Positions 1 through 64,000 of a DNA stretch of 64,000 bases are shown here, one piece after another (the stretch's first letter is position 1; the number at the start of each line of letters is the position of its first letter). The position numbers and the translations under genes were made by a program. Origin of the DNA: Peptoniphilus ovalis (GTDB lineage: Bacteria; Bacillota; Clostridia; Tissierellales; Peptoniphilaceae); the NCBI RefSeq assembly GCF_018919265.1, contig NZ_JAHLQO010000006.1:62001-126000 (forward strand), written 5' to 3'. The notes under the pieces are model-generated. The model saw only the letters and a list, made by a program, of their open reading frames with translations, was not told where the DNA came from and searched no databases.

Positions 1-1
1 T

Positions 2-508
2 GATCTTAACAAGATGAAAAAGCAAGAGGAACAACAAGGTAAAAAACAAGTTAAAAATGAAAAAGAATTTGCAGTTTTCCAAGTAGACAAAAACTTTTAT
101 AACATTATAAAAGATGGAAAGAAAACTACTGTGTATATGGATGTAAAAGCATATATTAAGGATAATCGCATTATGCTACCTGTTAGATATGCAGCTTATA
201 CTCTTGGGTTTAATGTAGAATATGATGATAGTAAGAGAGAGGCTATCTTTTCAAATAAAGAAAATACAGCCTTACCTAAAAAAACTCTAAGATTAAATAT
301 AGATACTGGTGTTATGAAAGATAGTCAAGGAAACATTTATCATTCTGACACTAAACCTGTAATTATAAATGGAAGAATTCACGCATCTATTTCCAATATA
401 GCTAAAGCTTTTAATGCAAGCTGTGGGGATATAAGAGATGAAAAAGATCAAAGTATAGAATGGGATAATAGCAGAAAGGCAGTTTATGTCTTCAAGAATA
501 TAAAGTAA
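2..508 (+). CDS. Stalk-domain (copper amine oxidase N-like) protein, 5' end outside window
   Basis: The reading frame is open to the left edge, so this is probably the C-terminal part of a longer protein; the first ATG in the window is at 14. The visible part begins with a lysine/glutamine-rich linker and then holds two repeats typical of the copper-amine-oxidase N-terminal 'stalk' domain (PF07833). The first contains LPVRYAAYTLGFNVEYDD and the second reads KPVIINGRIHASISNIAKAF, each followed by a W/F-containing beta strand. Such domains are common in surface proteins of clostridia. The gene stops 15 bases before a DUF4366 protein gene with a good ribosome-binding site, so the two are probably cotranscribed within the conjugation module. 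A surface or adhesion role is inference. Confidence 0.6.
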   Translation, partial: DLNKMKKQEEQQGKKQVKNEKEFAVFQVDKNFYNIIKDGKKTTVYMDVKAYIKDNRIMLPVRYAAYTLGFNVEYDDSKREAIFSNKENTALPKKTLRLNIDTGVMKDSQGNIYHSDTKPVIINGRIHASISNIAKAFNASCGDIRDEKDQSIEWDNSRKAVYVFKNIK

Positions 509-523
509 GAAAAGGAGAGAATT

Positions 524-1402
524 ATGAAGAAAAAAAGATTAGGGGTAGCCTTAGTGCTACTCCTTTTACTATTCAGTATGCCAAGCATATCCATAGCTAA
601 GAGCAATGAAAATGAAATAAAAAATCAGTCAAATGATATTTATTTGCCAGAAAAAAGTAAAGAATTAGAAAGCTTATTTGATGAAGATATATATGAACCA
701 TCTAATGAGAGTCAAAAAATTCCTTATCAGGAAGTGCCGAAAATACAAGAAAATAACATAAAAAATGAGCAAGTAGATAAAAAAGAAAAGCCATCTAAAC
801 TTGTTAAAGGTGGCAATACTAAAGCAATTAATCCATTAGCTACAAAAGAAAATAAGGCAAGAGGAACAGTTATAGAAAATGTAGATAAAAATGGACAGGA
901 TATTACACCGAAAGTAGAAGATCAAACATCAAGAGATGAAAAAAAGGAAAATCCAATAGATGTTAGACAATTTTTAACCTTTCAAACAAAGAGTGGAAAA
1001 ACTATGCACCTCATTGTAGATCATTCGGAAAATCAAGAAAATGTACAATTACTAACAGAAGTTGGAGAACAAGATCTACTAAATATGATTGAAGGAGAAA
1101 GTGAAGTAAAGCCAAAAGAAGAAGTAGTGAAAAAAGAAGAACTGGTGGAGGAAAAACCGAAGAAAGAGGAGAAAGAAGAAAAGAAATCAGGGGTAGGACT
1201 TTATTTATTTATGGGTTTAATTATTGTTGGTGTAATGGGTGCGGGATATTACTTCAAAATCTATAAAAAAAATGAAGAGGAAAGTTTTGAAGAGGAGCAA
1301 GATTATAATGAATTAGAAGATGATTATGAATCTGAAGGGGAGGATTATGATCTTGAAGATAAGGAAGATACAGAAATTATTCCAGATGAAGATGAATTTT
1401 AA
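524..1402 (+). CDS. DUF4366 (CD1107-type) membrane-anchored conjugative-element protein
   Basis: This 292-residue protein has an N-terminal signal peptide (KKKR followed by a leucine-rich core, residues 5-25) and a long charged Lys/Glu linker. A conserved segment around residues 148-190 (FLTFQTKSGKTMHLIVDHS, then ENVQLL and EQDLLNM) matches the DUF4366 core that I know from CTn-type ICEs. A C-terminal membrane helix (about residues 226-246) is followed by a very acidic cytoplasmic tail. The RBS AAGGAG lies before ATG 524. In CTn elements this family sits between the cell-wall hydrolase/VirB4 genes and topoisomerase III, as here. It is probably a mating-channel accessory protein; its exact role is unknown. 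Confidence 0.75.
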   Translation: MKKKRLGVALVLLLLLFSMPSISIAKSNENEIKNQSNDIYLPEKSKELESLFDEDIYEPSNESQKIPYQEVPKIQENNIKNEQVDKKEKPSKLVKGGNTKAINPLATKENKARGTVIENVDKNGQDITPKVEDQTSRDEKKENPIDVRQFLTFQTKSGKTMHLIVDHSENQENVQLLTEVGEQDLLNMIEGESEVKPKEEVVKKEELVEEKPKKEEKEEKKSGVGLYLFMGLIIVGVMGAGYYFKIYKKNEEESFEEEQDYNELEDDYESEGEDYDLEDKEDTEIIPDEDEF

Positions 1403-1608
1403 TCTTCTCAATGATTTAAGCAGTAGATTAAGGACAACAATAAACTCAATTATCGTGTAAATTTATAAAAAAAGTACAATTAGAATTCTGGAACTTTAAT
1501 AAAAAACGATGAACAAAACGACAGCACAAACTTAATATATAAGTAAAGCTAAGTTGAAATGATTGATTGTATAATTAAGAATTTGATATAGATAAAATCA
1601 TAAGTTTA

Positions 1609-1749
1609 ATGAGAATGCTAAAAACGGATCAAGCTTTTTTATACAGATGGAATTCTTATTCGAAGAAAAATCTTTATGTTAGAGACATAAAGTTTGAAGA
1701 TGTAATAGATAATGGAATAAATATTATAGAAAAAATAAAAAATCAGTAG
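1609..1749 (+). pseudogene. Short ORF, possible gene remnant
   Basis: The stretch 1403-1818 holds no convincing full gene. An open frame runs from about 1579 and ends at TAG 1747-1749; it contains ATG at 1609 and 1615 and encodes 46 residues ending DNGINIIEKIKNQ. Composition looks coding (Lys/Ile/Asp mixture), but there is no clear ribosome-binding site, and the frame is open upstream of the ATG. I read it as the 3' remnant of a lost small ICE gene. I do not recognise a family. Confidence 0.25.
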
Positions 1750-1761
1750 AGCTATAAAAAG

Positions 1762-1796
1762 ATGAGGGATTGAAAATTTAATCTCTCATTTTTTTA
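1762..1796 (+). terminator. Intrinsic terminator upstream of topB
   Basis: ATGAGGGATT (1762-1771) pairs with AATCTCTCAT (1780-1789) with one G-U pair, followed by seven T residues. It separates the first two genes from topB. Confidence 0.75.
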
Positions 1797-1818
1797 TTAA
1801 AAAATTAAAGGAGGAAAA

Positions 1819-3525
1819 ATGAAATTAGTAATCGCAGAAAAACCAAGTGTTGCAGCATCAATAGCAAAAGTTATAGGAGCAAAAAATAGAAATAATGGAT
1901 ATTATGAGGGAAACGGATATATTGTTTCATGGTGTGTTGGACATTTAGTACAAATGGCAAATCCTGATGTGTATGATGAAAGATATAAGAAGTGGAGAAT
2001 TGAAGATTTACCTATTATCCCAAAAGAATACAAGTATGAGGTAACGAAGACAACTAAAAAACAGTTTAATATTCTTAAAAGGCTAATGAATAGTAATGAA
2101 GTTGACACCATTATTAATGCTTGTGATGCTGGTAGAGAAGGAGAAGCTATCTTTAGACTTGTATATATGATGGCAAATTGTAAGAAGAAAATGAAACGTC
2201 TTTGGATTTCCTCAATGGAAGACTCTTCCATAAAAGAAGGATTTAGCAACTTAAAAGATGGAAGTAATTATGATAATCTTTTTGATTCAGCTAAGGCTCG
2301 TGCCATAGCTGATTGGCTTGTTGGAATGAACATAAGTAGACTTTACTCCTGTCTATATAATGAAAATTATAGTGTAGGCAGAGTACAAACACCAACTTTA
2401 TCAATGATTGTGAATAGAGATGATGAGATAAATAGTTTTAAAAAAGAAAAATATTATACAGTGGAGATTTCTATGAATGGATTTACACTGTCGACAGATA
2501 GAATTGATGACAAGATAGTGGCAGAGCAGCTTAAAAATTTAATCGGAGAAAAAATTGAAATAACCGATGTAATTAAAAAAGAAAAGATTACAAAGCCTAA
2601 TCTGCCCTTTGATCTAACAACACTTCAAAGAGAATGTAATAAGTATTTTGGATACAGTGCAAAACAAACCCTAGATTATGCCCAAAGCCTGTATGAAAAG
2701 AAGTATATTACCTATCCACGAACAGATTCAAGATATTTGACAGTAGACATGATAGAAAGCACTGTAAATAATATTATAGGGAAAAATGATTTTGACACAG
2801 AAAGAATTAAGGTAGTTTTTAATTCTGAAAAAGTTACAGATCATCATGCAATAATTCCAACGATAAGTTCATTAAATAAGGATATTTCAAATCTCCCGGA
2901 AAGTGAAGCCAAAGTATATAGACTTATAACAAATAAACTCTATGCAAGTTTTGGATATCCTCTTGTAGAAAATACAACAAAGATAGTGGCTGAATTTGAC
3001 GGGTTTGAATTTATAAACACTTATAAAATAATTGCTGAAGAAGGATTTACAAAATATTTAGAAGAATATAAATCAAAGAAGAAAGAAGATATACAACTTC
3101 CTGATGTAAAAATAGGAGATTTTTTATATATTGAAAATAAAGATATAAAAGAGAAGTATACAAATCCACCTAAACACTTCACTGAAGACACACTCTTAAA
3201 AGCAATGGAAATAGCTGGGAATGATGAATTAGTTAAGAATGTTGAAGTTGAGAGAAAAGGACTTGGTACTCCTGCTACAAGAGCGGGAATAATAGAAAAT
3301 TTGATATACAAAGGTTATATAAAAAGAGAAAAGAAAAACCTAATATCAACTAGAAAGGGATTAAACCTAGTGACTATAGTTATAGATGAGTTTAAATCTC
3401 CAAAGACAACAGCAAAATGGGAAATGAGATTAAGTGATATAGCAAAGGGTAAGGAATATAAAGAGAATTTTTTAAAAGAAATTGAAGAAGAAATAGAAAA
3501 TACTATAGGTAAATATTATAAGTAA
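1819..3525 (+). CDS. topB: DNA topoisomerase III (ICE type)
   Basis: This 568-residue type IA topoisomerase carries an N-terminal Toprim domain (MKLVIAEKPSVAASIAKVIG) with DAGREGE at residues 103-109. The catalytic tyrosine motif ITYPRTDSRY is present, with Tyr at residue 299. The late motif LGTPATRAGIIENL is also present. The protein is shorter than chromosomal TopB enzymes and ends without obvious C-terminal zinc ribbons, as is usual for topoisomerases carried by Tn916/CTn-like ICEs. These are thought to relax or decatenate DNA during transfer or replication of the element. AGGAGG precedes ATG 1819. A terminator upstream suggests an independent transcript. Confidence 0.95.
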   Translation: MKLVIAEKPSVAASIAKVIGAKNRNNGYYEGNGYIVSWCVGHLVQMANPDVYDERYKKWRIEDLPIIPKEYKYEVTKTTKKQFNILKRLMNSNEVDTIINACDAGREGEAIFRLVYMMANCKKKMKRLWISSMEDSSIKEGFSNLKDGSNYDNLFDSAKARAIADWLVGMNISRLYSCLYNENYSVGRVQTPTLSMIVNRDDEINSFKKEKYYTVEISMNGFTLSTDRIDDKIVAEQLKNLIGEKIEITDVIKKEKITKPNLPFDLTTLQRECNKYFGYSAKQTLDYAQSLYEKKYITYPRTDSRYLTVDMIESTVNNIIGKNDFDTERIKVVFNSEKVTDHHAIIPTISSLNKDISNLPESEAKVYRLITNKLYASFGYPLVENTTKIVAEFDGFEFINTYKIIAEEGFTKYLEEYKSKKKEDIQLPDVKIGDFLYIENKDIKEKYTNPPKHFTEDTLLKAMEIAGNDELVKNVEVERKGLGTPATRAGIIENLIYKGYIKREKKNLISTRKGLNLVTIVIDEFKSPKTTAKWEMRLSDIAKGKEYKENFLKEIEEEIENTIGKYYK

Positions 3526-3577
3526 ATTGATTATAAAAACTTGAATATAATTATAGGAATGAAGAAAGGAATGATTT

Positions 3578-3652
3578 ATGAAAGAAATAGGATATAATAT
3601 AAGTGATAAAAGAGTAGGCATTAGGAAATTTGCTTATTTGACATTACTATAA
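3578..3652 (+). other. Possible 24-codon leader peptide after topB
   Basis: An ATG at 3578, eight bases after AAAGGA, opens a 24-codon frame ending TAA at 3650-3652. It is followed by an unusually GC-rich, structured stretch (3678-3752) and then a terminator-like hairpin (3765-3793). The order short peptide, folded RNA, terminator resembles an attenuator leader. Nothing in the peptide points to a particular ligand. It could equally be the broken start of a lost gene. Confidence 0.3.
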
Positions 3653-3677
3653 ATATACGTTATACTCTTATCAGATA

Positions 3678-3752
3678 AAGATGGTGTCCCGCTACCGTTA
3701 AAGGTGGAGCATTAAAGAAGGTGTATCACTACCTACATCCCAAAGGTAAAAT
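3678..3752 (+). ncRNA. GC-rich structured RNA candidate
   Basis: This stretch is markedly richer in G and C than its surroundings. It can fold into several short helices: GCTACC with GGTGGAGC, GTG-TAT-CAC, and GGTGT pairing with ACATC. It encodes no good ORF and lies between a short leader ORF and a terminator hairpin. I do not recognise a known riboswitch class; the call rests on composition and hand-folded pairings only. Confidence 0.25.
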
Positions 3753-3764
3753 ATTAAAGCAAAC

Positions 3765-3793
3765 AGAGAGGTTAAAACCTTTCTATTTTTTTA
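3765..3793 (+). terminator. Terminator or attenuator hairpin
   Basis: AGAGAGGTT pairs with AACCTTTCT around a two-base loop, followed by a run of T residues. It lies after the structured stretch at 3678-3752 and before the ORF ending at 4193. Confidence 0.55.
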
Positions 3794-3866
3794 TTCCAAT
3801 TTCTTCTGCAAAGGAAAACGCAAAAAATGAAAGAATGTTTCTGATGAGCATTTTTTAATTTATGAA

Positions 3867-4193
3867 GTGATCGATGATAGTATTACTATAGATGGAGATA
3901 TTTACAGATATTATTCTGATAAAGAAAAAATGCACATATTATCTATATTGGATATTAAGAAAATGATTCCTGTACCGGCTGATTGTTATGAAAGAATTGA
4001 ATTTAATGAGCTTGAGGATATCAGATATAAAGACTTATTTCAAAAAGAATACGCTTTTTGTTTAAAGGTAAAAACAAAGGTCTTGATAAAGGTAGAAAAA
4101 ATATACCAAAAGCAAAAGAAAACAGGAATTATAAGAAGAGCAAATTGTAATTTTTCAGAGCTAGAAAAAGCAATGTTGGACTGGAAGCAATAG
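3867..4193 (+). CDS. Hypothetical ICE protein, start uncertain
   Basis: This 108-residue frame is read here from GTG 3867, but coding continues upstream without a stop to 3831 and there is no ribosome-binding site before the GTG. A nearby ATG at 3827 is in a different frame and hits a stop after five codons. A one-base frameshift near 3835-3845 would join that ATG to this frame, so the gene may be broken at its 5' end or use an unusual start. The protein is mixed alpha/beta in character (SITIDGDIYRYYSDKEKMHI) and basic toward its C-terminus. I do not recognise it. It sits between topB and the giant helicase gene, where other CTn elements carry small DUF proteins. Confidence 0.45.
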   Translation: MIDDSITIDGDIYRYYSDKEKMHILSILDIKKMIPVPADCYERIEFNELEDIRYKDLFQKEYAFCLKVKTKVLIKVEKIYQKQKKTGIIRRANCNFSELEKAMLDWKQ

Positions 4194-4210
4194 GATAAAG
4201 GCAGTTAAAG

Positions 4211-4245
4211 CGATTAGAAAAGAAAAAAATTCTAATCGTTTTTTT
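4211..4245 (+). terminator. Intrinsic terminator
   Basis: CGATTAGAA (4211-4219) pairs perfectly with TTCTAATCG (4230-4238), followed by seven T residues. It closes the transcription unit containing the hypothetical gene ending at 4193. Confidence 0.85.
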
Positions 4246-4386
4246 AATGCAATAAAAAGATAGCGTAAATGACATTTTAAAGTTATCTTTTGCTTACAGA
4301 AATTAAAAAAATAGAAAGAAATAAAGTTTAATAAATAAAGGTATAAAATATAGTACATTTTTATCACTATAAAGAGGAGGGATAAA

Positions 4387-7300
4387 ATGCCAAGATATGA
4401 TATAGTAGATTTAAGCAGATCAATCTATCTTGCAAAAGAAGAATTTAAGAAAGATATAAAAAAATATGAGGAATATTTAAAGGTATCAGGCAATAATTAT
4501 AAGTATCCATATATACATCAAATATCTATATACAATATGGATCCAAAAGCAACAGCCTGTGCAGAATTTGATTATTGGAAAAGTATAGGTAGAAGCGTTA
4601 AAAGAGGCGAAAAAGGAATACCACTTTTAGATATAGATAGTGGAAGGATAAAATATATCTTCGACATAAGGCAAACAGTAAGTATTAATCATAATATTTC
4701 TGAGGTAAAGTTATGGAAATATGATAGCAAAAAGCATTTAAACTTACTAGATGAACTGATAGATAAGTTTAAAGAAAAAGATAGTAAGCTTCTATTAAGC
4801 CAAGAAGATAAAATTGATGCCTTAGTAGAAAGTAATGTTAGAGGAAAATTCAATAAAATTTTAGAAAGTCTATCTGATGAAAGTTTAAAAAGCATTCAAA
4901 AGGTAGACCTTTTTAATTTGTTAAAAGAATCCGTAAAAATTTCCATAAGCGAGAGAATGGAGGTCTCATATCAGCTAAAAGAAGAAAACTTATCTTTACT
5001 GTCTAAAATATCAAGTTCGGACATAGACAAAGTATTAAATATAAGTGCTAATATAAGTAAAAATATCTTACTTGATTTGGGAAGTGAAATAAAAAGATTA
5101 GAAATTTTAGAGAAAATTCAAGAAAGAAAAGATTTGGAGCAGACAAAAGAGCTTAAGGAGCGTTATAATAAATTAAGTTCTGATATAAACGGTGAAATAA
5201 ATTTTAAAGGAGGCTTGGAAGATGAAAGAGAAATTAACATTGGCAGGCAAGGAATACCTCATGGAGGAGGGGATTTACACACCAATCGTCAAGGAGAATT
5301 CCTTCGAGAGACAGGGAGGGACATACAAGATGGAAGAATTGGAGGAAGGCATGGAAGTCCTAATACCCAATATGGCAATTCCCAAGGAAATAGATTTAAA
5401 GAAACTCAACAGATGGGGAAGGATGAGATTGAACTTTCTCAAGGAGAACAAAGAAGAGGATTATCAGATAATGTATTTGCAAGGGATATTGATGGATCAT
5501 CTTTTATCAAAGGAAAAAGAGATAGAGGACTTTATCACGAGGGAAGAAGTCAAAATGATGGAAACTTGGGGGCTGACAGAAGAACTGAAAGAAGAGGACT
5601 ATCTGAAATATCTGAGATTGAAGAAGAACATGGATATGACCCTGCAAGAAATAGGGGAAAGGGAGATAATCTTAATCTAAAAAATGAGGAAGTAGAGTCT
5701 ACTTCCTTTTTTTCTGCTAAAAATCAGGGAGAGCAAATATCCTTCTCAAATCCAATAAGTCAAAGAGAAATAGATACATTTTTAATTCATGGAGGAAACC
5801 ATGAAGATGGAAGATTGGCAGTAATAGCAGAATTTTCTAAGGGTAAATCTTTAGAAGAACAGGCAAACTTTTTGAAAGAAATATATAGGGGAGCCAATGG
5901 TCTTGAAATTGAAGGAAGAAAGATATCTGCATGGTTTGGAAAGGAAGGAGCAATTTTTAAAGATGGAGATGAGGCAAGATATAGAAAAGGGCAAATAGTT
6001 TCTTGGAAACATTTAGCTAATAATATTAATGATTTATTAAATAGAGGAGAATTTGCTAGCAACGTGGAGGTTATAGAAAGTGCCACATATGAAAGAGAAA
6101 AAATAGCAGAAAAATTATTGTATTTAAAGAGAGATCTTTCTGATGAAACTAAGGACAGATATTTAGCAATTCTTAATGATATAAAAGGAAGAGGCTTCCC
6201 AGATGAAAAAGAAAATCTCGGGAAAAAACTTGAAGATAAAAATTTTATAAATAAACTCAGAAAAGAATACGAGGTATTTTTAGAAGAATATAAGATTAAT
6301 CCTGATATTTTAAGATTTCATCATTATAAATTATCTAGAATCTATAATGATATCAATGATTTAGAAATAGAAAGAAAATTATATAGGTCAAATTTAAAGG
6401 ATATTGCACCTATTCAGAGTTTTATAACACAAGATGAAATAGATGAAAGCCTAAAAAGAGGAAGCGGGTTTTCTGATGGAAAGAAAAGAATATATGAATT
6501 TTTTACTGAAAAGCATGATTTAAAAGAACAAGCAGATTTCTTGAAAAATGAATATGGCGTAGGTGGAAGTTCTCATGCACTATCTGCTGCAAGAGAAAGT
6601 GGTGAGTGGCACGATGCGAAGGGAATAAAATATAATAAAGGTAATGCAAAAGAAATACTACTATCTTGGTCTAATGTTGCAAGAAGAATTAATGACCTTA
6701 TTAAAAAGAATATATATATAGATGAAGAAAGTTTTGAAGAAAATAGGGAGAAAAAAACAGATCAGGAAATAAATAAAACAGAAAAAGAAAGCCAGGAGTA
6801 TATAAATTATCAAGATGATTTGCCTCCAACTGATAATGATGTATATATAGAAAGAACAAATAATAGTTCTATATATTATTATCAAGGACAGTCTGTAGCA
6901 AGTATAGGTGATGATGGAAAACTTATCATTTATGATGAATTTATACCAAACTTTTTAAAAGAAGAACTATATTCCATAGCCTTTGAAAAACAATTAGATA
7001 TACCCTTAGACCAGTTAGACGATGGAATTATTCTTGAGGGAATATATGACACTTTTTATATTAAAGAAAAGGAAGAAATAGAAGGAAGAGAATATTACCT
7101 TTTAGAAAGTCAAAGTCGATATGATGATATTCCAAATATTGTAGTTAATTCTAACAAAGAAGTTATAGATGATGATATAGTAAATGGTTTTGAAGAATTT
7201 AAGGAATTTTATCCTAATAAAAATAAAGAGAATATAGGTTTTGATTTAGATAGCCATAGAAAAGATGATTATTGGATAATTGAGTTTAATGAGGGTTCAA

Positions 7301-10300
7301 GTCTAATAGAAAAAGATTATGCAGGACAAAGGCTGACTAAAGAACTATTAGATGAAATAAGGGAAATAGATGAAAAGATAAGACTTCATAATAAGACCTT
7401 AGGAGAAGATGAATATGGGCAGATGACTGATAAGTGGGAGGGGTATTCCAAATTCTATTTTAACCATATAGTAGATGGGAAAATAGTTGATCACTATAAG
7501 ATAGACATAGGTGATGGAAATGAGATCAACCAAAGAGACTTTGAATTTCTTTATGAACAAATAGGAAAAAGTCAGATAGAACTTAATCAAACTATAGAAG
7601 GAAATAAGATAGATGAAAAAATAATTTCAATAAATCAAATTGAAGATAGAATTTTTGATGTATTAGTTAAGGATAAAGTTTTAGAAAATGAAATTATAAA
7701 GGCAAGAGAAAACTTAGGAAATAATACCTTAGCAAGTTTTAACTCTGTATTCCAAAGAGAATATGCAAAAATCATGAGAGAAGTTGCCGATGAGCAGGGA
7801 AATCTTCCAGATGATATGAAGTCAATAGATAAGGTTAAAGAATTAGGCATTAGAATAGAACATAGATATAGAGAATATTTAAATAATTCACTTGAAAACA
7901 ATATAGAAGATGATAAGGAGATACTCTCTATAAAAGTGGGAGATATAGTTAAAACAGAGGATAATAAATATTTAAAAATAAAAAATATTTCCAGTGGATA
8001 TGATAATAACCATAATCAAATAACATATTATTCATATGATGCCTATTTTGATAAGGACTTAAAACTATTCTCACATTCCTTTAAAGAAAGCGATTTAAAA
8101 GCTTTAGAAGTATTAAGAAATGAAGTAGAAGAAAAATTAACAAAAGAGATTGTAGAAGATAAAATAGCAGTAAAAGTAGGAATTTATTACGCTTTAGTAA
8201 ATAAAGAGAAAACAAAGGATATAGAACTAGAAGAGACAGGAATTAGAGTTTATCCAAGAAAGGAAAACTCACAAGGAAAGGTCTATACTTTATATAAAGG
8301 GAAATCTTTTGAAGATAGCAAAAAAATAGACAGTTTGTTTGATGAAATTACTGCCAAAATGAAAGAATCAAACCTTACAAATTTAAATGATGTATTAGAA
8401 TTGGAAAGGGAAGGTTTATTTGAAATTACTGATGATAAAGTTACAAAATTTGAGGAAGGCTATGATATAGATGTTCAAAGCTTTAATCAGCAATTTCCAG
8501 ATTATTATAATGATATATATGTTTTTAATAAAAATCTTGAAATCAGTGGAGCATATCAAAATTTAGCACATATAAATGAAGAAAATAAAATTACTTTTAA
8601 TATAAATTTATCGCAAGAAGAAAAATCAAAAATTGAAGAAATAAGAGATAAAAAAGAAGTTCTTTCCAAGTTAATAGATAAGGATATTAAAGAAAAAAGA
8701 GAATACTATTTTGATCCTCAAAATGAAGAATACTTACTACTATCAAAGAAAATAGAAGAAGGACTATTAAAAATCCCAGATAGTATTAAGGAGACAATCG
8801 ATGGAAAAGGAGGCTTTGATGTAGAGCTAATCTTAGATATAAAAGAAAAAACTCTAAGACAAAATTTACGATACAATGGATATATTTTAAATTCTAATCA
8901 AGCTATAAAATATAAAAGTTATAAGGACATATTAAATAACTTACCTTATTTACTCGATGACAAACATAGAGAAGTGCTTTTAAATGGATATTTAAATCAG
9001 CAGATAGAAAATGATAGAACAAGGCAAGAAGAAAATCCATTTAAAGAAGGTATGAGTGTTAGATACAAAGGAAAAGAATACACTATAACCGCCATTAACG
9101 ATGCTACAAGTCCTAAAACTATAGAACTAGAAGATAGCACAGGACTAATGAATGGTTTTATTACCGGAAGCGAAACAATTCTTTTTTATGACTACAAAGA
9201 TCTTGATTTAGAAGTTATAAAAAAAGAGGAATTAATTCCGTTAGAAATAGAAGATTATAGTCTTTTAGGATTACCAGTTCAATTTAGAAATAAGGAATAT
9301 TTAATTAAAGAAAATGAATTTAATGAAGCTGGAATGGGTAGATTAGCTTTAAGTACAATAGATAAGAATGTTATTACTGAAGTAATATATAGTAGAGAAA
9401 GACCTGTTTCTAATATCTTTGTAAGAAAGGAAGATTTAGAAGAATATAAATCTAGTGAAAAAGATAAATTAAGCAAAAAACAATCTATCGATAAAGAGGA
9501 ATTAGTAGAACAAATTAGCTTTGAAGATATTGATAATAATAACGAAGAAAAAGTTAAAAAAGAAAATTCAAGGCTCTTATATAAAAGCCTTGATGTAATA
9601 AATAATAAATCTTCTCTTGTTGCTGATCAGTTTATAGTAAGTGTTGATAATGAAAAGGAAGAATTTTTAGTATATAGTTCATCTAATCCAAAAAATCATA
9701 GGGAATTTACTCTACCTTTTTCTTACCTCAAAGGAATTGACAAAATTGACGGAGATGGTAATGCATTAAAATTAACCACTCATAGAAAAGAAACTATTGA
9801 TAAGAAGTTAGAAGAATATAAGGAATGGAAAGAAAATAATGATTTAATAAGGACTGATAGAGAAAATATAGAAGGGGTTTCTGAAGTTTCTTTAGAAAAC
9901 TATAAAATTATTAATGAAGAAGAAAACCTACCACCTTCACAGAGATTAAAAAACAACATTGAAGCTATAAATGTCTTAAAAGCTTTAGAAAAAGAAAATA
10001 GAAGTGCAAGAAAAGATGAACAGGAAATTTTAGCAAAGTATATAGGCTGGGGAGGACTTTCTGATGTATTTGATGAAGAAAAGGAAGGTCAATGGCTTGA
10101 TGCAAGAAACTTTTTAAAAGAAAATCTAACTGGGGAAGAATATAATAGGGCAAGAGAATCAACCTTAACGGCTTTTTATACGCCGAAAGTAGTTATAGAC
10201 TCTATCTATGAAAGTCTTTCTAATCTTGGCTTTGAAAAAGGAAATATATTAGAACCAAGTGCTGGGACAGGTAGATTTATAGGAAATCTACCTGAAGAAA

Positions 10301-13300
10301 TGAAAGAGTCAAACTTTTATGGAGTTGAATTAGATAGGATTAGTGGACAAATTGCTAAAGAACTTTACCCTAATGCCAATATACAAATAAAAGGATTTGA
10401 AGAAACCAATTTTTCTAATAACCTATTTGATGTGGCCATAGGAAATATTCCTTTTGGAGAATTTAAAGTAGCAGATCGTGAGTATGAAAGAAATAACTTT
10501 CTAATTCACGATTATTTTTTTGCTAAAACTTTAGATAAGGTTAGAGATGGCGGCATCATTGCATTTATAACATCTTCAGGAACAATGGATAAAAAAAGTG
10601 AAGATGTTAGAAGATATATATCAGAAAGGGCGGAGTTCTTAGGAGCAATACGACTACCTAATAGAACATTTAAAGGAGTAGCAGGTACAGAAGTAACTTC
10701 AGATATAATCTTTTTAAAAAAGAGAGATAGGCTATTAAAGATAGATGAAGACTGGATAAAGCTAGACAAAGATGCAAAAGGACTAATATATAATAAATAC
10801 TTTGTAGATAATCCTCAGATGGTAATAGGGACTATGGAAGAAATACCGTCAAGATTTGGGACAAGCCTTGCATGTATTGAAAATAAAGATATTTCTTTAG
10901 AAGAAGGACTAAAAAAAGCCATTAAAAATATTCAAGGTAGGTATGAAGAAGCTCAAATAAATGATGATTTAGGAGAAGAAACAATACCAGCTGATGATAG
11001 AGTTAAAAACTATTCTTTTGCTTTAGTGGATGATGAAATATATTTTAGAGAAAATTCAATTATGCAAAAAATATCCTTAAATGAAAAGGATAAAGATAAG
11101 GTAAAAGAATATTTAAGATTAAATGAAAGTCTAAGGAAAGTTATAACCTATCAAAGAGAAGACTATTCAGATGAAGAGATAAAAAAAGAACAAGAAAATC
11201 TAAATAAATTCTACGATGATTTCAATAGCAAACATGGAAGACTAAATTCAAAAACCAATAAAAAGTTATTTAGAGAAGATGCCAATTTTTCTTTAATTTC
11301 GACTTTGGAAAAATTAGATAAAGAAGGCAATTTTATAGGAAAATCTGATATCTTTAACAAGAGAACTATAAAAAAAGCTGTCATAATAGACCATACAGAT
11401 AGGGCAATAGATGCTCTGGTACTCTCTATTAGTCAAAAAGGGAAAATAAATTTAGATTATATGGAAGAATTGACAGGAAAAACAAGAGATAAATTAATAG
11501 AAGAATTAAAGGGAGAAATATTTTTAAATTTAGATTCCTTTGAACCTAATGATATAAATCCATTTAAGTCTGCTAAAGAGTTAGGAGATTTTTCAAGACC
11601 TTATGTAAGTGCTGATGAATATTTGTCAGGAAATATAAGAGATAAAATTGAAGTTGTAGACTCTTATATTAAAAACATCGAAAAAGAGTTAGGAAAGGAA
11701 GTAAATCTAGAGGATAGTAAACTCTTAAAAAAAGAATTAGAAGAGTTACATTTTCAAAAAGCAAAGCTAGTGGAAGTTATGCCTAAAGCACTAGATGCAA
11801 GTGAGATTACAGTTAGAATGGGTGCAACATGGATACCGGAACAAGATTACAAAAAATTTATGTTTGATTTGTTGAAAACACCAGTTTCATCAAGGTGGAA
11901 TATAGATATTAAGTATTCTGACTTTACAGGAGAATATAGAGTTGAAGGAAAAAGCTCTGATAGGGACAATGACCTTGCTTCTTTTACCTATGGTACAAAT
12001 AGGGTAAATGCCTACAAATTGATAGAAGATACTTTAAATTTAAGAGATACTAAGGTATTTGACCAAGTAGAAGACAGTGATGGAAAGAAAAAATCTGTGC
12101 TTAATCAAAAAGAAACAATGCTTGCAAGAAGTAAGCAAGAGATTATAAAAGAAGAATTTAAAAGCTGGATATTTGATGATGTGGAAAGAAGAAATAGATT
12201 AGTAGAAGATTATAACGAAAGATTCAATTCCATAAGACAAAGGGAATATGATGGATCTAATCTTACTTTTGAAGGAATGAATCCTGAAATAGAATTAAGA
12301 GCACATCAAAAAGATGCCATAGCAAGAGGTTTGTTTGGTGGAAATACTTTACTTGCCCATGAAGTAGGAGCAGGAAAAACCTTTGAAATGATAGGTATAG
12401 CCATGGAGTCAAAAAGACTTGGAATGAGTAATAAGTCAATGTTTGTTGTTCCTAACCACATTGTAGAGCAATTTGGAAGAGAATTTAATGAACTTTATCC
12501 AGGAGCTAATGTATTATGTGCTACAGAAAAAGACTTCACACCAGATAGACGAAAAAGATTTTGTAGTCGTATTGCTACAGGAAGTTTTGATGCTGTTATT
12601 ATAGGGCACAGTCAATTTGAAAAAATTCCTATATCAAAAGAAAGACAAGAATATGAATTGCAAGGTCAAATTGATGAAATAATTGACTATATAGATGAAT
12701 ATAAAAGAGAAAGGGATCAAAGATTTACTGTAAAGCAATTAGAAAAAACAAAGAAAAAATTAGAGACAAAGTTAGAAAAATTAAATGCTGATTATAAGAA
12801 AGATGACGTTGTAACCTTTGAGGAACTGGGAGTAGATAAGTTATTTGTAGATGAAGCCCACGCATACAAAAACCTCTATCTATTTTCTAAAATGAGGAAT
12901 GTAGCAGGAATTACTTCTACAGATTCACAAAAATCATCAGATATGCTTATGAAATGCCGCTATATGGATGAAATTACTAATAATAAAGGATTAGTATTTG
13001 CCACAGGTACACCAGTAAGCAACAGTATGGCTGAACTTTATACCATGCAGAGATATTTACAGTATGATGAATTAAAAAAGATGAAATTGCAACATTTCGA
13101 TTCTTGGGCGTCTACTTTTGGAGAAACAATAACGGCAATAGAATTAAATCCTGAGGGTAATGGTTATAGGAGCAAAACCAGATTTGCAAAATTTTATAAT
13201 CTTCCTGAACTTATGAATACTGTAAAAGGATTTATGGATATTAAAACAGCTGATGTTTTAAATCTTCCTACACCAATTGCCCATTATGAAACTATAAAAA

Positions 13301-15318
13301 CAAAGCCTACCGAAGAACAAAAAGAAATTCTTGAAACTTTTTCCGAGAGAGCAGATAAGGTTCGTGATAAGCAGGTAGATTCAAGTGTTGATAATATGCT
13401 ATTAATAACAAATGATGGAAAGAAGATGGCATTAGATCAAAGATTAATCAATCCTTTACTTCCTGATGATCCTAATAGTAAGGTGAATACCTGTATAAAA
13501 AATGTATTTAGCATTTGGGATAAATATAAAGATAAAAAATCTGCTCAATTAATATTTTGTGATATGTCTACACCAAGTAGTGATTTTAATATCTATGATG
13601 ATATTAAAACAAAACTTATAGATATGGGAGTACCTGAAAATGAAATAGAATTTATTCATAAGGCAAAAAACAATATGGAAAAAGACGCTATCTTTGATAA
13701 GGTAAGAAAGGGAGAAATAAGAGTCTTACTTGGTTCAACACAGAAAATGGGAGCAGGTACTAATGCCCAAGACAAACTAATTGCAATTCACGATCTTGAT
13801 ATACCATGGAGACCTGCTGATCTTTCTCAAAGGGCAGGCAGGATTGTGAGGCAGGGAAATGAGAATAAGGAAGTCCATATATTTAGATATGTAACAGAAA
13901 ATACTTTTGATGCCTACCTATTCCAAACCTTAGAGAATAAACAAAAATATATTTCCCAAATTATGACGTCAAAGACTCCTGTAAGAGTTGCAGAAGATGT
14001 AGACGAAGCCACATTAAACTATGCCGAAATCAAAGCTCTTGCAACAGGAAATCCATTAATAAAGGAGAAGATGGACCTTGATGTTGAAGTTTCTAAACTT
14101 AAAATGCTAGAGTCCAATTTTAAATCAAATCTTTACAAGCTGGAAGATAAAGTAGTTAAATTTTATCCAAAGGAAATAGAAAGATTAAAAGAAAGGATAG
14201 AGAACTTAAAGGAAGATATTAAAAATGTTGAGCCTTATGGAGAAGTAGATAAAAATTTAAAAGAAGATAATAAATTTACCTCTCTAATTATTGACGGAAA
14301 GAAGTATATAGATAAGAAAATAGCTGGAGAGTTTTTGTTGAACAAAATTAAGGGAGTTAAAATATATAGGGAAATGGATAAAGATGGAGAAAAAATAGGT
14401 GAATATAGAAATTTTGATTTATCCATAAAATATGATTCTTTTTTCAATAAATATAACTTTATATTAAAAGGTAAGGGAGAATATAGAGGAGAGTTTGGAA
14501 CAGATGAAATAGGTAATATAACAAGAATGGATAATGTATTAGATAAATTACCAGAAAGATTAGAAAATACAATTTCAAAACTAAAAGATACAGAAGAGCA
14601 ATTTCAAACAGCCAAAATTGAAATACAAAAGACATTTCCACAAGCTGAACTTTTAAAGGATAAGACATTAAGACTTGCAGAAGTTAATAATTTACTAGAT
14701 ATGGGAAAAACTGAAGATATACGCCAAGATAATCCATTACTAGAGGAAGTAAAGGAAGAATTGATAGACTTCCTTAACAGAGAATATGATGAAGAAAACA
14801 GGTTAGAGGACTTTGATACTATATTTCCTGACTTAACAGATATAGGAATAGCTTATACAACTACACCAGATGAAAAACATGAGATACAAATCAGTTTAGA
14901 TTTGATAAATTACAAGATGAACACCTATGTAGATAAGAACCTAATTGACAGCTTTCAATACACCTATGATCCATTAGATGCAAGTGATTTAAAAGAGCTA
15001 GTACAGATAAAGACATCTATTGGATTTTGGGATTTTAGTGAGCTTGTATCAGTAAATGAAGAAAAACTGAGAGAAGTAATGGGACTTGAGATAGATGATG
15101 ATGGCAACTTCTATGATCCATTATCTAAAGATATGGATTTAGACGGAATAATAGATAGAAATGATGCTGATTTTAGAGATAGTAAAGTGCAGGAAATAGG
15201 AGATTTTGAAATGAAAGAAAAAACATCTATTATGGATAAATTAAAGGGATATAGGGAGAATTTAGCAGTAAATAATAATATAAAAGAAATAAATAATAGT
15301 GAACCATGTGGCAGATAA
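4387..15318 (+). CDS. Giant polyvalent ICE protein: ArdC-like / N6-methylase-like / SNF2 helicase
   Basis: The gene encodes 3643 residues after AGAGGAGG. Residues 1-110 resemble the ArdC-type ssDNA-binding domain ([20 protein letters not shown], then GEKGIPLLD). Residues 280-430 are a low-complexity Gly/Arg stretch that overlaps a nested gene. Two repeated LPD-type modules follow at about 465-560 and 680-790, each ending in a W-x-x-(V/L)A-x-x-IN(D/N)L pattern. A methylase-like domain has EPSAGTGRF near residue 1955 and NIPF near 2019, where active N6-methylases have NPPY/F. The SNF2 helicase has HEVGAGKTF near 2657, VDEAHAYKN near 2821 and [10 protein letters not shown] near 3147. Such proteins are the largest gene of many CTn elements and are thought to protect or process incoming DNA. 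Methylase activity is doubtful because of the NIPF motif. Confidence 0.9.
5222..5680 (+). CDS. tnpV: TnpV-like protein encoded inside the giant helicase gene in another frame
   Basis: This 152-residue frame lies wholly inside the 4387-15318 gene, shifted by one base. AAAGGAGG sits eight bases before ATG 5222, a better site than many genes here have. From about residue 62 the protein shows the pattern I know for transposon protein TnpV (PF14198): [19 protein letters not shown], a tyrosine/leucine helix, [10 protein letters not shown], and an end in [10 protein letters not shown]. The first 45 residues contain two 'template' peptides like those seen at TnpV N-termini. The host frame here is a Gly/Arg-rich linker, which would tolerate overprinting. 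TnpV is found in Tn4451-like and CTn elements; its function is unknown. The family match is from memory, but the motif agreement extends over the whole C-terminal half. Confidence 0.75.
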
Positions 15319-15351
15319 AACTTTAAATGATATTATTAGAGGAAAAAGAAT

Positions 15352-16494
15352 ATGGAATTTGATAGAGATAGATTTAATGAATTTATTCAAGAAAATTTTT
15401 CTTTTGATGGTGCTACTCAGAGAATAATTAACAATATAGTTGAATATGGAATTAAAAATTTTGCCACTTCAGAAGATAAATTAGTTGAATTTATTCAGAC
15501 TACAATTGATGATCCAACAGTTGAAGAAATAAAACAATTTATTATTAGTGATGAGAAGGAAGAAGAAATAAAAGATTTCACAGATGAGATGGATAAAAAA
15601 ATAAAAGGAGGAATAGCAATGAATATAAAAAAGGGAAATGTAATTGAAACTGAATTTGGAGACACTATGGTACTGGATGTGAAAGATAATCAAGCGACCT
15701 TATTTGACGGGAATCAATTTATTTTAGCCACAGGAGTGGAGTTTAATAAAGAAAGTGGAAAGTATGAATGGGATTCTGTTAGATACGCAAGTGATATTAA
15801 AACAATAGCAAACATGGAAAATACAAATTTTGAAAGCATGAAAAATACAATAGATTTCTTAGCAGAATATAATCATAAAGAATTTGTAAAAGGTATTATA
15901 TCTCTTGAAACAGGAGTAGAAAATGAAAATGTTCTTAATAATGCCTATGATAATTATATGAACGATTCAGTTATGGGTTTTATTGATGAAAAGTTTATTG
16001 AATATATAGACGAAGAAGAGTTAAAAGAAAACTTAGAAGCTAATCAAGAACAAGGAGATAAAGAAATGAAAGATATAGATAATAAAGAGAAGGATACATT
16101 AAATATAGATGGAAATATAGCAACTGATATAGAAATTAAAGATTTAAAATCAAAAGATGGGAGGGACTTTAAAGTAGCCTCCTTTTCTATTGCTGAAAAT
16201 GACAAGGAAGGAAATGCAAAATTCATCAGTTGCTACGCCTATAATGACAAAATCAATCAAGTAAAAAATTTGAAAAAAGGAGATTTTGTACACCTATTTG
16301 GAAAAGAAAAGAAAAGTATGGGAAAGGATAATAAGGAATACACAAGTCTAAAAGTATACTCTGCAAAGTTATTAAAAGCTAAAGAGCATACTAAAGCAAA
16401 AGCATCAACAATAGGGAAATTAAAGGAATTTAAGACCAAAGGGAATATGAAAGTGGATGAAAAGAAGAAAAAGGATAATAGCATAGAAAGGTAA
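15352..16494 (+). CDS. ICE protein with DUF4313-like middle and SSB-like OB-fold C-terminus
   Basis: The 380-residue protein appears modular. Residues 1-85 are an acidic helical segment. Residues 90-235 begin with a second methionine preceded by AAAAGGAGG (MNIKKGNVIETEFGDT) and resemble small DUF proteins of CTn elements. Residues 245-345 form an SSB-like OB-fold (DIEIKDLKSKDGRDFKVASF, then GDFVHLFGKEK and YTSLKVYSAKLL). The tail is very basic. A single-strand DNA-binding role beside the helicase would fit conjugation. The internal RBS and ATG at 15619 suggest a second start that would give a shorter product. ATG 15352 follows AGAGGAAAAAG and lies 33 bases after the helicase stop, so they are probably cotranscribed. 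Confidence 0.75.
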   Translation: MEFDRDRFNEFIQENFSFDGATQRIINNIVEYGIKNFATSEDKLVEFIQTTIDDPTVEEIKQFIISDEKEEEIKDFTDEMDKKIKGGIAMNIKKGNVIETEFGDTMVLDVKDNQATLFDGNQFILATGVEFNKESGKYEWDSVRYASDIKTIANMENTNFESMKNTIDFLAEYNHKEFVKGIISLETGVENENVLNNAYDNYMNDSVMGFIDEKFIEYIDEEELKENLEANQEQGDKEMKDIDNKEKDTLNIDGNIATDIEIKDLKSKDGRDFKVASFSIAENDKEGNAKFISCYAYNDKINQVKNLKKGDFVHLFGKEKKSMGKDNKEYTSLKVYSAKLLKAKEHTKAKASTIGKLKEFKTKGNMKVDEKKKKDNSIER

Positions 16495-16502
16495 AAGATT
16501 AT

Positions 16503-16538
16503 AGGGGGCAGTTTTTAGTCTGCCTCCTGTATTTTTTT
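16503..16538 (+). terminator. Intrinsic terminator ending the backbone operon
   Basis: AGGGGGCAG (16503-16511) pairs with CTGCCTCCT (16520-16528), with one G-U pair, followed by seven T residues. It ends the plus-strand operon before the convergent relaxase gene. Confidence 0.85.
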
Positions 16539-16581
16539 ATTGGTTGTCTTTAAGGGAAAATGATGGGTTATATTGAAAAAA

Positions 16582-16675
16582 TATCAGCCACATCCTATTA
16601 GGAGGGCTGATACACAAAATTTTACACAGTCTCCCCTAAACAAAACTTTTCACACTACCGGAGAAGCTGATACAC
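16582..16675. repeat. Repeat cluster between convergent operons
   Basis: TATCAGCC at 16582-16589 is inverted relative to GGCTGATA at 16605-16612, giving a hairpin. GCTGATACAC occurs directly at 16606-16615 and again at 16666-16675. The stretch lies between the stops of the SSB-like gene (plus) and the relaxase gene (minus). It may act as a minus-strand terminator or a protein-binding site; neither is proven. Confidence 0.4.
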
Positions 16676-16682
16676 CAGATCC

Positions 16683-18053
16683 TTACTTATACAATTCATT
16701 ATAAATATACTTATCAGTATTCTTTCTTAATTGAGTCAATTCATTTATCAAGATATTCTCGTTGGCGTAGTCATCCATAAGAATATCTTTTTTATTTTTG
16801 TATTCATCATATAATTTTGACAACTCTTTTATACTTAGATTTTTATATTGACACTTTTCTAAAGTATTTATTGCTTTTTCATATGCGATAATTTGAGGCT
16901 TATATTCACTATAAAAATTTTTATCATTTGGATTTTCTTTATAGGTTTTAAAGATAACCTTATTTATTTTTATAGTGTTAATGTCTTCAATAGCTGCGTA
17001 AATTTCGCTCATAACTTTTTCTATATCCTTAATTTTATTTAGGATTTCTTGCCTATTAACAGCCTCTTCTTGGAGTTTATTTTCCAAATCCATACTAGAT
17101 GATAGACCGTATTTTCTAAGCTGATTTAAGGTATTCGCCATAGTATTCATATTATGTTTTCTAGCCCATATTTCATAACCTTTAGAAGATTTAACCTTTT
17201 CATTGCTTTCTATGTCTATTATATTATCAAATTTCTTATAAGATTTCTTAGCATAATATACTTCACTATTTTTGTAATTTTCATTTACCTTATTTTCAAT
17301 TCTTTCTTTTATTTTCTCTTTTGTATAATCTTTTCCAAGAGTAGTTTCCTTCGCACGAATGAATCGCCCCTTTTCTCCTTGTTTTTTATGTCTGAAAGAA
17401 AGATATTTTCCAAGTTTAATTTCATAGCCATATTCTTCCATAAGCTTTAAGAAATTCTCATAGCTATTTGCTTTATTAATAGCATAATCAATAGAAATTT
17501 GAAGTTTATGTTTCCAAGATTTTCCTTTATTAAATTCAATATATTCTTTGTAGGATTTACCATTGGTTTTATACTTTTCTTTAAATTTTACATAATCTTC
17601 ATCTATAACAGAGAGCTTATATTTTCTACATAAATCATCACTATGATTTCTAATTTGGTGGTAAGTTTTTTTGTTACTTTGATATGCTTTACCAGTTTCA
17701 AAAGAAACATTATTAAATAGTATATGGTTGTGAATATGACCCTTATCTATATGGGTAGTAAGAACATATTCATATTTTCCTTTTAAGATTTTATCGCATA
17801 GTTCTATGCCTATTTGATGAGCCTCTTCAGCAGTAGTTTCTCCAGGAAAAAAAGATTGAATTAAATGTCTTGCTAAAACTTTTGCTTTAGAATTACATTC
17901 TATTTTTGTTTGTTCAAATTCTAAATGAGCAGTTATAGGGTTACAGTTTAGGGAGGAAATTAGAATTTTTTCATCTGTTTTATCACTATTCATAATATAA
18001 TCAAGTGCTACTTTTAAAGTGGATTTTATAGGATGAATTTTAGTAATTGCCAT
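16683..18053 (-). CDS. MOBP-family relaxase (MobA/VirD2-like)
   Basis: The 456-residue protein begins MAITKIHPIKSTLKVALDYI and carries the relaxase three-histidine motif HIDKGHIHNH at residues 101-110, typical of MOBP/PF03432 relaxases of Tn4451, CTn and Tn1549-type elements. The catalytic tyrosine is probably Tyr19 in ALDYIMN, in the N-terminal motif; that is inference. The C-terminal third is a helical Lys/Glu-rich region. Its ATG overlaps the mobC stop by one base, so translation is probably coupled. It would nick oriT and lead the strand into the mating channel. It is transcribed opposite to the conjugation operon. Confidence 0.92.
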   Translation of the reverse strand: MAITKIHPIKSTLKVALDYIMNSDKTDEKILISSLNCNPITAHLEFEQTKIECNSKAKVLARHLIQSFFPGETTAEEAHQIGIELCDKILKGKYEYVLTTHIDKGHIHNHILFNNVSFETGKAYQSNKKTYHQIRNHSDDLCRKYKLSVIDEDYVKFKEKYKTNGKSYKEYIEFNKGKSWKHKLQISIDYAINKANSYENFLKLMEEYGYEIKLGKYLSFRHKKQGEKGRFIRAKETTLGKDYTKEKIKERIENKVNENYKNSEVYYAKKSYKKFDNIIDIESNEKVKSSKGYEIWARKHNMNTMANTLNQLRKYGLSSSMDLENKLQEEAVNRQEILNKIKDIEKVMSEIYAAIEDINTIKINKVIFKTYKENPNDKNFYSEYKPQIIAYEKAINTLEKCQYKNLSIKELSKLYDEYKNKKDILMDDYANENILINELTQLRKNTDKYIYNELYK

Positions 18054-18421
18054 TATTCTTTCTCAGTATTTATGCTATTAGAATTAGTAAGAGAGTATAT
18101 TTTTTTACGCATAGAGAAAATATCTTTTGCTTGATTTTCTAATAAGATTTTTAAATCTTCTACATCATCTTTATATATGATTGATGTAATATTTACCCTT
18201 TTAGCAATTTGATTTATATTATTTGAAGTACGACTTATATTTGTTGACATTTCACGAAAGACATCCATATCTAATACATAAATATCTTTTTCTAAAATAC
18301 ATTTCATAATAAATTGCCTAAGAGTTTTACACTTAGATGCTTTATATTTTTCATTTAGCAATTCTAACTCCTCATCAGATAACATTAAATAGATTCCGTT
18401 ATTTCTAAATCTACTTGTCAT
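18053..18421 (-). CDS. mobC: MobC relaxosome protein
   Basis: The 122-residue protein has a ribbon-helix-helix-like N-terminus (IYLMLSDEELELLNEKYKA) and the MobC signature SNNINQIAKRVN around residues 67-78 (PF05713). MobC proteins bind oriT and help the relaxase melt or nick the DNA. AGGAGG precedes its ATG, and it leads the two-gene mob operon. An imperfect inverted repeat upstream (18441-18466, TGTAGT/ACTACA arms) lies in the predicted leader and could be an autoregulatory or relaxosome-binding site. Confidence 0.88.
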   Translation of the reverse strand: MTSRFRNNGIYLMLSDEELELLNEKYKASKCKTLRQFIMKCILEKDIYVLDMDVFREMSTNISRTSNNINQIAKRVNITSIIYKDDVEDLKILLENQAKDIFSMRKKIYSLTNSNSINTEKE

Positions 18422-18570
18422 AATTTAACCTCCTCGTATATTGTAGTTGTAATAATAAATACTACATTTTGTTCTCAATCCCTCTTTCTTATGTGATAAT
18501 AATTATATAGATAGAGCTCGTAGTAAACTTTCTTGAAGTTCCTCTTCCTAATAAATTTATTAATCGAAAT

Positions 18571-18620
18571 AAAAAAGAAAAACCTGTAAATTCAAGTAGG
18601 ATTACTTGACTTACAGGTTT
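18571..18620 (-). terminator. Strong hairpin, minus-strand terminator
   Basis: AAACCTGTAA (18580-18589) pairs with TTACAGGTTT (18611-18620), and the inner arms TTCAAGTA and TACTTGA extend the stem. Read on the minus strand it is followed by a T-rich tract (18571-18579). It would stop minus-strand transcription before the mob operon. It could also take part in oriT structure. Confidence 0.6.
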
Positions 18621-18766
18621 AATTTATTCTATATATTTCGTCTGGAAATCTCCTGATTTAATTTTTTATTGCTTATATTTTATCATTTTTTGAGATAATA
18701 TTCAAGTTTGAGTTGGGGCTATTATAAGAGTTAGTTGATGAATTTAATTATTATAAATTTAGGGGT

Positions 18767-18885
18767 TTGGGGATATTCCCCAACAAGTAAAACGGAAAAA
18801 ATAAGCGATATAATAGTAGTATTCTTATTCCATTTTTAGTAAGTGCATATGCACTTACTGTGCTTGCTCATATACTAATAGTATA
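18767..18885. other. Candidate oriT: three palindromes upstream of the mob operon
   Basis: Three inverted repeats occur within 120 bases of non-coding DNA. TTGGGGA/TCCCCAA with a three-base loop lies at 18767-18783. A perfect 22-base palindrome lies at 18838-18859 (half-site AGTAAGTGCAT). TATACTA-A-TAGTATA lies at 18871-18885. The position about 350 bases upstream of mobC is where oriT is expected in MOBP systems. I cannot identify the nick site. Confidence 0.45.
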
Positions 18886-19204
18886 AGAACAGCTTTAAGC
18901 ATAGTTCTTAAAAATAAACCTAATCATCTATGATAAAATTATAGATATTAGGGATGAAATGGATTGTTTTATGTGCTTGGTCTATTAGAGTTATAAGCGC
19001 TAAGTGTTTATTAAATTTTATTAAGTTACCGCATCTATTGAAGTTAATAAACAATATATGACAAACCTAGAGGAATATTGCAAAATTTACTTTTAAATAG
19101 GGATTTTTATAAGTATAATGAGATAGTATAAAAATTAAGGAAATCATTTTTTAAGTTCTTTAATTTCGTATTTACTAAATTTGGATGTAATTATTTTTAT
19201 TTTT
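18886..19204. other. Non-coding stretch, nothing recognised
   Basis: This AT-rich stretch between the candidate oriT and the DtxR-type gene shows only very short frames and no clear hairpin terminator. A promoter for the DtxR-type gene must lie here, but I could not identify -35/-10 boxes with confidence. Confidence 0.4.
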
Positions 19205-19220
19205 AAGGGAGGGGTAATCC

Positions 19221-19592
19221 ATTCTACACAGAGAATTTGCAGAGGAAAATTATTTAGAAGCTATATATATTTTATCTTTGGGAAAAGATGAAGTAAGAAA
19301 CATGGATCTTGCTAATTACTTAGAGTATAAAAGACCTACTGTTACAAGAATGTTAAAAAAACTTGAAAATAAAGGGCTGATTATTTATGGTGAAGATAAA
19401 ATAATTCGTTTAACAGAGGAGTCAAAAACATTTTGCAAAAAAATGTATACAAGGCATAAATATTTGACGGATGTATTTATAAGACTTGGAATAGATGCAG
19501 AAAAAGCTGAAAATGAAGCTTGTCTTATAGAGCATGTTATTTCTGATGAAACTTTTGAAAAATTAAAAAAACATTTTGATTACAATTTATAA
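19221..19592 (+). CDS. DtxR-family metal-dependent repressor of the metallophore locus, ATT start
   Basis: Read from ATT 19221 the protein has 123 residues: a winged-helix domain (EENYLEAIYILS, then KRPTVTRMLKKLENKGLI) and the metal-binding/dimerisation domain. GGAGGGG ends six bases before ATT, and TAA at 19215-19217 closes the frame just upstream, so no ATG/GTG/TTG start is available before TTG 19278. Starting at TTG 19278 would remove recognition-domain helix 1. Metal ligands match DtxR numbering: His79, Cys101, Glu104 and His105 (ACLIEHVISDE), but Asn10 replaces Met10. The Cys ligand favours an iron-type rather than MntR-type protein. It lacks the SH3-like third domain. It probably represses the adjoining biosynthetic operon. 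A DtxR-type gene also opens the equibactin locus of Streptococcus equi, as I recall. Confidence 0.85.
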   Translation: MLHREFAEENYLEAIYILSLGKDEVRNMDLANYLEYKRPTVTRMLKKLENKGLIIYGEDKIIRLTEESKTFCKKMYTRHKYLTDVFIRLGIDAEKAENEACLIEHVISDETFEKLKKHFDYNL

Positions 19593-19593
19593 T

Positions 19594-19638
19594 AAATAGC
19601 ATAGATGGCTCGCATAATGAGATATCTATGCTATTTTT
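19594..19638 (+). terminator. Intrinsic terminator after the repressor gene
   Basis: AAATAGCATAGAT (19594-19606) pairs perfectly with ATCTATGCTATTT (19624-19636) and runs into T residues, so the repressor is transcribed apart from the biosynthetic operon. Confidence 0.9.
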
Positions 19639-19676
19639 ATCTTTAAAATTATTTTTTCAAAAGCATCTTAAAGCTA

Positions 19677-19729
19677 TTGATAAAAGCTATCAAATAGTAT
19701 ATAATAATTTTGAGTTAGCCGATACTAAC
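19677..19729 (+). promoter_or_regulatory. Promoter with overlapping inverted-repeat operator for the metallophore operon
   Basis: TTGATA (19677-19682) and TATAAT (19700-19705) are separated by 17 bases, a near-consensus sigma-A promoter. The inverted repeat GTTAGCCGATACTAAC (19714-19729) starts about nine bases after the -10 box, covering the expected transcription start. Its TTAG/CTAA half-sites resemble DtxR/IdeR boxes. It is the likely target of the DtxR-type protein encoded just upstream. Confidence 0.75.
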
Positions 19730-19754
19730 AGAAAACAAATAAAAAGGTGAATTT

Positions 19755-20507
19755 ATGTCAAAAAACTTTGAAATACTAAATAAAGAAATTAATGAAAATA
19801 ATATAATAGCAAATCTTTTTATATTTCCATTTGCAGGTGGTGGAGTGTCTGCCTTTAGAAAATGGAAAGATGAGTTTGAAGATATAAAATTATTTGTTGC
19901 CCAGTATCCAGGAAGAGAAAACAGGTTTTCTGAAAAGGCTATAAGTGACATTAACATCTTAGTGGATAGTTTATTTGAAGACATGAAAGAAAATTTTGAT
20001 TTTAGAAAACCTTATCATTTATTTGGACACAGTATGGGAACAAAAATAGTCTATGAATTAGCATTAAGAATTAAAAATTCGGATTACATAAATCCAAGAG
20101 GAATAATTATATCGGGAGGGCGTGCTCCATTATATAAAGAACCTCATCCAATTTATCATCTTGACGATGACGGATTTATAGAAGGCTTGAGAAGATATGA
20201 AGGAACACCAAAAGAAATTCTAACTAATAAGGATTTAATTTCCATTTTCTTACCAACGCTTAGGGCAGATTTTGTAATAGATGAAGACTATCAAGACACA
20301 AAGTTTGAGAAATTAGAATCACCTATACTAGGTTTTATGGGAGATAAAGATCAAGAAATGACCTTAGATGAACTTATAAAATGGCAAGATTATACCACAA
20401 AAGAATTCACTTATAGATATATCGATGGCAAGCATATGTTTGTCAATACATCTCCTGAAAGTGTCATTAAAGAGATAAAAGAGTTTATAAAAGTAAATGA
20501 AAATTGA
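19755..20507 (+). CDS. Type II (editing) thioesterase, YbtT/PchC-like
   Basis: The 250-residue alpha/beta-hydrolase has LFIFPFAGGGVSAFRKW near the N-terminus, the nucleophile motif GHSMG (Ser93) and a C-terminal histidine in DGKHMFVN. These are standard for external thioesterases that clear mischarged carrier proteins of NRPS lines. Unlike the terminal TE domain of the second NRPS, its nucleophile is a normal serine. It is the first gene of the operon, following AAAAAGGTG, and overlaps the phosphopantetheinyl transferase gene by 11 bases. Confidence 0.9.
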   Translation: MSKNFEILNKEINENNIIANLFIFPFAGGGVSAFRKWKDEFEDIKLFVAQYPGRENRFSEKAISDINILVDSLFEDMKENFDFRKPYHLFGHSMGTKIVYELALRIKNSDYINPRGIIISGGRAPLYKEPHPIYHLDDDGFIEGLRRYEGTPKEILTNKDLISIFLPTLRADFVIDEDYQDTKFEKLESPILGFMGDKDQEMTLDELIKWQDYTTKEFTYRYIDGKHMFVNTSPESVIKEIKEFIKVNEN

Positions 20508-21189
20508 AGAATATGAGATAAGAAATACTAAAGATTTTCTTACTTTAGAAAATTTAAAAGCTAAATTATCTAATAATGATTTAATACTAATTAATGCTTA
20601 TACAGACAAATTATTAGAAGAAAAATTACTTTCTTATTTAACTGAAGAGGAGATAATAAAATCAAAGGATTATAAATCAGAAATAGCAAAAATTAATTAT
20701 CTAGTATCAAGGGCAATACTTAATTTAGCCCTAAAAGGTTTACTAGAAAAAGAAATTGATGATTTAACAGTCAAAAGAGATAAAAATAATAAACCTTATT
20801 TAGAAAATACTCTAGGAATAAAGTTTAACATCTCACACACTGAAGGCTTAGTCTTGTTAGCTTTTTCTAAAAGAGAAGTAGGGGTAGATATTGAAAAAAT
20901 AAATTATAAATTTGAGTTTAAGGATATATTAGAAAACTGTTTTACTAAAGATGAAATAACAAATATAGATAACAATATAATAAATTTCTATAGGTATTGG
21001 ACTGCAAAAGAAGCCTATCTTAAATGTGATGGGATTGGTCTTATAAGAAATTTAAAAGAGATTGAAATAATTTCTTTTGAAAATGAATTTATAAAAATTA
21101 ATGATAGTAAAAGGAATACAATAAGCAGATTAAAGTCATTGAACCATGACGACAAATATGTCGGGGCAATATGCTTGGAGGAGAATTAA
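20497..21189 (+). CDS. 4'-phosphopantetheinyl transferase, Sfp type
   Basis: The 230-residue protein shows the Sfp-superfamily motifs: FNISHTEGLV, GVDIE (Asp131) and FYRYWTAKEAYLKCDGIG (Trp168). It would transfer phosphopantetheine from CoA to the aryl-carrier and two peptidyl-carrier domains encoded downstream. The gene overlaps the thioesterase gene at its start and the AMP-ligase start codon at its end (TAATG), so it is tightly coupled in the operon. Its length is normal for the family. Confidence 0.92.
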   Translation: MKIEEYEIRNTKDFLTLENLKAKLSNNDLILINAYTDKLLEEKLLSYLTEEEIIKSKDYKSEIAKINYLVSRAILNLALKGLLEKEIDDLTVKRDKNNKPYLENTLGIKFNISHTEGLVLLAFSKREVGVDIEKINYKFEFKDILENCFTKDEITNIDNNIINFYRYWTAKEAYLKCDGIGLIRNLKEIEIISFENEFIKINDSKRNTISRLKSLNHDDKYVGAICLEEN

Positions 21190-22781
21190 TGAACATTGAA
21201 TTAAAAGAAAAATTGGAAAAATTTTATGATGAACAAGTATGGCCGCATATGACTTTAGGAGAATTTATTGAAGATTGTGCTAAAAAATATAGGGATAAGA
21301 TTGCCTTAGTAGATGGAGTCGTTGAACTTTCATATCAAGAATTAAATAGAAAAGCTTGCCATTATGCCAATGGTTTATTGAAAGCTGGATTTAAAAAGGG
21401 GGATAGAATCGTTCTTCAACTTCCTAATTGTCACGAATTTGTTATTATCCTTTTTGCCATGTTTAAGATTGGTGTGATTCCAGTATTATCACTTCCAGCT
21501 CATAGGAAAAATGAAATAAAGGGAATATTAGAAAAATCAGGGGCAAAAGCATATATAGCTAAGGATAAATATCTTGGCTTTTCATATGTTGATATGATAA
21601 GAGAAGTAAGAGAAGAATTAAATATAGATTTTGAAGTTTATATTCTTGGAGATAATCAAGGATATAAAAATTTTTACAAACTCAATGATAAAGATTATTC
21701 ATCTCAGTATATAGATATTGATTATAAAGAGATGGCTCTACTCATGCTATCGAGTGGAACAACGGGAAGTCCTAAAATGATACCAATGAAACATTGCGAA
21801 TTAATTTGTTCGGCTATAGCAATAGGAAGTGCCCTAAATTATTCAGATGCTACAATATACTTGATGGCATTATCTCTATCTCATAAATTTGTTTTATCTT
21901 ATCCAGGGATAATAGGAGTATTTTATCATGGAGCTAAGTGTGTAATATCTATGACACCAAGTCCTGACGAAATAATTTACAATATAGAAGAGCATAATAT
22001 TAGTACAATGGCTTTAGTTCCAGCTTTAGCAAGTTTATGTATGGATTTTTTAGAGTTCGAAAAAATTAATATTTCATCTTTAAAAATTATACAAGTAGGT
22101 GGATCAGTTTTAGAATATAACAAAGCATTTGAAATCGAAAAGAGTTTTGGGTGTATTATTTCACAATTATATGGAATGACTGAAGGACTAGTTATGTGTA
22201 CGAGATTTGATGATAACATGGACACCAGGCTTAATACTCAGGGCAAACCTGTATCTATTGGTGATAGTGTAAAAATAGTAGATGAGTTTGGAGAAGAAGT
22301 AAATACTGGTGATTATGGTGAATTATTAATAAGGGGGCCGTATACAATGTATGAGTATTACGGTGGAATGAATGATGTTAATAACTCTATATTAGACAAA
22401 GAATTATACTTTAGAACTGGAGATAGAGCTAGAAAGTTATCAAACGAAAACTATCAAATAGCTGGTAGGGTTAAAGAAATGATAATTAAAGGCGGAGAAA
22501 AAATTATTCCTTCTGAATTAGAAAACCTATTGCTAAAGAATAAAAAGATATCAGAAGTTCAAGTAGTCGGAGTTCCTGATGAAATATTAGGAGAAAAAAT
22601 TTGCGTATGTATACTAGAAAAAGACAAAAATTTGATGTTTTCTGAAATCGTTCAAACACTTAAAGAAACTGGTATAGCAGAATTTAAGATTCCAGATTGT
22701 ATGAAGATAATTGATAATTGGCCGCTAACTGCTACGGGAAAAATAGATAGAAAAAGGCTAATAGAGAATTATGGAAATTAG
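21189..22781 (+). CDS. Aryl-acid AMP ligase (YbtE/DhbE-like) loading the NRPS
   Basis: ATG 21189 follows GGAGGAG and overlaps the previous stop; an upstream in-frame ATG at 21171 is less likely. The 530-residue ANL enzyme has SSGTTGSPK near residue 188, YGMTEG, FRTGDRAR and the C-terminal lysine motif TATGKIDRKRL. The N-terminus (FYDEQVWPHMTLGEFIEDCA) is of the YbtE/EntE stand-alone type. The aryl-pocket motif reads SHKFVLSYPG (His232, Lys233, Tyr238). DhbE has HNYPLSSPG there, with Asn235 binding the 2-hydroxyl, and salicylate enzymes keep that Asn. Lys and a bulky Tyr suggest a different acid or a rearranged pocket. It should adenylate the starter acid and load it on the N-terminal carrier domain of the next protein. 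Confidence 0.88.
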   Translation: MNIELKEKLEKFYDEQVWPHMTLGEFIEDCAKKYRDKIALVDGVVELSYQELNRKACHYANGLLKAGFKKGDRIVLQLPNCHEFVIILFAMFKIGVIPVLSLPAHRKNEIKGILEKSGAKAYIAKDKYLGFSYVDMIREVREELNIDFEVYILGDNQGYKNFYKLNDKDYSSQYIDIDYKEMALLMLSSGTTGSPKMIPMKHCELICSAIAIGSALNYSDATIYLMALSLSHKFVLSYPGIIGVFYHGAKCVISMTPSPDEIIYNIEEHNISTMALVPALASLCMDFLEFEKINISSLKIIQVGGSVLEYNKAFEIEKSFGCIISQLYGMTEGLVMCTRFDDNMDTRLNTQGKPVSIGDSVKIVDEFGEEVNTGDYGELLIRGPYTMYEYYGGMNDVNNSILDKELYFRTGDRARKLSNENYQIAGRVKEMIIKGGEKIIPSELENLLLKNKKISEVQVVGVPDEILGEKICVCILEKDKNLMFSEIVQTLKETGIAEFKIPDCMKIIDNWPLTATGKIDRKRLIENYGN

Positions 22782-22804
22782 AATATTTGAGAGGAGAAGA
22801 AAGA

Positions 22805-25800
22805 ATGCCTGATTTATACGATTTATTAAATGAAATTAAAATTCAAGTTAAAAGTTATATAAATAAAGATGATATAAAAAATCATGATAATTTAATAGAG
22901 TTGGGAATAACTTCAGTAAATGTTATGGGAATAATAAGTAAATTAAGAAGGCACAATATTAATGTATCGTTTTCTAAATTAATGGAAAAGCCATGTTTTG
23001 CTGAATGGGAAGTTGCAATAAAAAATGCTCGTAAATTAAATAATCCAAATAATTCTAATAAAAAAGTCATAGGAAACAAACTGTTTGAATTAACTGATAT
23101 TCAGTATGCTTATCTTGTAGGTGGTCATGATAATCAAATACAAGGAGGAGTAGGTTGCCACGCCTATATTGAAATAGATGGAAAAGAAATAGATTGTAAA
23201 AGATTGAATGATGCATGGAATAAACTTCAATATAGACATCCAATGCTTAGAGCAAGGTTCACAGAGGATGGAAAACAAGAAATATTAGATAAACCTTTTG
23301 GCGAAGAAATTGAAGTTTTTGATTTATCTAATTTAGATGAAGAAGATACCAAAATTAGACTAGATGAAATACGAGAAAATTTATCTCATAGAAAACTCAG
23401 AGTAAAAATGGGAGAAGTCGCAGGATTAAAACTTGCAAATCTGTCACAGAATAGAAATAAAATTTTCTTTGATTTAGATTTACTTGTTGCCGATGTCATG
23501 AGTATGAGTATTCTTTTGAAAGAATTAGGAGAATCGTATTTAGGAAAAGAATTAGACAATCTAAACAATTATACCTTTAAAGATTATATAAACAATCTTG
23601 AAGTAGACTCTGAAATTTATAAAAAAGACCAACAGTTTTGGAAAGAAAAAATAGACTCATTTGAGATAGAAAGACCTAATTTACCATTAAAGAAAGCTCC
23701 TGAACAAATTAAAGAAACGAGATTTACTAGAAGGAAACGAGTTATTGAAAAAGATAAATGGAGCAAAATAAAAGAGCTTGCAGCAAGCTATAAATCTACA
23801 CCATCAATGGTTTTATTAACTGCGTATGCTTTAATTCTAGAAAGATGGACTAACCAAGATAAGTTTTTTATAAACTTACCATTATTTAATAGAGATCTTT
23901 CAAATGAAAACTTAAAAGCTATGGTAGCAGATTTTACAAATATCTTATTAGTAGAGCATGAAAGAAAAAATGATACTTCTTTTCTAGAAACTTTGAATAG
24001 AATAAGCAAAACCTTTATAGAAAATGCCAGCCATTCATATTATAGTGGAGTTCAAGTTCAAAGAGATATATCAAAATCACAGGGTACAAGCCTTAATGTA
24101 GCACCTGTAGTTTTTGCGTGCAACATAGACTATCCAATAGAAACTGAAATTTCAAGGAAAGCTTTGGGCAAAATTACATATATGGTATCACAAACTCCAG
24201 GAGTATGGTTAGATTTCCAATCATATATAAAAGATGGAGATTTAGTATTATGCTGGGACAGTGTAGATGAACTTTTCCCTGAAAATATGTTAGATGACAT
24301 GTTAAATTCTTTAGAAGAACAACTTTTAAGACTAACAGAAAAGGAAAATTGGGAAAGCAAATTTGATGTACTATCAGAAAATCAAAAACTAGCAAGAGAA
24401 AAAGAGCTTAAATCAATTCTTCCATTAAACTTTCCTGATGAGAGATTATATGATGGATTTATAAAAAATGTAAAAGAAAATCCAAACAAAATTGCAATTA
24501 TAGATTCAGAATCTAAAGAAGAAATATCTTATATAGACTTATATGAAAAATCCTTAAATGTAGCAGGATATTTAAAGGAAAATGGAATAAAAAAGGGAGA
24601 CTATGTAGGCATTACTCTCCCAAGATCAAGCAAGCAAATTTACGCTATATTTGGAATACTTTTTTCTGGAGCGGCATATGTTGCTGTTGGAATAAATCAG
24701 CCTAGCGAAAGACGAACTAAAATATACGAACAAATTGGTATAAAGTTTGTCATCAGTGAAAATAAAACAATAGAAAATTGCAAACTAGATACGGGAGAAG
24801 TTTCTTTAATTGACTTAGACAAAGCTATAGACAAATCCTTAGGTCTTGATAAGCCTATAGAAGTAAGTCCTTTTGACTCAGCCTATATAATAATGACATC
24901 AGGTACTACAGGAGTGCCAAAGGGTGTTGAGATTATGCATACAAGTGCCATTAATACTATTAATGATTTAAATGAAAAATATTCTATTAATTCAAATGAT
25001 ACGTTACTTATGGTATCAGCAATAGACTTTGACTTATCAGTATATGATATTTTTGGAATACTTGGTGTAGGTGGAACTCTAATAACAACTAATGAAGATA
25101 ATTATCGTAATCCTGATGAGTGGATTAGAATTATTGAAAAATATAAGGTAAGTGTGTGGGACTCTGTACCTATACTTTTTGACATGCTCGTAACTATGGC
25201 AGAGAGTGAAAAGAAAAACTTACCACTTAGAATTGTTATGTTATCGGGAGATTGGATAGCAAAAGACTTACCAGGAAGATTTTATAAGATAAGCGAAAAA
25301 GAAAATTCTATAGTTGTTGCTATGGGTGGTGCAACGGAAGCTTCAATCTGGTCAAATTATTTAAATGTGCCGAGACAAATACCTAAAGATTGGATTTCCA
25401 TTCCTTATGGAAGACCACTTAAAAACCAAGTCTATAGAGTAGTAGATGAATTAGGTAGAATATGCCCTAATTATGTTAAGGGAGAACTTCTAATTGGTGG
25501 AGTTGGTGTTGCTAAATGCTACCATGGAGATGAAGAACTAACTAATAGAAAGTATTTTGAAGAAGATGGACTTAGATGGTATAGAACTGGAGATAATGGA
25601 AGATTTTGGAATGATGGTACTATTGAATTTCTTGGAAGGAAAGATACTCAAGTAAAAATTAAAGGACATAGAATTGAACTTGGTGAGGTTGAGTCTGTAC
25701 TTAAAGGATTTCCTGATATCATTGATTGCTGTGCGAGCGTTATAAATTGTCATAATTCAATGAAAATTGGATTATATATTGTATGTAATAGCAATAACTT

Positions 25801-26245
25801 CAATATAAATAATTTAAAAGAAAGATTAGATAGAATTCTTCCAAGGTTTATGATTCCAGAGGAATATTATATTTGTAATAGCAGAAAAATTACAAAAAAT
25901 GGCAAACTTGATCGAGAAGAGATTAAAAAAATAATAGTAAACGAATCGTTAAAAGTTGAAAAAGTTGTCCAAAACAACTTAAACCCCAAATTAACCGATA
26001 CAGAAGTTTACTTAATAAATTTATTTAAAAATAAATTAAGTATAACAGATATAAGGGTAGAGGACAATTTTTTTAAATTGGGAGGGGATAGTTTAGCAGC
26101 AATATCTATTATTAGTGAAATAAATTCGGATTTTATGTTGAAGGAAAAGATTTCTATAAATAAGATTTTTAAATTTCCAACTATTAAACAATTATCAAAG
26201 GAAATTGACACCTTGATTCAAGATGTAGAAATCTACGAAATTTAA
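22805..26245 (+). CDS. NRPS ArCP-Cy-A(Cys)-PCP, PchE/HMWP2-like
   Basis: ATG 22805 follows GGAGAAG; an in-frame TTG at 22787 overlaps the ribosome-binding site. The 1146-residue protein starts with an aryl-carrier domain (ELGITSVNVMG, Ser37). A heterocyclisation domain follows, with DLLVADVMS at residues 225-233 in place of the condensation HHxxxDG. The adenylation domain has TSGTTGVPKG near 698, FDLSVYDIFG near 741, GGATEASIWS near 840 and YRTGDNGRF near 925. The C-terminal PCP has LGGDSL (Ser1096). FDLSVYDIFG and SVWDSVP are typical of cysteine-activating domains paired with Cy domains. It should make an aryl-thiazoline thioester. There is no epimerase-like insertion such as PchE has. Confidence 0.93.
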   Translation: MPDLYDLLNEIKIQVKSYINKDDIKNHDNLIELGITSVNVMGIISKLRRHNINVSFSKLMEKPCFAEWEVAIKNARKLNNPNNSNKKVIGNKLFELTDIQYAYLVGGHDNQIQGGVGCHAYIEIDGKEIDCKRLNDAWNKLQYRHPMLRARFTEDGKQEILDKPFGEEIEVFDLSNLDEEDTKIRLDEIRENLSHRKLRVKMGEVAGLKLANLSQNRNKIFFDLDLLVADVMSMSILLKELGESYLGKELDNLNNYTFKDYINNLEVDSEIYKKDQQFWKEKIDSFEIERPNLPLKKAPEQIKETRFTRRKRVIEKDKWSKIKELAASYKSTPSMVLLTAYALILERWTNQDKFFINLPLFNRDLSNENLKAMVADFTNILLVEHERKNDTSFLETLNRISKTFIENASHSYYSGVQVQRDISKSQGTSLNVAPVVFACNIDYPIETEISRKALGKITYMVSQTPGVWLDFQSYIKDGDLVLCWDSVDELFPENMLDDMLNSLEEQLLRLTEKENWESKFDVLSENQKLAREKELKSILPLNFPDERLYDGFIKNVKENPNKIAIIDSESKEEISYIDLYEKSLNVAGYLKENGIKKGDYVGITLPRSSKQIYAIFGILFSGAAYVAVGINQPSERRTKIYEQIGIKFVISENKTIENCKLDTGEVSLIDLDKAIDKSLGLDKPIEVSPFDSAYIIMTSGTTGVPKGVEIMHTSAINTINDLNEKYSINSNDTLLMVSAIDFDLSVYDIFGILGVGGTLITTNEDNYRNPDEWIRIIEKYKVSVWDSVPILFDMLVTMAESEKKNLPLRIVMLSGDWIAKDLPGRFYKISEKENSIVVAMGGATEASIWSNYLNVPRQIPKDWISIPYGRPLKNQVYRVVDELGRICPNYVKGELLIGGVGVAKCYHGDEELTNRKYFEEDGLRWYRTGDNGRFWNDGTIEFLGRKDTQVKIKGHRIELGEVESVLKGFPDIIDCCASVINCHNSMKIGLYIVCNSNNFNINNLKERLDRILPRFMIPEEYYICNSRKITKNGKLDREEIKKIIVNESLKVEKVVQNNLNPKLTDTEVYLINLFKNKLSITDIRVEDNFFKLGGDSLAAISIISEINSDFMLKEKISINKIFKFPTIKQLSKEIDTLIQDVEIYEI

Positions 26246-26264
26246 TTATATATTGGAGGATAAC

Positions 26265-29200
26265 ATGAATATTGAAGAAAAACTGAAAAATTTAAAAATA
26301 AAAGGGATAACTGTGTGGAAAGATGGTGAAAAACTTAAGTTTAGTGCTCCTAAAGATAGTATGAATAACAAAATTTTATCTTGGCTTAAAAATAATAAGA
26401 AAGAAATTTTGGACTATTTAGACAATAAGGAAGTTTTATATTATGAAGATACAAAAAATAGATACGAAAGATTTGCATTGACAAATATACAATCATCTTA
26501 TGTAATGGGTAGAAATGAGTACTTTGAGTTGGGTGGAATTGGTTGCCACGCATATATAGAAATAGAATATGATAGCATCTTAGATATTGATAAAATAAAC
26601 AAAGCATGGAATTTGGTAATAAAAAAACATGATATGCTTAGGGCTGTAGTTTTTGAAGATGGAACTCAAATTGTTCAGGAACATGTGCCAAATATTTTAG
26701 TTGAAAGTATAAAAATTGGTGATGGAGAGGTTAGTAAGTTTAGAAAAGACTTAGAATTTAAACAATATAAACTGGGGCAATGGCCGATGTGTGAAATTGC
26801 TATTACTCTAAAACCTAATGTATCAGTTATACATTTTTCATTGGATATGTTAATAGCAGATTATAATAGCATAAATATTATATTAAGTGATTTAGAATAT
26901 TTTTATAAAAATCCTAACAGCTATGTCAATTTTCCAAGCAAGTATAGAGATGTATTTAAGTATCAAGAAAAAGCAATAACTAGTTCTAAAAATAAAAATC
27001 AAGATGAAGAATACTGGTCTAAAAAATTAGATGTTATTTATGAAGCTCCTAATTTACCCATACTTTCACAGAATAATGGTGTAAAAACTTTTAGCCAAAA
27101 ATCAATACAACTAAATAATTTTGAATGGGATAAAATATGTGCAATTTCTAAGATAAATAATATTACCCCATCAGTTTTAATAATGTCAGTGCTAACTGAA
27201 ACGATAGCATATTGGTCGACAAATAAAAAATTTAGTATAAATACTACTTTCTTTAACAGACCCCAAATAGTAGATGATATTGATTCTGTAGTAGGCGATT
27301 TTACGGATGTTAATATAACATCTATAAATATGGATTATAGTAAGACATTTTTAGAAAGAACAAAGATTTTACAAGATGATTTATGGACTGATTTAGAACA
27401 CAAAGAAGTTTCAGGTGTTGAAGTTTTGAGAAAATTGAGTAAAAAAAGAAAACAAAACATCATTATACCAGTAGTTTTTACTAGCACAATAGGGTTATCA
27501 AATAGCAACACAATACTTTCGAATAGAAAGATTATTTACAGAATAAGTCAAACTCCACAGGTATATTTAGATTGTCAAATTATGGAAGAAAATAATGGAG
27601 TTAAAATTAATTGGGATATTAGGGATGGTGTATTTAAAAAGAAAATTATTGATGATATGTTTGAATGCTTTACTAACATAATTGAAAATTTTAAATCAGA
27701 TAAAAATATTTTAGATAACAAGATTGTTACTAAATTAAGTAAAAGCAGTTTAGATACAAGAAAAACAGTAAATGATACATTTGAAAGCTTTAATATAAAA
27801 AGATTAGAAGATTGTTATTTTGACTCATTGAAAGAGCATAAAAATAAAACGGCATTGATTTGCGACAACAAAGAATACACATACGAAGAGTTTAATAAAT
27901 ATGTATACTCAATTTTTAAAAATTTAGAAAAAAATGGAATAACTAAGGGAGATAGAGTCATTATTGATATCCCTAAAAGCGTTTGGCAAGTTGCATCTGT
28001 AATAGCAACTTTGGCTATTGGCGCTGTGTATATTCCTATTAACACTTCGCAACCAATAAAAAGAAAAGAAAGAATAATTGAAAATTCTGATGCTAAAATA
28101 ATTTTATCGTTTAATAGCACAAATTTAAATGAATTTAATACAAAGATTATAGATTTGAGAGAATGCATAATTTATCAAAACGTAGAATATGAATATTGGA
28201 AAAACAAGAGAAAATCATATGATGATGAAGCTTATATAATTTTTACATCAGGGACAACTGGAGACCCAAAAGGAGTTGTGATTACACATAGAGCGGCTAT
28301 TAACACTATAATTGATGTTAATAAAAAATATAAAATTAACGAAAATGATGTATTTTTAGGTCTAGCAAATCTTTCTTTTGATCTATCAGTATATGATATT
28401 TTTGGTTCATTTCTTGCGGGTGGGACTTTAGTATTACCAGACTCAAAAACATTAAAAGATCCAAATATTATATACAATCAAATGTTGTTATATAGAGTTA
28501 GCGTTTGGAATTCAGTACCAGCTCAAATGCAACTTATAACTAACTTCTTAGCTATGTCTAAGAATTTAAGGAGAAGTGAGTTTTTAAGAACTATAATACT
28601 ATCAGGTGATTGGATTCCGATCGATCTTCCTGAAAAAATATATAGTGAGTTTCCTAATGCACAAGTAATAAGTATGGGAGGTGCTACTGAAGCTTCGATA
28701 TGGTCTATCTATCATGTGGTTAGCAAACAAGAAACATTCCTAAATAGTGTTCCATATGGCACACCTTTAGCTAATCAAAAGTTTTATATATTAAACGAAG
28801 CAATGGAAGATTGTCCAGATTATGTTGTAGGAAGTTTGTATATATCAGGAACAGGGCTTTCTGTAGGTTACTTAAATGATGAGAAACTTAATGCTGAAAA
28901 ATTCAAGACTTTAGGCAATGATGGAGAGCGAATTTATAGAACAGGAGACATTGGTTATTATTTGCCTAATGGTGACATTATTTTTTGTGGTAGAGAGGAT
29001 GGAGATTCACAAATAAAAATACATGGTCATAGAATTGAGTTATCCGAAATTAAATCTGCTTTATTGGAAAACAAAGATATTGATTCAGCTGAAGTGTTTA
29101 CAATTGATGTAGATAGTTTAGAAAAGAAAATTTGCGCAGCCATTTTACCAAAAAAGATAATAATCAATGATGATTTATTGGATAGAAATGAAGAGGTAAA

Positions 29201-31775
29201 TAAATTAAAAGAGTTAGAAAATAGTATAAATGAAAATATTAAAGATGAACTTATTGAAAAATGGATTAAAGCATCTGAAAAAGTAGTTATAAGTGATATT
29301 TTGAATACATTTCAAAAATGTGGTTTCTTTATTAATAATGCAGAAAAGTACACTTTTGAAGAAATTATATATGGGATGGGAATACCTGAAAAACTACAAA
29401 AATTAACAAAAAGATGGCTTCAAGTATTAGAAAATGAAAAAATTATTAATAGAGAAAATGAACTTTATTATTTAGTAGGAGAAGTTAATTGTCTAAATTC
29501 AGACAAACAATGGGAAGAGTTCTATAAAATTGAAGAAGAATTTAATTATGGTAAAGATTTTGTTGACTATTTAAAGAAATCTAGCCAAAATTTGGTAGCG
29601 CTTATAAAAGGGGATGAAGATCCATTAAATTTATTATTTCCAAAAGGTGATATAAAGCCTGCACTAGCCTCATATAATACAAATAAAATAAATAAAATAT
29701 GTAATTATTTTATAGCTAAAGAAATAGAATTTATTGTAAAAAGAAATAAAGATAAAAAAATCAAGATACTTGAAATCGGTGCGGGAGTTGGAGGGACAAG
29801 CTTAGAAGTAATACCTATACTAGATGGAGAACAAGTTGAATATTATTTTACAGACATATCTACGTTCTTTTTAAATAAAGCTAAAAGTAATTTTAAAGAA
29901 TATAATTGGGTTAATTATGGTATTTTTGATATAAATCAAGTTTTTTACGAACAAAATTATGACATATCTTCATTTGACATAATATTGTGCGCTAATGTAT
30001 TGCATAACTCAAAAAATATAGACTTTGTTATGAATAATATTAAAAATTTGTTAGCACCAAACGGTTCATTAATCATATTAGATGAAACTAGAATGAGTTA
30101 TATGTTACTAACATCTATGGAATTTAAAGATGGATTGACAGGATTTTCGGATATTAGAAGTTTAAATGAACAAACTTTTTTTAATAGAAATCAATGGAAG
30201 GATAATTTTGAAAACCATAATGGTCAAATAATATATGAATTTCCTAAAGAAGATAGTCCACTAGATGATTTTGGACAAACTATATATGTAGTAAGATTTA
30301 AAGATTCATATAAACCAATAACAGAGAATGCAGTTATCAATGAACTTAAAAATAAATTGGTTTCTTATATGATACCTAATGATGTTAAAATAATATCTAA
30401 AATTCCTACAACAATTAATGGAAAAATTGATATTAAATCATTAAAAAAATTATTCGAAAATACCGTGAAAAATGAAAAACATGTTATAGAGGAGACAAAA
30501 ACTGCAATTGAAGAAAAAATAGAAAAAATTTGGACAAGAGAACTTGGAATAACAAACTTAAGGCTAGATGATAACTTTTATTCTGTTGGTGGAGATTCTT
30601 TACTGATTGCACAAATAGTCACAAAGATATTAGAGGAAGTTCCAGAGGCTAAGGATTGGGAATGGAGTGCCTTGTTATCTGAAATGATGCAATTTCAAAC
30701 GGTTAGAGAAATATCTAAAAGGATACAAGACAAGTTTGAAAAAGGGGAGGAATATCATGATTCATCACTGCTAACTATCAAGAAATCCACTATAGATAAT
30801 AATAAATCGGTAGCTAAAGTTATTTTTCATGCTGGAACAGGAACTCTTTCTGCGTATACTGAAATAATTAATTATATAAAGGAAGATAGTAAAGCAAATG
30901 AAGCTGTGTTAGGATTTACTTTCGGTGATGAAGCCGAATATATTTCTATGAAAACAGAAGATACTTTTAAGTTATTAGGATTAAAATACGGTAAAATCTT
31001 AAGAGATTTGAATTACTCAAAATATATATTAATAGGACATTGTGTTGGAGGGTTAATTGCATTAGAAACTGCTGAATTTTTAAATGCTAATAATAAAAAG
31101 GTTATTGATGTTACTTTGATAAGTACGACTATACCTAAAGCTCAGGAAAGAACACTATTTAGAGATATTTCACCAACAAAATATAAAAAAGCTTTGCACT
31201 CTAATTTAAAAAATGAAATTCTGTTAGAACGAACTTTTGCAAGACTAATAAATGCAGATATTTCTAACGCTGGGCATGAGATAAAGGATCATGAATTAAA
31301 TGATTGCATTTATGATATGGTAATTAATGGTGATGGAGATTTGAATGTTAACTCCTTTATTCAATTGTCAAATGAATATAAATATATTGGACAACAGTTT
31401 AAAAAGTTAAAAGACACACCTTTATCTGAAAGGCTTAATAATTTATATTCAACAATAAAAAGGGAGTCTTTGAATCTTCAAGATTCAGAAATACGTATGC
31501 TTAATACGCTTTTTAACATATTCTCCCAAAATTTCGGTTGTATATCAACATATATACCTAAACAGTATTATGGAAATGTCAGAGTTTTTTATTGTAAGGA
31601 ACAGGAAAAGAGTTTTTATGGAGAATTCTTTGCTGAGGATAGAGAAACTTGGGAAGAATATTTGAATGGAGAAATATTTTACGACGAAATAGTAGGGCAA
31701 CATTTTGATTGCTTGAATGGAGAAAACTTAAAGAAAAACTTAAGCAGAATATTAGACTTTAATGCATATAAATAG
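26265..31775 (+). CDS. NRPS docking-Cy-A(Cys, methyltransferase insert)-PCP-TE, PchF-like
   Basis: ATG 26265 follows GGAGG; an upstream TTG at 26253 overlaps that site. Residues 1-53 (ITVWKDGEKLKFSAPKD) form a TubC-type docking domain. The Cy domain has DMLIADYNS at 194-202. The adenylation core has TSGTTGDPKG near 661, FDLSVYDIFG near 704 and YRTGDIGYY near 890, and is interrupted by a SAM methyltransferase (LEIGAGVGGTS near 1168) before TTINGKIDIK near 1381, as in PchF. The PCP carries GGDSL (Ser1445). The terminal thioesterase has GHCVGG with Cys1593 where Ser is usual, and a late QHFDCL histidine. It would add and cyclise a second cysteine, methylate, and release the product. Confidence 0.93.
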   Translation: MNIEEKLKNLKIKGITVWKDGEKLKFSAPKDSMNNKILSWLKNNKKEILDYLDNKEVLYYEDTKNRYERFALTNIQSSYVMGRNEYFELGGIGCHAYIEIEYDSILDIDKINKAWNLVIKKHDMLRAVVFEDGTQIVQEHVPNILVESIKIGDGEVSKFRKDLEFKQYKLGQWPMCEIAITLKPNVSVIHFSLDMLIADYNSINIILSDLEYFYKNPNSYVNFPSKYRDVFKYQEKAITSSKNKNQDEEYWSKKLDVIYEAPNLPILSQNNGVKTFSQKSIQLNNFEWDKICAISKINNITPSVLIMSVLTETIAYWSTNKKFSINTTFFNRPQIVDDIDSVVGDFTDVNITSINMDYSKTFLERTKILQDDLWTDLEHKEVSGVEVLRKLSKKRKQNIIIPVVFTSTIGLSNSNTILSNRKIIYRISQTPQVYLDCQIMEENNGVKINWDIRDGVFKKKIIDDMFECFTNIIENFKSDKNILDNKIVTKLSKSSLDTRKTVNDTFESFNIKRLEDCYFDSLKEHKNKTALICDNKEYTYEEFNKYVYSIFKNLEKNGITKGDRVIIDIPKSVWQVASVIATLAIGAVYIPINTSQPIKRKERIIENSDAKIILSFNSTNLNEFNTKIIDLRECIIYQNVEYEYWKNKRKSYDDEAYIIFTSGTTGDPKGVVITHRAAINTIIDVNKKYKINENDVFLGLANLSFDLSVYDIFGSFLAGGTLVLPDSKTLKDPNIIYNQMLLYRVSVWNSVPAQMQLITNFLAMSKNLRRSEFLRTIILSGDWIPIDLPEKIYSEFPNAQVISMGGATEASIWSIYHVVSKQETFLNSVPYGTPLANQKFYILNEAMEDCPDYVVGSLYISGTGLSVGYLNDEKLNAEKFKTLGNDGERIYRTGDIGYYLPNGDIIFCGREDGDSQIKIHGHRIELSEIKSALLENKDIDSAEVFTIDVDSLEKKICAAILPKKIIINDDLLDRNEEVNKLKELENSINENIKDELIEKWIKASEKVVISDILNTFQKCGFFINNAEKYTFEEIIYGMGIPEKLQKLTKRWLQVLENEKIINRENELYYLVGEVNCLNSDKQWEEFYKIEEEFNYGKDFVDYLKKSSQNLVALIKGDEDPLNLLFPKGDIKPALASYNTNKINKICNYFIAKEIEFIVKRNKDKKIKILEIGAGVGGTSLEVIPILDGEQVEYYFTDISTFFLNKAKSNFKEYNWVNYGIFDINQVFYEQNYDISSFDIILCANVLHNSKNIDFVMNNIKNLLAPNGSLIILDETRMSYMLLTSMEFKDGLTGFSDIRSLNEQTFFNRNQWKDNFENHNGQIIYEFPKEDSPLDDFGQTIYVVRFKDSYKPITENAVINELKNKLVSYMIPNDVKIISKIPTTINGKIDIKSLKKLFENTVKNEKHVIEETKTAIEEKIEKIWTRELGITNLRLDDNFYSVGGDSLLIAQIVTKILEEVPEAKDWEWSALLSEMMQFQTVREISKRIQDKFEKGEEYHDSSLLTIKKSTIDNNKSVAKVIFHAGTGTLSAYTEIINYIKEDSKANEAVLGFTFGDEAEYISMKTEDTFKLLGLKYGKILRDLNYSKYILIGHCVGGLIALETAEFLNANNKKVIDVTLISTTIPKAQERTLFRDISPTKYKKALHSNLKNEILLERTFARLINADISNAGHEIKDHELNDCIYDMVINGDGDLNVNSFIQLSNEYKYIGQQFKKLKDTPLSERLNNLYSTIKRESLNLQDSEIRMLNTLFNIFSQNFGCISTYIPKQYYGNVRVFYCKEQEKSFYGEFFAEDRETWEEYLNGEIFYDEIVGQHFDCLNGENLKKNLSRILDFNAYK

Positions 31776-31823
31776 TCTATTTAAATAATAATATAAAAAT
31801 AAGCTTTAAGTTAGGAGGTTAAA

Positions 31824-32903
31824 TTGGAAAAAATTATAGGTATTTTGGGTGGAAGTGGACAAATTGGTAAAAGATGCATTGATATATTGAAGCAAAAAAA
31901 TTATTCAATTCTTGCCACCTATAATCAAAATTACGTCCCAGATGATAAAAATTGTAGATATATGAAATTAGAAGTTAGTGATATAGATGCTTTAAGGGAA
32001 TTCATAAAAAAATGCGATATTATTTTAAATTGTGCGGGAGCTTCATTTATTAATGGAGAAAATATAGCAAGAATTGCTAGTGATTTTGGCGTTCCTTATA
32101 TAGATCCATCAGGAGAATCTTTTTTAGAAGATAGACTGGAAGATATTAAAAATAAAAATCTATTTATTTTGTCTGCTGGGTATTTTCCTGGCTTAACGGG
32201 ATTAATGTTAAAATATGTTGCAGAGCATTTCGAAGTTCCCTTAATGATTGAGGGATTTAATATAAGCAATGAAGTACCGAGTTATTCAGCGATTGAGGAT
32301 TTCATATTAACTAATTTATCTGGTTTCGGAAAATCTTTAAGTAGTTATATTGATGGGGAAGTAATTAATAATAATTGTTATAAGACAGAAGAATATAAAA
32401 ACAAAAAATATAAAATGTATAACTATTTAACCAATGAGATATTAAGAGTAGCTAAAAAATATAATTTAAAACAAGCTAATTGGTACAATTGTTCATTTTC
32501 AAGTGAAATTTTAAGTAAAATGCAAATGATTGTACAAAAAATGCAACAAAATATTTATATTGATAACAAGAAAGACATAGATGAAATTTTAAATTACTTT
32601 AAGAAAGAGGTCGGAATAGGTAAAACATACAGCTATTTAAATATTTGTGGAAGGGGGAGAATAAATGGGAGAACTTCATCAGTTGAAATAAGTATTGATA
32701 GCTCATCAAGTAGTGAAATGAGTGCTATTGTGTTGGGTTATACAGCAATGTCAATTTTAGAGAATACATTTAAAAACGGTATATATTATGCTATGGATAT
32801 CATAAAAATTGATAGAATTATACAAGACATTGACAGTTTAAATATCAATTACAGTATAAATGAAAAATTTGAAGGGGAAAATTATTATGAAAGTGAATTA
32901 TAA
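31824..32903 (+). CDS. Saccharopine-dehydrogenase-like reductase, probable thiazoline reductase
   Basis: TTG 31824 follows TAGGAGG with good spacing. The 359-residue protein opens with a Rossmann fingerprint (IIGILGGSGQIGKR) and has a DIILNCAG segment and DPSGESFLED, the pattern of saccharopine-dehydrogenase-like NAD(P) enzymes. The position after a PchF-like NRPS is where pyochelin and yersiniabactin loci carry the imide reductases PchG and Irp3. Those are of a different, Gfo/Idh-like fold, so this may be a non-homologous replacement reducing one thiazoline to thiazolidine. That role is inferred from context only. Confidence 0.75.
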   Translation: MEKIIGILGGSGQIGKRCIDILKQKNYSILATYNQNYVPDDKNCRYMKLEVSDIDALREFIKKCDIILNCAGASFINGENIARIASDFGVPYIDPSGESFLEDRLEDIKNKNLFILSAGYFPGLTGLMLKYVAEHFEVPLMIEGFNISNEVPSYSAIEDFILTNLSGFGKSLSSYIDGEVINNNCYKTEEYKNKKYKMYNYLTNEILRVAKKYNLKQANWYNCSFSSEILSKMQMIVQKMQQNIYIDNKKDIDEILNYFKKEVGIGKTYSYLNICGRGRINGRTSSVEISIDSSSSSEMSAIVLGYTAMSILENTFKNGIYYAMDIIKIDRIIQDIDSLNINYSINEKFEGENYYESEL

Positions 32904-33648
32904 TTTAAATATTGTTGGAGACAAAACAAACAAAAAGATTTTGCTTATTCATGGTGTGGGATTTAGTTATGCAAATTGTTTTAAGAGTATTATTGCTAAA
33001 CTCAGTAAAACATATTGTATTATATCCCCAGAATTACCTGGACATGGAAACAATACACTTGGAAGGTTAAGTTCAGTAGAGGATGTTGCTGAAGATTTAG
33101 AAAAATCATTGATGCTTGAAGATATAGTAAATATAGAATGTGCATATGGGATTTCATTAGGAGCAAGTATTGCATTACAAATTTCTTTGAATAAGAAAAT
33201 AAATGTTAATAACTTAATTATCGATGGTGGTCAGTATGAGAGCATGGGAGAAATGATTGAACCATTTTCAAAAGTTATGGCAGAACAATTTGATAATTTA
33301 AAAAACGGAATTCATTTAATAGAAGATGTGAGAAAAGGAATGGGTTATGGAGACAATGATGTTATAACTTTGAAACATATGATGTATCCTTTTATTACAA
33401 GAGATACATTATACCAAGCTTTTAAGATGGCATATAAATATGATATTAAAAATAAAGTTGAAAAGCTTACAATGCCTGTTTGTATAATGTTTGGCAAAAA
33501 AGAAACTTATGCAAGCAAATATGTCGATTTAATCAGGAGTAAATCCATAAGTGATGTAAGAGTTGTTAGTTTTGATAATGTAGGACATGCTGAAGTATTA
33601 GGATTAAATCCAGAGCTAATTATAAATGAAATTGAAAAAGTCTTATAG
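32887..33648 (+). CDS. Alpha/beta-hydrolase of the metallophore operon
   Basis: ATG 32887 follows AAGGGG and overlaps the reductase end; the in-frame ATG at 32860 lacks a good site. The 253-residue protein has ILLIHGVGFSYANCF with an oxyanion motif, PELPGHG, the nucleophile elbow GISLGA, and a final histidine in NVGHAEVLG. These are complete catalytic features of the alpha/beta-hydrolase fold. It might hydrolyse the imported metallophore, proofread intermediates, or act in a late tailoring step. Nothing in the sequence separates these. Confidence 0.8.
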   Translation: MKVNYNLNIVGDKTNKKILLIHGVGFSYANCFKSIIAKLSKTYCIISPELPGHGNNTLGRLSSVEDVAEDLEKSLMLEDIVNIECAYGISLGASIALQISLNKKINVNNLIIDGGQYESMGEMIEPFSKVMAEQFDNLKNGIHLIEDVRKGMGYGDNDVITLKHMMYPFITRDTLYQAFKMAYKYDIKNKVEKLTMPVCIMFGKKETYASKYVDLIRSKSISDVRVVSFDNVGHAEVLGLNPELIINEIEKVL

Positions 33649-33677
33649 GATACATTAATATATTGGAGGGGATAATT

Positions 33678-34649
33678 CTGAGATTAAATAAAATTGATAT
33701 AATAGAAAATGTCCTTGAAGGATATATGTTTTCTGAAAAAAAGGTTACTGATGAATGTAAAATTTATACAATTGAAAATTCTACTGGCTGTGGCGAAATG
33801 CGCTGCTACAATTTATTTGAAGGTATTCAATTATCTTATAATATCCTAAATATGGAGACAGCATATCAAAAAATAAATCCTAAAAGCGGGGTTTTAGAAA
33901 TAGATCATTGTTTAGAGGGATGTTATGAGTTTAAACTTGAAAATAATGAACGCGCTCTGATAGGTAAAGGCGATCTAAGTGTAATCGAAATAGGTAAAGT
34001 TCCTTTTGAAGATTCATGCATACCAACAAAAAAATATGTGGGACTTTCAATATTTATTGATATTGAAAAGGCACAAAAATCTATTGATAAATACTTTCCG
34101 TACGCAAAAATTGATTTGTTAGAAATAAAAGACCGTTTATGTAAAAATGGTGCAGCTTTAATTATTCATTCACGTCATGAGATAGACCATGTTATTAGTG
34201 AACTTTATAGAGTAGATTCTAGAATAAGACTTTCTTATTCAATTATAAAAACAATAGAGTTGTTATTATTTTTAAATTTAGTTGAAAGTTCAGATACATT
34301 TAAGTTAACGTCTTTTTCAGAACCAGTATATAAAGCAACTGTAGAATCATATAAGACGATTTTAAATAATCCTTTTGAAAGATATTCTATTTCTGATTTA
34401 TCAAAAAAATATGCTATTTCAGAATCCAGTTTGAAGAGATGTTTTATATACATAACTGGAAGCTCAATAGGTAATTTTATTAGGGAAAATTGTTTAGAAG
34501 CCGCTGCTAAATTATTAATTCATAAACCCTTAATGTCGATAGGAGAGATTTCTGATTTGTCAGGATATTTGAATCCTAGTAAATTTTCTGAGTCATTCAA
34601 AAAACATTTTGGGCAAACTCCTCAAGAATATAGAAAAAAATCCATCTGA
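33678..34649 (+). CDS. AraC-family regulator, YbtA/PchR-like, near-cognate start
   Basis: The C-terminal 100 residues form a double helix-turn-helix AraC domain (YSISDLSKKYAISESSLKR and FSESFKKHFGQTPQEYRK). The N-terminal 200 residues are a cupin-like ligand domain, as in YbtA and PchR, which sense their siderophores. GGAGGGG at 33665-33671 ends six bases before an in-frame CTG at 33678. TTG 33663 is also in frame but overlaps this site, and the first ATG is at residue 17 of this reading. CTG or another near-cognate start is therefore likely. As last gene of the biosynthetic operon it would give positive feedback by the product. A terminator follows. Confidence 0.85.
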   Translation: MRLNKIDIIENVLEGYMFSEKKVTDECKIYTIENSTGCGEMRCYNLFEGIQLSYNILNMETAYQKINPKSGVLEIDHCLEGCYEFKLENNERALIGKGDLSVIEIGKVPFEDSCIPTKKYVGLSIFIDIEKAQKSIDKYFPYAKIDLLEIKDRLCKNGAALIIHSRHEIDHVISELYRVDSRIRLSYSIIKTIELLLFLNLVESSDTFKLTSFSEPVYKATVESYKTILNNPFERYSISDLSKKYAISESSLKRCFIYITGSSIGNFIRENCLEAAAKLLIHKPLMSIGEISDLSGYLNPSKFSESFKKHFGQTPQEYRKKSI

Positions 34650-34688
34650 CCTTTTTAGAGCAAATAAAGAGCTGTCAGGTTATAAAGA

Positions 34689-34744
34689 AAATATCCATCT
34701 TACTTTATAATAAAGTTGAGATGGATATTTTTTTGTAAATATTC
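34689..34744 (+). terminator. Intrinsic terminator after the AraC gene
   Basis: AAATATCCATCT (34689-34700) pairs perfectly with AGATGGATATTT (34729-34740) and continues into T residues. It separates the biosynthetic operon from the transport operon, unless read-through or AraC-type activation occurs. Confidence 0.88.
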
Positions 34745-34790
34745 TCTATACACATTCTATGTACATTTTATTAATTAACGGAGGTGTTTT

Positions 34791-35393
34791 ATGAACAATA
34801 AAAAAATGACTACAAAAGATGTAGTAACAGTAGCTATTATGATTGCTTTATTTTATGCAATTTCTATTGTTATTGGAATGAGTATGGTTGCTGTTCCAGT
34901 TGTATATATTTATGGTACTGCTGGAATTGAAATGTTTATAGGAGCTATTTTCTACTTAGTAGCAGCTAACAGACTTAATAAACACGGGCTATTATTTATA
35001 TGGATATTAATTTATGGTCTTATCACAGCAGCTATGGGTTATGTGTTTATGCTTCCATATTTTATTGGACTTGCTATTTTGTGTGAAATAGTAATGATAG
35101 GCAAAGATACTTATATAAATCCAATAAGAAATATGATTGGCTGGAGTGTTTATGGTGCTGGTATGTTCATGGGAATAGGAGTTCCATGTTGGATAGCTTG
35201 GGAATCTTATCAAAAGCAAGCTTTAGAGAGTGGGTTTGCAGATAAGACATTAACATTGCAATATAATTTGGTATCTTCACCAAAACTACTATTATTAGGT
35301 GTAACAATAACCGTTATATTATCTGCTTTAGGTGTTTTGTTTGCACAAAAAATTCTTAAAAAGCACTTTAAAAAGGCGGGTATTTTAGAGTAA
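34791..35393 (+). CDS. ECF-type transporter S component (Trep_Strep family)
   Basis: The 200-residue protein has five to six membrane segments and the beginning KKMTTKDVVTVAIMIALFYA typical of the Trep_Strep (MptD/HtsT-like) substrate-binding membrane proteins of ECF-like transporters. It heads a set of membrane S, membrane T and double ATPase genes. In the metallophore context its substrate would be the metal complex, but Trep_Strep substrates are poorly defined. GGAGGTG precedes ATG. The upstream leader has a TACA/TGTA inverted repeat (about 34750-34765) that could be a regulator site; this is weak. Confidence 0.82.
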   Translation: MNNKKMTTKDVVTVAIMIALFYAISIVIGMSMVAVPVVYIYGTAGIEMFIGAIFYLVAANRLNKHGLLFIWILIYGLITAAMGYVFMLPYFIGLAILCEIVMIGKDTYINPIRNMIGWSVYGAGMFMGIGVPCWIAWESYQKQALESGFADKTLTLQYNLVSSPKLLLLGVTITVILSALGVLFAQKILKKHFKKAGILE

Positions 35394-35410
35394 ATGGAGA
35401 TATATGGGAA

Positions 35411-36085
35411 ATGAAAATAGAAAAAATAAGTGGAATAACTTGTCTTTTTTTAACTATTATTTCCTGTATGGTGTCAATATTTACAAAAAGTTACTATATG
35501 CATGCTCTGTTTGTAGGATGGCTTTGTATGCTTTTAGCATATTTTGGTTTTATCAAACAGAGCATAATTTATTTTATGATATATAGTTTTACTACATTTT
35601 GGTTATTAAAAATGATACCTAGTGGTGTAGTTATAATTTCACCAATGCTTTTGGGAATGTTGTATAAATTCATAGTTCCAATCATGGCAGGATTTTTAAC
35701 TTTTAAGATACCATCAGGAAAATTAATTTCAATATTTCACAAATTAATGTTGCCACGAAATTTTGTACTTATATTAACGGTAATTATTCGATTTGTACCA
35801 ACAATTGCTGGGGAATTTAGAACAATAAAAGAAGCTATGAAAGTAAGGGGATTTACAGGTAACTTTTTTCATATTTTATCAAATCCTTTGAGGACTCTTG
35901 AATATGCTATAGTTCCTTTAATTTTTCGTTCTATAAAAGTAGGAGATGAATTATCAGCAGCAGCGATTGTTAGAGGAATTGAAAACCCAATAAAAAGGGA
36001 TTCATATTATAGTAACAAGTTGTGTAAATTAGACATAATTATAATAACTGCAAGCTTTGTTTTATTTATATTATGTCTTATATGA
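35411..36085 (+). CDS. ECF transporter T component (EcfT)
   Basis: The 224-residue membrane protein has the coupling-helix motifs of EcfT, here KVRG (in EAMKVRGFTG) and the second VRG (in AAIVRGIEN), which contact the ATPases. About five hydrophobic segments are seen. It begins 18 bases after the S component and runs into the ATPase gene, so the three form one cassette. Confidence 0.88.
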   Translation: MKIEKISGITCLFLTIISCMVSIFTKSYYMHALFVGWLCMLLAYFGFIKQSIIYFMIYSFTTFWLLKMIPSGVVIISPMLLGMLYKFIVPIMAGFLTFKIPSGKLISIFHKLMLPRNFVLILTVIIRFVPTIAGEFRTIKEAMKVRGFTGNFFHILSNPLRTLEYAIVPLIFRSIKVGDELSAAAIVRGIENPIKRDSYYSNKLCKLDIIIITASFVLFILCLI

Positions 36086-36096
36086 GAGGTGCATCA

Positions 36097-37581
36097 TTGA
36101 ATAATAAACTGGAAATTAGGAAATTATCTTTTTCATATAATAGCAATAAAGATGAACAGTTGAAAGATATAAATTTAGACATTAAAGATGGTGAATGTTG
36201 TGTAATTATAGGGGAGTCGGGATGTGGCAAGTCTACTTTGACAAGGGCTATAAATGGATTAATTCCAAATTTTTACGAAGGAAATTTAGATGGAGAAGTA
36301 TTTATTGATGGCAAATCTATCAGAAATTTAAAATCCTGGGAAATAGCAAAGTTAGTCGGTAATGTATTTCAAGATCCTAGAAGCCAATTTTTTGCCAATG
36401 AAGTTAATGGAGAAATTGCATTTGGACCGGAAAATTTGGGATATAAGCGTGATGAAATAATAAGAAGAGTAAATGAATCAACTGAGAAAATGAATATTGA
36501 TAAATTGCTAAATAATAGGATATACAATTTATCCTATGGAATTAGGCAAAAAGTAGCAATTTGTTCAGCAAGAGCCATTGAACCATCTATTTATGTATTT
36601 GATGAACCATCTGCAAATCTTGATTTACAATCAATATATAAATTTTCAAAACTTGTAATGGACTTAAAAAAAGAAGGAAAAACTATAGTAATTGTTGAGC
36701 ATAGGTTATTTTATTTAAAAGGAATAGCTGATAGGTATTTATTGATACAAAATGGATCTTTAATAAATAGTTATAAAGCAGAAGAATTTGAAAAAATCAG
36801 TTCAAAAGACTTAAATGCATTGGGCTTACGCTCAATAAATCTTAATGATATTGTTGTAGATGACCACAAAGTTAAAGAAAAAGAAATTAGTAGTGACAAT
36901 TCTTTTGATTTTGAGGTGAAAAATATTAGTAAAAAATATAAAAATAATTTCGTACTAAAAGATGTGTCACTTAAATTTGATAGCAATGAGACTATTGCTT
37001 TAGTAGGAATAAATGGAACAGGTAAAAGTACACTCGGTAAAATTTATTCTGGGATTCAAAATCAGACTGATGGAGAAATAAAGATAAATGGACTCAAAGC
37101 TAATAAAAAGATGAGGTTAAGCAAAGTGTGGTATATTCCTCAAGATTTAGACTCTCAATTATTTGGGGAAGATTTGATGGATGAATTATTAACTGGGTTA
37201 AAAAATAGAGAAGGTTATATCACGAAAGCAGAGGAACTTTTAAAAAAAGTTGGATTATTTGATATAAGAGATAAGCATCCAGCAACTTTATCAGGTGGTC
37301 AAAAACAGAGATTGGTTCTATGCGTAGCTATGTTGAGAGAAACACCTTTTATTATATTGGATGAGCCGACATCAGGGCTTGATTTCAGGAGTATGGATAA
37401 GGTGGGGAGATTAATCAAAGAGGAACAAAAAAAAGGAACAAAATTTTTGATAATTTCTCATGATATTGAATTTATAGCAAAGACATGTGATAGACTTGTA
37501 AAACTAGAGAATGGGATAATAACAGAAGATTTTTATATTGATAATATAGGACAGCTGTTAAGAGCTATGGAGGCTAAATAA
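36097..37581 (+). CDS. ECF transporter duplicated ATPase (A1-A2 fusion)
   Basis: TTG 36097 follows AGAGGTG at good spacing; in-frame ATG codons at 36073 and 36082 (the latter overlapping the EcfT stop) are alternatives. About 494 residues contain two complete ABC domains. The first has GESGCGKST, LSYGIRQKV and DEPSANLD; the second has GINGTGKST, LSGGQKQRL and DEPTSGLD. It would energise the S-T pair. The closest gene in this window is the truncated host copy at 49803-51119, with which it shares architecture and many motifs. Confidence 0.92.
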   Translation: MNNKLEIRKLSFSYNSNKDEQLKDINLDIKDGECCVIIGESGCGKSTLTRAINGLIPNFYEGNLDGEVFIDGKSIRNLKSWEIAKLVGNVFQDPRSQFFANEVNGEIAFGPENLGYKRDEIIRRVNESTEKMNIDKLLNNRIYNLSYGIRQKVAICSARAIEPSIYVFDEPSANLDLQSIYKFSKLVMDLKKEGKTIVIVEHRLFYLKGIADRYLLIQNGSLINSYKAEEFEKISSKDLNALGLRSINLNDIVVDDHKVKEKEISSDNSFDFEVKNISKKYKNNFVLKDVSLKFDSNETIALVGINGTGKSTLGKIYSGIQNQTDGEIKINGLKANKKMRLSKVWYIPQDLDSQLFGEDLMDELLTGLKNREGYITKAEELLKKVGLFDIRDKHPATLSGGQKQRLVLCVAMLRETPFIILDEPTSGLDFRSMDKVGRLIKEEQKKGTKFLIISHDIEFIAKTCDRLVKLENGIITEDFYIDNIGQLLRAMEAK

Positions 37582-37596
37582 TTTAGGAGGTGCGTA

Positions 37597-39309
37597 ATGG
37601 AAGTTTTAAAAAAGCATATAGGACAAATTTTATCATCAGTTATTATTGCAGTAATTGGTGTTTTTTGTAGTGTTGTACCATATTTTGCTTTAGCTAAGAT
37701 TACTCAAAATATAGCAATTAGTAATACAGATTTAGAATTCTATATAAGACCAATTTTGCTTATTTTAGGTGGGTTAATAGGAAGTGTTATTTTTCATGAG
37801 ATTTCAACTTTAATTTCTCACAATTTAGCATTTCGCATAATAGAGGATGAGAGGAAGAAACTTGTAAGAAAAATTAATAGATTATCAATGGGAGAGATTG
37901 AAAAACGATCTAGTGGAGAATGGACTCAGTTTATGGTAGAAACTTTGAATAAAATTGAGCAACCGATAGCTCATGTTATTCCTGAAGTAATAGCTAATCT
38001 TATCATTCCAATCGCTTTAGTAGTTATTATTTTTATAATGGATTGGAGGATTGGAATTGCAAATCTTATTACATTACCACTAGGGGTGTTATTTTCAATT
38101 CTAATGATGGGTGGATATGAAGAAAAATCACGAAATTATCAAGAAGCCGCAAAAAACATGAATACAACAGCTGTTGAATATATTAGAGGTATTCAAGTTA
38201 TAAAGGCATTCAATAAATCTGCATCATCATATGGAAAATTTGTAGATGCTGTAAATAGTAATAGAGACAGTATGCTAAATTGGTATTTAAGTGTTTGTTT
38301 CTATATGACAGCAGCAATGGAAGTTTTACCATCAACTTTATTATTTGTTTTACCAACTTCTTTATACTTGTATATGAATGGAAGTATTGAAGTAGGCAAT
38401 CTAATAATGTGTGTTTTATTATCTTATGCCTGCTACAAACCTTTGATTAAAGCTATGAGTCATATGGATACTATGGCGAATGTAAGAGTTGTAATAGATG
38501 AAATAAAAAATGTTATGGAGTTACCAGAGTTAGAACGAGGTAATGGAGAGGAAAAAATAAGATCATACGATATTAATTTTGAAAATGTATGTTTTGCCTA
38601 TAATGATAAGAAAAAAGTTTTTGATAACTTATCCTTTAGTGCAAAAGAAAATAAACTTACAGCTATTGTTGGTTATTCTGGCGGTGGAAAATCCACTATT
38701 GCTAAGCTAATTGCGGGATATTGGAATATTAATAAAGGAAAAATATCCGTAGGAAATGTAAATCTTAAAGATGTTTCTCTTGAAAAGAACATGGAACTTG
38801 TAACCTATGTATCACAAGAAAATTATCTATTTAGAAAAAGTATTATAGATAATATGATAATGGCAAATCAAAATGCTAGTATTGAAGAGATAAAAGACGC
38901 TTGTAAAAAAGCTTCTTGTCATGACTTTATTATGAGTCTTCCTAATGGATATGAAACCATAATTGGAGAATCTGGGAGCAACTTGTCTGGAGGAGAGAGA
39001 CAAAGACTTACAATAGCAAGAGCTTTGCTTAAAGATAGCCCAATAGTTTTATTAGACGAAGCTACAGCATATTCTGATCCAGATAATGAAGCTGAAATTC
39101 AAAAATCTATAGATGCATTAGTTGAAAATAAAACGGTTATTATGATTGCTCATAGGCTTTCTACAATAATAGGAGCCGATAAGATCATAGTATTAAACAA
39201 TGGGGAAATTGAAGCAGAAGGAACTCATAAAGAACTTCTTGGAAAAAGTGAAACATATGCAAAAATGTGGAAATCACACATAAGTTTATCAAACGATAGG
39301 GGTGAGTAA
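37597..39309 (+). CDS. ABC transporter, fused membrane-ATPase, YbtP-like
   Basis: The 570-residue protein has an N-terminal six-helix exporter-fold domain and an ATPase with GYSGGGKST near residue 358, LSGGERQRL and LLDEATAYSDPDNE. The last motif, with TAYSDP before the E of the D-loop side, is typical of the YbtP/YbtQ and IrtA/IrtB siderophore importers, which use an exporter fold. It pairs with the next gene, whose ATG follows its stop directly. Import of the metallophore is the favoured role; export is not excluded. Confidence 0.88.
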   Translation: MEVLKKHIGQILSSVIIAVIGVFCSVVPYFALAKITQNIAISNTDLEFYIRPILLILGGLIGSVIFHEISTLISHNLAFRIIEDERKKLVRKINRLSMGEIEKRSSGEWTQFMVETLNKIEQPIAHVIPEVIANLIIPIALVVIIFIMDWRIGIANLITLPLGVLFSILMMGGYEEKSRNYQEAAKNMNTTAVEYIRGIQVIKAFNKSASSYGKFVDAVNSNRDSMLNWYLSVCFYMTAAMEVLPSTLLFVLPTSLYLYMNGSIEVGNLIMCVLLSYACYKPLIKAMSHMDTMANVRVVIDEIKNVMELPELERGNGEEKIRSYDINFENVCFAYNDKKKVFDNLSFSAKENKLTAIVGYSGGGKSTIAKLIAGYWNINKGKISVGNVNLKDVSLEKNMELVTYVSQENYLFRKSIIDNMIMANQNASIEEIKDACKKASCHDFIMSLPNGYETIIGESGSNLSGGERQRLTIARALLKDSPIVLLDEATAYSDPDNEAEIQKSIDALVENKTVIMIAHRLSTIIGADKIIVLNNGEIEAEGTHKELLGKSETYAKMWKSHISLSNDRGE

Positions 39310-41055
39310 ATGAAAGAATTAATTCACAAGTTATATTGGGTCGCTGGAAAAGAATCTTCCAAAATTAGCAAGATGTTTTTCTTTGAAGTATTAAAAAGTA
39401 TATTTGAAGGAATATCCCTTGGAGCTACAATGTTGCTTTTACTTAAAATATTTCAAAATATATTTGAAGGAAGAAATATTACACAAGAAGACATCTATGT
39501 CGTATTTGCAATAGCTCTACTAAGTGTAGTAGGGAAAATATTATCTAGTTATATGGCTGATAGAAATAAATACATCGCAACTTACAATATGGGAGCAGAA
39601 AATAGGCTATATATAGGTGATCAGCTAAAAAAAGTGAATATGGGATATTTTAGCAGTAATCGCCTTGGAAACATTTCAGGCGGATTAACCACAGTTATAG
39701 GTGAACTTGAAACCGTAGGAGTTAATATAATAGAAACTTTATTTGTGGGAGTAATTCAAACTATAATAATGGCGATATTTATGATTCCGTTTGATATAGT
39801 TACAGGTTCTATAATTTTAGGAACTTTATTCTTAGGAATGTTATGCAATGTTATCTTTCAAAAGAAATCAGATGAGTTGACTAAAAAATTACAAGCGTTG
39901 AAAATAAATCTAAACGCATCTACTTTAGAGTATGTTAAAGGTATTAGCGTCATTAAGTCGTTTGGAAAAAGTGGTGAAATGACTAAAGAATTGGACAGAG
40001 AGATTTATAAAAATAGAAGAGGCTTTATAAATGTTGAAAAAACTGTAGCACCTGCTGCTTTGATATTTCTAATTATATTTAAATTAGGGATTTGTCTTAT
40101 TATATTTTCAGCTATTTATAGATTTTGTATAGGAGAAATTGATCACTATAAAGCTGTAATGCTTGTAGTGTCTAGTTTTATTGTTTTTTCTGGTTTTGAA
40201 ATGGCTGGAAGTATGCAAAACGTTAGAGGAATAGCTATACAAAACTTGGATTCAATTGCTAAACTTAGGAATCTACCAACAATTTCAGAAGGCATAAGAA
40301 CAAGCTTTGAAAAAGGAGATATAAATCTAAAGGACGTTGACTTCTCATATGACGAACAAAACTTATTTAACTGTTTAAATTTAGATATTCCAAAAGGTAA
40401 GACTACAGCAATTGTAGGTGGTTCTGGAAGTGGAAAAACAACACTTTGTAATTTGATAGCTAGATTTTGGGATGTAGATTCTGGAGAAATATTGATTGAT
40501 GATAATAACATAAAAGATTTTAGGTATGACAATCTGTTATCTAATTTCACTTTTGTTTTTCAAGACGTCTATTTATTTGATGACACTATAAAAAACAACA
40601 TTAAGTTCGGAAATCCAGAAGCTAGTGATGAGGAAGTTATTAATGTTGCTAAGCAAGCACAGTGTCATGAATTTATTATGAAGTTGTCAGATGGTTATGA
40701 CACAGTTTTACAAGAGGGTGGTTCAAATTTATCTGGAGGAGAGCGTCAGAGAATATCTATAGCAAGAGCTATGCTAAAACCAAGCAGAATTGTTATTCTT
40801 GACGAAGCTACTTCAAGTGTAGATCCAGAAAATGAACAACAACTTATAACTGCTTTAAACAATTTGTTAAAAGATAAAACTGTAATTGTGATTGCACATA
40901 AACTTGAAACTATTAAAAATGCTGATCAAATTGTTGTTATGGATAAAGGAAATATTGAAAGTATTGGTAAACATAAAGAGCTTATGGAAAAATCACACAT
41001 ATACAAGAGTTTTATTGAGAAAAGAGAAAAAGCTACTGGTTGGAAAATTGAATAA
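39310..41055 (+). CDS. ABC transporter, fused membrane-ATPase, YbtQ-like
   Basis: The 581-residue partner subunit has six N-terminal helices, GGSGSGKTT near residue 370, LSGGERQRI and LDEATSSVDPENE. It starts at the base after the previous stop, preceded by GGGGTGAG, so the two are translated together and probably form a heterodimer. Host homologues of the pair lie at 51141-54591 in the same order. Confidence 0.88.
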   Translation: MKELIHKLYWVAGKESSKISKMFFFEVLKSIFEGISLGATMLLLLKIFQNIFEGRNITQEDIYVVFAIALLSVVGKILSSYMADRNKYIATYNMGAENRLYIGDQLKKVNMGYFSSNRLGNISGGLTTVIGELETVGVNIIETLFVGVIQTIIMAIFMIPFDIVTGSIILGTLFLGMLCNVIFQKKSDELTKKLQALKINLNASTLEYVKGISVIKSFGKSGEMTKELDREIYKNRRGFINVEKTVAPAALIFLIIFKLGICLIIFSAIYRFCIGEIDHYKAVMLVVSSFIVFSGFEMAGSMQNVRGIAIQNLDSIAKLRNLPTISEGIRTSFEKGDINLKDVDFSYDEQNLFNCLNLDIPKGKTTAIVGGSGSGKTTLCNLIARFWDVDSGEILIDDNNIKDFRYDNLLSNFTFVFQDVYLFDDTIKNNIKFGNPEASDEEVINVAKQAQCHEFIMKLSDGYDTVLQEGGSNLSGGERQRISIARAMLKPSRIVILDEATSSVDPENEQQLITALNNLLKDKTVIVIAHKLETIKNADQIVVMDKGNIESIGKHKELMEKSHIYKSFIEKREKATGWKIE

Positions 41056-41076
41056 AATTTAATAGAGGATGATTTT

Positions 41077-42441
41077 ATGAAACAAGATATGAAAGAACAA
41101 TTATTAACAAAAAGACCCATAGATTTACTTTTTCAATTATCTGTCCCTGCTGTAATAGGAATGATAGTAATAGGTCTTTATCCACTAATGGATGGAATTT
41201 TTGCAGGAAATATTATAGGACAAACTGCAATGACAGCTTGTGGTGTAGCTATGCCACTTACCTTTTTTAATAGTGGAGTATCTACACTCATAGGTGTAGG
41301 TTCAGCATCAGTTTTATCAAGAGCTATAGGAAAGGGTGACCAAAAAACAGTTGATAAAATTATGGGGAATTTAATCTTTTGGGTTATTCTATTCTCATCA
41401 ATTATTACAATAGGCGGAATTTTACTTGCACCACATTTTTTAGATATGGTTGGAGCAAGTGGAGAAATTAAAGAATATGGTATCAGATATTTACGAGTAA
41501 TTTTCATTGGTTCTTTATTTGTAAACTTTACTCAATCAGCAAACATGGTTATGCGTGGAGAAGGATTAATGAAAAAAGCAATGCTCATTATGGGGCTAGG
41601 GGCTTTTTTAAACATAATTCTTGATCCCATTCTAATGAAATTAATGGGAAAATATGCAATTGAAGGGGCTGCACTTGCAACTATTACAGCACAATTTGTT
41701 CAAGCAATAATAACACTCCATTACTTCAAATATAAAAGTAAAGCAGTAAAAATAAATAAAATTAAACCTGATCAGGAAATAAAAAAAGAAATGTTTGGCG
41801 TAGGGTCATCTGCTATGATGATGCAAATTTTATTTATGATTCAACAAACAATGCTATATAAAATGTCATTTAAATATGGCGGAGATACAAATGCTATCTT
41901 GATGGCAGCAACACTTAGAATATATGCCTTTTCATTCATTCCACTTTGGGGAATGAGTCAAGGTTTACAACCTGTAGTTGGTACAAATTTTGGAGCGAAA
42001 AAATACGACAGAGTAAAAGAAGCTATGAAAGTATTTTCTATCGGAGGATTAGTTCTTGCATCAATATTTTGGATACCAGCATTAGCATTTTCAAAGAATA
42101 TTCTGTCTTTATTTGGAGTAGAAGAAAGTATTATAACTCAGGGAATAGAAAACTTTAGACTATTTTATTCTATCTTTATCCTATATGGAGTAATGGTAAT
42201 GACTATAACATTCTTCCAATCAATAGGAAACGCTAAAAAAGCCGGCATAATAGTAATGCTAAGACAGTTATTTTTGTTCGTACCTGCCATGATTGTTTTA
42301 CCAATGATATTTGGCGTTAAAGCAGTATGGTTTGCTGAACCCCTTGTAGATTTAATTATGATAATAGTTGGTGTAGTAATGATGTTTGGGGAACTAAATA
42401 GGATGGATAAAATTGGTTTGAAAAATTCAAGTAATGAATAA
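41077..42441 (+). CDS. MATE-family efflux transporter
   Basis: The 454-residue protein has twelve predicted membrane helices and MatE features (LTKRPIDLLFQLSVPAVIGM at the start, PLMDGIFAG, and QSANMVMRGEG in the first half, repeated as FFQSIGNAKKAG in the second). It belongs to the multidrug/sodium-coupled MATE group. As last gene of the transport operon it may secrete the finished metallophore. A drug-efflux role is possible. Confidence 0.9.
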   Translation: MKQDMKEQLLTKRPIDLLFQLSVPAVIGMIVIGLYPLMDGIFAGNIIGQTAMTACGVAMPLTFFNSGVSTLIGVGSASVLSRAIGKGDQKTVDKIMGNLIFWVILFSSIITIGGILLAPHFLDMVGASGEIKEYGIRYLRVIFIGSLFVNFTQSANMVMRGEGLMKKAMLIMGLGAFLNIILDPILMKLMGKYAIEGAALATITAQFVQAIITLHYFKYKSKAVKINKIKPDQEIKKEMFGVGSSAMMMQILFMIQQTMLYKMSFKYGGDTNAILMAATLRIYAFSFIPLWGMSQGLQPVVGTNFGAKKYDRVKEAMKVFSIGGLVLASIFWIPALAFSKNILSLFGVEESIITQGIENFRLFYSIFILYGVMVMTITFFQSIGNAKKAGIIVMLRQLFLFVPAMIVLPMIFGVKAVWFAEPLVDLIMIIVGVVMMFGELNRMDKIGLKNSSNE

Positions 42442-42475
42442 TGAGTGGATTGATTTAAAAGAATGGAGGTAAAAT

Positions 42476-42544
42476 ATGCAAAAAAATATAATTAAAGTAA
42501 ATTTACCTTTTTTCTTTGGTTTATGCTGTTTACAAGTTAGATAA
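42476..42544 (+). other. Possible 22-residue leader peptide
   Basis: ATG 42476 follows TGGAGG and opens a 22-codon frame with the hydrophobic run LPFFFGLCC, ending at TAA 42542-42544. A terminator hairpin follows 52 bases later, before the sigma-like gene. The arrangement suggests attenuation, as with leader peptides of tet and erm genes. It may be the relic of a resistance gene leader. Confidence 0.35.
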
Positions 42545-42596
42545 CTCAGTTAAAAAATTAAATACAATTACTATTAGAAAGAGTTTCTTTCATTCT

Positions 42597-42638
42597 AGAG
42601 GACTAACCATGCCCAAGAGCAGGAGTCCTCCTTTTTTT
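42597..42638 (+). terminator. Intrinsic terminator or attenuator
   Basis: GAGGACT (42598-42604) pairs with AGTCCTC (42624-42630), followed by seven T residues. It ends the transport operon or attenuates the sigma-like gene. Confidence 0.85.
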
Positions 42639-42680
42639 GTCTGAAAACATAAAGACAAAAAAAGAATGGAGGAAATATAA

Positions 42681-43091
42681 ATGACAAAAGAATATTACCT
42701 TTATGTCGGTGGGCAAAAAATCAAAGTAAGTGAGCAGATATACAAAGTCTACTGGCAAGAAAGAGAACACGAAAAATATTTAGAGCAGGTGGACAAGAAA
42801 AACCACTTGCTATTTTTTTCGTCTCTAAATCACGATGGGAATTTTGAAGATAATCTAGAAGATAGAAATGTTGATGTTGAAAAAGTTGTAGCTACACAAA
42901 TGATGATTGAAGCACTAAGAAATGCAATGTCAAAGTTAAATAAGGATGAACGGGAAATCATAGAAAGATTATATTTCAATGATGAAACACTTCGTGCAGT
43001 AGCAAAGACTAAAAATATCTCACATCCAACTTTAATTAAAAGACGAGATAAAATTTTAGAAAAACTAAAGAAATTTATAGAAGAACTATAA
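42681..43091 (+). CDS. Sigma-70 region 4-like regulator of the recombination module
   Basis: The 136-residue protein has a C-terminal sigma region 4 helix-turn-helix (KLNKDEREIIERLYFNDETL, then HPTLIKRRDKILEKLKK). Its N-terminus (MTKEYYLYVGGQKIKVSEQI) is the form I know from small sigma-like proteins of Tn4451/CTn-type elements. Such proteins lie upstream of the recombinase genes and are thought to control them. GGAGG precedes ATG and a terminator follows. Confidence 0.85.
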   Translation: MTKEYYLYVGGQKIKVSEQIYKVYWQEREHEKYLEQVDKKNHLLFFSSLNHDGNFEDNLEDRNVDVEKVVATQMMIEALRNAMSKLNKDEREIIERLYFNDETLRAVAKTKNISHPTLIKRRDKILEKLKKFIEEL

Positions 43092-43104
43092 ATTCTGGTT
43101 ACCA

Positions 43105-43155
43105 AAGAGGGCAAATTTTCCTTTATAAAGTGAAGGGGAATTTTGTCCTCTTTTA
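43105..43155 (+). terminator. Long-stem terminator
   Basis: AGAGGGCAAATTTTCC near 43105-43120 pairs imperfectly with GGGGAATTTTGTCCTCTT near 43135-43152, ending in T residues. It closes the sigma-like gene. Confidence 0.65.
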
Positions 43156-43159
43156 TATA

Positions 43160-43500
43160 AAAAAAGAAATTAATAGAAATTTGAACCTTGACAACTGAAT
43201 AGACCAAGACAGGACATTAACCATTTGTGGAGCTTTATAATTTCTTCGCCATGACATTTCTGCTGATAAGGATTTCGGTTTAAATAAATACTCTAGTTAA
43301 AAGAAGGATAAAAGAAAACGAGCGACAAAAAGAAATTATATATTCAGCTTAGGAAACTGATGCATTGAAGCAAATGGGGATAATGATACTTCTACAGTTG
43401 TTGCCGGCTCATCTTGAAAAGGGGCGGTGGTGAAATTCCAATGTCGTGACCTACACGCCTGTTAATGTCAAAAAACTTAAAAAAATTAAAGATAAGGAGA
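43160..43500 (+). other. Non-coding leader region with GC-rich island
   Basis: No good ORF is present. A TTGACA box lies at about 43188-43193, without a clear -10. The stretch 43390-43465 is much richer in G and C than its surroundings (GTTGTTGCCGGCTC, GGGGCGGTGGTG, CCTACACGCC). This suggests a folded RNA or a recombinase/regulator-binding region ahead of the recombination genes. I recognise no RNA family. Confidence 0.3.
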
Positions 43501-43507
43501 AGATATT

Positions 43508-43675
43508 ATGTGTGATGAACATAATATAAATACAGAAATGAAAACAGATAAAAAAGATAAACATATGATAAATCAAATTGATGGTTGGAATATAGAAGTT
43601 AAATTTAATGAAAATGGATTTAGTTTAGAAAATTTAGTAGAGGAATACATCAAAGAAAAAATTTCTGTCTATTAG
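43508..43675 (+). CDS. Small conserved-looking ICE protein before the recombinases
   Basis: ATG 43508 follows AAGGAG with good spacing; the 55-residue product is charged at its N-terminus and ends in SLENLVEEYIKEKISVY. Short proteins of this kind precede serine recombinase genes in many clostridial elements. I cannot name a family. It could be a directionality or regulatory factor, but no motif shows this. Confidence 0.55.
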   Translation: MCDEHNINTEMKTDKKDKHMINQIDGWNIEVKFNENGFSLENLVEEYIKEKISVY

Positions 43676-43678
43676 GGG

Positions 43679-43707
43679 CTGACAAAAAATATAAGGAGCG
43701 TTATAAT
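43679..43707 (+). promoter_or_regulatory. Promoter for the recombinase genes
   Basis: CTGACA (43679-43684) and TATAAT (43702-43707) are 17 bases apart. The first recombinase gene starts 67 bases after the -10 box. Confidence 0.65.
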
Positions 43708-43773
43708 ATTTTTGTGGAAGCCTAACCTTGGTTCGATTTATTGTATGTAAATTGAATTAAAGGAGGCTTTTTT

Positions 43774-45492
43774 ATGTTTAAAAACAATTTAGCAAAAGAA
43801 AATTTGGCAGTTATGTATTTAAGATTATCAAAAGAAGATGGCGAAAAAACAGAAAGTAACTCTATATCCAATCAAAGAGAAATTATAAACTCTTATGCAA
43901 GAAGAAATCAAATTCCAATAGTCAAAGAGTATGTAGATGATGGATATTCAGGTGCAAATTTTGATCGTCCCAATTTTAAAGAAATGATAAAGGCTGCCTA
44001 TGATAGAAAGTTCAATACAATTATTGTAAAGGACTTATCAAGATTCGGAAGAGATTATATAGAAGCTGGAAAATATATTCAAAGAATATTTCCGGAAAAT
44101 GGTATAAGATTTATATCAGTAAATGACAATTACGATAGTAAAAGTGCAGATATAAACGATACACATCTTATACTTCCTATAAAAAACTTCATCAATGACA
44201 GTTATTGCCGAGATATTTCCAATAAGGTAAAAAGCTCTCAAAAGATAAAAAGAGAAAAAGGAGACTTTATCAGTGCTTTTGCACCTTATGGATATAAAAA
44301 GTCTGAGGAGAATAAAAACAAGTTAGTGATTGATAAAGAGATATCGGATATTATCAAAAATATATTTGATATGAAACTCTTGGGATATTCCTCAAAGGCA
44401 ATTGCAGATGAACTAAATCATTTAGGAGTTTTAACTCCAAGAAAATATAAAGAAAGTCAAGGATTTAAGTGTAATGGATTTCAAAATACAAAAGGTGGAA
44501 CTTGGTCAGCAAAGACAGTAAATAGAATTATAGAAAATGAAGTATATATTGGTAATACATTGCAGGGAAAGAGTGTTACTTTAAGTTATAAAAATAAAAA
44601 GCAGATAGAAAAAGAGAAAGAAGAATGGATAAGAGTAGAAAATACCCATGAAGCAATTATAAGTAAAGAAGTTTTTACTATTGCAAATACTATGTTAAAA
44701 AGAGATTTGAATAATTCTCGTGGAAAGGACAAAATTGATATTTTTACAGGAATGCTTTTTTGTAAAGAATGTGGAAGTTCTTTGATTAGAAGGACTGTAA
44801 AGTATAAAAAAAGAGAAGAGGTTTTTTATATATGCTCAAAGTACAACAAGGAAAAATCTTGCACAAGACACAGCATAAAAGAAGAAACCTTGATAAAAGC
44901 AGTATCTAAAATAATGAAGTCCTACATTGAATTTAATGAAAATCTATATTCTAAAGTTCAGCGTATAGATATAAATAAAAATTTGAAAGACAATCAAATT
45001 CCTATACTAAAACGAGAAAAAGCAATGACAGAAGAACTCTTATCTTCCCTATACCTTGACCTAAAAGAAGATGTTATTAGTAAAGAAGAATATCAACTTT
45101 TTAGAAAAAACTATACAGAGAAACTGACTAAATTAGATGAAAGTATCGAGTATAGATTGAAAAAACAGGAATATACTAAGGATAAGATTGACAAAAATAA
45201 GAGTTGGATCATCGACATTAACAAGTATAAAAATTTATCGGAAATAGATAGATTGTCTGTTGTGATGCTCATTGATAAAATTTTTATTTCTGAAGATAAG
45301 ACGATAGATGTTAGGTTTAATCATACCGAAGAATTGTCTTTACTTGAAGAAATGACAAAAATGGATAAGTCAGACATTAAATCTAACACCATAAAAAAGA
45401 AAAGTATCGATATAAGCAGGAAGTCAAAAACTATCCCCACTGTTATGAATAAAAGTCTTGTAAGTGCTGAAAGTGAGGTATGCTATGGCTAG
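43774..45492 (+). CDS. Large serine recombinase 1 of 3
   Basis: The 572-residue TnpX/TndX-type recombinase has the resolvase N-terminal domain (MYLRLSKEDGEKTESNSIS, catalytic Ser in RLS), IIVKDLSRFGRDYIE and FISVNDNYD. A recombinase domain follows (AFAPYGYKKS), then a zinc ribbon (CKECGSSLIRR with later cysteines) and a coiled-coil C-terminus. All catalytic features appear intact. AAGGAGG precedes ATG. The next gene overlaps its stop by eight bases. Confidence 0.95.
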   Translation: MFKNNLAKENLAVMYLRLSKEDGEKTESNSISNQREIINSYARRNQIPIVKEYVDDGYSGANFDRPNFKEMIKAAYDRKFNTIIVKDLSRFGRDYIEAGKYIQRIFPENGIRFISVNDNYDSKSADINDTHLILPIKNFINDSYCRDISNKVKSSQKIKREKGDFISAFAPYGYKKSEENKNKLVIDKEISDIIKNIFDMKLLGYSSKAIADELNHLGVLTPRKYKESQGFKCNGFQNTKGGTWSAKTVNRIIENEVYIGNTLQGKSVTLSYKNKKQIEKEKEEWIRVENTHEAIISKEVFTIANTMLKRDLNNSRGKDKIDIFTGMLFCKECGSSLIRRTVKYKKREEVFYICSKYNKEKSCTRHSIKEETLIKAVSKIMKSYIEFNENLYSKVQRIDINKNLKDNQIPILKREKAMTEELLSSLYLDLKEDVISKEEYQLFRKNYTEKLTKLDESIEYRLKKQEYTKDKIDKNKSWIIDINKYKNLSEIDRLSVVMLIDKIFISEDKTIDVRFNHTEELSLLEEMTKMDKSDIKSNTIKKKSIDISRKSKTIPTVMNKSLVSAESEVCYG

Positions 45493-47227
45493 AACAAAAA
45501 ATAGGCATATATCACAATCAGAAACAGAAGTTGGAAAGGTGATTGAAAAAATATACATTGCCGGTATTTATGCTAGGTTATCACAGGAAAGAAAGGAAGC
45601 TTACAGGGATAAAAGTAATTCACTTGAAATGCAGGAAGAACTTTGTATAAATGCTGCAAAAGAAAAAGATATAAAGATTTTAAGAGTATACAAGGACTAT
45701 GAATATTCTGGAACAAATTTTAAAAGACCTGCATTTATTGAAATGATGGAAGATATCCGAACAGGTAGGATAAATTGTATCATAGTAAAAGATATGTCAA
45801 GGTTTGGTAGAGAGTATTTAGAAATCGCAAACTATATCGAAAAAGTATTTCCATTTTTGGGAGTTCGATTTATTTCCGTAAATGATAATCTGGATACCAA
45901 AGACGGTATAAAATCAGATCAGAGTTATGAAATAGCAATAAAAAATATCTTCAATGATTTATACGCAAAAGATATTTCAAAGAAAATAAAAGCCTCTAAA
46001 GAAATAAAAATGAAACAAGGGTCTTTTATAGGAGCAATGGCTCCGTATGGCTATAAGGTTGATAAAATTGATGGAAAAAGAGTTCTGATGATGGACGAAA
46101 AGGCAGCAGATGTAGTAAGACTTATCTTTTATATGGCAAGTCAAGGTAAATCCAATATGCAAATAGCAAGAGAATTGACTAAAACATATACGACACCTGA
46201 TGAATATAAAAGAACAGGTAAAATTTTTAAGGATAAAGAAGATACAAAACAATGGGATATTTCTTATATATCAAAAATGCTTTCTGATGAAGTATATATT
46301 GGGAATTTGATTCAAAGAGTATACTCAAATAGACATGATCCAAGTAGGAAAAGTAAGTTTCGTGATAAAGAAGAGTGGATTATAACAGAGAACACCCACA
46401 AAGGGTTAATAGACAAAACTACATTTGAAAATATCAGAGAGATAAAGGAGAAAAAACAAAACTATCTACCTTACCATTCACTGAAAAACATAATAAAAGA
46501 CGGAAAAGAAAATGTTGGAGTAAAAATTCAAAGAGATCATAAAAAAGAAGGAAAGTATGACGACCTCATACAGTGCAGTGTTTGTGGCAGATATTTGAAA
46601 AAACAATATGGACCACGAGGACTGAAATATAATGATGAGATTTGCTATTGTTATTATTGTAAAGGTGGAGACAGATTAAAACTAGAAAAATCTCATGTCA
46701 GAATATATGAAACAGACCTAGACAAAATTTTAGTAGATACCTTTAAAAGACTGTTTTCAAGCTTTTATAAAAAGGATAAAAGATTACAACTAAAAATATA
46801 TTTAGAAAATATAAGTGCTGAAAAGATAAATCAAGTTTCTATAAAAACAGATGTAAATAATAAAAAGATTGCTTCTCTTAGGATCAATCTACAAGAACAA
46901 TATGAAAACTATGTTAAAGGAGAGGTTCTTTTAAGTGATTTTAAAATAGAAAGTAAAAAAATAAATAATCAAATAAAAACCTTAAAAAATGAGTTAAAAG
47001 TTTTTGATGAAAGAATAAGAAATATAAAAAATAAAAAAAGAGAAATTATAGAATTTATAGATGCACTATTTTGCTGCTTGGATGATAAAAGCATAGAAGT
47101 TGATAAAGAATTGGTCGATACATTAATTAGCCATATAGAAATATCAGAGTATAAGCAGGTTACCATATATTTTAAGTTTAATCTTGATAAAGATATGGGA
47201 AAGCAGTTGGAGGTAGAGCATGAATAA
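45485..47227 (+). CDS. Large serine recombinase 2 of 3
   Basis: ATG 45485 follows GAGG and overlaps the end of the first recombinase; an in-frame ATG at 45464 lacks a clear site. The protein, about 580 residues, has YARLSQERKEAYRDKSNSLE, IIVKDMSRFGREYLE, FISVNDNLDTKDG, AMAPYGYKVD and a zinc ribbon (CSVCGRYLKKQYG). It is a paralogue of the flanking two, with a longer N-terminal extension before the catalytic domain. Confidence 0.95.
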   Translation: MARTKNRHISQSETEVGKVIEKIYIAGIYARLSQERKEAYRDKSNSLEMQEELCINAAKEKDIKILRVYKDYEYSGTNFKRPAFIEMMEDIRTGRINCIIVKDMSRFGREYLEIANYIEKVFPFLGVRFISVNDNLDTKDGIKSDQSYEIAIKNIFNDLYAKDISKKIKASKEIKMKQGSFIGAMAPYGYKVDKIDGKRVLMMDEKAADVVRLIFYMASQGKSNMQIARELTKTYTTPDEYKRTGKIFKDKEDTKQWDISYISKMLSDEVYIGNLIQRVYSNRHDPSRKSKFRDKEEWIITENTHKGLIDKTTFENIREIKEKKQNYLPYHSLKNIIKDGKENVGVKIQRDHKKEGKYDDLIQCSVCGRYLKKQYGPRGLKYNDEICYCYYCKGGDRLKLEKSHVRIYETDLDKILVDTFKRLFSSFYKKDKRLQLKIYLENISAEKINQVSIKTDVNNKKIASLRINLQEQYENYVKGEVLLSDFKIESKKINNQIKTLKNELKVFDERIRNIKNKKREIIEFIDALFCCLDDKSIEVDKELVDTLISHIEISEYKQVTIYFKFNLDKDMGKQLEVEHE

Positions 47228-48740
47228 GATAGCTATATATTTAAGACTTTCTGAAGAAGATTATCACAAAGTAGATGAAAGTGTAAGTATAGTAAATCAA
47301 AGAGATTATATAAAAAGCTACATTGAAAATGAAACCTCTTTAAAAAGTTGTGAAATAGAAGAATATGTAGATGATGGATATTCTGCTACTAATACAAATA
47401 GACCTTCATTTTTAAGGCTTATTGAGGATATAAAGAGTGGTAAAGTAGGAACTATAATTGTAAAAGATATGTCTAGGTTTTCAAGAGATTATATTTTGCT
47501 TGGGGATTACTTAAGCAATATATTACCATTTCTAAAAATACGATTTATTGCTATTAATGACAACTATGATTCTTTAAAAGAACAAGGCAATGGCTTAGAT
47601 ACAGATACACAGTTTAAGACATTGTATTATGATTTATTCAGTAAGGAATTATCTGAAAAGGTAAGAAGTTCTATTAGGCAAATTAAATCGCAGGGGAAAA
47701 ATATAAATTGGGCAGCACCTTTTGGATATATTAAAGATCCTAAAGATAAACATAGTATTATCATTGATGAAAAAACAGCTTTTATAGTTAAAGAAGCTTT
47801 TGATTTATTGCTAAAAGGATATTCGTGTATTCAAGTGGCTAATATATTTAATGAAAAAGGTTATATTACACGCTCTGAACGAAAAGAAGAACTGAAACTT
47901 TCTGATTATACTGGAAATTTAATTACTGGAAGTGAGGTAAAGAAAAGAGTTTGGACAAACGCAGCTATCTCACAGATTACAAGGAACGAACTATATACAG
48001 GAGATTATGTATATAATAAATTCAAAGAAACAAAAATAGGTGGAAGAAAAAGAATTTTACTTCCTGAAGAGGAGTGGAAAATTCTTCCAAATACCCATGA
48101 AGCGATTATTTCAAGAGAAGTATTTGATGAGGTAAAGAAAATAAAAGAAAAAAGAAGTTTTGGAGGATATACAGGAAATAAAAATCGTTCTATTTTTTCT
48201 GATAAGATTTTTTGTAAAGAATGTGGTAGACATATGAGTTTTCGCAGTGATATTAGACAAAAGAAAAATTCAGATAAAATATACAAGTATAAAAGTTATT
48301 ATTGTAATTTATGTAAAGCTGAGAAAACACCAAACAATATCAAAGAGAAAGATATTATTGAACTTATAAAACCCAAATTAAAAGATTTTAAGATTCAAAA
48401 CACATTAAATGAAGAGAAAGTCATAGAACACAAGAATGTGAAAGAAGAGATTCTAAAGGAAATATCCATATTAAACAGTAATTTACAAATCATCTATGAA
48501 AACTATAAAAAGAAAAATATTTCAAAAGAGGACTATTTAAAGGAAAAAACTTTTATCCAAGATAAAAAGATATTATTGGAGAGTAAATTGGAAGAATTGA
48601 AGTCAGAGAAGATTGATTCAAGGAAAGAAACGGATATTACAGTCTTAGACGAAGAAAGTTTATTGAAGGCTTATTTAGACAATAAAATTGATAAGATAAT
48701 TGTATCAAGAAGTGAAGAAATAGAAATTGTAGAAATATAG
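47220..48740 (+). CDS. Large serine recombinase 3 of 3
   Basis: The 506-residue protein has YLRLSEEDYHKVDESVS, IIVKDMSRFSRDYILLG, FIAINDNYDS, AAPFGYIKDP and the zinc ribbon CKECGRHMSF. Its ATG overlaps the end of the second gene by eight bases and follows TGGAGG. The overlap of all three genes implies equal supply and perhaps a heteromeric complex. Triplet recombinase modules are known in some Firmicute ICEs. It is shorter than the other two at the C-terminus. Confidence 0.95.
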   Translation: MNKIAIYLRLSEEDYHKVDESVSIVNQRDYIKSYIENETSLKSCEIEEYVDDGYSATNTNRPSFLRLIEDIKSGKVGTIIVKDMSRFSRDYILLGDYLSNILPFLKIRFIAINDNYDSLKEQGNGLDTDTQFKTLYYDLFSKELSEKVRSSIRQIKSQGKNINWAAPFGYIKDPKDKHSIIIDEKTAFIVKEAFDLLLKGYSCIQVANIFNEKGYITRSERKEELKLSDYTGNLITGSEVKKRVWTNAAISQITRNELYTGDYVYNKFKETKIGGRKRILLPEEEWKILPNTHEAIISREVFDEVKKIKEKRSFGGYTGNKNRSIFSDKIFCKECGRHMSFRSDIRQKKNSDKIYKYKSYYCNLCKAEKTPNNIKEKDIIELIKPKLKDFKIQNTLNEEKVIEHKNVKEEILKEISILNSNLQIIYENYKKKNISKEDYLKEKTFIQDKKILLESKLEELKSEKIDSRKETDITVLDEESLLKAYLDNKIDKIIVSRSEEIEIVEI

Positions 48741-48758
48741 ATGGATAGTATTAAAAGT

Positions 48759-48853
48759 AACTCATAATCTCGCCAACTTTAATTTTAATACGCCAAAATG
48801 TAAATAATGGCGAGAAAATTTGCGGAAATAAATAGTACTGTTTACTATGAGTT
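48759..48853. repeat. Nested inverted repeats with CGCCA motifs
   Basis: AACTCATA (48759-48766) is inverted at 48846-48853. Inside it TCTCGCCA (48768-48775) is inverted at 48808-48815. CGCCA recurs directly at 48791-48795. The stretch lies between the last recombinase and the KilA-N gene. It may be a recombinase or regulator-binding site. Confidence 0.5.
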
Positions 48854-48889
48854 GATAGGGTAAATCTTTAGGAACAAACAAAAAAATGA

Positions 48890-48895
48890 TATAAT
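48890..48895 (+). promoter_or_regulatory. -10 box before the KilA-N gene
   Basis: TATAAT lies 34 bases before GTG 48930; no clear -35 box is seen at 17 bases. Confidence 0.4.
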
Positions 48896-48929
48896 TATAG
48901 TTAAAATGAGATATTGTGAGGTGATTTTT

Positions 48930-49733
48930 GTGTCTAAAATAAATGTAGAAGGATCAGAAATTAGCATTATTGCCATAGATAATAGAGATTATATTTCTTT
49001 AACCGACATGGTTAGAAATGTTGAAAATGGTGTGGCACTGATAGAAAAATGGCTAAGGAATAAAAATACAATTGAATTTTTAGGAATATGGGAAGAAATG
49101 TATAATGCGAATTTTAATTCCACCGAATTCGAGGGAATTAAAAATGAAGCAGGTTTTAATCGTTTTATTTTATCGGTTAAACAATGGGTCAATAAGACGA
49201 ATTCTATCGGAATTATTGCCAAAGCAGGAAGATATGGTGGAACATATGCACATAAAGACATAGCTTTTGAATTTGCGTCTTGGGTATCACCTTATTTTAA
49301 GCTCTATCTTATTAAAGAGTTTGAGCGCTTAAAAGAAGAAGAACAAAAACAATTAGGTTGGGATATCAAGAGGAATTTAGCTAAGATAAATTACAAAATT
49401 CATACAGATGCAATTAAGAATAAACTTGTCCCTGAAAAATTATCAAAGGAAAGAATAAACTATATCTATGCAAGTGAAGCAGATATATTAAATGTAGCTT
49501 TGTTTGGAATGACAGCAAAAGAATGGCGTGAAAATAATCCGGAGTTAAAAGGAAATATGAGAGACTATGCTGATATATCACAATTAGTGTGTTTATCAAA
49601 TCTTGAGAACTTAAATGCTGTTTTTATAAATGAGGGAATGGATGCAACTGATAGGATAGAAAAATTAAATGCAATTGCTATTGAACAAATGAGGATTCTA
49701 ACAGAAAGTGAACGTATAAAAAAGTTAAAATAA
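48930..49733 (+). CDS. KilA-N domain protein at the right end of the ICE
   Basis: GTG 48930 follows GAGGTG at ideal spacing; an upstream ATG at 48906 has no site. The 267-residue protein has a KilA-N domain (YISLTDMVRN, then EKWLRNKNTIEFLGIWE and GRYGGTYAHKDIAFEFASWVSPYFK), a DNA-binding fold of phage antirepressors and mobile elements. The C-terminal half has AEFDILNVALFG-like helices (EADILNVALFGMTAKEW). It is the last gene before the junction with the host and may regulate the element or a defence response. Confidence 0.82.
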   Translation: MSKINVEGSEISIIAIDNRDYISLTDMVRNVENGVALIEKWLRNKNTIEFLGIWEEMYNANFNSTEFEGIKNEAGFNRFILSVKQWVNKTNSIGIIAKAGRYGGTYAHKDIAFEFASWVSPYFKLYLIKEFERLKEEEQKQLGWDIKRNLAKINYKIHTDAIKNKLVPEKLSKERINYIYASEADILNVALFGMTAKEWRENNPELKGNMRDYADISQLVCLSNLENLNAVFINEGMDATDRIEKLNAIAIEQMRILTESERIKKLK

Positions 49734-49749
49734 AAGTTTTGTATATAAA

Positions 49750-49779
49750 TTAGGCGATAGAAATATCGTCTAATTTTAT
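49750..49779 (+). terminator. Intrinsic terminator near the right end
   Basis: TTAGGCGATA (49750-49759) pairs with TATCGTCTAA (49764-49773), one G-U pair, followed by T residues. It stops transcription from the ICE just before the host gene fragment. Confidence 0.7.
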
Positions 49780-49797
49780 GTAACAATTGCTTGACAT

Positions 49798-49806
49798 TGT
49801 AGGGGA
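49798..49806. other. Right junction of the ICE with the host chromosome (attR)
   Basis: Homology to ECF ATPases starts abruptly at codon GGG 49803, in the Walker A motif, while the three bases before it (49800-49802) are an in-frame stop TAG. The right end of the ICE therefore lies at or within a few bases of this point. The other half of the gene should lie beyond the left end, outside the window. Confidence 0.75.
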
Positions 49807-51119
49807 AAACTACTCTTACTAGACTTATAAATGGTCTTGCTTATAAATTTTATGACGGAGTAGTAAATGGAGAAATAAAAATTGATGGCGAGAATCTTTT
49901 GGAAAAAGAATTATATGATATTGGAAAAAAAGTAGGATCAATCTTTCAAAATCCAAAAAGTCAATTTTTTGCTGATAATGTAGAAGATGAAATTGCCTTT
50001 GGTCTTGAAAATTATGGACTTGAAAGAGAGGAAATAGATAGGAGAATAAAAAAAGCTCTCTCTTCAATTAATGGATATGATTTGATACATGAAAATTTAT
50101 TTCATCTATCAAGCGGAGAAAGGCAGAAGGTTGCCATTGCTTCAATTAATGCACTTGATCCACCAATTTATGTATTTGACGAGCCATCATCTAATCTAGA
50201 TATGAAAAGCGTTGAAGTTTTGAGAAATTTAATGCTCTCTTTAAAAAATGAAGGGAAGACAATAATTGTTTCAGAGCACAGAATTTATTATTTAAAAGAT
50301 ATTGTAGATAGATTTTATTATTTAGAAGATGGTGAGATAATAGATTCCTTTACAGGAGATGAACTAAATTCATTTGCAGATGAGTTTTTTATAGATAAGG
50401 GACTTAGATTTTATTCACTTGATAAAGTTATTACCAACACTCAAAAATTAAATGAAGTTAACTCATTGGACTTGGATAAAATTTCATTTTCATATAATAA
50501 AAAACAAGTTTTTAAAAATTTATCTTATTCTTTTAAGAGTGGGAATATTTATGGAATTATTGGAGATAATGGTGCTGGTAAAAGCACATTGTTTAAGTTA
50601 TTATCAGGGCTTTTAAAAGAAAAGAGTGGGAAAATTTCAATTAATGGAAATGTTTTAAATAAAAGAAAAAGACTAAAGAAAATATTTTATTTGTCTAATA
50701 ATGCAGATAGTAATTTATTTGAAGCTTCTTTGGAAGATGAATTAAAGCTAAATGATCCTGAGGCCGATGTAGATAAAATTTTAAAAGATTTTAAGTTGGA
50801 AAGTGTAAAAGACTTACATCCACAAATTTTATCAGGCGGGCAGAAGCAAAGGTTAACAATTGCTGTATCTGAACTTTTAGAAAGAAATGTATATTTATTT
50901 GATGAGCCAACAAGCGGATTAGATGGAAATAATATGAGAATTATTTCTCGAAAATTAAAAGAATTACAAGAAAAACAAAAATTAATTTTATTAATTTCAC
51001 ACGATTATGAATTTTTAATGAATACTTGTAATATAATTTTGCACTTAGATCAAAATAATTTTAAGGAATTTAATTCGGAAAAAGATAAAGATAAAATTTT
51101 AAAAATCTTATTAAAATAA
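49803..51119 (+). pseudogene. Host ECF-type double ATPase gene truncated by the ICE
   Basis: The frame begins at GKTTLTRLINGLAYKFYDG, that is the second half of the first Walker A, and continues through SIFQNPKSQFFADNVEDEI, LSSGERQKV, DEPSSNLD, a second ATPase with GDNGAGKST, LSGGQKQRL and DEPTSGLDG, to a normal C-terminus. About 35-45 N-terminal residues are missing. TTG 49899 could start a shorter product, but without a functional first Walker A. It is homologous to the ICE gene at 36097-37581. The break implies that the resident transporter has lost its normal ATPase unless a fusion start exists. Confidence 0.85.
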
Positions 51120-51140
51120 ATTAACAAAAGGAAGGATTTT

Positions 51141-52862
51141 ATGGATTTAATAAAACAATATGTAAATAAAAGAAAGGGATCATACTTTTTATCTGTTATT
51201 TTAGCAATAATTGGAGTTGTGGCTGGTCTTTTTTCATATGTTTATATGGCAAAAATTATTGTGAATATACTTGAGGGCATAAGTGATATAAGTATATATA
51301 AATCACTTTGCTTGATGATTTTACTCTTATTTGTTATAAAAGAAATTGCAGCAGGAATATCAACAAGTATTTCTCATACGGCAACCTTTAATTCATTAGG
51401 AGAAATTAGAAATGATATTTCAAAAAAATTATTTAAGATGCCATTGGGTGATGTGCTATCAAGATCATCTGGAGAACTTAAAAATATTATAATAGAACAA
51501 GTTGATAGCATGGAAACATCACTTGCCCACCTAGTACCAGAATTTACGGCAAACTTAGTAGGACCTGTTCTATTATTTATTTATATGTTTACCTTAGATT
51601 GGCGATTGACCTTGCTATCACTAATTCCTTTTGTGGTAGGAATGGCTACCATGATGTCTGTTATGAATGCTCATTATAAGGAAATGTTTGGAAAGTCAGT
51701 TGCCATTGGTCAACATATGAATAATTCCATTGTTGAGTATATCAATGGGATAGAAGTAATAAAGACCTTTAATCAAAGCGAATCATCTTATAAAAAATAC
51801 GCTGATGCAGTTTATAACAATGCAAGTTTTTATTATAACTGGATGGGTGAATCTATGAATAGGGTTGCAATAGGAAGACTTCTTTCTCCTATGGGAATTA
51901 TTACAATCATACCCTTTGGGATTTTATTTTATATAAATGGAAGTATTGATTTAGGAAATTTAATTACCTTAATCGTATTATCCTTTGCTACGGTTTCTAG
52001 CATTTTAAAAATCATGAACTATATGGATGATATGTCAAGAATATCAACTATAACTTCTGAAATAGGAAAAATTTTAGATTCAAGAGAGCTTGAAAATGAA
52101 GAAAAAGGTATAAGTGAAAAAGATTATAGCATAAAACTTGAAAATATTGAATTTTCTTATGAAGAGGATAAAAAGGTTATTGATGATATAAGTTTTGATA
52201 TTAATCCTAATTCAGTTTCAGCCTTAGTTGGTCCATCAGGATCTGGGAAATCTACTCTTGCAAAACTTATTGCAGGTTTTTGGAATGTGGATAAGGGAAA
52301 TATAAAGATTGGGGGAGTTGATACTCGCCATATGTCCCTTGAGAAATTATCATCACTAATATCCTTTGTTTCTCAAGATAATTTCTTGTTTGATATGTCA
52401 ATAAAAGAAAATATTAGAATAGGTAAAAAAGATGCAAGCGATGAAGAAATAATAGAAGTGTGCAAAAAATCAGCCTGCCATGATTTTATAATGAATCTAT
52501 CAGATGGATATGATACAAAAGTTGGTGAAGGAGGTGGACATCTATCAGGTGGAGAAAGACAGAGAATATCTATTGCAAGAGCCATGCTTAAAGATGCTCC
52601 AATTATAATTTTAGATGAAGCAACTTCATACATCGACCCTGAAAATGAAGCATTAATTCAAAATGCCTTGGCAAATCTAGTCGCAGGAAAAACTTTGCTT
52701 ATTATAGCTCACAGGTTAAAGACAGTTACAGACGCAGATAAAATATTTGTAATTAATAATGGAAAATTAGATGCAGAAGGAAGTCATGAAGAACTTCTCA
52801 AATCATCTAGCTTATATAAAGAAATGTATGAGTCAAGCTTAAGGGGTGAAGAAAATGCTTAA
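51141..52862 (+). CDS. Host ABC transporter, fused membrane-ATPase, YbtP-like
   Basis: The 573-residue protein has six N-terminal helices, GPSGSGKST near residue 363, LSGGERQRI and LDEATSYIDPENE. It matches the ICE-borne gene at 37597-39309 through the membrane domain (for example RSSGE near residue 112 and EYI-G-EVI-TFN). It follows the truncated ECF ATPase by 21 bases and overlaps the next gene. It is probably a subunit of a heterodimer importing or exporting a small molecule. Its operon promoter may have been lost with the ICE insertion. Confidence 0.9.
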   Translation: MDLIKQYVNKRKGSYFLSVILAIIGVVAGLFSYVYMAKIIVNILEGISDISIYKSLCLMILLLFVIKEIAAGISTSISHTATFNSLGEIRNDISKKLFKMPLGDVLSRSSGELKNIIIEQVDSMETSLAHLVPEFTANLVGPVLLFIYMFTLDWRLTLLSLIPFVVGMATMMSVMNAHYKEMFGKSVAIGQHMNNSIVEYINGIEVIKTFNQSESSYKKYADAVYNNASFYYNWMGESMNRVAIGRLLSPMGIITIIPFGILFYINGSIDLGNLITLIVLSFATVSSILKIMNYMDDMSRISTITSEIGKILDSRELENEEKGISEKDYSIKLENIEFSYEEDKKVIDDISFDINPNSVSALVGPSGSGKSTLAKLIAGFWNVDKGNIKIGGVDTRHMSLEKLSSLISFVSQDNFLFDMSIKENIRIGKKDASDEEIIEVCKKSACHDFIMNLSDGYDTKVGEGGGHLSGGERQRISIARAMLKDAPIIILDEATSYIDPENEALIQNALANLVAGKTLLIIAHRLKTVTDADKIFVINNGKLDAEGSHEELLKSSSLYKEMYESSLRGEENA

Positions 52863-54591
52863 AGTTTTTAAAAAGATATGGAATTTTTCTAAAGAGGAAC
52901 AAGGAAATATAAAAAAATCTATTATTGCAGGACTACTCCACGCAATCTTTAATGCTCTTGAGTTTGGAGCAATTTATTATATGCTAGTAAGTATTTTTAA
53001 TAAAAGCATAAACTACAAGAGTATATTTGTTAGCCTAGGGATATTATTAGTATCTTTAATTGGCAAAATTCTTACTCAAAAAATATCTCAAATGGCACAG
53101 ACTCATGCAGGATATTTTATGGCAGCCCATAAGAGGATAGAAATAGGAGAAAAGATAAAAAGAGTTCCTATGGGTTTCTTTTCAAGCTTTTCACTAGGAA
53201 GATTAACTACTATTTCCACATCTTCACTTTCCCAAGCGGAAATGTGGGTGCCTATGCTTTTGGTTCTTGTACTTGGTGGAGTTTTAAATACTTTAGTTTT
53301 TGTCCTTGGAACTTTAATTTTTAATGTAAAGATAGGGCTTGTTGCAGTAGCAGGTGTAATAGTTTTCTTTATAGTTACGTCAATGATGGAGAAAAAATCA
53401 TCAGCCAATGCAGACAAGATGACAGAAACACAAACAAGACTTACAAAAGAAGTATTAGCAACTTTACAAGGTATGCAGGTTATAAAATCCTATAATCTTG
53501 GTGGAGAAAATAACAGAGCTTTGAGAAAGTCTATAAAAGATACATCAAGAATACTCTTTGACCTAGAAAAATCTGTTGCACCATACACAGTTATTCAAAG
53601 AATTGTAATGGGAATAACAACAATATTTATGGTCTATGTATCATTAAAATTAAATTTATCTGGTGAACTTCCACTTGCTGAAACAATTCTTATGATTATG
53701 GCATCCTTTATTATCTTTGAAGGATTAATCGGGGCAGGATCAAACATGGCAATCCTAAGAGCTTGCGAAAATGCCATAGATTCAGTTGGTTTTATAGACT
53801 CTATGCCTGATATGAAAGAAGGAAGTATTACAGAACCAATAAAAAATCACAATATAGAATTTAAAAATGTGAGATTTTCTTATGATGACAGACCAATTTT
53901 AAAAAATGTTTCAGCTGAGATAAAAGAAAATACCATGACTGCCATAGTTGGTCCATCGGGATCTGGTAAGACAACATTTTGTAATCTCATAGCGAGATTT
54001 TGGGATGTAAATTCTGGCGAAATTTTAATAGGTGGAGAAAATATTAAAAATTATAAGATAGAAAATCTTATGAATTCAATTTCCATGGTATTTCAAGATG
54101 TCTATTTATTTGAAGATACAATTGAAAACAACATAAAATTTGGAAAACAAAATGCAAGCCATGAAGAAGTAATAGAAGCTGCTAAAAAAGCAAGATGTCA
54201 TGAATTTATAGAAAGTCTGCCAGAAGGCTACGACACTTTAATCGGAGAAGGAGGAGCGAGCCTTTCAGGAGGAGAAAAACAAAGAATTTCCATAGCAAGA
54301 GCTATGCTAAAAGATGCTCCAATAATTATTTTTGATGAAGCAACAGCAAATATTGACCCAGAAAATGAAGACAAATTAAAAGAAGCAATAGAGTCACTAA
54401 CAAAAGATAAAACAGTAATAATGATTGCCCATAGGCTAAAGACAATTAGAAATGCAGATCAAATTTTAGTTTTAAAAGATGGAGAAATTGTCGAAAGAGG
54501 AAATCACGATGAACTTATTAAAAACAATGGCATATATTCAGATTTAATAAATGCAAAATCTAAGGCTGAGTCCTGGAAATTAAATAATTAA
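52855..54591 (+). CDS. Host ABC transporter, fused membrane-ATPase, YbtQ-like
   Basis: ATG 52855 follows AAGGGGTG; an in-frame GTG at 52846 overlaps that site. The 578-residue protein has six helices, GPSGSGKTT, LSGGEKQRI and FDEATANIDPENE. Its start overlaps the end of the partner gene by eight bases. It is homologous to the ICE gene at 39310-41055. The two cassettes have the same order and spacing, which supports a common origin. Confidence 0.9.
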   Translation: MLKVFKKIWNFSKEEQGNIKKSIIAGLLHAIFNALEFGAIYYMLVSIFNKSINYKSIFVSLGILLVSLIGKILTQKISQMAQTHAGYFMAAHKRIEIGEKIKRVPMGFFSSFSLGRLTTISTSSLSQAEMWVPMLLVLVLGGVLNTLVFVLGTLIFNVKIGLVAVAGVIVFFIVTSMMEKKSSANADKMTETQTRLTKEVLATLQGMQVIKSYNLGGENNRALRKSIKDTSRILFDLEKSVAPYTVIQRIVMGITTIFMVYVSLKLNLSGELPLAETILMIMASFIIFEGLIGAGSNMAILRACENAIDSVGFIDSMPDMKEGSITEPIKNHNIEFKNVRFSYDDRPILKNVSAEIKENTMTAIVGPSGSGKTTFCNLIARFWDVNSGEILIGGENIKNYKIENLMNSISMVFQDVYLFEDTIENNIKFGKQNASHEEVIEAAKKARCHEFIESLPEGYDTLIGEGGASLSGGEKQRISIARAMLKDAPIIIFDEATANIDPENEDKLKEAIESLTKDKTVIMIAHRLKTIRNADQILVLKDGEIVERGNHDELIKNNGIYSDLINAKSKAESWKLNN

Positions 54592-54594
54592 GAC

Positions 54595-54624
54595 AAAACC
54601 CACAACATTAAGTTGCGGGTTTTT
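54595..54624 (+). terminator. Intrinsic terminator after the host ABC operon
   Basis: AAAACCC/CAAC arms (54595-54606) pair with GTTG/GGGTTTT (54612-54623), with one A-C mismatch, and run into T residues. Confidence 0.7.
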
Positions 54625-54635
54625 AAATTACATAT

Positions 54636-55292
54636 TTACTTTATTATAAAGTTGCTGCCATGTCTTTTAACATCATGATTTGAATTTTCCAAGAATCCTT
54701 TTAAAAGTTCTTCTCGAAGTTTTAAGTATTTGCTATCGCTATTATTTGCATTAATCTCTACATTTTCTTGAACATGAAAACTTTCATGGTCATCATGATC
54801 ATGTTCCCCTGCACAAGAATTATCAAGGCTATCTTCTGGATTAATTTCAAGTGGATTATCTTCATACTTCTTATGAGTATTTACATTTAAAATTAAATTT
54901 AAATCTCCATTAGCATCAACTGCTGCAGTTAGTGCATGATCGCATGGCATTCCATCTAAGATAATTTTGTTTACGAAGTCGAAAATTTCTTCATTACTTT
55001 CTAATTTATCTGGAGCTATTTCTCTTCCAAATTCATATGCCTTTTCGTAAATATTTTCACCATTATTAATTGCATAGGCAAGTCTTGATTCAACTACATC
55101 AATCTTTGCAGATAAAAATCCGTGAATATTATCTTGATCTAAAATATCTTTTAGATTATCTAGTGGAACTGGCGGCATAATTTTATTTAACTCATTAAGC
55201 TTATCTTCTGATAAAAGTCTTTCTGTAATCTTATCTTGAAATTTTATTTTCTCATACATTAAATAATGTATAGGTCCTAAACTACTACTCAT
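54636..55292 (-). CDS. Hypothetical protein with His/Asp-rich segment
   Basis: The start ATG at 55292 follows GGGAGG; a TTG two codons upstream overlaps that site. The 218-residue protein begins SSSLGPIHYLMYEKIKFQDK and is largely helical. It contains GMPCDHALTA and, near residue 165, the segment CAGEHDHDDHESFH, suited to binding metal. I do not recognise a named family. It is transcribed toward the host ABC operon and is divergent from brnQ. Confidence 0.7.
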   Translation of the reverse strand: MSSSLGPIHYLMYEKIKFQDKITERLLSEDKLNELNKIMPPVPLDNLKDILDQDNIHGFLSAKIDVVESRLAYAINNGENIYEKAYEFGREIAPDKLESNEEIFDFVNKIILDGMPCDHALTAAVDANGDLNLILNVNTHKKYEDNPLEINPEDSLDNSCAGEHDHDDHESFHVQENVEINANNSDSKYLKLREELLKGFLENSNHDVKRHGSNFIIK

Positions 55293-55371
55293 TTTCAACC
55301 TCCCTTAATAATAATTATAATCAAATGATATATGTTTTACTACTAAATTTAGAAAAAAATAAAATTTTTAT

Positions 55372-55400
55372 TTGACAAAGAAAATAAATAGTTTTATAAT
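55372..55400 (+). promoter_or_regulatory. Sigma-A promoter for the T-box and brnQ
   Basis: TTGACA (55372-55377) and TATAAT (55395-55400) are 17 bases apart, a full consensus promoter upstream of the T-box leader. Confidence 0.85.
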
Positions 55401-55439
55401 TAGCTTTATTAAAAATAATTTTATTAAAAAAATATTGGA

Positions 55440-55686
55440 AAAAAAGAGTAGACTTATTAAAGTTTTTAGAGAGTAGGTGCTTGGTGAAAACCTATAATGG
55501 AGATAAGTTCGAAAATCATTTTTCTTAATGCAATTCTGAACTTTAGTAAGAGTTGCCGCTTTAGTAGGCGTTATTTATACTCGGCATTGATAGATGCTTG
55601 TTAAGAGTGCTTACATAATTGTAAGAATTAAGGTGGTAACGCGGAATTTCGTCCTTTGTCTTTATAGACAAGGGACTTTTTTTATT
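55440..55686 (+). promoter_or_regulatory. T-box riboswitch leader of brnQ
   Basis: The leader has AGAGAGTAGGTGCTTGGTG followed by a long stem I, and the T-box core AAGGTGGTAACGCGG (55630-55644). It ends with the terminator GTCCTTTGTC/GACAAGGGAC plus T-run (55651-55685). Uncharged tRNA would favour read-through. GAACTT at 55538-55543 could carry a Leu specifier (CTT), but the alignment is by eye only. Confidence 0.9.
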
Positions 55687-55714
55687 TAATAAAATTTAAT
55701 TTTAGGAGGTAAAA

Positions 55715-57046
55715 ATGAAAAAATTATCAAAAAGTCAGTTTTCACAAGTAAGCATAATGTTATTTGGTTTATTTTTTGGAGCGGGAAATCTAATTTTTCC
55801 ACCTTTACTAGGTAATCAGGCTGGTAGCAATACATTTGTTTCTCTACTTAGTTTTTCAGTTACTGCCGTTTTATTTCCAATATTTGGAGCAATAGCAGTG
55901 GGAAAGACAGATGGGCTTAAAAATCTTGCAAACAGAGTAAATCCAATTTTCTCATTAGTATTTACAACTGCAATATATTTATCAATAGGACCTGGACTTG
56001 GAATACCAAGAGCGGGATCAGTTCCTTTTGAAATGGCAATTGCTCCATATATACCAGCAAGTTTTAATATGAACTTAGCACGACTTGTATATACTTTTGT
56101 ATTTTTTGCAATTGCAATGTGGATATGCTTAAAACCAAATAAATTAGTTGAAAGAGTCGGAAAATATTTGACACCAGTGCTTATCTTACTTATAACTATA
56201 ATGTTTGTAAGAGTTATGTTTTTACCAAAAGAAGTTGCTGTTGCTACTGGAGATTATTTAAAGGCACCAGTAGTCAAAGGTTTCTTAGCAGGATATGAAA
56301 CAATGGATGCAGTTGCAGCTCTTAATTTTGGTTTTGTTGTCACTCTTGCTATAAGAAGATTTGGAATTGAAGATAAGAAAGATGTAACTAAATATACTGT
56401 TAAGGCAGGATTAGTTGCAGGATTTGTATTATTTGTAATATATGCAATGCTTTCAACTATAGGAGCAGTAACTTCTAAGGCTTTTGCAGGTTCAGAAAAT
56501 GGGGCTGTAGTTTTGACAGAAGCTGTGAAACTTGTGCTAGGAAATTCAGGTTTAGTACTGCTTGCAATGATTTTTACACTTGCTTGTCTTACAACATGTG
56601 TAGGACTTATATCAAGTGGATCTGAATATTTTTATACATTATTTAAAAAGAAATTGTCTTACAGTGCATGGGTTGTAATATGGACATTATTTTCATTTTT
56701 AATGGCAAACTTTGGACTTAATAATTTGCTTGCATTATCAGTGACACTTCTTACTATAATATATCCAGTTGCGCTTGTATTAATAGCAATGGGAATAACT
56801 TCAGATTTTGTAAATTATTCTAAATTAACATATAAGGCAACTGCTTTATTTTCAGTAGGTTTTCCTTTAATATCTGTGCTTTCAAGCACATTAAATGTTA
56901 ATTTACCTTTATTAACTAATTTAGAAAAATCATTACCACTTTCTCAATATGGACTTTCATGGTTACTTCCAACTTTAGCAGCCATAGTTTGTGTAGAATT
57001 TGCAATGAAACTTTCTAGTGTAAAAGTTTTAAATTATAATAATTAA
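55715..57046 (+). CDS. brnQ: Branched-chain amino acid carrier BrnQ
   Basis: The 443-residue protein has about twelve membrane helices and the LIVCS-family features (GLFFGAGNLIFPPLLGNQAG at the N-terminus, GPGLGIPRAG, and GYETMDAVAALNFG). It imports leucine, isoleucine or valine by sodium symport. AGGAGG precedes ATG, and its T-box leader links expression to tRNA charging, which fits a branched-chain amino acid. It is a normal chromosomal gene of the flank. Confidence 0.95.
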   Translation: MKKLSKSQFSQVSIMLFGLFFGAGNLIFPPLLGNQAGSNTFVSLLSFSVTAVLFPIFGAIAVGKTDGLKNLANRVNPIFSLVFTTAIYLSIGPGLGIPRAGSVPFEMAIAPYIPASFNMNLARLVYTFVFFAIAMWICLKPNKLVERVGKYLTPVLILLITIMFVRVMFLPKEVAVATGDYLKAPVVKGFLAGYETMDAVAALNFGFVVTLAIRRFGIEDKKDVTKYTVKAGLVAGFVLFVIYAMLSTIGAVTSKAFAGSENGAVVLTEAVKLVLGNSGLVLLAMIFTLACLTTCVGLISSGSEYFYTLFKKKLSYSAWVVIWTLFSFLMANFGLNNLLALSVTLLTIIYPVALVLIAMGITSDFVNYSKLTYKATALFSVGFPLISVLSSTLNVNLPLLTNLEKSLPLSQYGLSWLLPTLAAIVCVEFAMKLSSVKVLNYNN

Positions 57047-57049
57047 TTA

Positions 57050-57087
57050 AAAAAATGCGGTTGAGTTTAATCTTAACCGCATTTTTG
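57050..57087 (+). terminator. Intrinsic terminator after brnQ
   Basis: AAATGCGGTT pairs with AACCGCATTT, followed by T residues. Confidence 0.88.
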
Positions 57088-57138
57088 ATATTTAATATTA
57101 TTTAGTTTTGTGATATAAATTTTATAAGGAGGAGCAAA

Positions 57139-57630
57139 ATGAAAAATAAAATGCCTGTATTTGGAGTCGGTCCAATTTATGTAATAAGTATTTTTATATT
57201 AACTTTATTTGGAATATATCTTGATAAAAGTGGAAAGATTGTTTCTGGAAAAATTTTTGCTTTTAATAATTTATTTAAATTTATAGGAATATTATTAATT
57301 ATTTTTGGAATTTTTCTTTGGATTTATGCAGTAATTTTTCAAAAGATAAATATAAGAATAGGGGAAGATAAACTTTTGACAAATGGTGTTTATAGTATTG
57401 TGAGAAATCCAGTTTACTCTGCTTTTACATTTATTTTAACAGGAATAATATTTTTTAGATGCAATTTATTTCTTTTAATTTTTCCAATTGTTTTTTACAT
57501 ATATCTTAGCCTTTTAATGATAAATACTGAAGAAAAATGGTTAGAGGATAAGTTTGGATATGAATACATAAATTATAAAAATAATGTAAATAGAATTATT
57601 CCTTGGTTTAGACATAAAAATAGCCGCTAG
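57139..57630 (+). CDS. Isoprenylcysteine carboxyl methyltransferase-like membrane protein
   Basis: The 163-residue protein has four to five membrane helices and the ICMT/PEMT-type motif LLTNGVYSIVRNPVYSAF followed by a late EEKWLEDKFGYEYINYK segment. This family uses SAM to methylate small molecules or lipids; bacterial substrates are mostly unknown. AAGGAGG precedes ATG. A hairpin (57622-57641) overlaps the stop codon and can serve as terminator in both directions for the convergent gene. Confidence 0.85.
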   Translation: MKNKMPVFGVGPIYVISIFILTLFGIYLDKSGKIVSGKIFAFNNLFKFIGILLIIFGIFLWIYAVIFQKINIRIGEDKLLTNGVYSIVRNPVYSAFTFILTGIIFFRCNLFLLIFPIVFYIYLSLLMINTEEKWLEDKFGYEYINYKNNVNRIIPWFRHKNSR

Positions 57631-57650
57631 TTTTAGCGGCTTACTTTTAT
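57622..57650. terminator. Shared terminator between convergent genes
   Basis: AGCCGCTA (57622-57629) pairs with TAGCGGCT (57634-57641), followed on the plus strand by TACTTTTATT. Confidence 0.65.
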
Positions 57651-58375
57651 TCTTTAGTTGTTGTATTTTGAATATTGTGTAAATTCCTTAATTCATTAAT
57701 ATCTCCATTTATGATTATTTCACTTGGTATATCAGATATAGAAAGTGCATTTTCCCAAGTTTTTGCTTCTCCATTTTCTGCTCTATCTTTCATTGGAATG
57801 AGAATAATGCTGTACTTTCTTATTTCAAAATTTTCTTTATCTAATATTTTTTGAAGTTCTTGTAATATTTTCATCGCTTCTTCAAAAGTTAAATTATTTG
57901 AAAATCCTAGAACCCCAGCTGAAACTTTAAGTGGGAAATTTTTAAAATCAACTTTTTCATCTAATTTTAATAAATCTAAATTATTACCATCATCTAGTAT
58001 TGAAAGTGATATTTCATAATTAAAATTATTTTCTTTTTCTAAAAATTTTCCATAATTACGAATCTCATTTTCAAAACGCAAAAAAGTGTTAAATAATCTG
58101 TCATCAAAATTATCTGATTTTAATCTACCAGAGCTATCATAAGATAGAAGAAATGTAGTGTCCACACTATTTTCATCTTGAAGTCTAATATTATAGTATC
58201 CATCCTTAAAATTATAAAAAATTTTATCTCTTTCAAGATTTAGATTTCCATAATTTTCTTTGATGTATTTATCTTCAGAATTATTTACTATAAATTTTGA
58301 AATAGGATTTCCAAAAAATAAATTTATAACAAATAAGATTATAACAATGAAGATTGATAGAATTATTCTTTTCAT
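57647..58375 (-). CDS. Membrane-anchored exported protein, YfjL-like
   Basis: The 242-residue protein has one N-terminal membrane helix (ILSIFIVIILFVINLFF) and an extracytoplasmic domain with NFKDGYYNIRLQDENSVDT. The layout (NP after the helix, then a YIKENYG and NFKDG pattern) resembles the YfjL-like domain, but this is a weak recognition. It starts 14 bases after pepT on the same strand, so it is probably cotranscribed. No catalytic motif is seen. Confidence 0.65.
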   Translation of the reverse strand: MKRIILSIFIVIILFVINLFFGNPISKFIVNNSEDKYIKENYGNLNLERDKIFYNFKDGYYNIRLQDENSVDTTFLLSYDSSGRLKSDNFDDRLFNTFLRFENEIRNYGKFLEKENNFNYEISLSILDDGNNLDLLKLDEKVDFKNFPLKVSAGVLGFSNNLTFEEAMKILQELQKILDKENFEIRKYSIILIPMKDRAENGEAKTWENALSISDIPSEIIINGDINELRNLHNIQNTTTKE

Positions 58376-58389
58376 GATAAACTCATAAA

Positions 58390-59598
58390 TTATTCAGCGA
58401 GTAATGTAATAATATTTTTTACAACTTCCTTTGATTTTTTCATTTGGTCTAAACTTACAAGTTCATAACGACCGTGGAAGTTTCTGCCTCCAGTAAATAG
58501 GTTAGGTGTTGGAAGACCCATAAAGGATAATTTAGATCCGTCTGTTCCTCCACGCACTGGTCCTATTTCAGGAGTAACGCCAGCTTTTTCAAATGCCTTC
58601 TTTGCAAGCTCAATAATTTCCATATGATTTTCAATTTTTTCTCTCATATTATAGTATTGATCCTTTATTTCTATTTTTATTCTGTCATCATATTTCTTAT
58701 TTAGAAAATTTACTATTTCTTTAAATAAATTCTTTCTATTTTCAAAAACTTCTCTTGAATGGTCACGAATTATATAGCTCATTGAAGTGGATTCCACAGT
58801 TCCATTAATTGAAGTTAAAAGAGAAAATCCTTCGTAGCCTTCAGTGTATTCAGGTCTTTCATTAACTGGAAGAAGTGAGTTTAATTCCATTGCAATAAGT
58901 TGAGAGTTAACCATTGTATTTTTTGCACTTCCTGGATGAACATTTTTGCCTTCAATTTCAATTTTGCAACTTGCTGCATTAAATGTTTCGTATTCTAGCT
59001 CGCCAATTGGTCCACCGTCAACTGTAAAAGCAAAGTCAGCTCCAAAGTTTTTCACATCAAATTTATCTGCACCTCTTCCAATTTCTTCATCGGGAGTAAA
59101 GGCAATTTTAATATCTCCATATTTTGCATCTTTGTCATTCATTAGTTCTTCTATTGCAGTTATTATAATTGCAATTCCTGCCTTGTCATCTGCACCAAGA
59201 AGAGTATTGCCATCAGTTGTAATAATTGTTTCGCCCTTTAAGTCTTTTAAAAATGGGAAATCTTCTACAGTTGAAGTAAATTTATCATTAAGAACAATGT
59301 CCTCGCCATCATAATTTTCTATAATTCTTGGCTTAACATCTTTTCCGCTCATATCAGGAGAAGTGTCCATGTGTGAAATAAATCCAACAGTCTTAGAAGA
59401 CTTTGAATTTCCAGAAATACTTCCATAAACATATCCATATTCATCTACACGAGCATCAATTCCAAGTCCCTTTAATTCATCTACTAAATAATTTGCAAGA
59501 TTTAGCTGAATTTTTGTAGATGGAATTGTATTTGAATTTTCGTCACTTGTTGTTTCAAAAGAAACATAATTTAAAAATCTATTTTGTAAATTTTTCAT
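58390..59598 (-). CDS. pepT: Peptidase T (tripeptide aminopeptidase)
   Basis: The 402-residue M20 metallopeptidase has HMDTSPDMSG, LLGADDKAG, FTPDEEIGRGAD and the final GGTDGSKLSFMGLPTPN. These carry the two-zinc ligands and catalytic acid of PepT. It removes N-terminal residues from tripeptides in the cytoplasm. GGAGG precedes ATG on the minus strand. Length is as in the family. Confidence 0.95.
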   Translation of the reverse strand: MKNLQNRFLNYVSFETTSDENSNTIPSTKIQLNLANYLVDELKGLGIDARVDEYGYVYGSISGNSKSSKTVGFISHMDTSPDMSGKDVKPRIIENYDGEDIVLNDKFTSTVEDFPFLKDLKGETIITTDGNTLLGADDKAGIAIIITAIEELMNDKDAKYGDIKIAFTPDEEIGRGADKFDVKNFGADFAFTVDGGPIGELEYETFNAASCKIEIEGKNVHPGSAKNTMVNSQLIAMELNSLLPVNERPEYTEGYEGFSLLTSINGTVESTSMSYIIRDHSREVFENRKNLFKEIVNFLNKKYDDRIKIEIKDQYYNMREKIENHMEIIELAKKAFEKAGVTPEIGPVRGGTDGSKLSFMGLPTPNLFTGGRNFHGRYELVSLDQMKKSKEVVKNIITLLAE

Positions 59599-59686
59599 AT
59601 TGCCTCCTATAATATAATTTTATCACAAAATTTAAAGTTGAAAATATTAGTTGCTAAATGGGTAAATAAAAGTAGGAGGGGATTTT

Positions 59687-60562
59687 ATGAATATAGAAAA
59701 GTATAGAGTAATTGCAAAAACAGAAAAAGATTTTAAAGAAATAAATCTTAAAAAAGTTCCAACATCATATGAAGGAAAACTTAAAAAAGATGAAGTTAAT
59801 GATAAATTACTTAGAGAAAACATACATGAAATGAGAGAATATCAAGAAAAACTTTATGCAGAAAACACAAAAGGCCTTTTAATCATACTCCAAGCAATGG
59901 ATGCGGCAGGAAAGGACTCACTCATTAAAAAAGTTATGACAGGAATTAATCCACAGGGAACTCATGTAGCTTCCTTTAAAGAGCCGACATATGTAGATCT
60001 TGACCACGATTATTTGTGGAGAATAAATAAAGAACTGCCAGCAAGAGGAGAAATTGGAATATTTAACAGAAGTCATTATGAAGATGTAATAGTTTCAAGA
60101 GTTCATAAATTAGTCTTAGACCAACCGCTTCCTAAGAATTTAAAGACAGATGAAATTTGGGACAGAAGATTTGATGAAATAAATAATTTTGAAAAGTATT
60201 TAAATGACAATGGTATAAAAGTCATAAAATTATTCCTTCATGTTTCAAAAGAAGAACAAAAAGAAAGATTAATGGAGAGAATAACAAAAGAAGATAAACA
60301 CTGGAAATTTGCAAAGTCTGACATAACAGAAAGACAGTATTGGGATGATTATCAAGAAGCTTATGAAGATATGTTTAACAGAACTTCCACAGAATACGCA
60401 CCTTGGTATATCCTTCCTGCAGATAGGAAGTGGTTTACAAGATACTTGGCATCAGAAATAATACTAGATGCATTAAAGAAGCTAGATCCAAAATTTCCAG
60501 AATTATCTAAAGAAGAAGAAAAAGACTTAGAAAAATGGAAAAAAATATTAGAAGAAGATTAA
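59687..60562 (+). CDS. ppk2: Polyphosphate:nucleotide phosphotransferase PPK2
   Basis: The 291-residue protein has Walker A QAMDAAGKDSLIKKVM, NPQGTHVASFKEPT, FNRSHYEDV and a lid with KEEQKERLMERITK, the pattern of single-domain PPK2 enzymes. It uses polyphosphate to phosphorylate nucleotides (class not decided from the sequence). GGAGGGG precedes ATG. A terminator follows directly. Confidence 0.93.
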   Translation: MNIEKYRVIAKTEKDFKEINLKKVPTSYEGKLKKDEVNDKLLRENIHEMREYQEKLYAENTKGLLIILQAMDAAGKDSLIKKVMTGINPQGTHVASFKEPTYVDLDHDYLWRINKELPARGEIGIFNRSHYEDVIVSRVHKLVLDQPLPKNLKTDEIWDRRFDEINNFEKYLNDNGIKVIKLFLHVSKEEQKERLMERITKEDKHWKFAKSDITERQYWDDYQEAYEDMFNRTSTEYAPWYILPADRKWFTRYLASEIILDALKKLDPKFPELSKEEEKDLEKWKKILEED

Positions 60563-60587
60563 AGAGGTAGATTTCTATCTCTTTTTT
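60561..60587 (+). terminator. Intrinsic terminator after ppk2
   Basis: AGAGGTAG pairs with CTATCTCT around a four-base loop, followed by a T-run. Confidence 0.82.
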
Positions 60588-60634
60588 GTTTACTTAGAAT
60601 GATATAATAGAATAAAAAAGAAAAGTTGGTATTT

Positions 60635-61285
60635 ATGCAAAATATTTTAATAGTTGAAGATGATAAAAATTTAAATAAAGGCTTATCCATTGCCTTCCAA
60701 GATAAATATATTATCCATTCTACATTTAGCTTAAGTGAAGCGAAAAATTTTATAGATAAAGTTGACTTAATCTTACTTGATATGAATTTACCTGATGGAG
60801 ATGGATTAGACTTAATTAAAGAAATTAGAAAAAATTATAATACAGCGATTATTGTAATATCTGCAATTGATTTGGAAAGCTACATTATTTCTGCAATTAA
60901 TCTAGGTGCAGATGATTACATAACAAAACCCTTTTCTTTAGGTATTCTTCAGGCAAAAATTGAAAGATTGTTAAATAAAAACACATATGATAATAAAATT
61001 TATTCAAAAGATGGCATTTACTTTAATTTTGACGAAAATATTTTTAAAGTAGAAGAAAATAATATAAGTTTAAGTCCAACTGAAGAAAAAATTCTATATT
61101 TTTTAGTAATGTCTGAAAATAAGATAATTACTAAGGAAGTTTTACTTGAAAAAATTTGGGGAATTGATGAAAACTTTATAGACGAAAATACAATTAGTGT
61201 AAATATTTCTAGGTTGAGAGGGAAATTAAAACCACTTAATCCTATTGAGACAGTTTTTGGGGTTGGTTACAAATGGAATTTATAA
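60635..61285 (+). CDS. OmpR-family response regulator
   Basis: ATG 60635 is preferred to TTG 60626, giving 216 residues. The receiver domain has VEDD near the N-terminus, the phospho-acceptor in LLDMNLPDGDG, and Lys in YITKPF. The winged-helix C-terminal domain ends VFGVGYKWNL. The gene overlaps the kinase gene by 13 bases. A TATAAT box at 60603-60608 could be the -10. It probably controls the following ABC transporter. Confidence 0.93.
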   Translation: MQNILIVEDDKNLNKGLSIAFQDKYIIHSTFSLSEAKNFIDKVDLILLDMNLPDGDGLDLIKEIRKNYNTAIIVISAIDLESYIISAINLGADDYITKPFSLGILQAKIERLLNKNTYDNKIYSKDGIYFNFDENIFKVEENNISLSPTEEKILYFLVMSENKIITKEVLLEKIWGIDENFIDENTISVNISRLRGKLKPLNPIETVFGVGYKWNL

Positions 61286-62139
61286 TTTTTATATTAATAA
61301 TTGTACTGTTAATGGTAACTTATAAATATTTTCAGTTGATAAGAGAAATGAGGGAGTTTTCTGATTTTATTGATTATGGAACAAAGGGAAATCTTTGTGA
61401 TATAGAATTAAATGAAAAGGAAGTTTCAAAATTAAAAAGTAAAATCTATAAATTCTTAAAATCAAATGAGATTCGCCAGTCAAAATTAAAAGGTGAAAAG
61501 GAAAAAACTCAAAACCTAATAGCAGATATATCTCATCAGACAAAAACACCTATTACAAATTTAAATTTATACATAAATTTGCTAGAGAAGGAAAATAAAA
61601 GTGAATATTTTGACATAATTAAATATGAACTAGAAAAATTAGATTTCTTAATTAAAAATCTTGTAAAATCTTCAAGACTTGAATCAAATATAATTTCACT
61701 AGAAAAGATGAATGTGAATTTTAAAAATTTGATTCTCGATGTAGTTTCTGAACTTGAACCACAGGCTATTCGAAAAAATATAAAAATTATAAAAAATCTA
61801 GAAGATTTTAATTTAAATGTGGACTTAAGATGGACTAAAGAAGCGATTCACAATATTTTAGATAATGCAATAAAATATTCTCCCGAAAATTCACAAGTTA
61901 TAATAAATTCATATAAATCAAGCCTCAACTATAATTTAGACATAATTAATAAATGCGAAGATATAGGTGATTTATCAAAATTATTTACAAGATTTTATAG
62001 AGGTGAAAATTCAGTTTTAAAGGACGGGCTTGGCTTAGGTCTTTTTATAACAAGAGAAATATTAGAAAAGGAAAATGCACAGATCAAGGCAATATACAAT
62101 GATAATAAAATAAAATTTGAATTAGACTTCCCACTTTGA
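61273..62139 (+). CDS. Intramembrane-sensing-type histidine kinase
   Basis: The 288-residue protein has one or two N-terminal helices with almost no external loop, a DHp domain ADISHQTKTPITNLNLY and HATPase motifs (NILDNAIKYSPENS, DGLGLGLFITREI). This short form with an adjoining ABC transporter is typical of BceS/GraS-like kinases that sense antimicrobial peptides through the transporter. Its end carries the terminator hairpin 62124-62152. Confidence 0.9.
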   Translation: MEFIIFILIIVLLMVTYKYFQLIREMREFSDFIDYGTKGNLCDIELNEKEVSKLKSKIYKFLKSNEIRQSKLKGEKEKTQNLIADISHQTKTPITNLNLYINLLEKENKSEYFDIIKYELEKLDFLIKNLVKSSRLESNIISLEKMNVNFKNLILDVVSELEPQAIRKNIKIIKNLEDFNLNVDLRWTKEAIHNILDNAIKYSPENSQVIINSYKSSLNYNLDIINKCEDIGDLSKLFTRFYRGENSVLKDGLGLGLFITREILEKENAQIKAIYNDNKIKFELDFPL

Positions 62140-62152
62140 GAAGTCTTTTTTC
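62124..62152 (+). terminator. Terminator overlapping the kinase 3' end
   Basis: AGACTTC (62124-62130) pairs with GAAGTCT (62140-62146) and is followed by T residues, so the ABC genes are transcribed separately. Confidence 0.75.
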
Positions 62153-62190
62153 TTACAACATTGTAAGAAGTTTTGAAAGAAGTTTGTAAG
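62152..62190 (+). promoter_or_regulatory. Probable response-regulator binding repeats
   Basis: CTTACAA-CA-TTGTAAG forms an inverted repeat at 62152-62167, and TTGTAAG-like units recur at 62161, 62173 (TTGAAAG) and 62184, about one helical turn apart. They lie just upstream of the ABC transporter genes. Confidence 0.6.
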
Positions 62191-62222
62191 ATATTCTTGA
62201 TACTATTAAATGGAGGTGAAAT

Positions 62223-62879
62223 ATGTTAAAAGTTAGAGATTTAAAAAAATATTACAATAAAAATATTGAAGTAAAAGCACTTGATGGAGTTTCTTTTGAT
62301 GCTAAAAGGGGAGAATTTGTATCTATTATTGGAGCTTCAGGCTCTGGCAAGTCAACTTTATTACATTTAATTGGTGGACTTGATTATCCAACTTCAGGTA
62401 CTGTACTTATAGATGATAATGATTTATATGAATTAAAAGATGACGAGAGAACTATTTTTAGAAGGAGAAATATAGGATTTGTATTTCAAAATTATAATCT
62501 CTTGCCAATGCTTAATGTTTACGAAAATATTGTAATTCCCTTTGGACTTGATGGAGAAAAGGTTGACAAAGATTATGTAGACTATGTTATAGAGATTCTA
62601 GAAATAAAAGATCAAATTTATAAAATGCCTAATGAATTATCAGGAGGTCAGCAGCAGAGAGTTGCAATAGCAAGGGCATTAGTTACAAAGCCAAGTATTA
62701 TTTTAGCAGATGAGCCTACTGGTAATTTAGATTCTAAATCTTCCTCACAAGTTGTATATCTATTAAAAAAAGTAAATATTGAGCTTGGAAATACTATACT
62801 TATGATTACACATGATGATAATGTTGCACAAGCTGCTAGTAGAACTTTAAAAATAGAAGATGGAAGGCTATTAATATGA
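62223..62879 (+). CDS. ABC transporter ATPase (BceA/MacB-like)
   Basis: The 218-residue ATPase has GASGSGKSTLLHLIGGLDYPT, QNYNLLPMLNVYEN, LSGGQQQRVAIARAL and LADEPTGNLDSKSS. It is of the type coupled to FtsX-like permeases. GGAGGTG precedes ATG, and its stop overlaps the permease start (ATGA). With the upstream two-component system it probably forms a stress or antimicrobial-peptide response unit. Confidence 0.95.
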   Translation: MLKVRDLKKYYNKNIEVKALDGVSFDAKRGEFVSIIGASGSGKSTLLHLIGGLDYPTSGTVLIDDNDLYELKDDERTIFRRRNIGFVFQNYNLLPMLNVYENIVIPFGLDGEKVDKDYVDYVIEILEIKDQIYKMPNELSGGQQQRVAIARALVTKPSIILADEPTGNLDSKSSSQVVYLLKKVNIELGNTILMITHDDNVAQAASRTLKIEDGRLLI

Positions 62880-64000
62880 ATGTAAATAATAAAGGTTCTA
62901 TAAGAAAAGTCGCACTTCATATTTTAAATCATAAAAAATCAAGAAGAAATATTTTATTAATATCAATAGTACTCACTTGTGTTCTATTTACTACTCTTTT
63001 TTCTGTAACCCTTGGAATAATAAAAAGTATGGAATTTCAAACTATGAAGTCTATTGGATCAATAAGTCATGGCTCTTTTAAAGAACTAAATGAAAAAGAT
63101 ATAAAAATCCTATCAAAAGATAAAAATATTAAAGACTTTTCAATAAGGACTAGAGTTGGAATTCTTGATAATGATAAAGTAATGGCAGAATTATCTTATC
63201 AAGATGAGAAGGGGTTTAAATGGGCAATAATAAATAATGTAAGGGGCAGTCTACCTAAAGAAAAGAAAGAAGTATTTGTTGAAATAAATACTATAAGAAA
63301 GTTAGGATATAAAGGAAAAATTGGAGAAAAAATTCGCATACCCTTTAATATAATGGAGTCCTATTCTTCAACTGTTATTGAGAGATTAGAAGATGAATTT
63401 ATAATTTCTGGTACTTATGAAAATCCAATAGATTCAAATGTTGGAGTTGGTCAAATTTATCTTTCGAAAGAATATGTAGAAAATCTAAATCTTCCCAATA
63501 AATCATGTGACATGGAGGTAGTGCTAAATAATTCTATAAATATTAGAGGTAAATTAATTGATATTGCAAATAGAAATGGATATAAAGTTTTAGATGATTC
63601 AATAAATCTTGGTGACAAAGAAATTAGAATAGGGGTAAACTTTGCATATTTTGGCAATGATGAAAATTTTGATTATAAAATATTTGCTCCAGTATTATTT
63701 TTAGCTTTATTAGTATTTATTGCAGCTTATTTAATTATAAATAATATTTTTAGCATATCAATTAATGAAGATATAAAAATTTATGGACTACTTAAAACAA
63801 TTGGAATGACAAAAACACAGACAAAAAAATTAATAAGATATCAGGGAATTTTTCTTTGCATTCCTTCAATTGTAGTTGGAAATATAATAGGGCTTATCAT
63901 GGGAAGGTTAATTCTAAATAAAATATTTGAAAACAATGAAATGCTTGCAAATATTAATATATCTTATAATATTTTATTTTTAATTATAGTTTTTTCTATA
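62876..64000 (+). CDS. FtsX-like ABC permease, 3' end outside window
   Basis: From ATG 62876 the frame stays open to the window edge (375 codons). It has a first membrane helix after KKSRRN (ILLISIVLTCVLFTTLF), a large extracytoplasmic loop, and at least two further helices near the end with the FtsX-type segment YGLLKTIGMTKTQTKK. It pairs with the ATPase just upstream. Substrate is unknown; export or detoxification of peptides is likely from context. Confidence 0.88.
   Translation, partial: MNVNNKGSIRKVALHILNHKKSRRNILLISIVLTCVLFTTLFSVTLGIIKSMEFQTMKSIGSISHGSFKELNEKDIKILSKDKNIKDFSIRTRVGILDNDKVMAELSYQDEKGFKWAIINNVRGSLPKEKKEVFVEINTIRKLGYKGKIGEKIRIPFNIMESYSSTVIERLEDEFIISGTYENPIDSNVGVGQIYLSKEYVENLNLPNKSCDMEVVLNNSINIRGKLIDIANRNGYKVLDDSINLGDKEIRIGVNFAYFGNDENFDYKIFAPVLFLALLVFIAAYLIINNIFSISINEDIKIYGLLKTIGMTKTQTKKLIRYQGIFLCIPSIVVGNIIGLIMGRLILNKIFENNEMLANINISYNILFLIIVFSI

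Follow-up and report, generated by a model that had tools for sequence, protein, structure and literature searches.

The tnpV gene of this Peptoniphilus ovalis locus lies wholly inside a giant gene for a polyvalent-like protein, on the same strand and in the +1 frame, and this nested arrangement, which recurs in Clostridia and Bacilli, is beyond chance. The locus was analysed within a window of 64,000 nucleotides (contig NZ_JAHLQO010000006.1, positions 62,001 to 126,000), to which the coordinates below refer. Both frames appear to be kept by selection, and the reading that we prefer, and judge probable from the sequence comparisons described here, is that a ribosome-binding site, tnpV and a terminator form a self-contained unit within the giant gene, the full-length product of which would be made via read-through. 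The features of the locus are as follows.

4387..15318, plus strand: outer giant gene of 3643 codons, encoding an N-terminal domain, a linker over tnpV, LPD18, an Eco57I-type methylase and an SNF2 helicase
4387..5199, plus strand: conserved N-terminal domain of the outer protein (alignment A2), ArdC-N-like below the cut-off
5140..5169, plus strand: promoter-like site (CAGACA, 18 nt, TATAAT) upstream of tnpV, suggestive
5206..5213, plus strand: Shine-Dalgarno sequence AAAGGAGG of tnpV, 8 nt ahead of the ATG
5221..5680, plus strand: cysteine-free, acidic, low-complexity outer linker over tnpV (outer residues about 279-431)
5222..5680, plus strand: nested tnpV, an ORF with an ATG start encoding 152 aa, with a Pfam match to PF14198
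5681..5713, plus strand: intrinsic-terminator-like hairpin and U-tract (MFE -12.9), directly 3' of the tnpV stop and inside the outer ORF

The nested ORF is a genuine member of the TnpV family. PF14198 matched the encoded protein with an E-value of 1.3e-17 and 64.3 bits (curated cut-off 27), and the alignment extends over protein residues 45-150 and profile positions 7-111 of 111, so that the protein covers nearly the whole profile of the family known from Tn4451/Tn4453 and from Tn6104-Tn6106 of C. difficile. The C. difficile tnpV genes are listed as ORFs of their own (PMC3158075), unlike the present gene, which is nested in the +1 frame and followed by a terminator-like hairpin. The original prediction, made from the letters of the window, had described a frame of 152 residues with its own ribosome-binding site inside the giant gene, in another frame, and an outer gene that remains open and of low complexity across it; each of these points was borne out, the outer stretch being rich in Gly, Arg, Asp, Glu and Ser. 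The family had also been named correctly, but the fit is not limited to the C-terminal half, as about 70% of the protein matches PF14198. As a consequence of the +1 frame, position 1 of a TnpV codon is position 2 of an outer codon. With the nested protein as query, NCBIfam (which may hold no TnpV model) gave no family at E 0.01, the PDB sequence search returned a single match, to a designed protein, with E 0.18, and an AlphaFold2 model made with 12 close relatives had a pLDDT of 45. For Tn4451, homology with lambda Xis led to the postulate of an Xis-like role in excision (PMC3158075), and an accessory role of TnpV in excision is a guess in print.

The outer protein resembles the conjugative polyvalent proteins in that it joins LPD18 (E 1.2e-21, above the cut-off), an Eco57I-type methylase (28.2 bits, cut-off 25.3) and an SNF2 helicase (SNF2-rel_dom 42.2 bits, cut-off 24.9; Helicase_C 36.8 bits, cut-off 23.5) to an ArdC-N-like N-terminal domain, the latter matching ArdcN with E 0.026 and 15.2 bits (curated cut-off 22.6). 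Combinations of ArdC-N, LPD, DNA methylase and SNF2 domains have been described for this class of proteins in a paper whose main text contains neither 'tnpv' nor 'overlap' (PMC5512222). Upstream of the outer gene there is a topoisomerase gene, and downstream of it there are a relaxase gene and a gene that gave a weak match to SSB, under the cut-off. An apparent biosynthetic cargo cluster, seen in the subset of ORFs scanned, occupies window positions 21171-39306, 3' of the relaxase, and includes non-ribosomal peptide synthetase domains (AMP-binding, condensation, carrier), a CbiQ-like transporter and an ABC transporter, while Rfam matches at gathering score in the window were a T-box leader (55426-55659) and a pemK RNA (43380-43444). 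An L-S/T-L-F-type motif, often preceded by Q, recurs in several outer proteins just 3' of the overlap (e.g. at L162 and L317) and is also found in the linker of an outer gene that lacks TnpV, L249. We take this motif to be similar to a beta-clamp-binding motif.

Of 101 relatives, 41 carry PF14198; the family is also present in 88 of 249 genomes from the order and in 140 of the 391 genomes sampled from the class. At the level of the phylum, alignment A1 recovered TnpV in 20 of the 299 genomes sampled. Among loci L001-L209, most of which were located via TnpV, a whole tnpV inside a same-strand ORF (limit 200 or 150 codons) was always in the +1 frame. A route without TnpV as bait was provided by searching with the outer N-terminal domain, using alignment A2, itself derived from nested loci; matches, partial ones included, were obtained in 66 of 245 genomes from the class and in 23 of 299 from the phylum. 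When distinct N-domains were counted as those reaching profile position 190 or further (n = 149), TnpV adjoined the N-domain in the +1 frame in 142. The original prediction had proposed to follow the shifted frame through homologues, and a majority of homologues with stops in it was not seen. The outer frame in turn was open through tnpV in 139 of the 142; in two, the N-domain ORF ends before or inside tnpV, and one is cut by the end of the DNA. TnpV was likewise in +1 in 78 of the 84 N-domains that N-domain searches recovered, in 43 of the 49 recovered solely in this manner (42 of the 43 open throughout, one cut by the DNA end) and, upon clustering at 70% with nine further places not yet included, in 67 of 69 clusters.

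The TnpV-less N-domains among the 49 are L351-L353, which are weakly matching ORFs of 301-345 codons, L350, where the contig ends right after the N-domain, and L249 (the same as gene L280) and L251, which have a short linker instead, L251 reaching the contig edge. The seventh exception in the set of 149 is L107, where TnpV is in another frame and is fused with the N-domain as one ORF; this ORF (L107:6569-7756, minus strand) has 396 codons, the remaining outer gene being in the other frame. TnpV is also missing from shorter ArdC-N-like proteins and from a divergent 2354-codon ORF (L340) over the 1.5 kb 3' of the N-domain that was examined.

The N-domain search further matched seven plasmid and 15 phage-collection records, from which all seven plasmid records and five of the phage-collection records, these being unverified and unannotated faecal scaffolds, were examined. 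All 11 distinct full N-domains in them were accompanied by TnpV in +1 with an open outer frame, and in a twelfth record (L318) a frame change divides the N-domain into two parts, the second of which has TnpV in +1. Named carriers are Cohnella herbarum and Enterococcus wangshanyuanii (Bacilli), both as plasmids, and Monoglobus and Ruminococcus albus (Clostridia). A tblastn search of plasmids and phages with the window's TnpV protein gave no matches, and scanning viral_contigs with single TnpVs revealed no viral relatives.

Several copies were observed that are closely related to each other. At 24 of the 26 loci L031-L056, assigned by their record titles to species of nine genera, the nested TnpVs are 95-100% identical, which we read as recent spread of the element. 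Six near-identical copies (L017, L033, L035, L041, L051 and L053) have an open TnpV frame and an outer ORF that is truncated or missing. The genome of the window also carries a second, divergent giant gene with a nested TnpV of its own (L209; G000:C3:363915-364283).

Selection on the two frames was assessed on 45 non-redundant nested loci, with TnpVs less than 80% identical; ORFs shorter than 100 aa or containing X were excluded beforehand, and five nested loci with less than 900 nt of outer ORF after tnpV lie outside the 45. Since an open outer frame defines this class, the openness of 45 out of 45 loci follows from the definition, and the unconditioned count is the 42 of 43 in the set found by N-domain only. 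Synonymous shuffling of tnpV at these loci introduced a mean of 2.59 stops into the outer frame, for which log10 P adds up to about -71.5 over the loci (per-locus P floored at 0.001, shared ancestry not corrected for), and recoding tnpV with the codon usage of the outer gene introduced a mean of 7.54. The corresponding frame of 70 other TnpVs held 6.84 stops on average, these 70 including L060, which was filed as 'alone' but belongs with the nested loci, as it is counted in the TnpV tree; its frame is open through tnpV and has a stop between the N-domain and tnpV. The explanation that the nested frame is a chance ORF or a false family match is excluded by the PF14198 score, the stop-shuffle test and the N-domain counts, and hardly deserves further credence.

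The way in which the overlap diverges was followed in 27 disjoint pairs of 45-93% identity, pairs with a flank identity below 0.45 having been dropped. Differences in the overlap averaged 0.212, 0.147 and 0.355 at TnpV positions 1, 2 and 3, and differences in the flanks averaged 0.253, 0.183 and 0.444 at outer positions 1, 2 and 3. The fastest sites were thus TnpV position 3 in the overlap and outer position 3 in the flanks, in 27 of 27 pairs each, and the slowest site in the overlap was TnpV position 2, which is outer position 3, in 24 of 27. Purifying selection beyond that on the outer frame, which the original prediction had suggested looking for, is what these fast TnpV third positions point to, and the comparison shows the TnpV frame as apparently selected for its amino-acid sequence. 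Protein identity in the overlap was higher for TnpV (mean 0.72) than for the outer protein (mean 0.54) in all 27 pairs, and equal constraint on the outer frame at the sequence level was rejected on these grounds. At four-fold sites in 28 disjoint pairs, 223 of 811 differed in TnpV and 1557 of 4688 in the outer flank, a slowdown that is seen only below 85% TnpV identity and is absent above.

The outer frame is instead marked by its composition. When the TnpV protein, the set of codons and the openness of the outer frame were kept constant, 34.7 +/- 4.1 Cys were expected among the 4725 outer residues that overlap tnpV, and none was present; these residues further included 964 Asp and Glu (860 expected), 108 Lys (218 expected) and 633 residues of the CFILMVWY group (710 expected); Ile and Leu are in slight excess and Arg is slightly low, which departs from this simple picture. 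The corresponding frame of other TnpVs held 243 Cys compared to 184 expected. By this comparison, the outer segment is shown as one that seems to be selected as an open, cysteine-free and acidic linker.

It could be argued that the outer frame is untranslated across tnpV, the N-domain and the helicase being separate genes and the open frame a coincidence or a recent fusion. This would fit the gene table of the Monoglobus plasmid (NZ_OY725736), in which TnpV is listed at 430693-431025 and a 'SNF2-related protein' starts far 3' of it, from 432942, with the outer ORF open from 429831; it would also fit the broken or absent outer ORF in the six near-identical copies and the two TnpV-bearing outer genes out of 142 in which the N-domain ORF ends before or inside tnpV. 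Against it stand the 139 of 142 that are open through tnpV, an outer composition that is cysteine-free and acid-rich beyond stop-free shuffles, and the average of 6.84 stops in other TnpVs, and we regard this explanation as very improbable. The tables compared are those distributed by PLSDB, which are incomplete, for four annotated plasmid records (L310, L313, L314 and L315). The Cohnella table (NZ_CP051681) lists TnpV and omits the outer gene, the frame of which is also broken at a later point, and the Enterococcus (NZ_CP021876) and R. albus (NC_014825) tables list the outer gene and omit TnpV, so that in each of the four one gene of the pair is missing or the outer gene is cut short.

The nested gene is accompanied by signals of its own. 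A Shine-Dalgarno sequence of at least 5 nt is present ahead of the tnpV start at 40 of the 45 loci, compared to 154 of 1442 matched control sets and to 9.9 of 45 expected under recoding that is synonymous for the outer protein; five of the 45 lack one. A hairpin with a U-tract and an MFE of -8 kcal/mol or lower, positioned within -25 to +110 of the tnpV stop, follows nested tnpV in 40 of 45 loci as opposed to 69 of 1435 windows taken as controls from the outer genes of these loci, and in nine other 135-nt offsets around tnpV it was found in 0-5 of 45. The remaining five loci have no hairpin at -8 kcal/mol, and an earlier fixed-rule scan had given 21 of 45 nested loci and 25 of 931 controls. 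The amino acids of the outer protein do not explain the hairpin, since outer-synonymous recoding predicted 4.2 and 41 of 45 were observed with that version of the window. The stems are of unrelated sequence at several loci, for example L205, L161, L009 and L194. A further set of 33 nested loci, which share less than 80% identity among themselves and with the first set and were drawn from 115 candidate rows from which TnpVs with less than 110 nt after the stop were left out, gave the hairpin in 27 and the Shine-Dalgarno sequence in 29. By contrast, only 21 of 68 standalone tnpVs were followed by a hairpin, which makes it commoner after nested tnpV and indicates that a terminator is no fixed part of every tnpV; in the linker of the TnpV-less outer gene L249, no hairpin was found at -8 kcal/mol (best -5.1). 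Comparison with these controls shows that both the Shine-Dalgarno sequence and the predicted hairpin exceed what the outer protein or chance would require, and the conserved terminator-like hairpin is new here, going beyond the original prediction, as does the wide distribution of the nested arrangement. A promoter score of at least 12 was reached upstream of tnpV in 17 of 45 loci and in 2.1% of control windows, five nested loci having no scorable site, but an exact TATAAT was observed 17 times with 11.0 expected from the outer amino acids; the internal promoter is counted as suggestive, as its enrichment partly follows from the outer protein.

With a hairpin inside the giant ORF, synthesis of the full outer protein would need read-through or antitermination. 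According to the reading that we prefer, the ribosome-binding site, tnpV and the terminator would act together as a compact gene, possibly including a promoter of its own, placed between the N-terminal ArdC-like domain and the downstream domains of the outer protein. TnpV would be translated by internal initiation, and transcripts would mostly end at the hairpin past tnpV, giving by default a short RNA from which TnpV is made. The full-length polyvalent protein, in which the overlap would serve as a flexible linker, would arise only when RNA polymerase reads through or when a ribosome in the outer frame covers the hairpin. Read-through might take the form of processive antitermination, as in Gram-positive conjugation operons, where internal intrinsic terminators are overridden by antitermination (PMC8955417, PMC11658703). 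Intrinsic terminators have likewise been described in the transfer operons of pLS20, with conAn (PMC8955417), and of Tn916, where T1-T3 occur together with canT and T3 lies within a gene, orf15 (PMC11658703); the hairpin predicted here differs from those systems in its position, past the end of an entire nested gene and within one very long ORF. Rfam revealed no antitermination element over the window, and its three matches at 3500-6200 were sub-threshold and chance-like.

The hairpin may alternatively be an RNA-stability or ribosome-pausing element and no terminator. The evidence is all computational, and a predicted internal terminator in traE of pIP501 was non-functional in vivo (PMC8955417); nevertheless, the U-tract lies immediately 3' of the stem in 40 of 45 loci, and the position is tied to the tnpV stop even where the stems are unrelated in sequence, which makes this explanation rather unlikely. 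A more specific proposal, which we put forward tentatively and as a possibility that is somewhat improbable, is that promoter, Shine-Dalgarno sequence, tnpV and terminator together constitute a built-in attenuator of the giant gene. Ribosomes on TnpV would then stop just short of the hairpin and leave it free, whereas outer-frame ribosomes or an antitermination-modified polymerase would pass it and allow the polyvalent protein to be made.

As to which frame came first, we lean towards capture of tnpV by the outer gene, the outer segment having the look of a secondary reading constrained in composition only. In its full form, in which an older self-contained mobile-element gene was captured within the polyvalent gene and the outer frame opened across it later, this scenario is in our view about evenly poised between right and wrong. 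It agrees with a nested unit equipped with its own Shine-Dalgarno sequence and terminator-like hairpin, with TnpV being a Pfam family that also occurs alone in 69 of 120 non-redundant TnpVs, with the apparent selection of the outer overlap residues for composition, with the lack of TnpV in the shorter ArdC-N-like proteins and near the N-domain of L340, and with S. suis IMEs carrying tnpV that insert into snf2 genes (PMC9815147). On the other hand, no pre-capture state occurs among the loci examined, and the hairpin follows so few standalone tnpVs. The TnpV-less L249 grouped, as L280, among TnpV-bearing genes in a quick tree of outer genes and thus probably represents loss of TnpV, with an SH-aLRT of only 89. 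Codon usage also pointed the other way, as the fit of the overlap to the usage of the outer gene was +0.043 for the outer frame and -0.050 for TnpV, which fitted better in 15 of 45 loci. This comparison favours the outer frame as the native one, but a confounding factor is that T-ending codons make up only 10.7% of nested tnpV, compared to 25.3% of standalone tnpV.

The converse, that TnpV arose de novo by overprinting in the disordered linker of the giant gene and that standalone TnpVs are escapees, draws on the same codon-usage result, with the same confounding, and on the TnpV tree. In this unrooted tree of 118 rows, from which L105 and L164 had been dropped beforehand, six changes separate nested from standalone, at least five of them forced by starred branches, compared to about 38.6 with shuffled labels. 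The standalone L170, L183 and L202 fall within nested clades; when aligned locally with the DNA of nested kin, they match best within tnpV, and their outer frames contain seven, three and one stops, respectively. These three look like escapees from nested loci, and the suggestion that TnpVs found elsewhere may come from such a locus is supported for them. A de novo origin has against it the lower conservation of the outer sequence, relative to TnpV, across the overlap in all 27 pairs, the existence of outer genes without the segment (L249 and L251), and a single nested/standalone split not being rejected when 51 nested and the three embedded standalone rows were held together (p-AU 0.171), and we consider it doubtful. 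Overprinting as originally proposed is supported in part, in that both frames look real and selected, a de novo origin of either frame within the other being no more than a possibility. Scanning one neighbour of each of 10 standalone tnpVs gave no common function, the neighbours including several metabolic enzymes, a Mob_Pre relaxase, a RepA_N initiator and a weak PcfJ match.

The arrangement is not reported in the portions of the open-access literature consulted on TnpV, overlapping genes in conjugative elements, polyvalent proteins and ICE terminators. As in the overlapping genes of E. coli O157:H7 (PMC4683798, PMC5960689, PMC7103648, PMC6294744), one stretch of DNA encodes two proteins; unlike those cases, at least three of which are antisense and which belong to one species, the present overlap is same-strand and family-wide, and the inner protein belongs to a known Pfam family. 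These reported overlaps are mostly antisense and from one species, and this same-strand, very widespread and statistically clean case is a potential model for two proteins and a transcription signal on shared DNA, with natural escapees, in the form of standalone copies, and losses available for comparison. For annotation, it is of significance that each of the four plasmid gene tables examined presents the overlapping pair incompletely. A working hairpin would point to a way for mobile elements to silence a very large transfer protein until it is needed, and if the attenuator proposal is true, one DNA segment, conserved across the mobile elements of Bacillota, would encode a small protein and a disordered linker and also act as the switch that decides between the two proteins.
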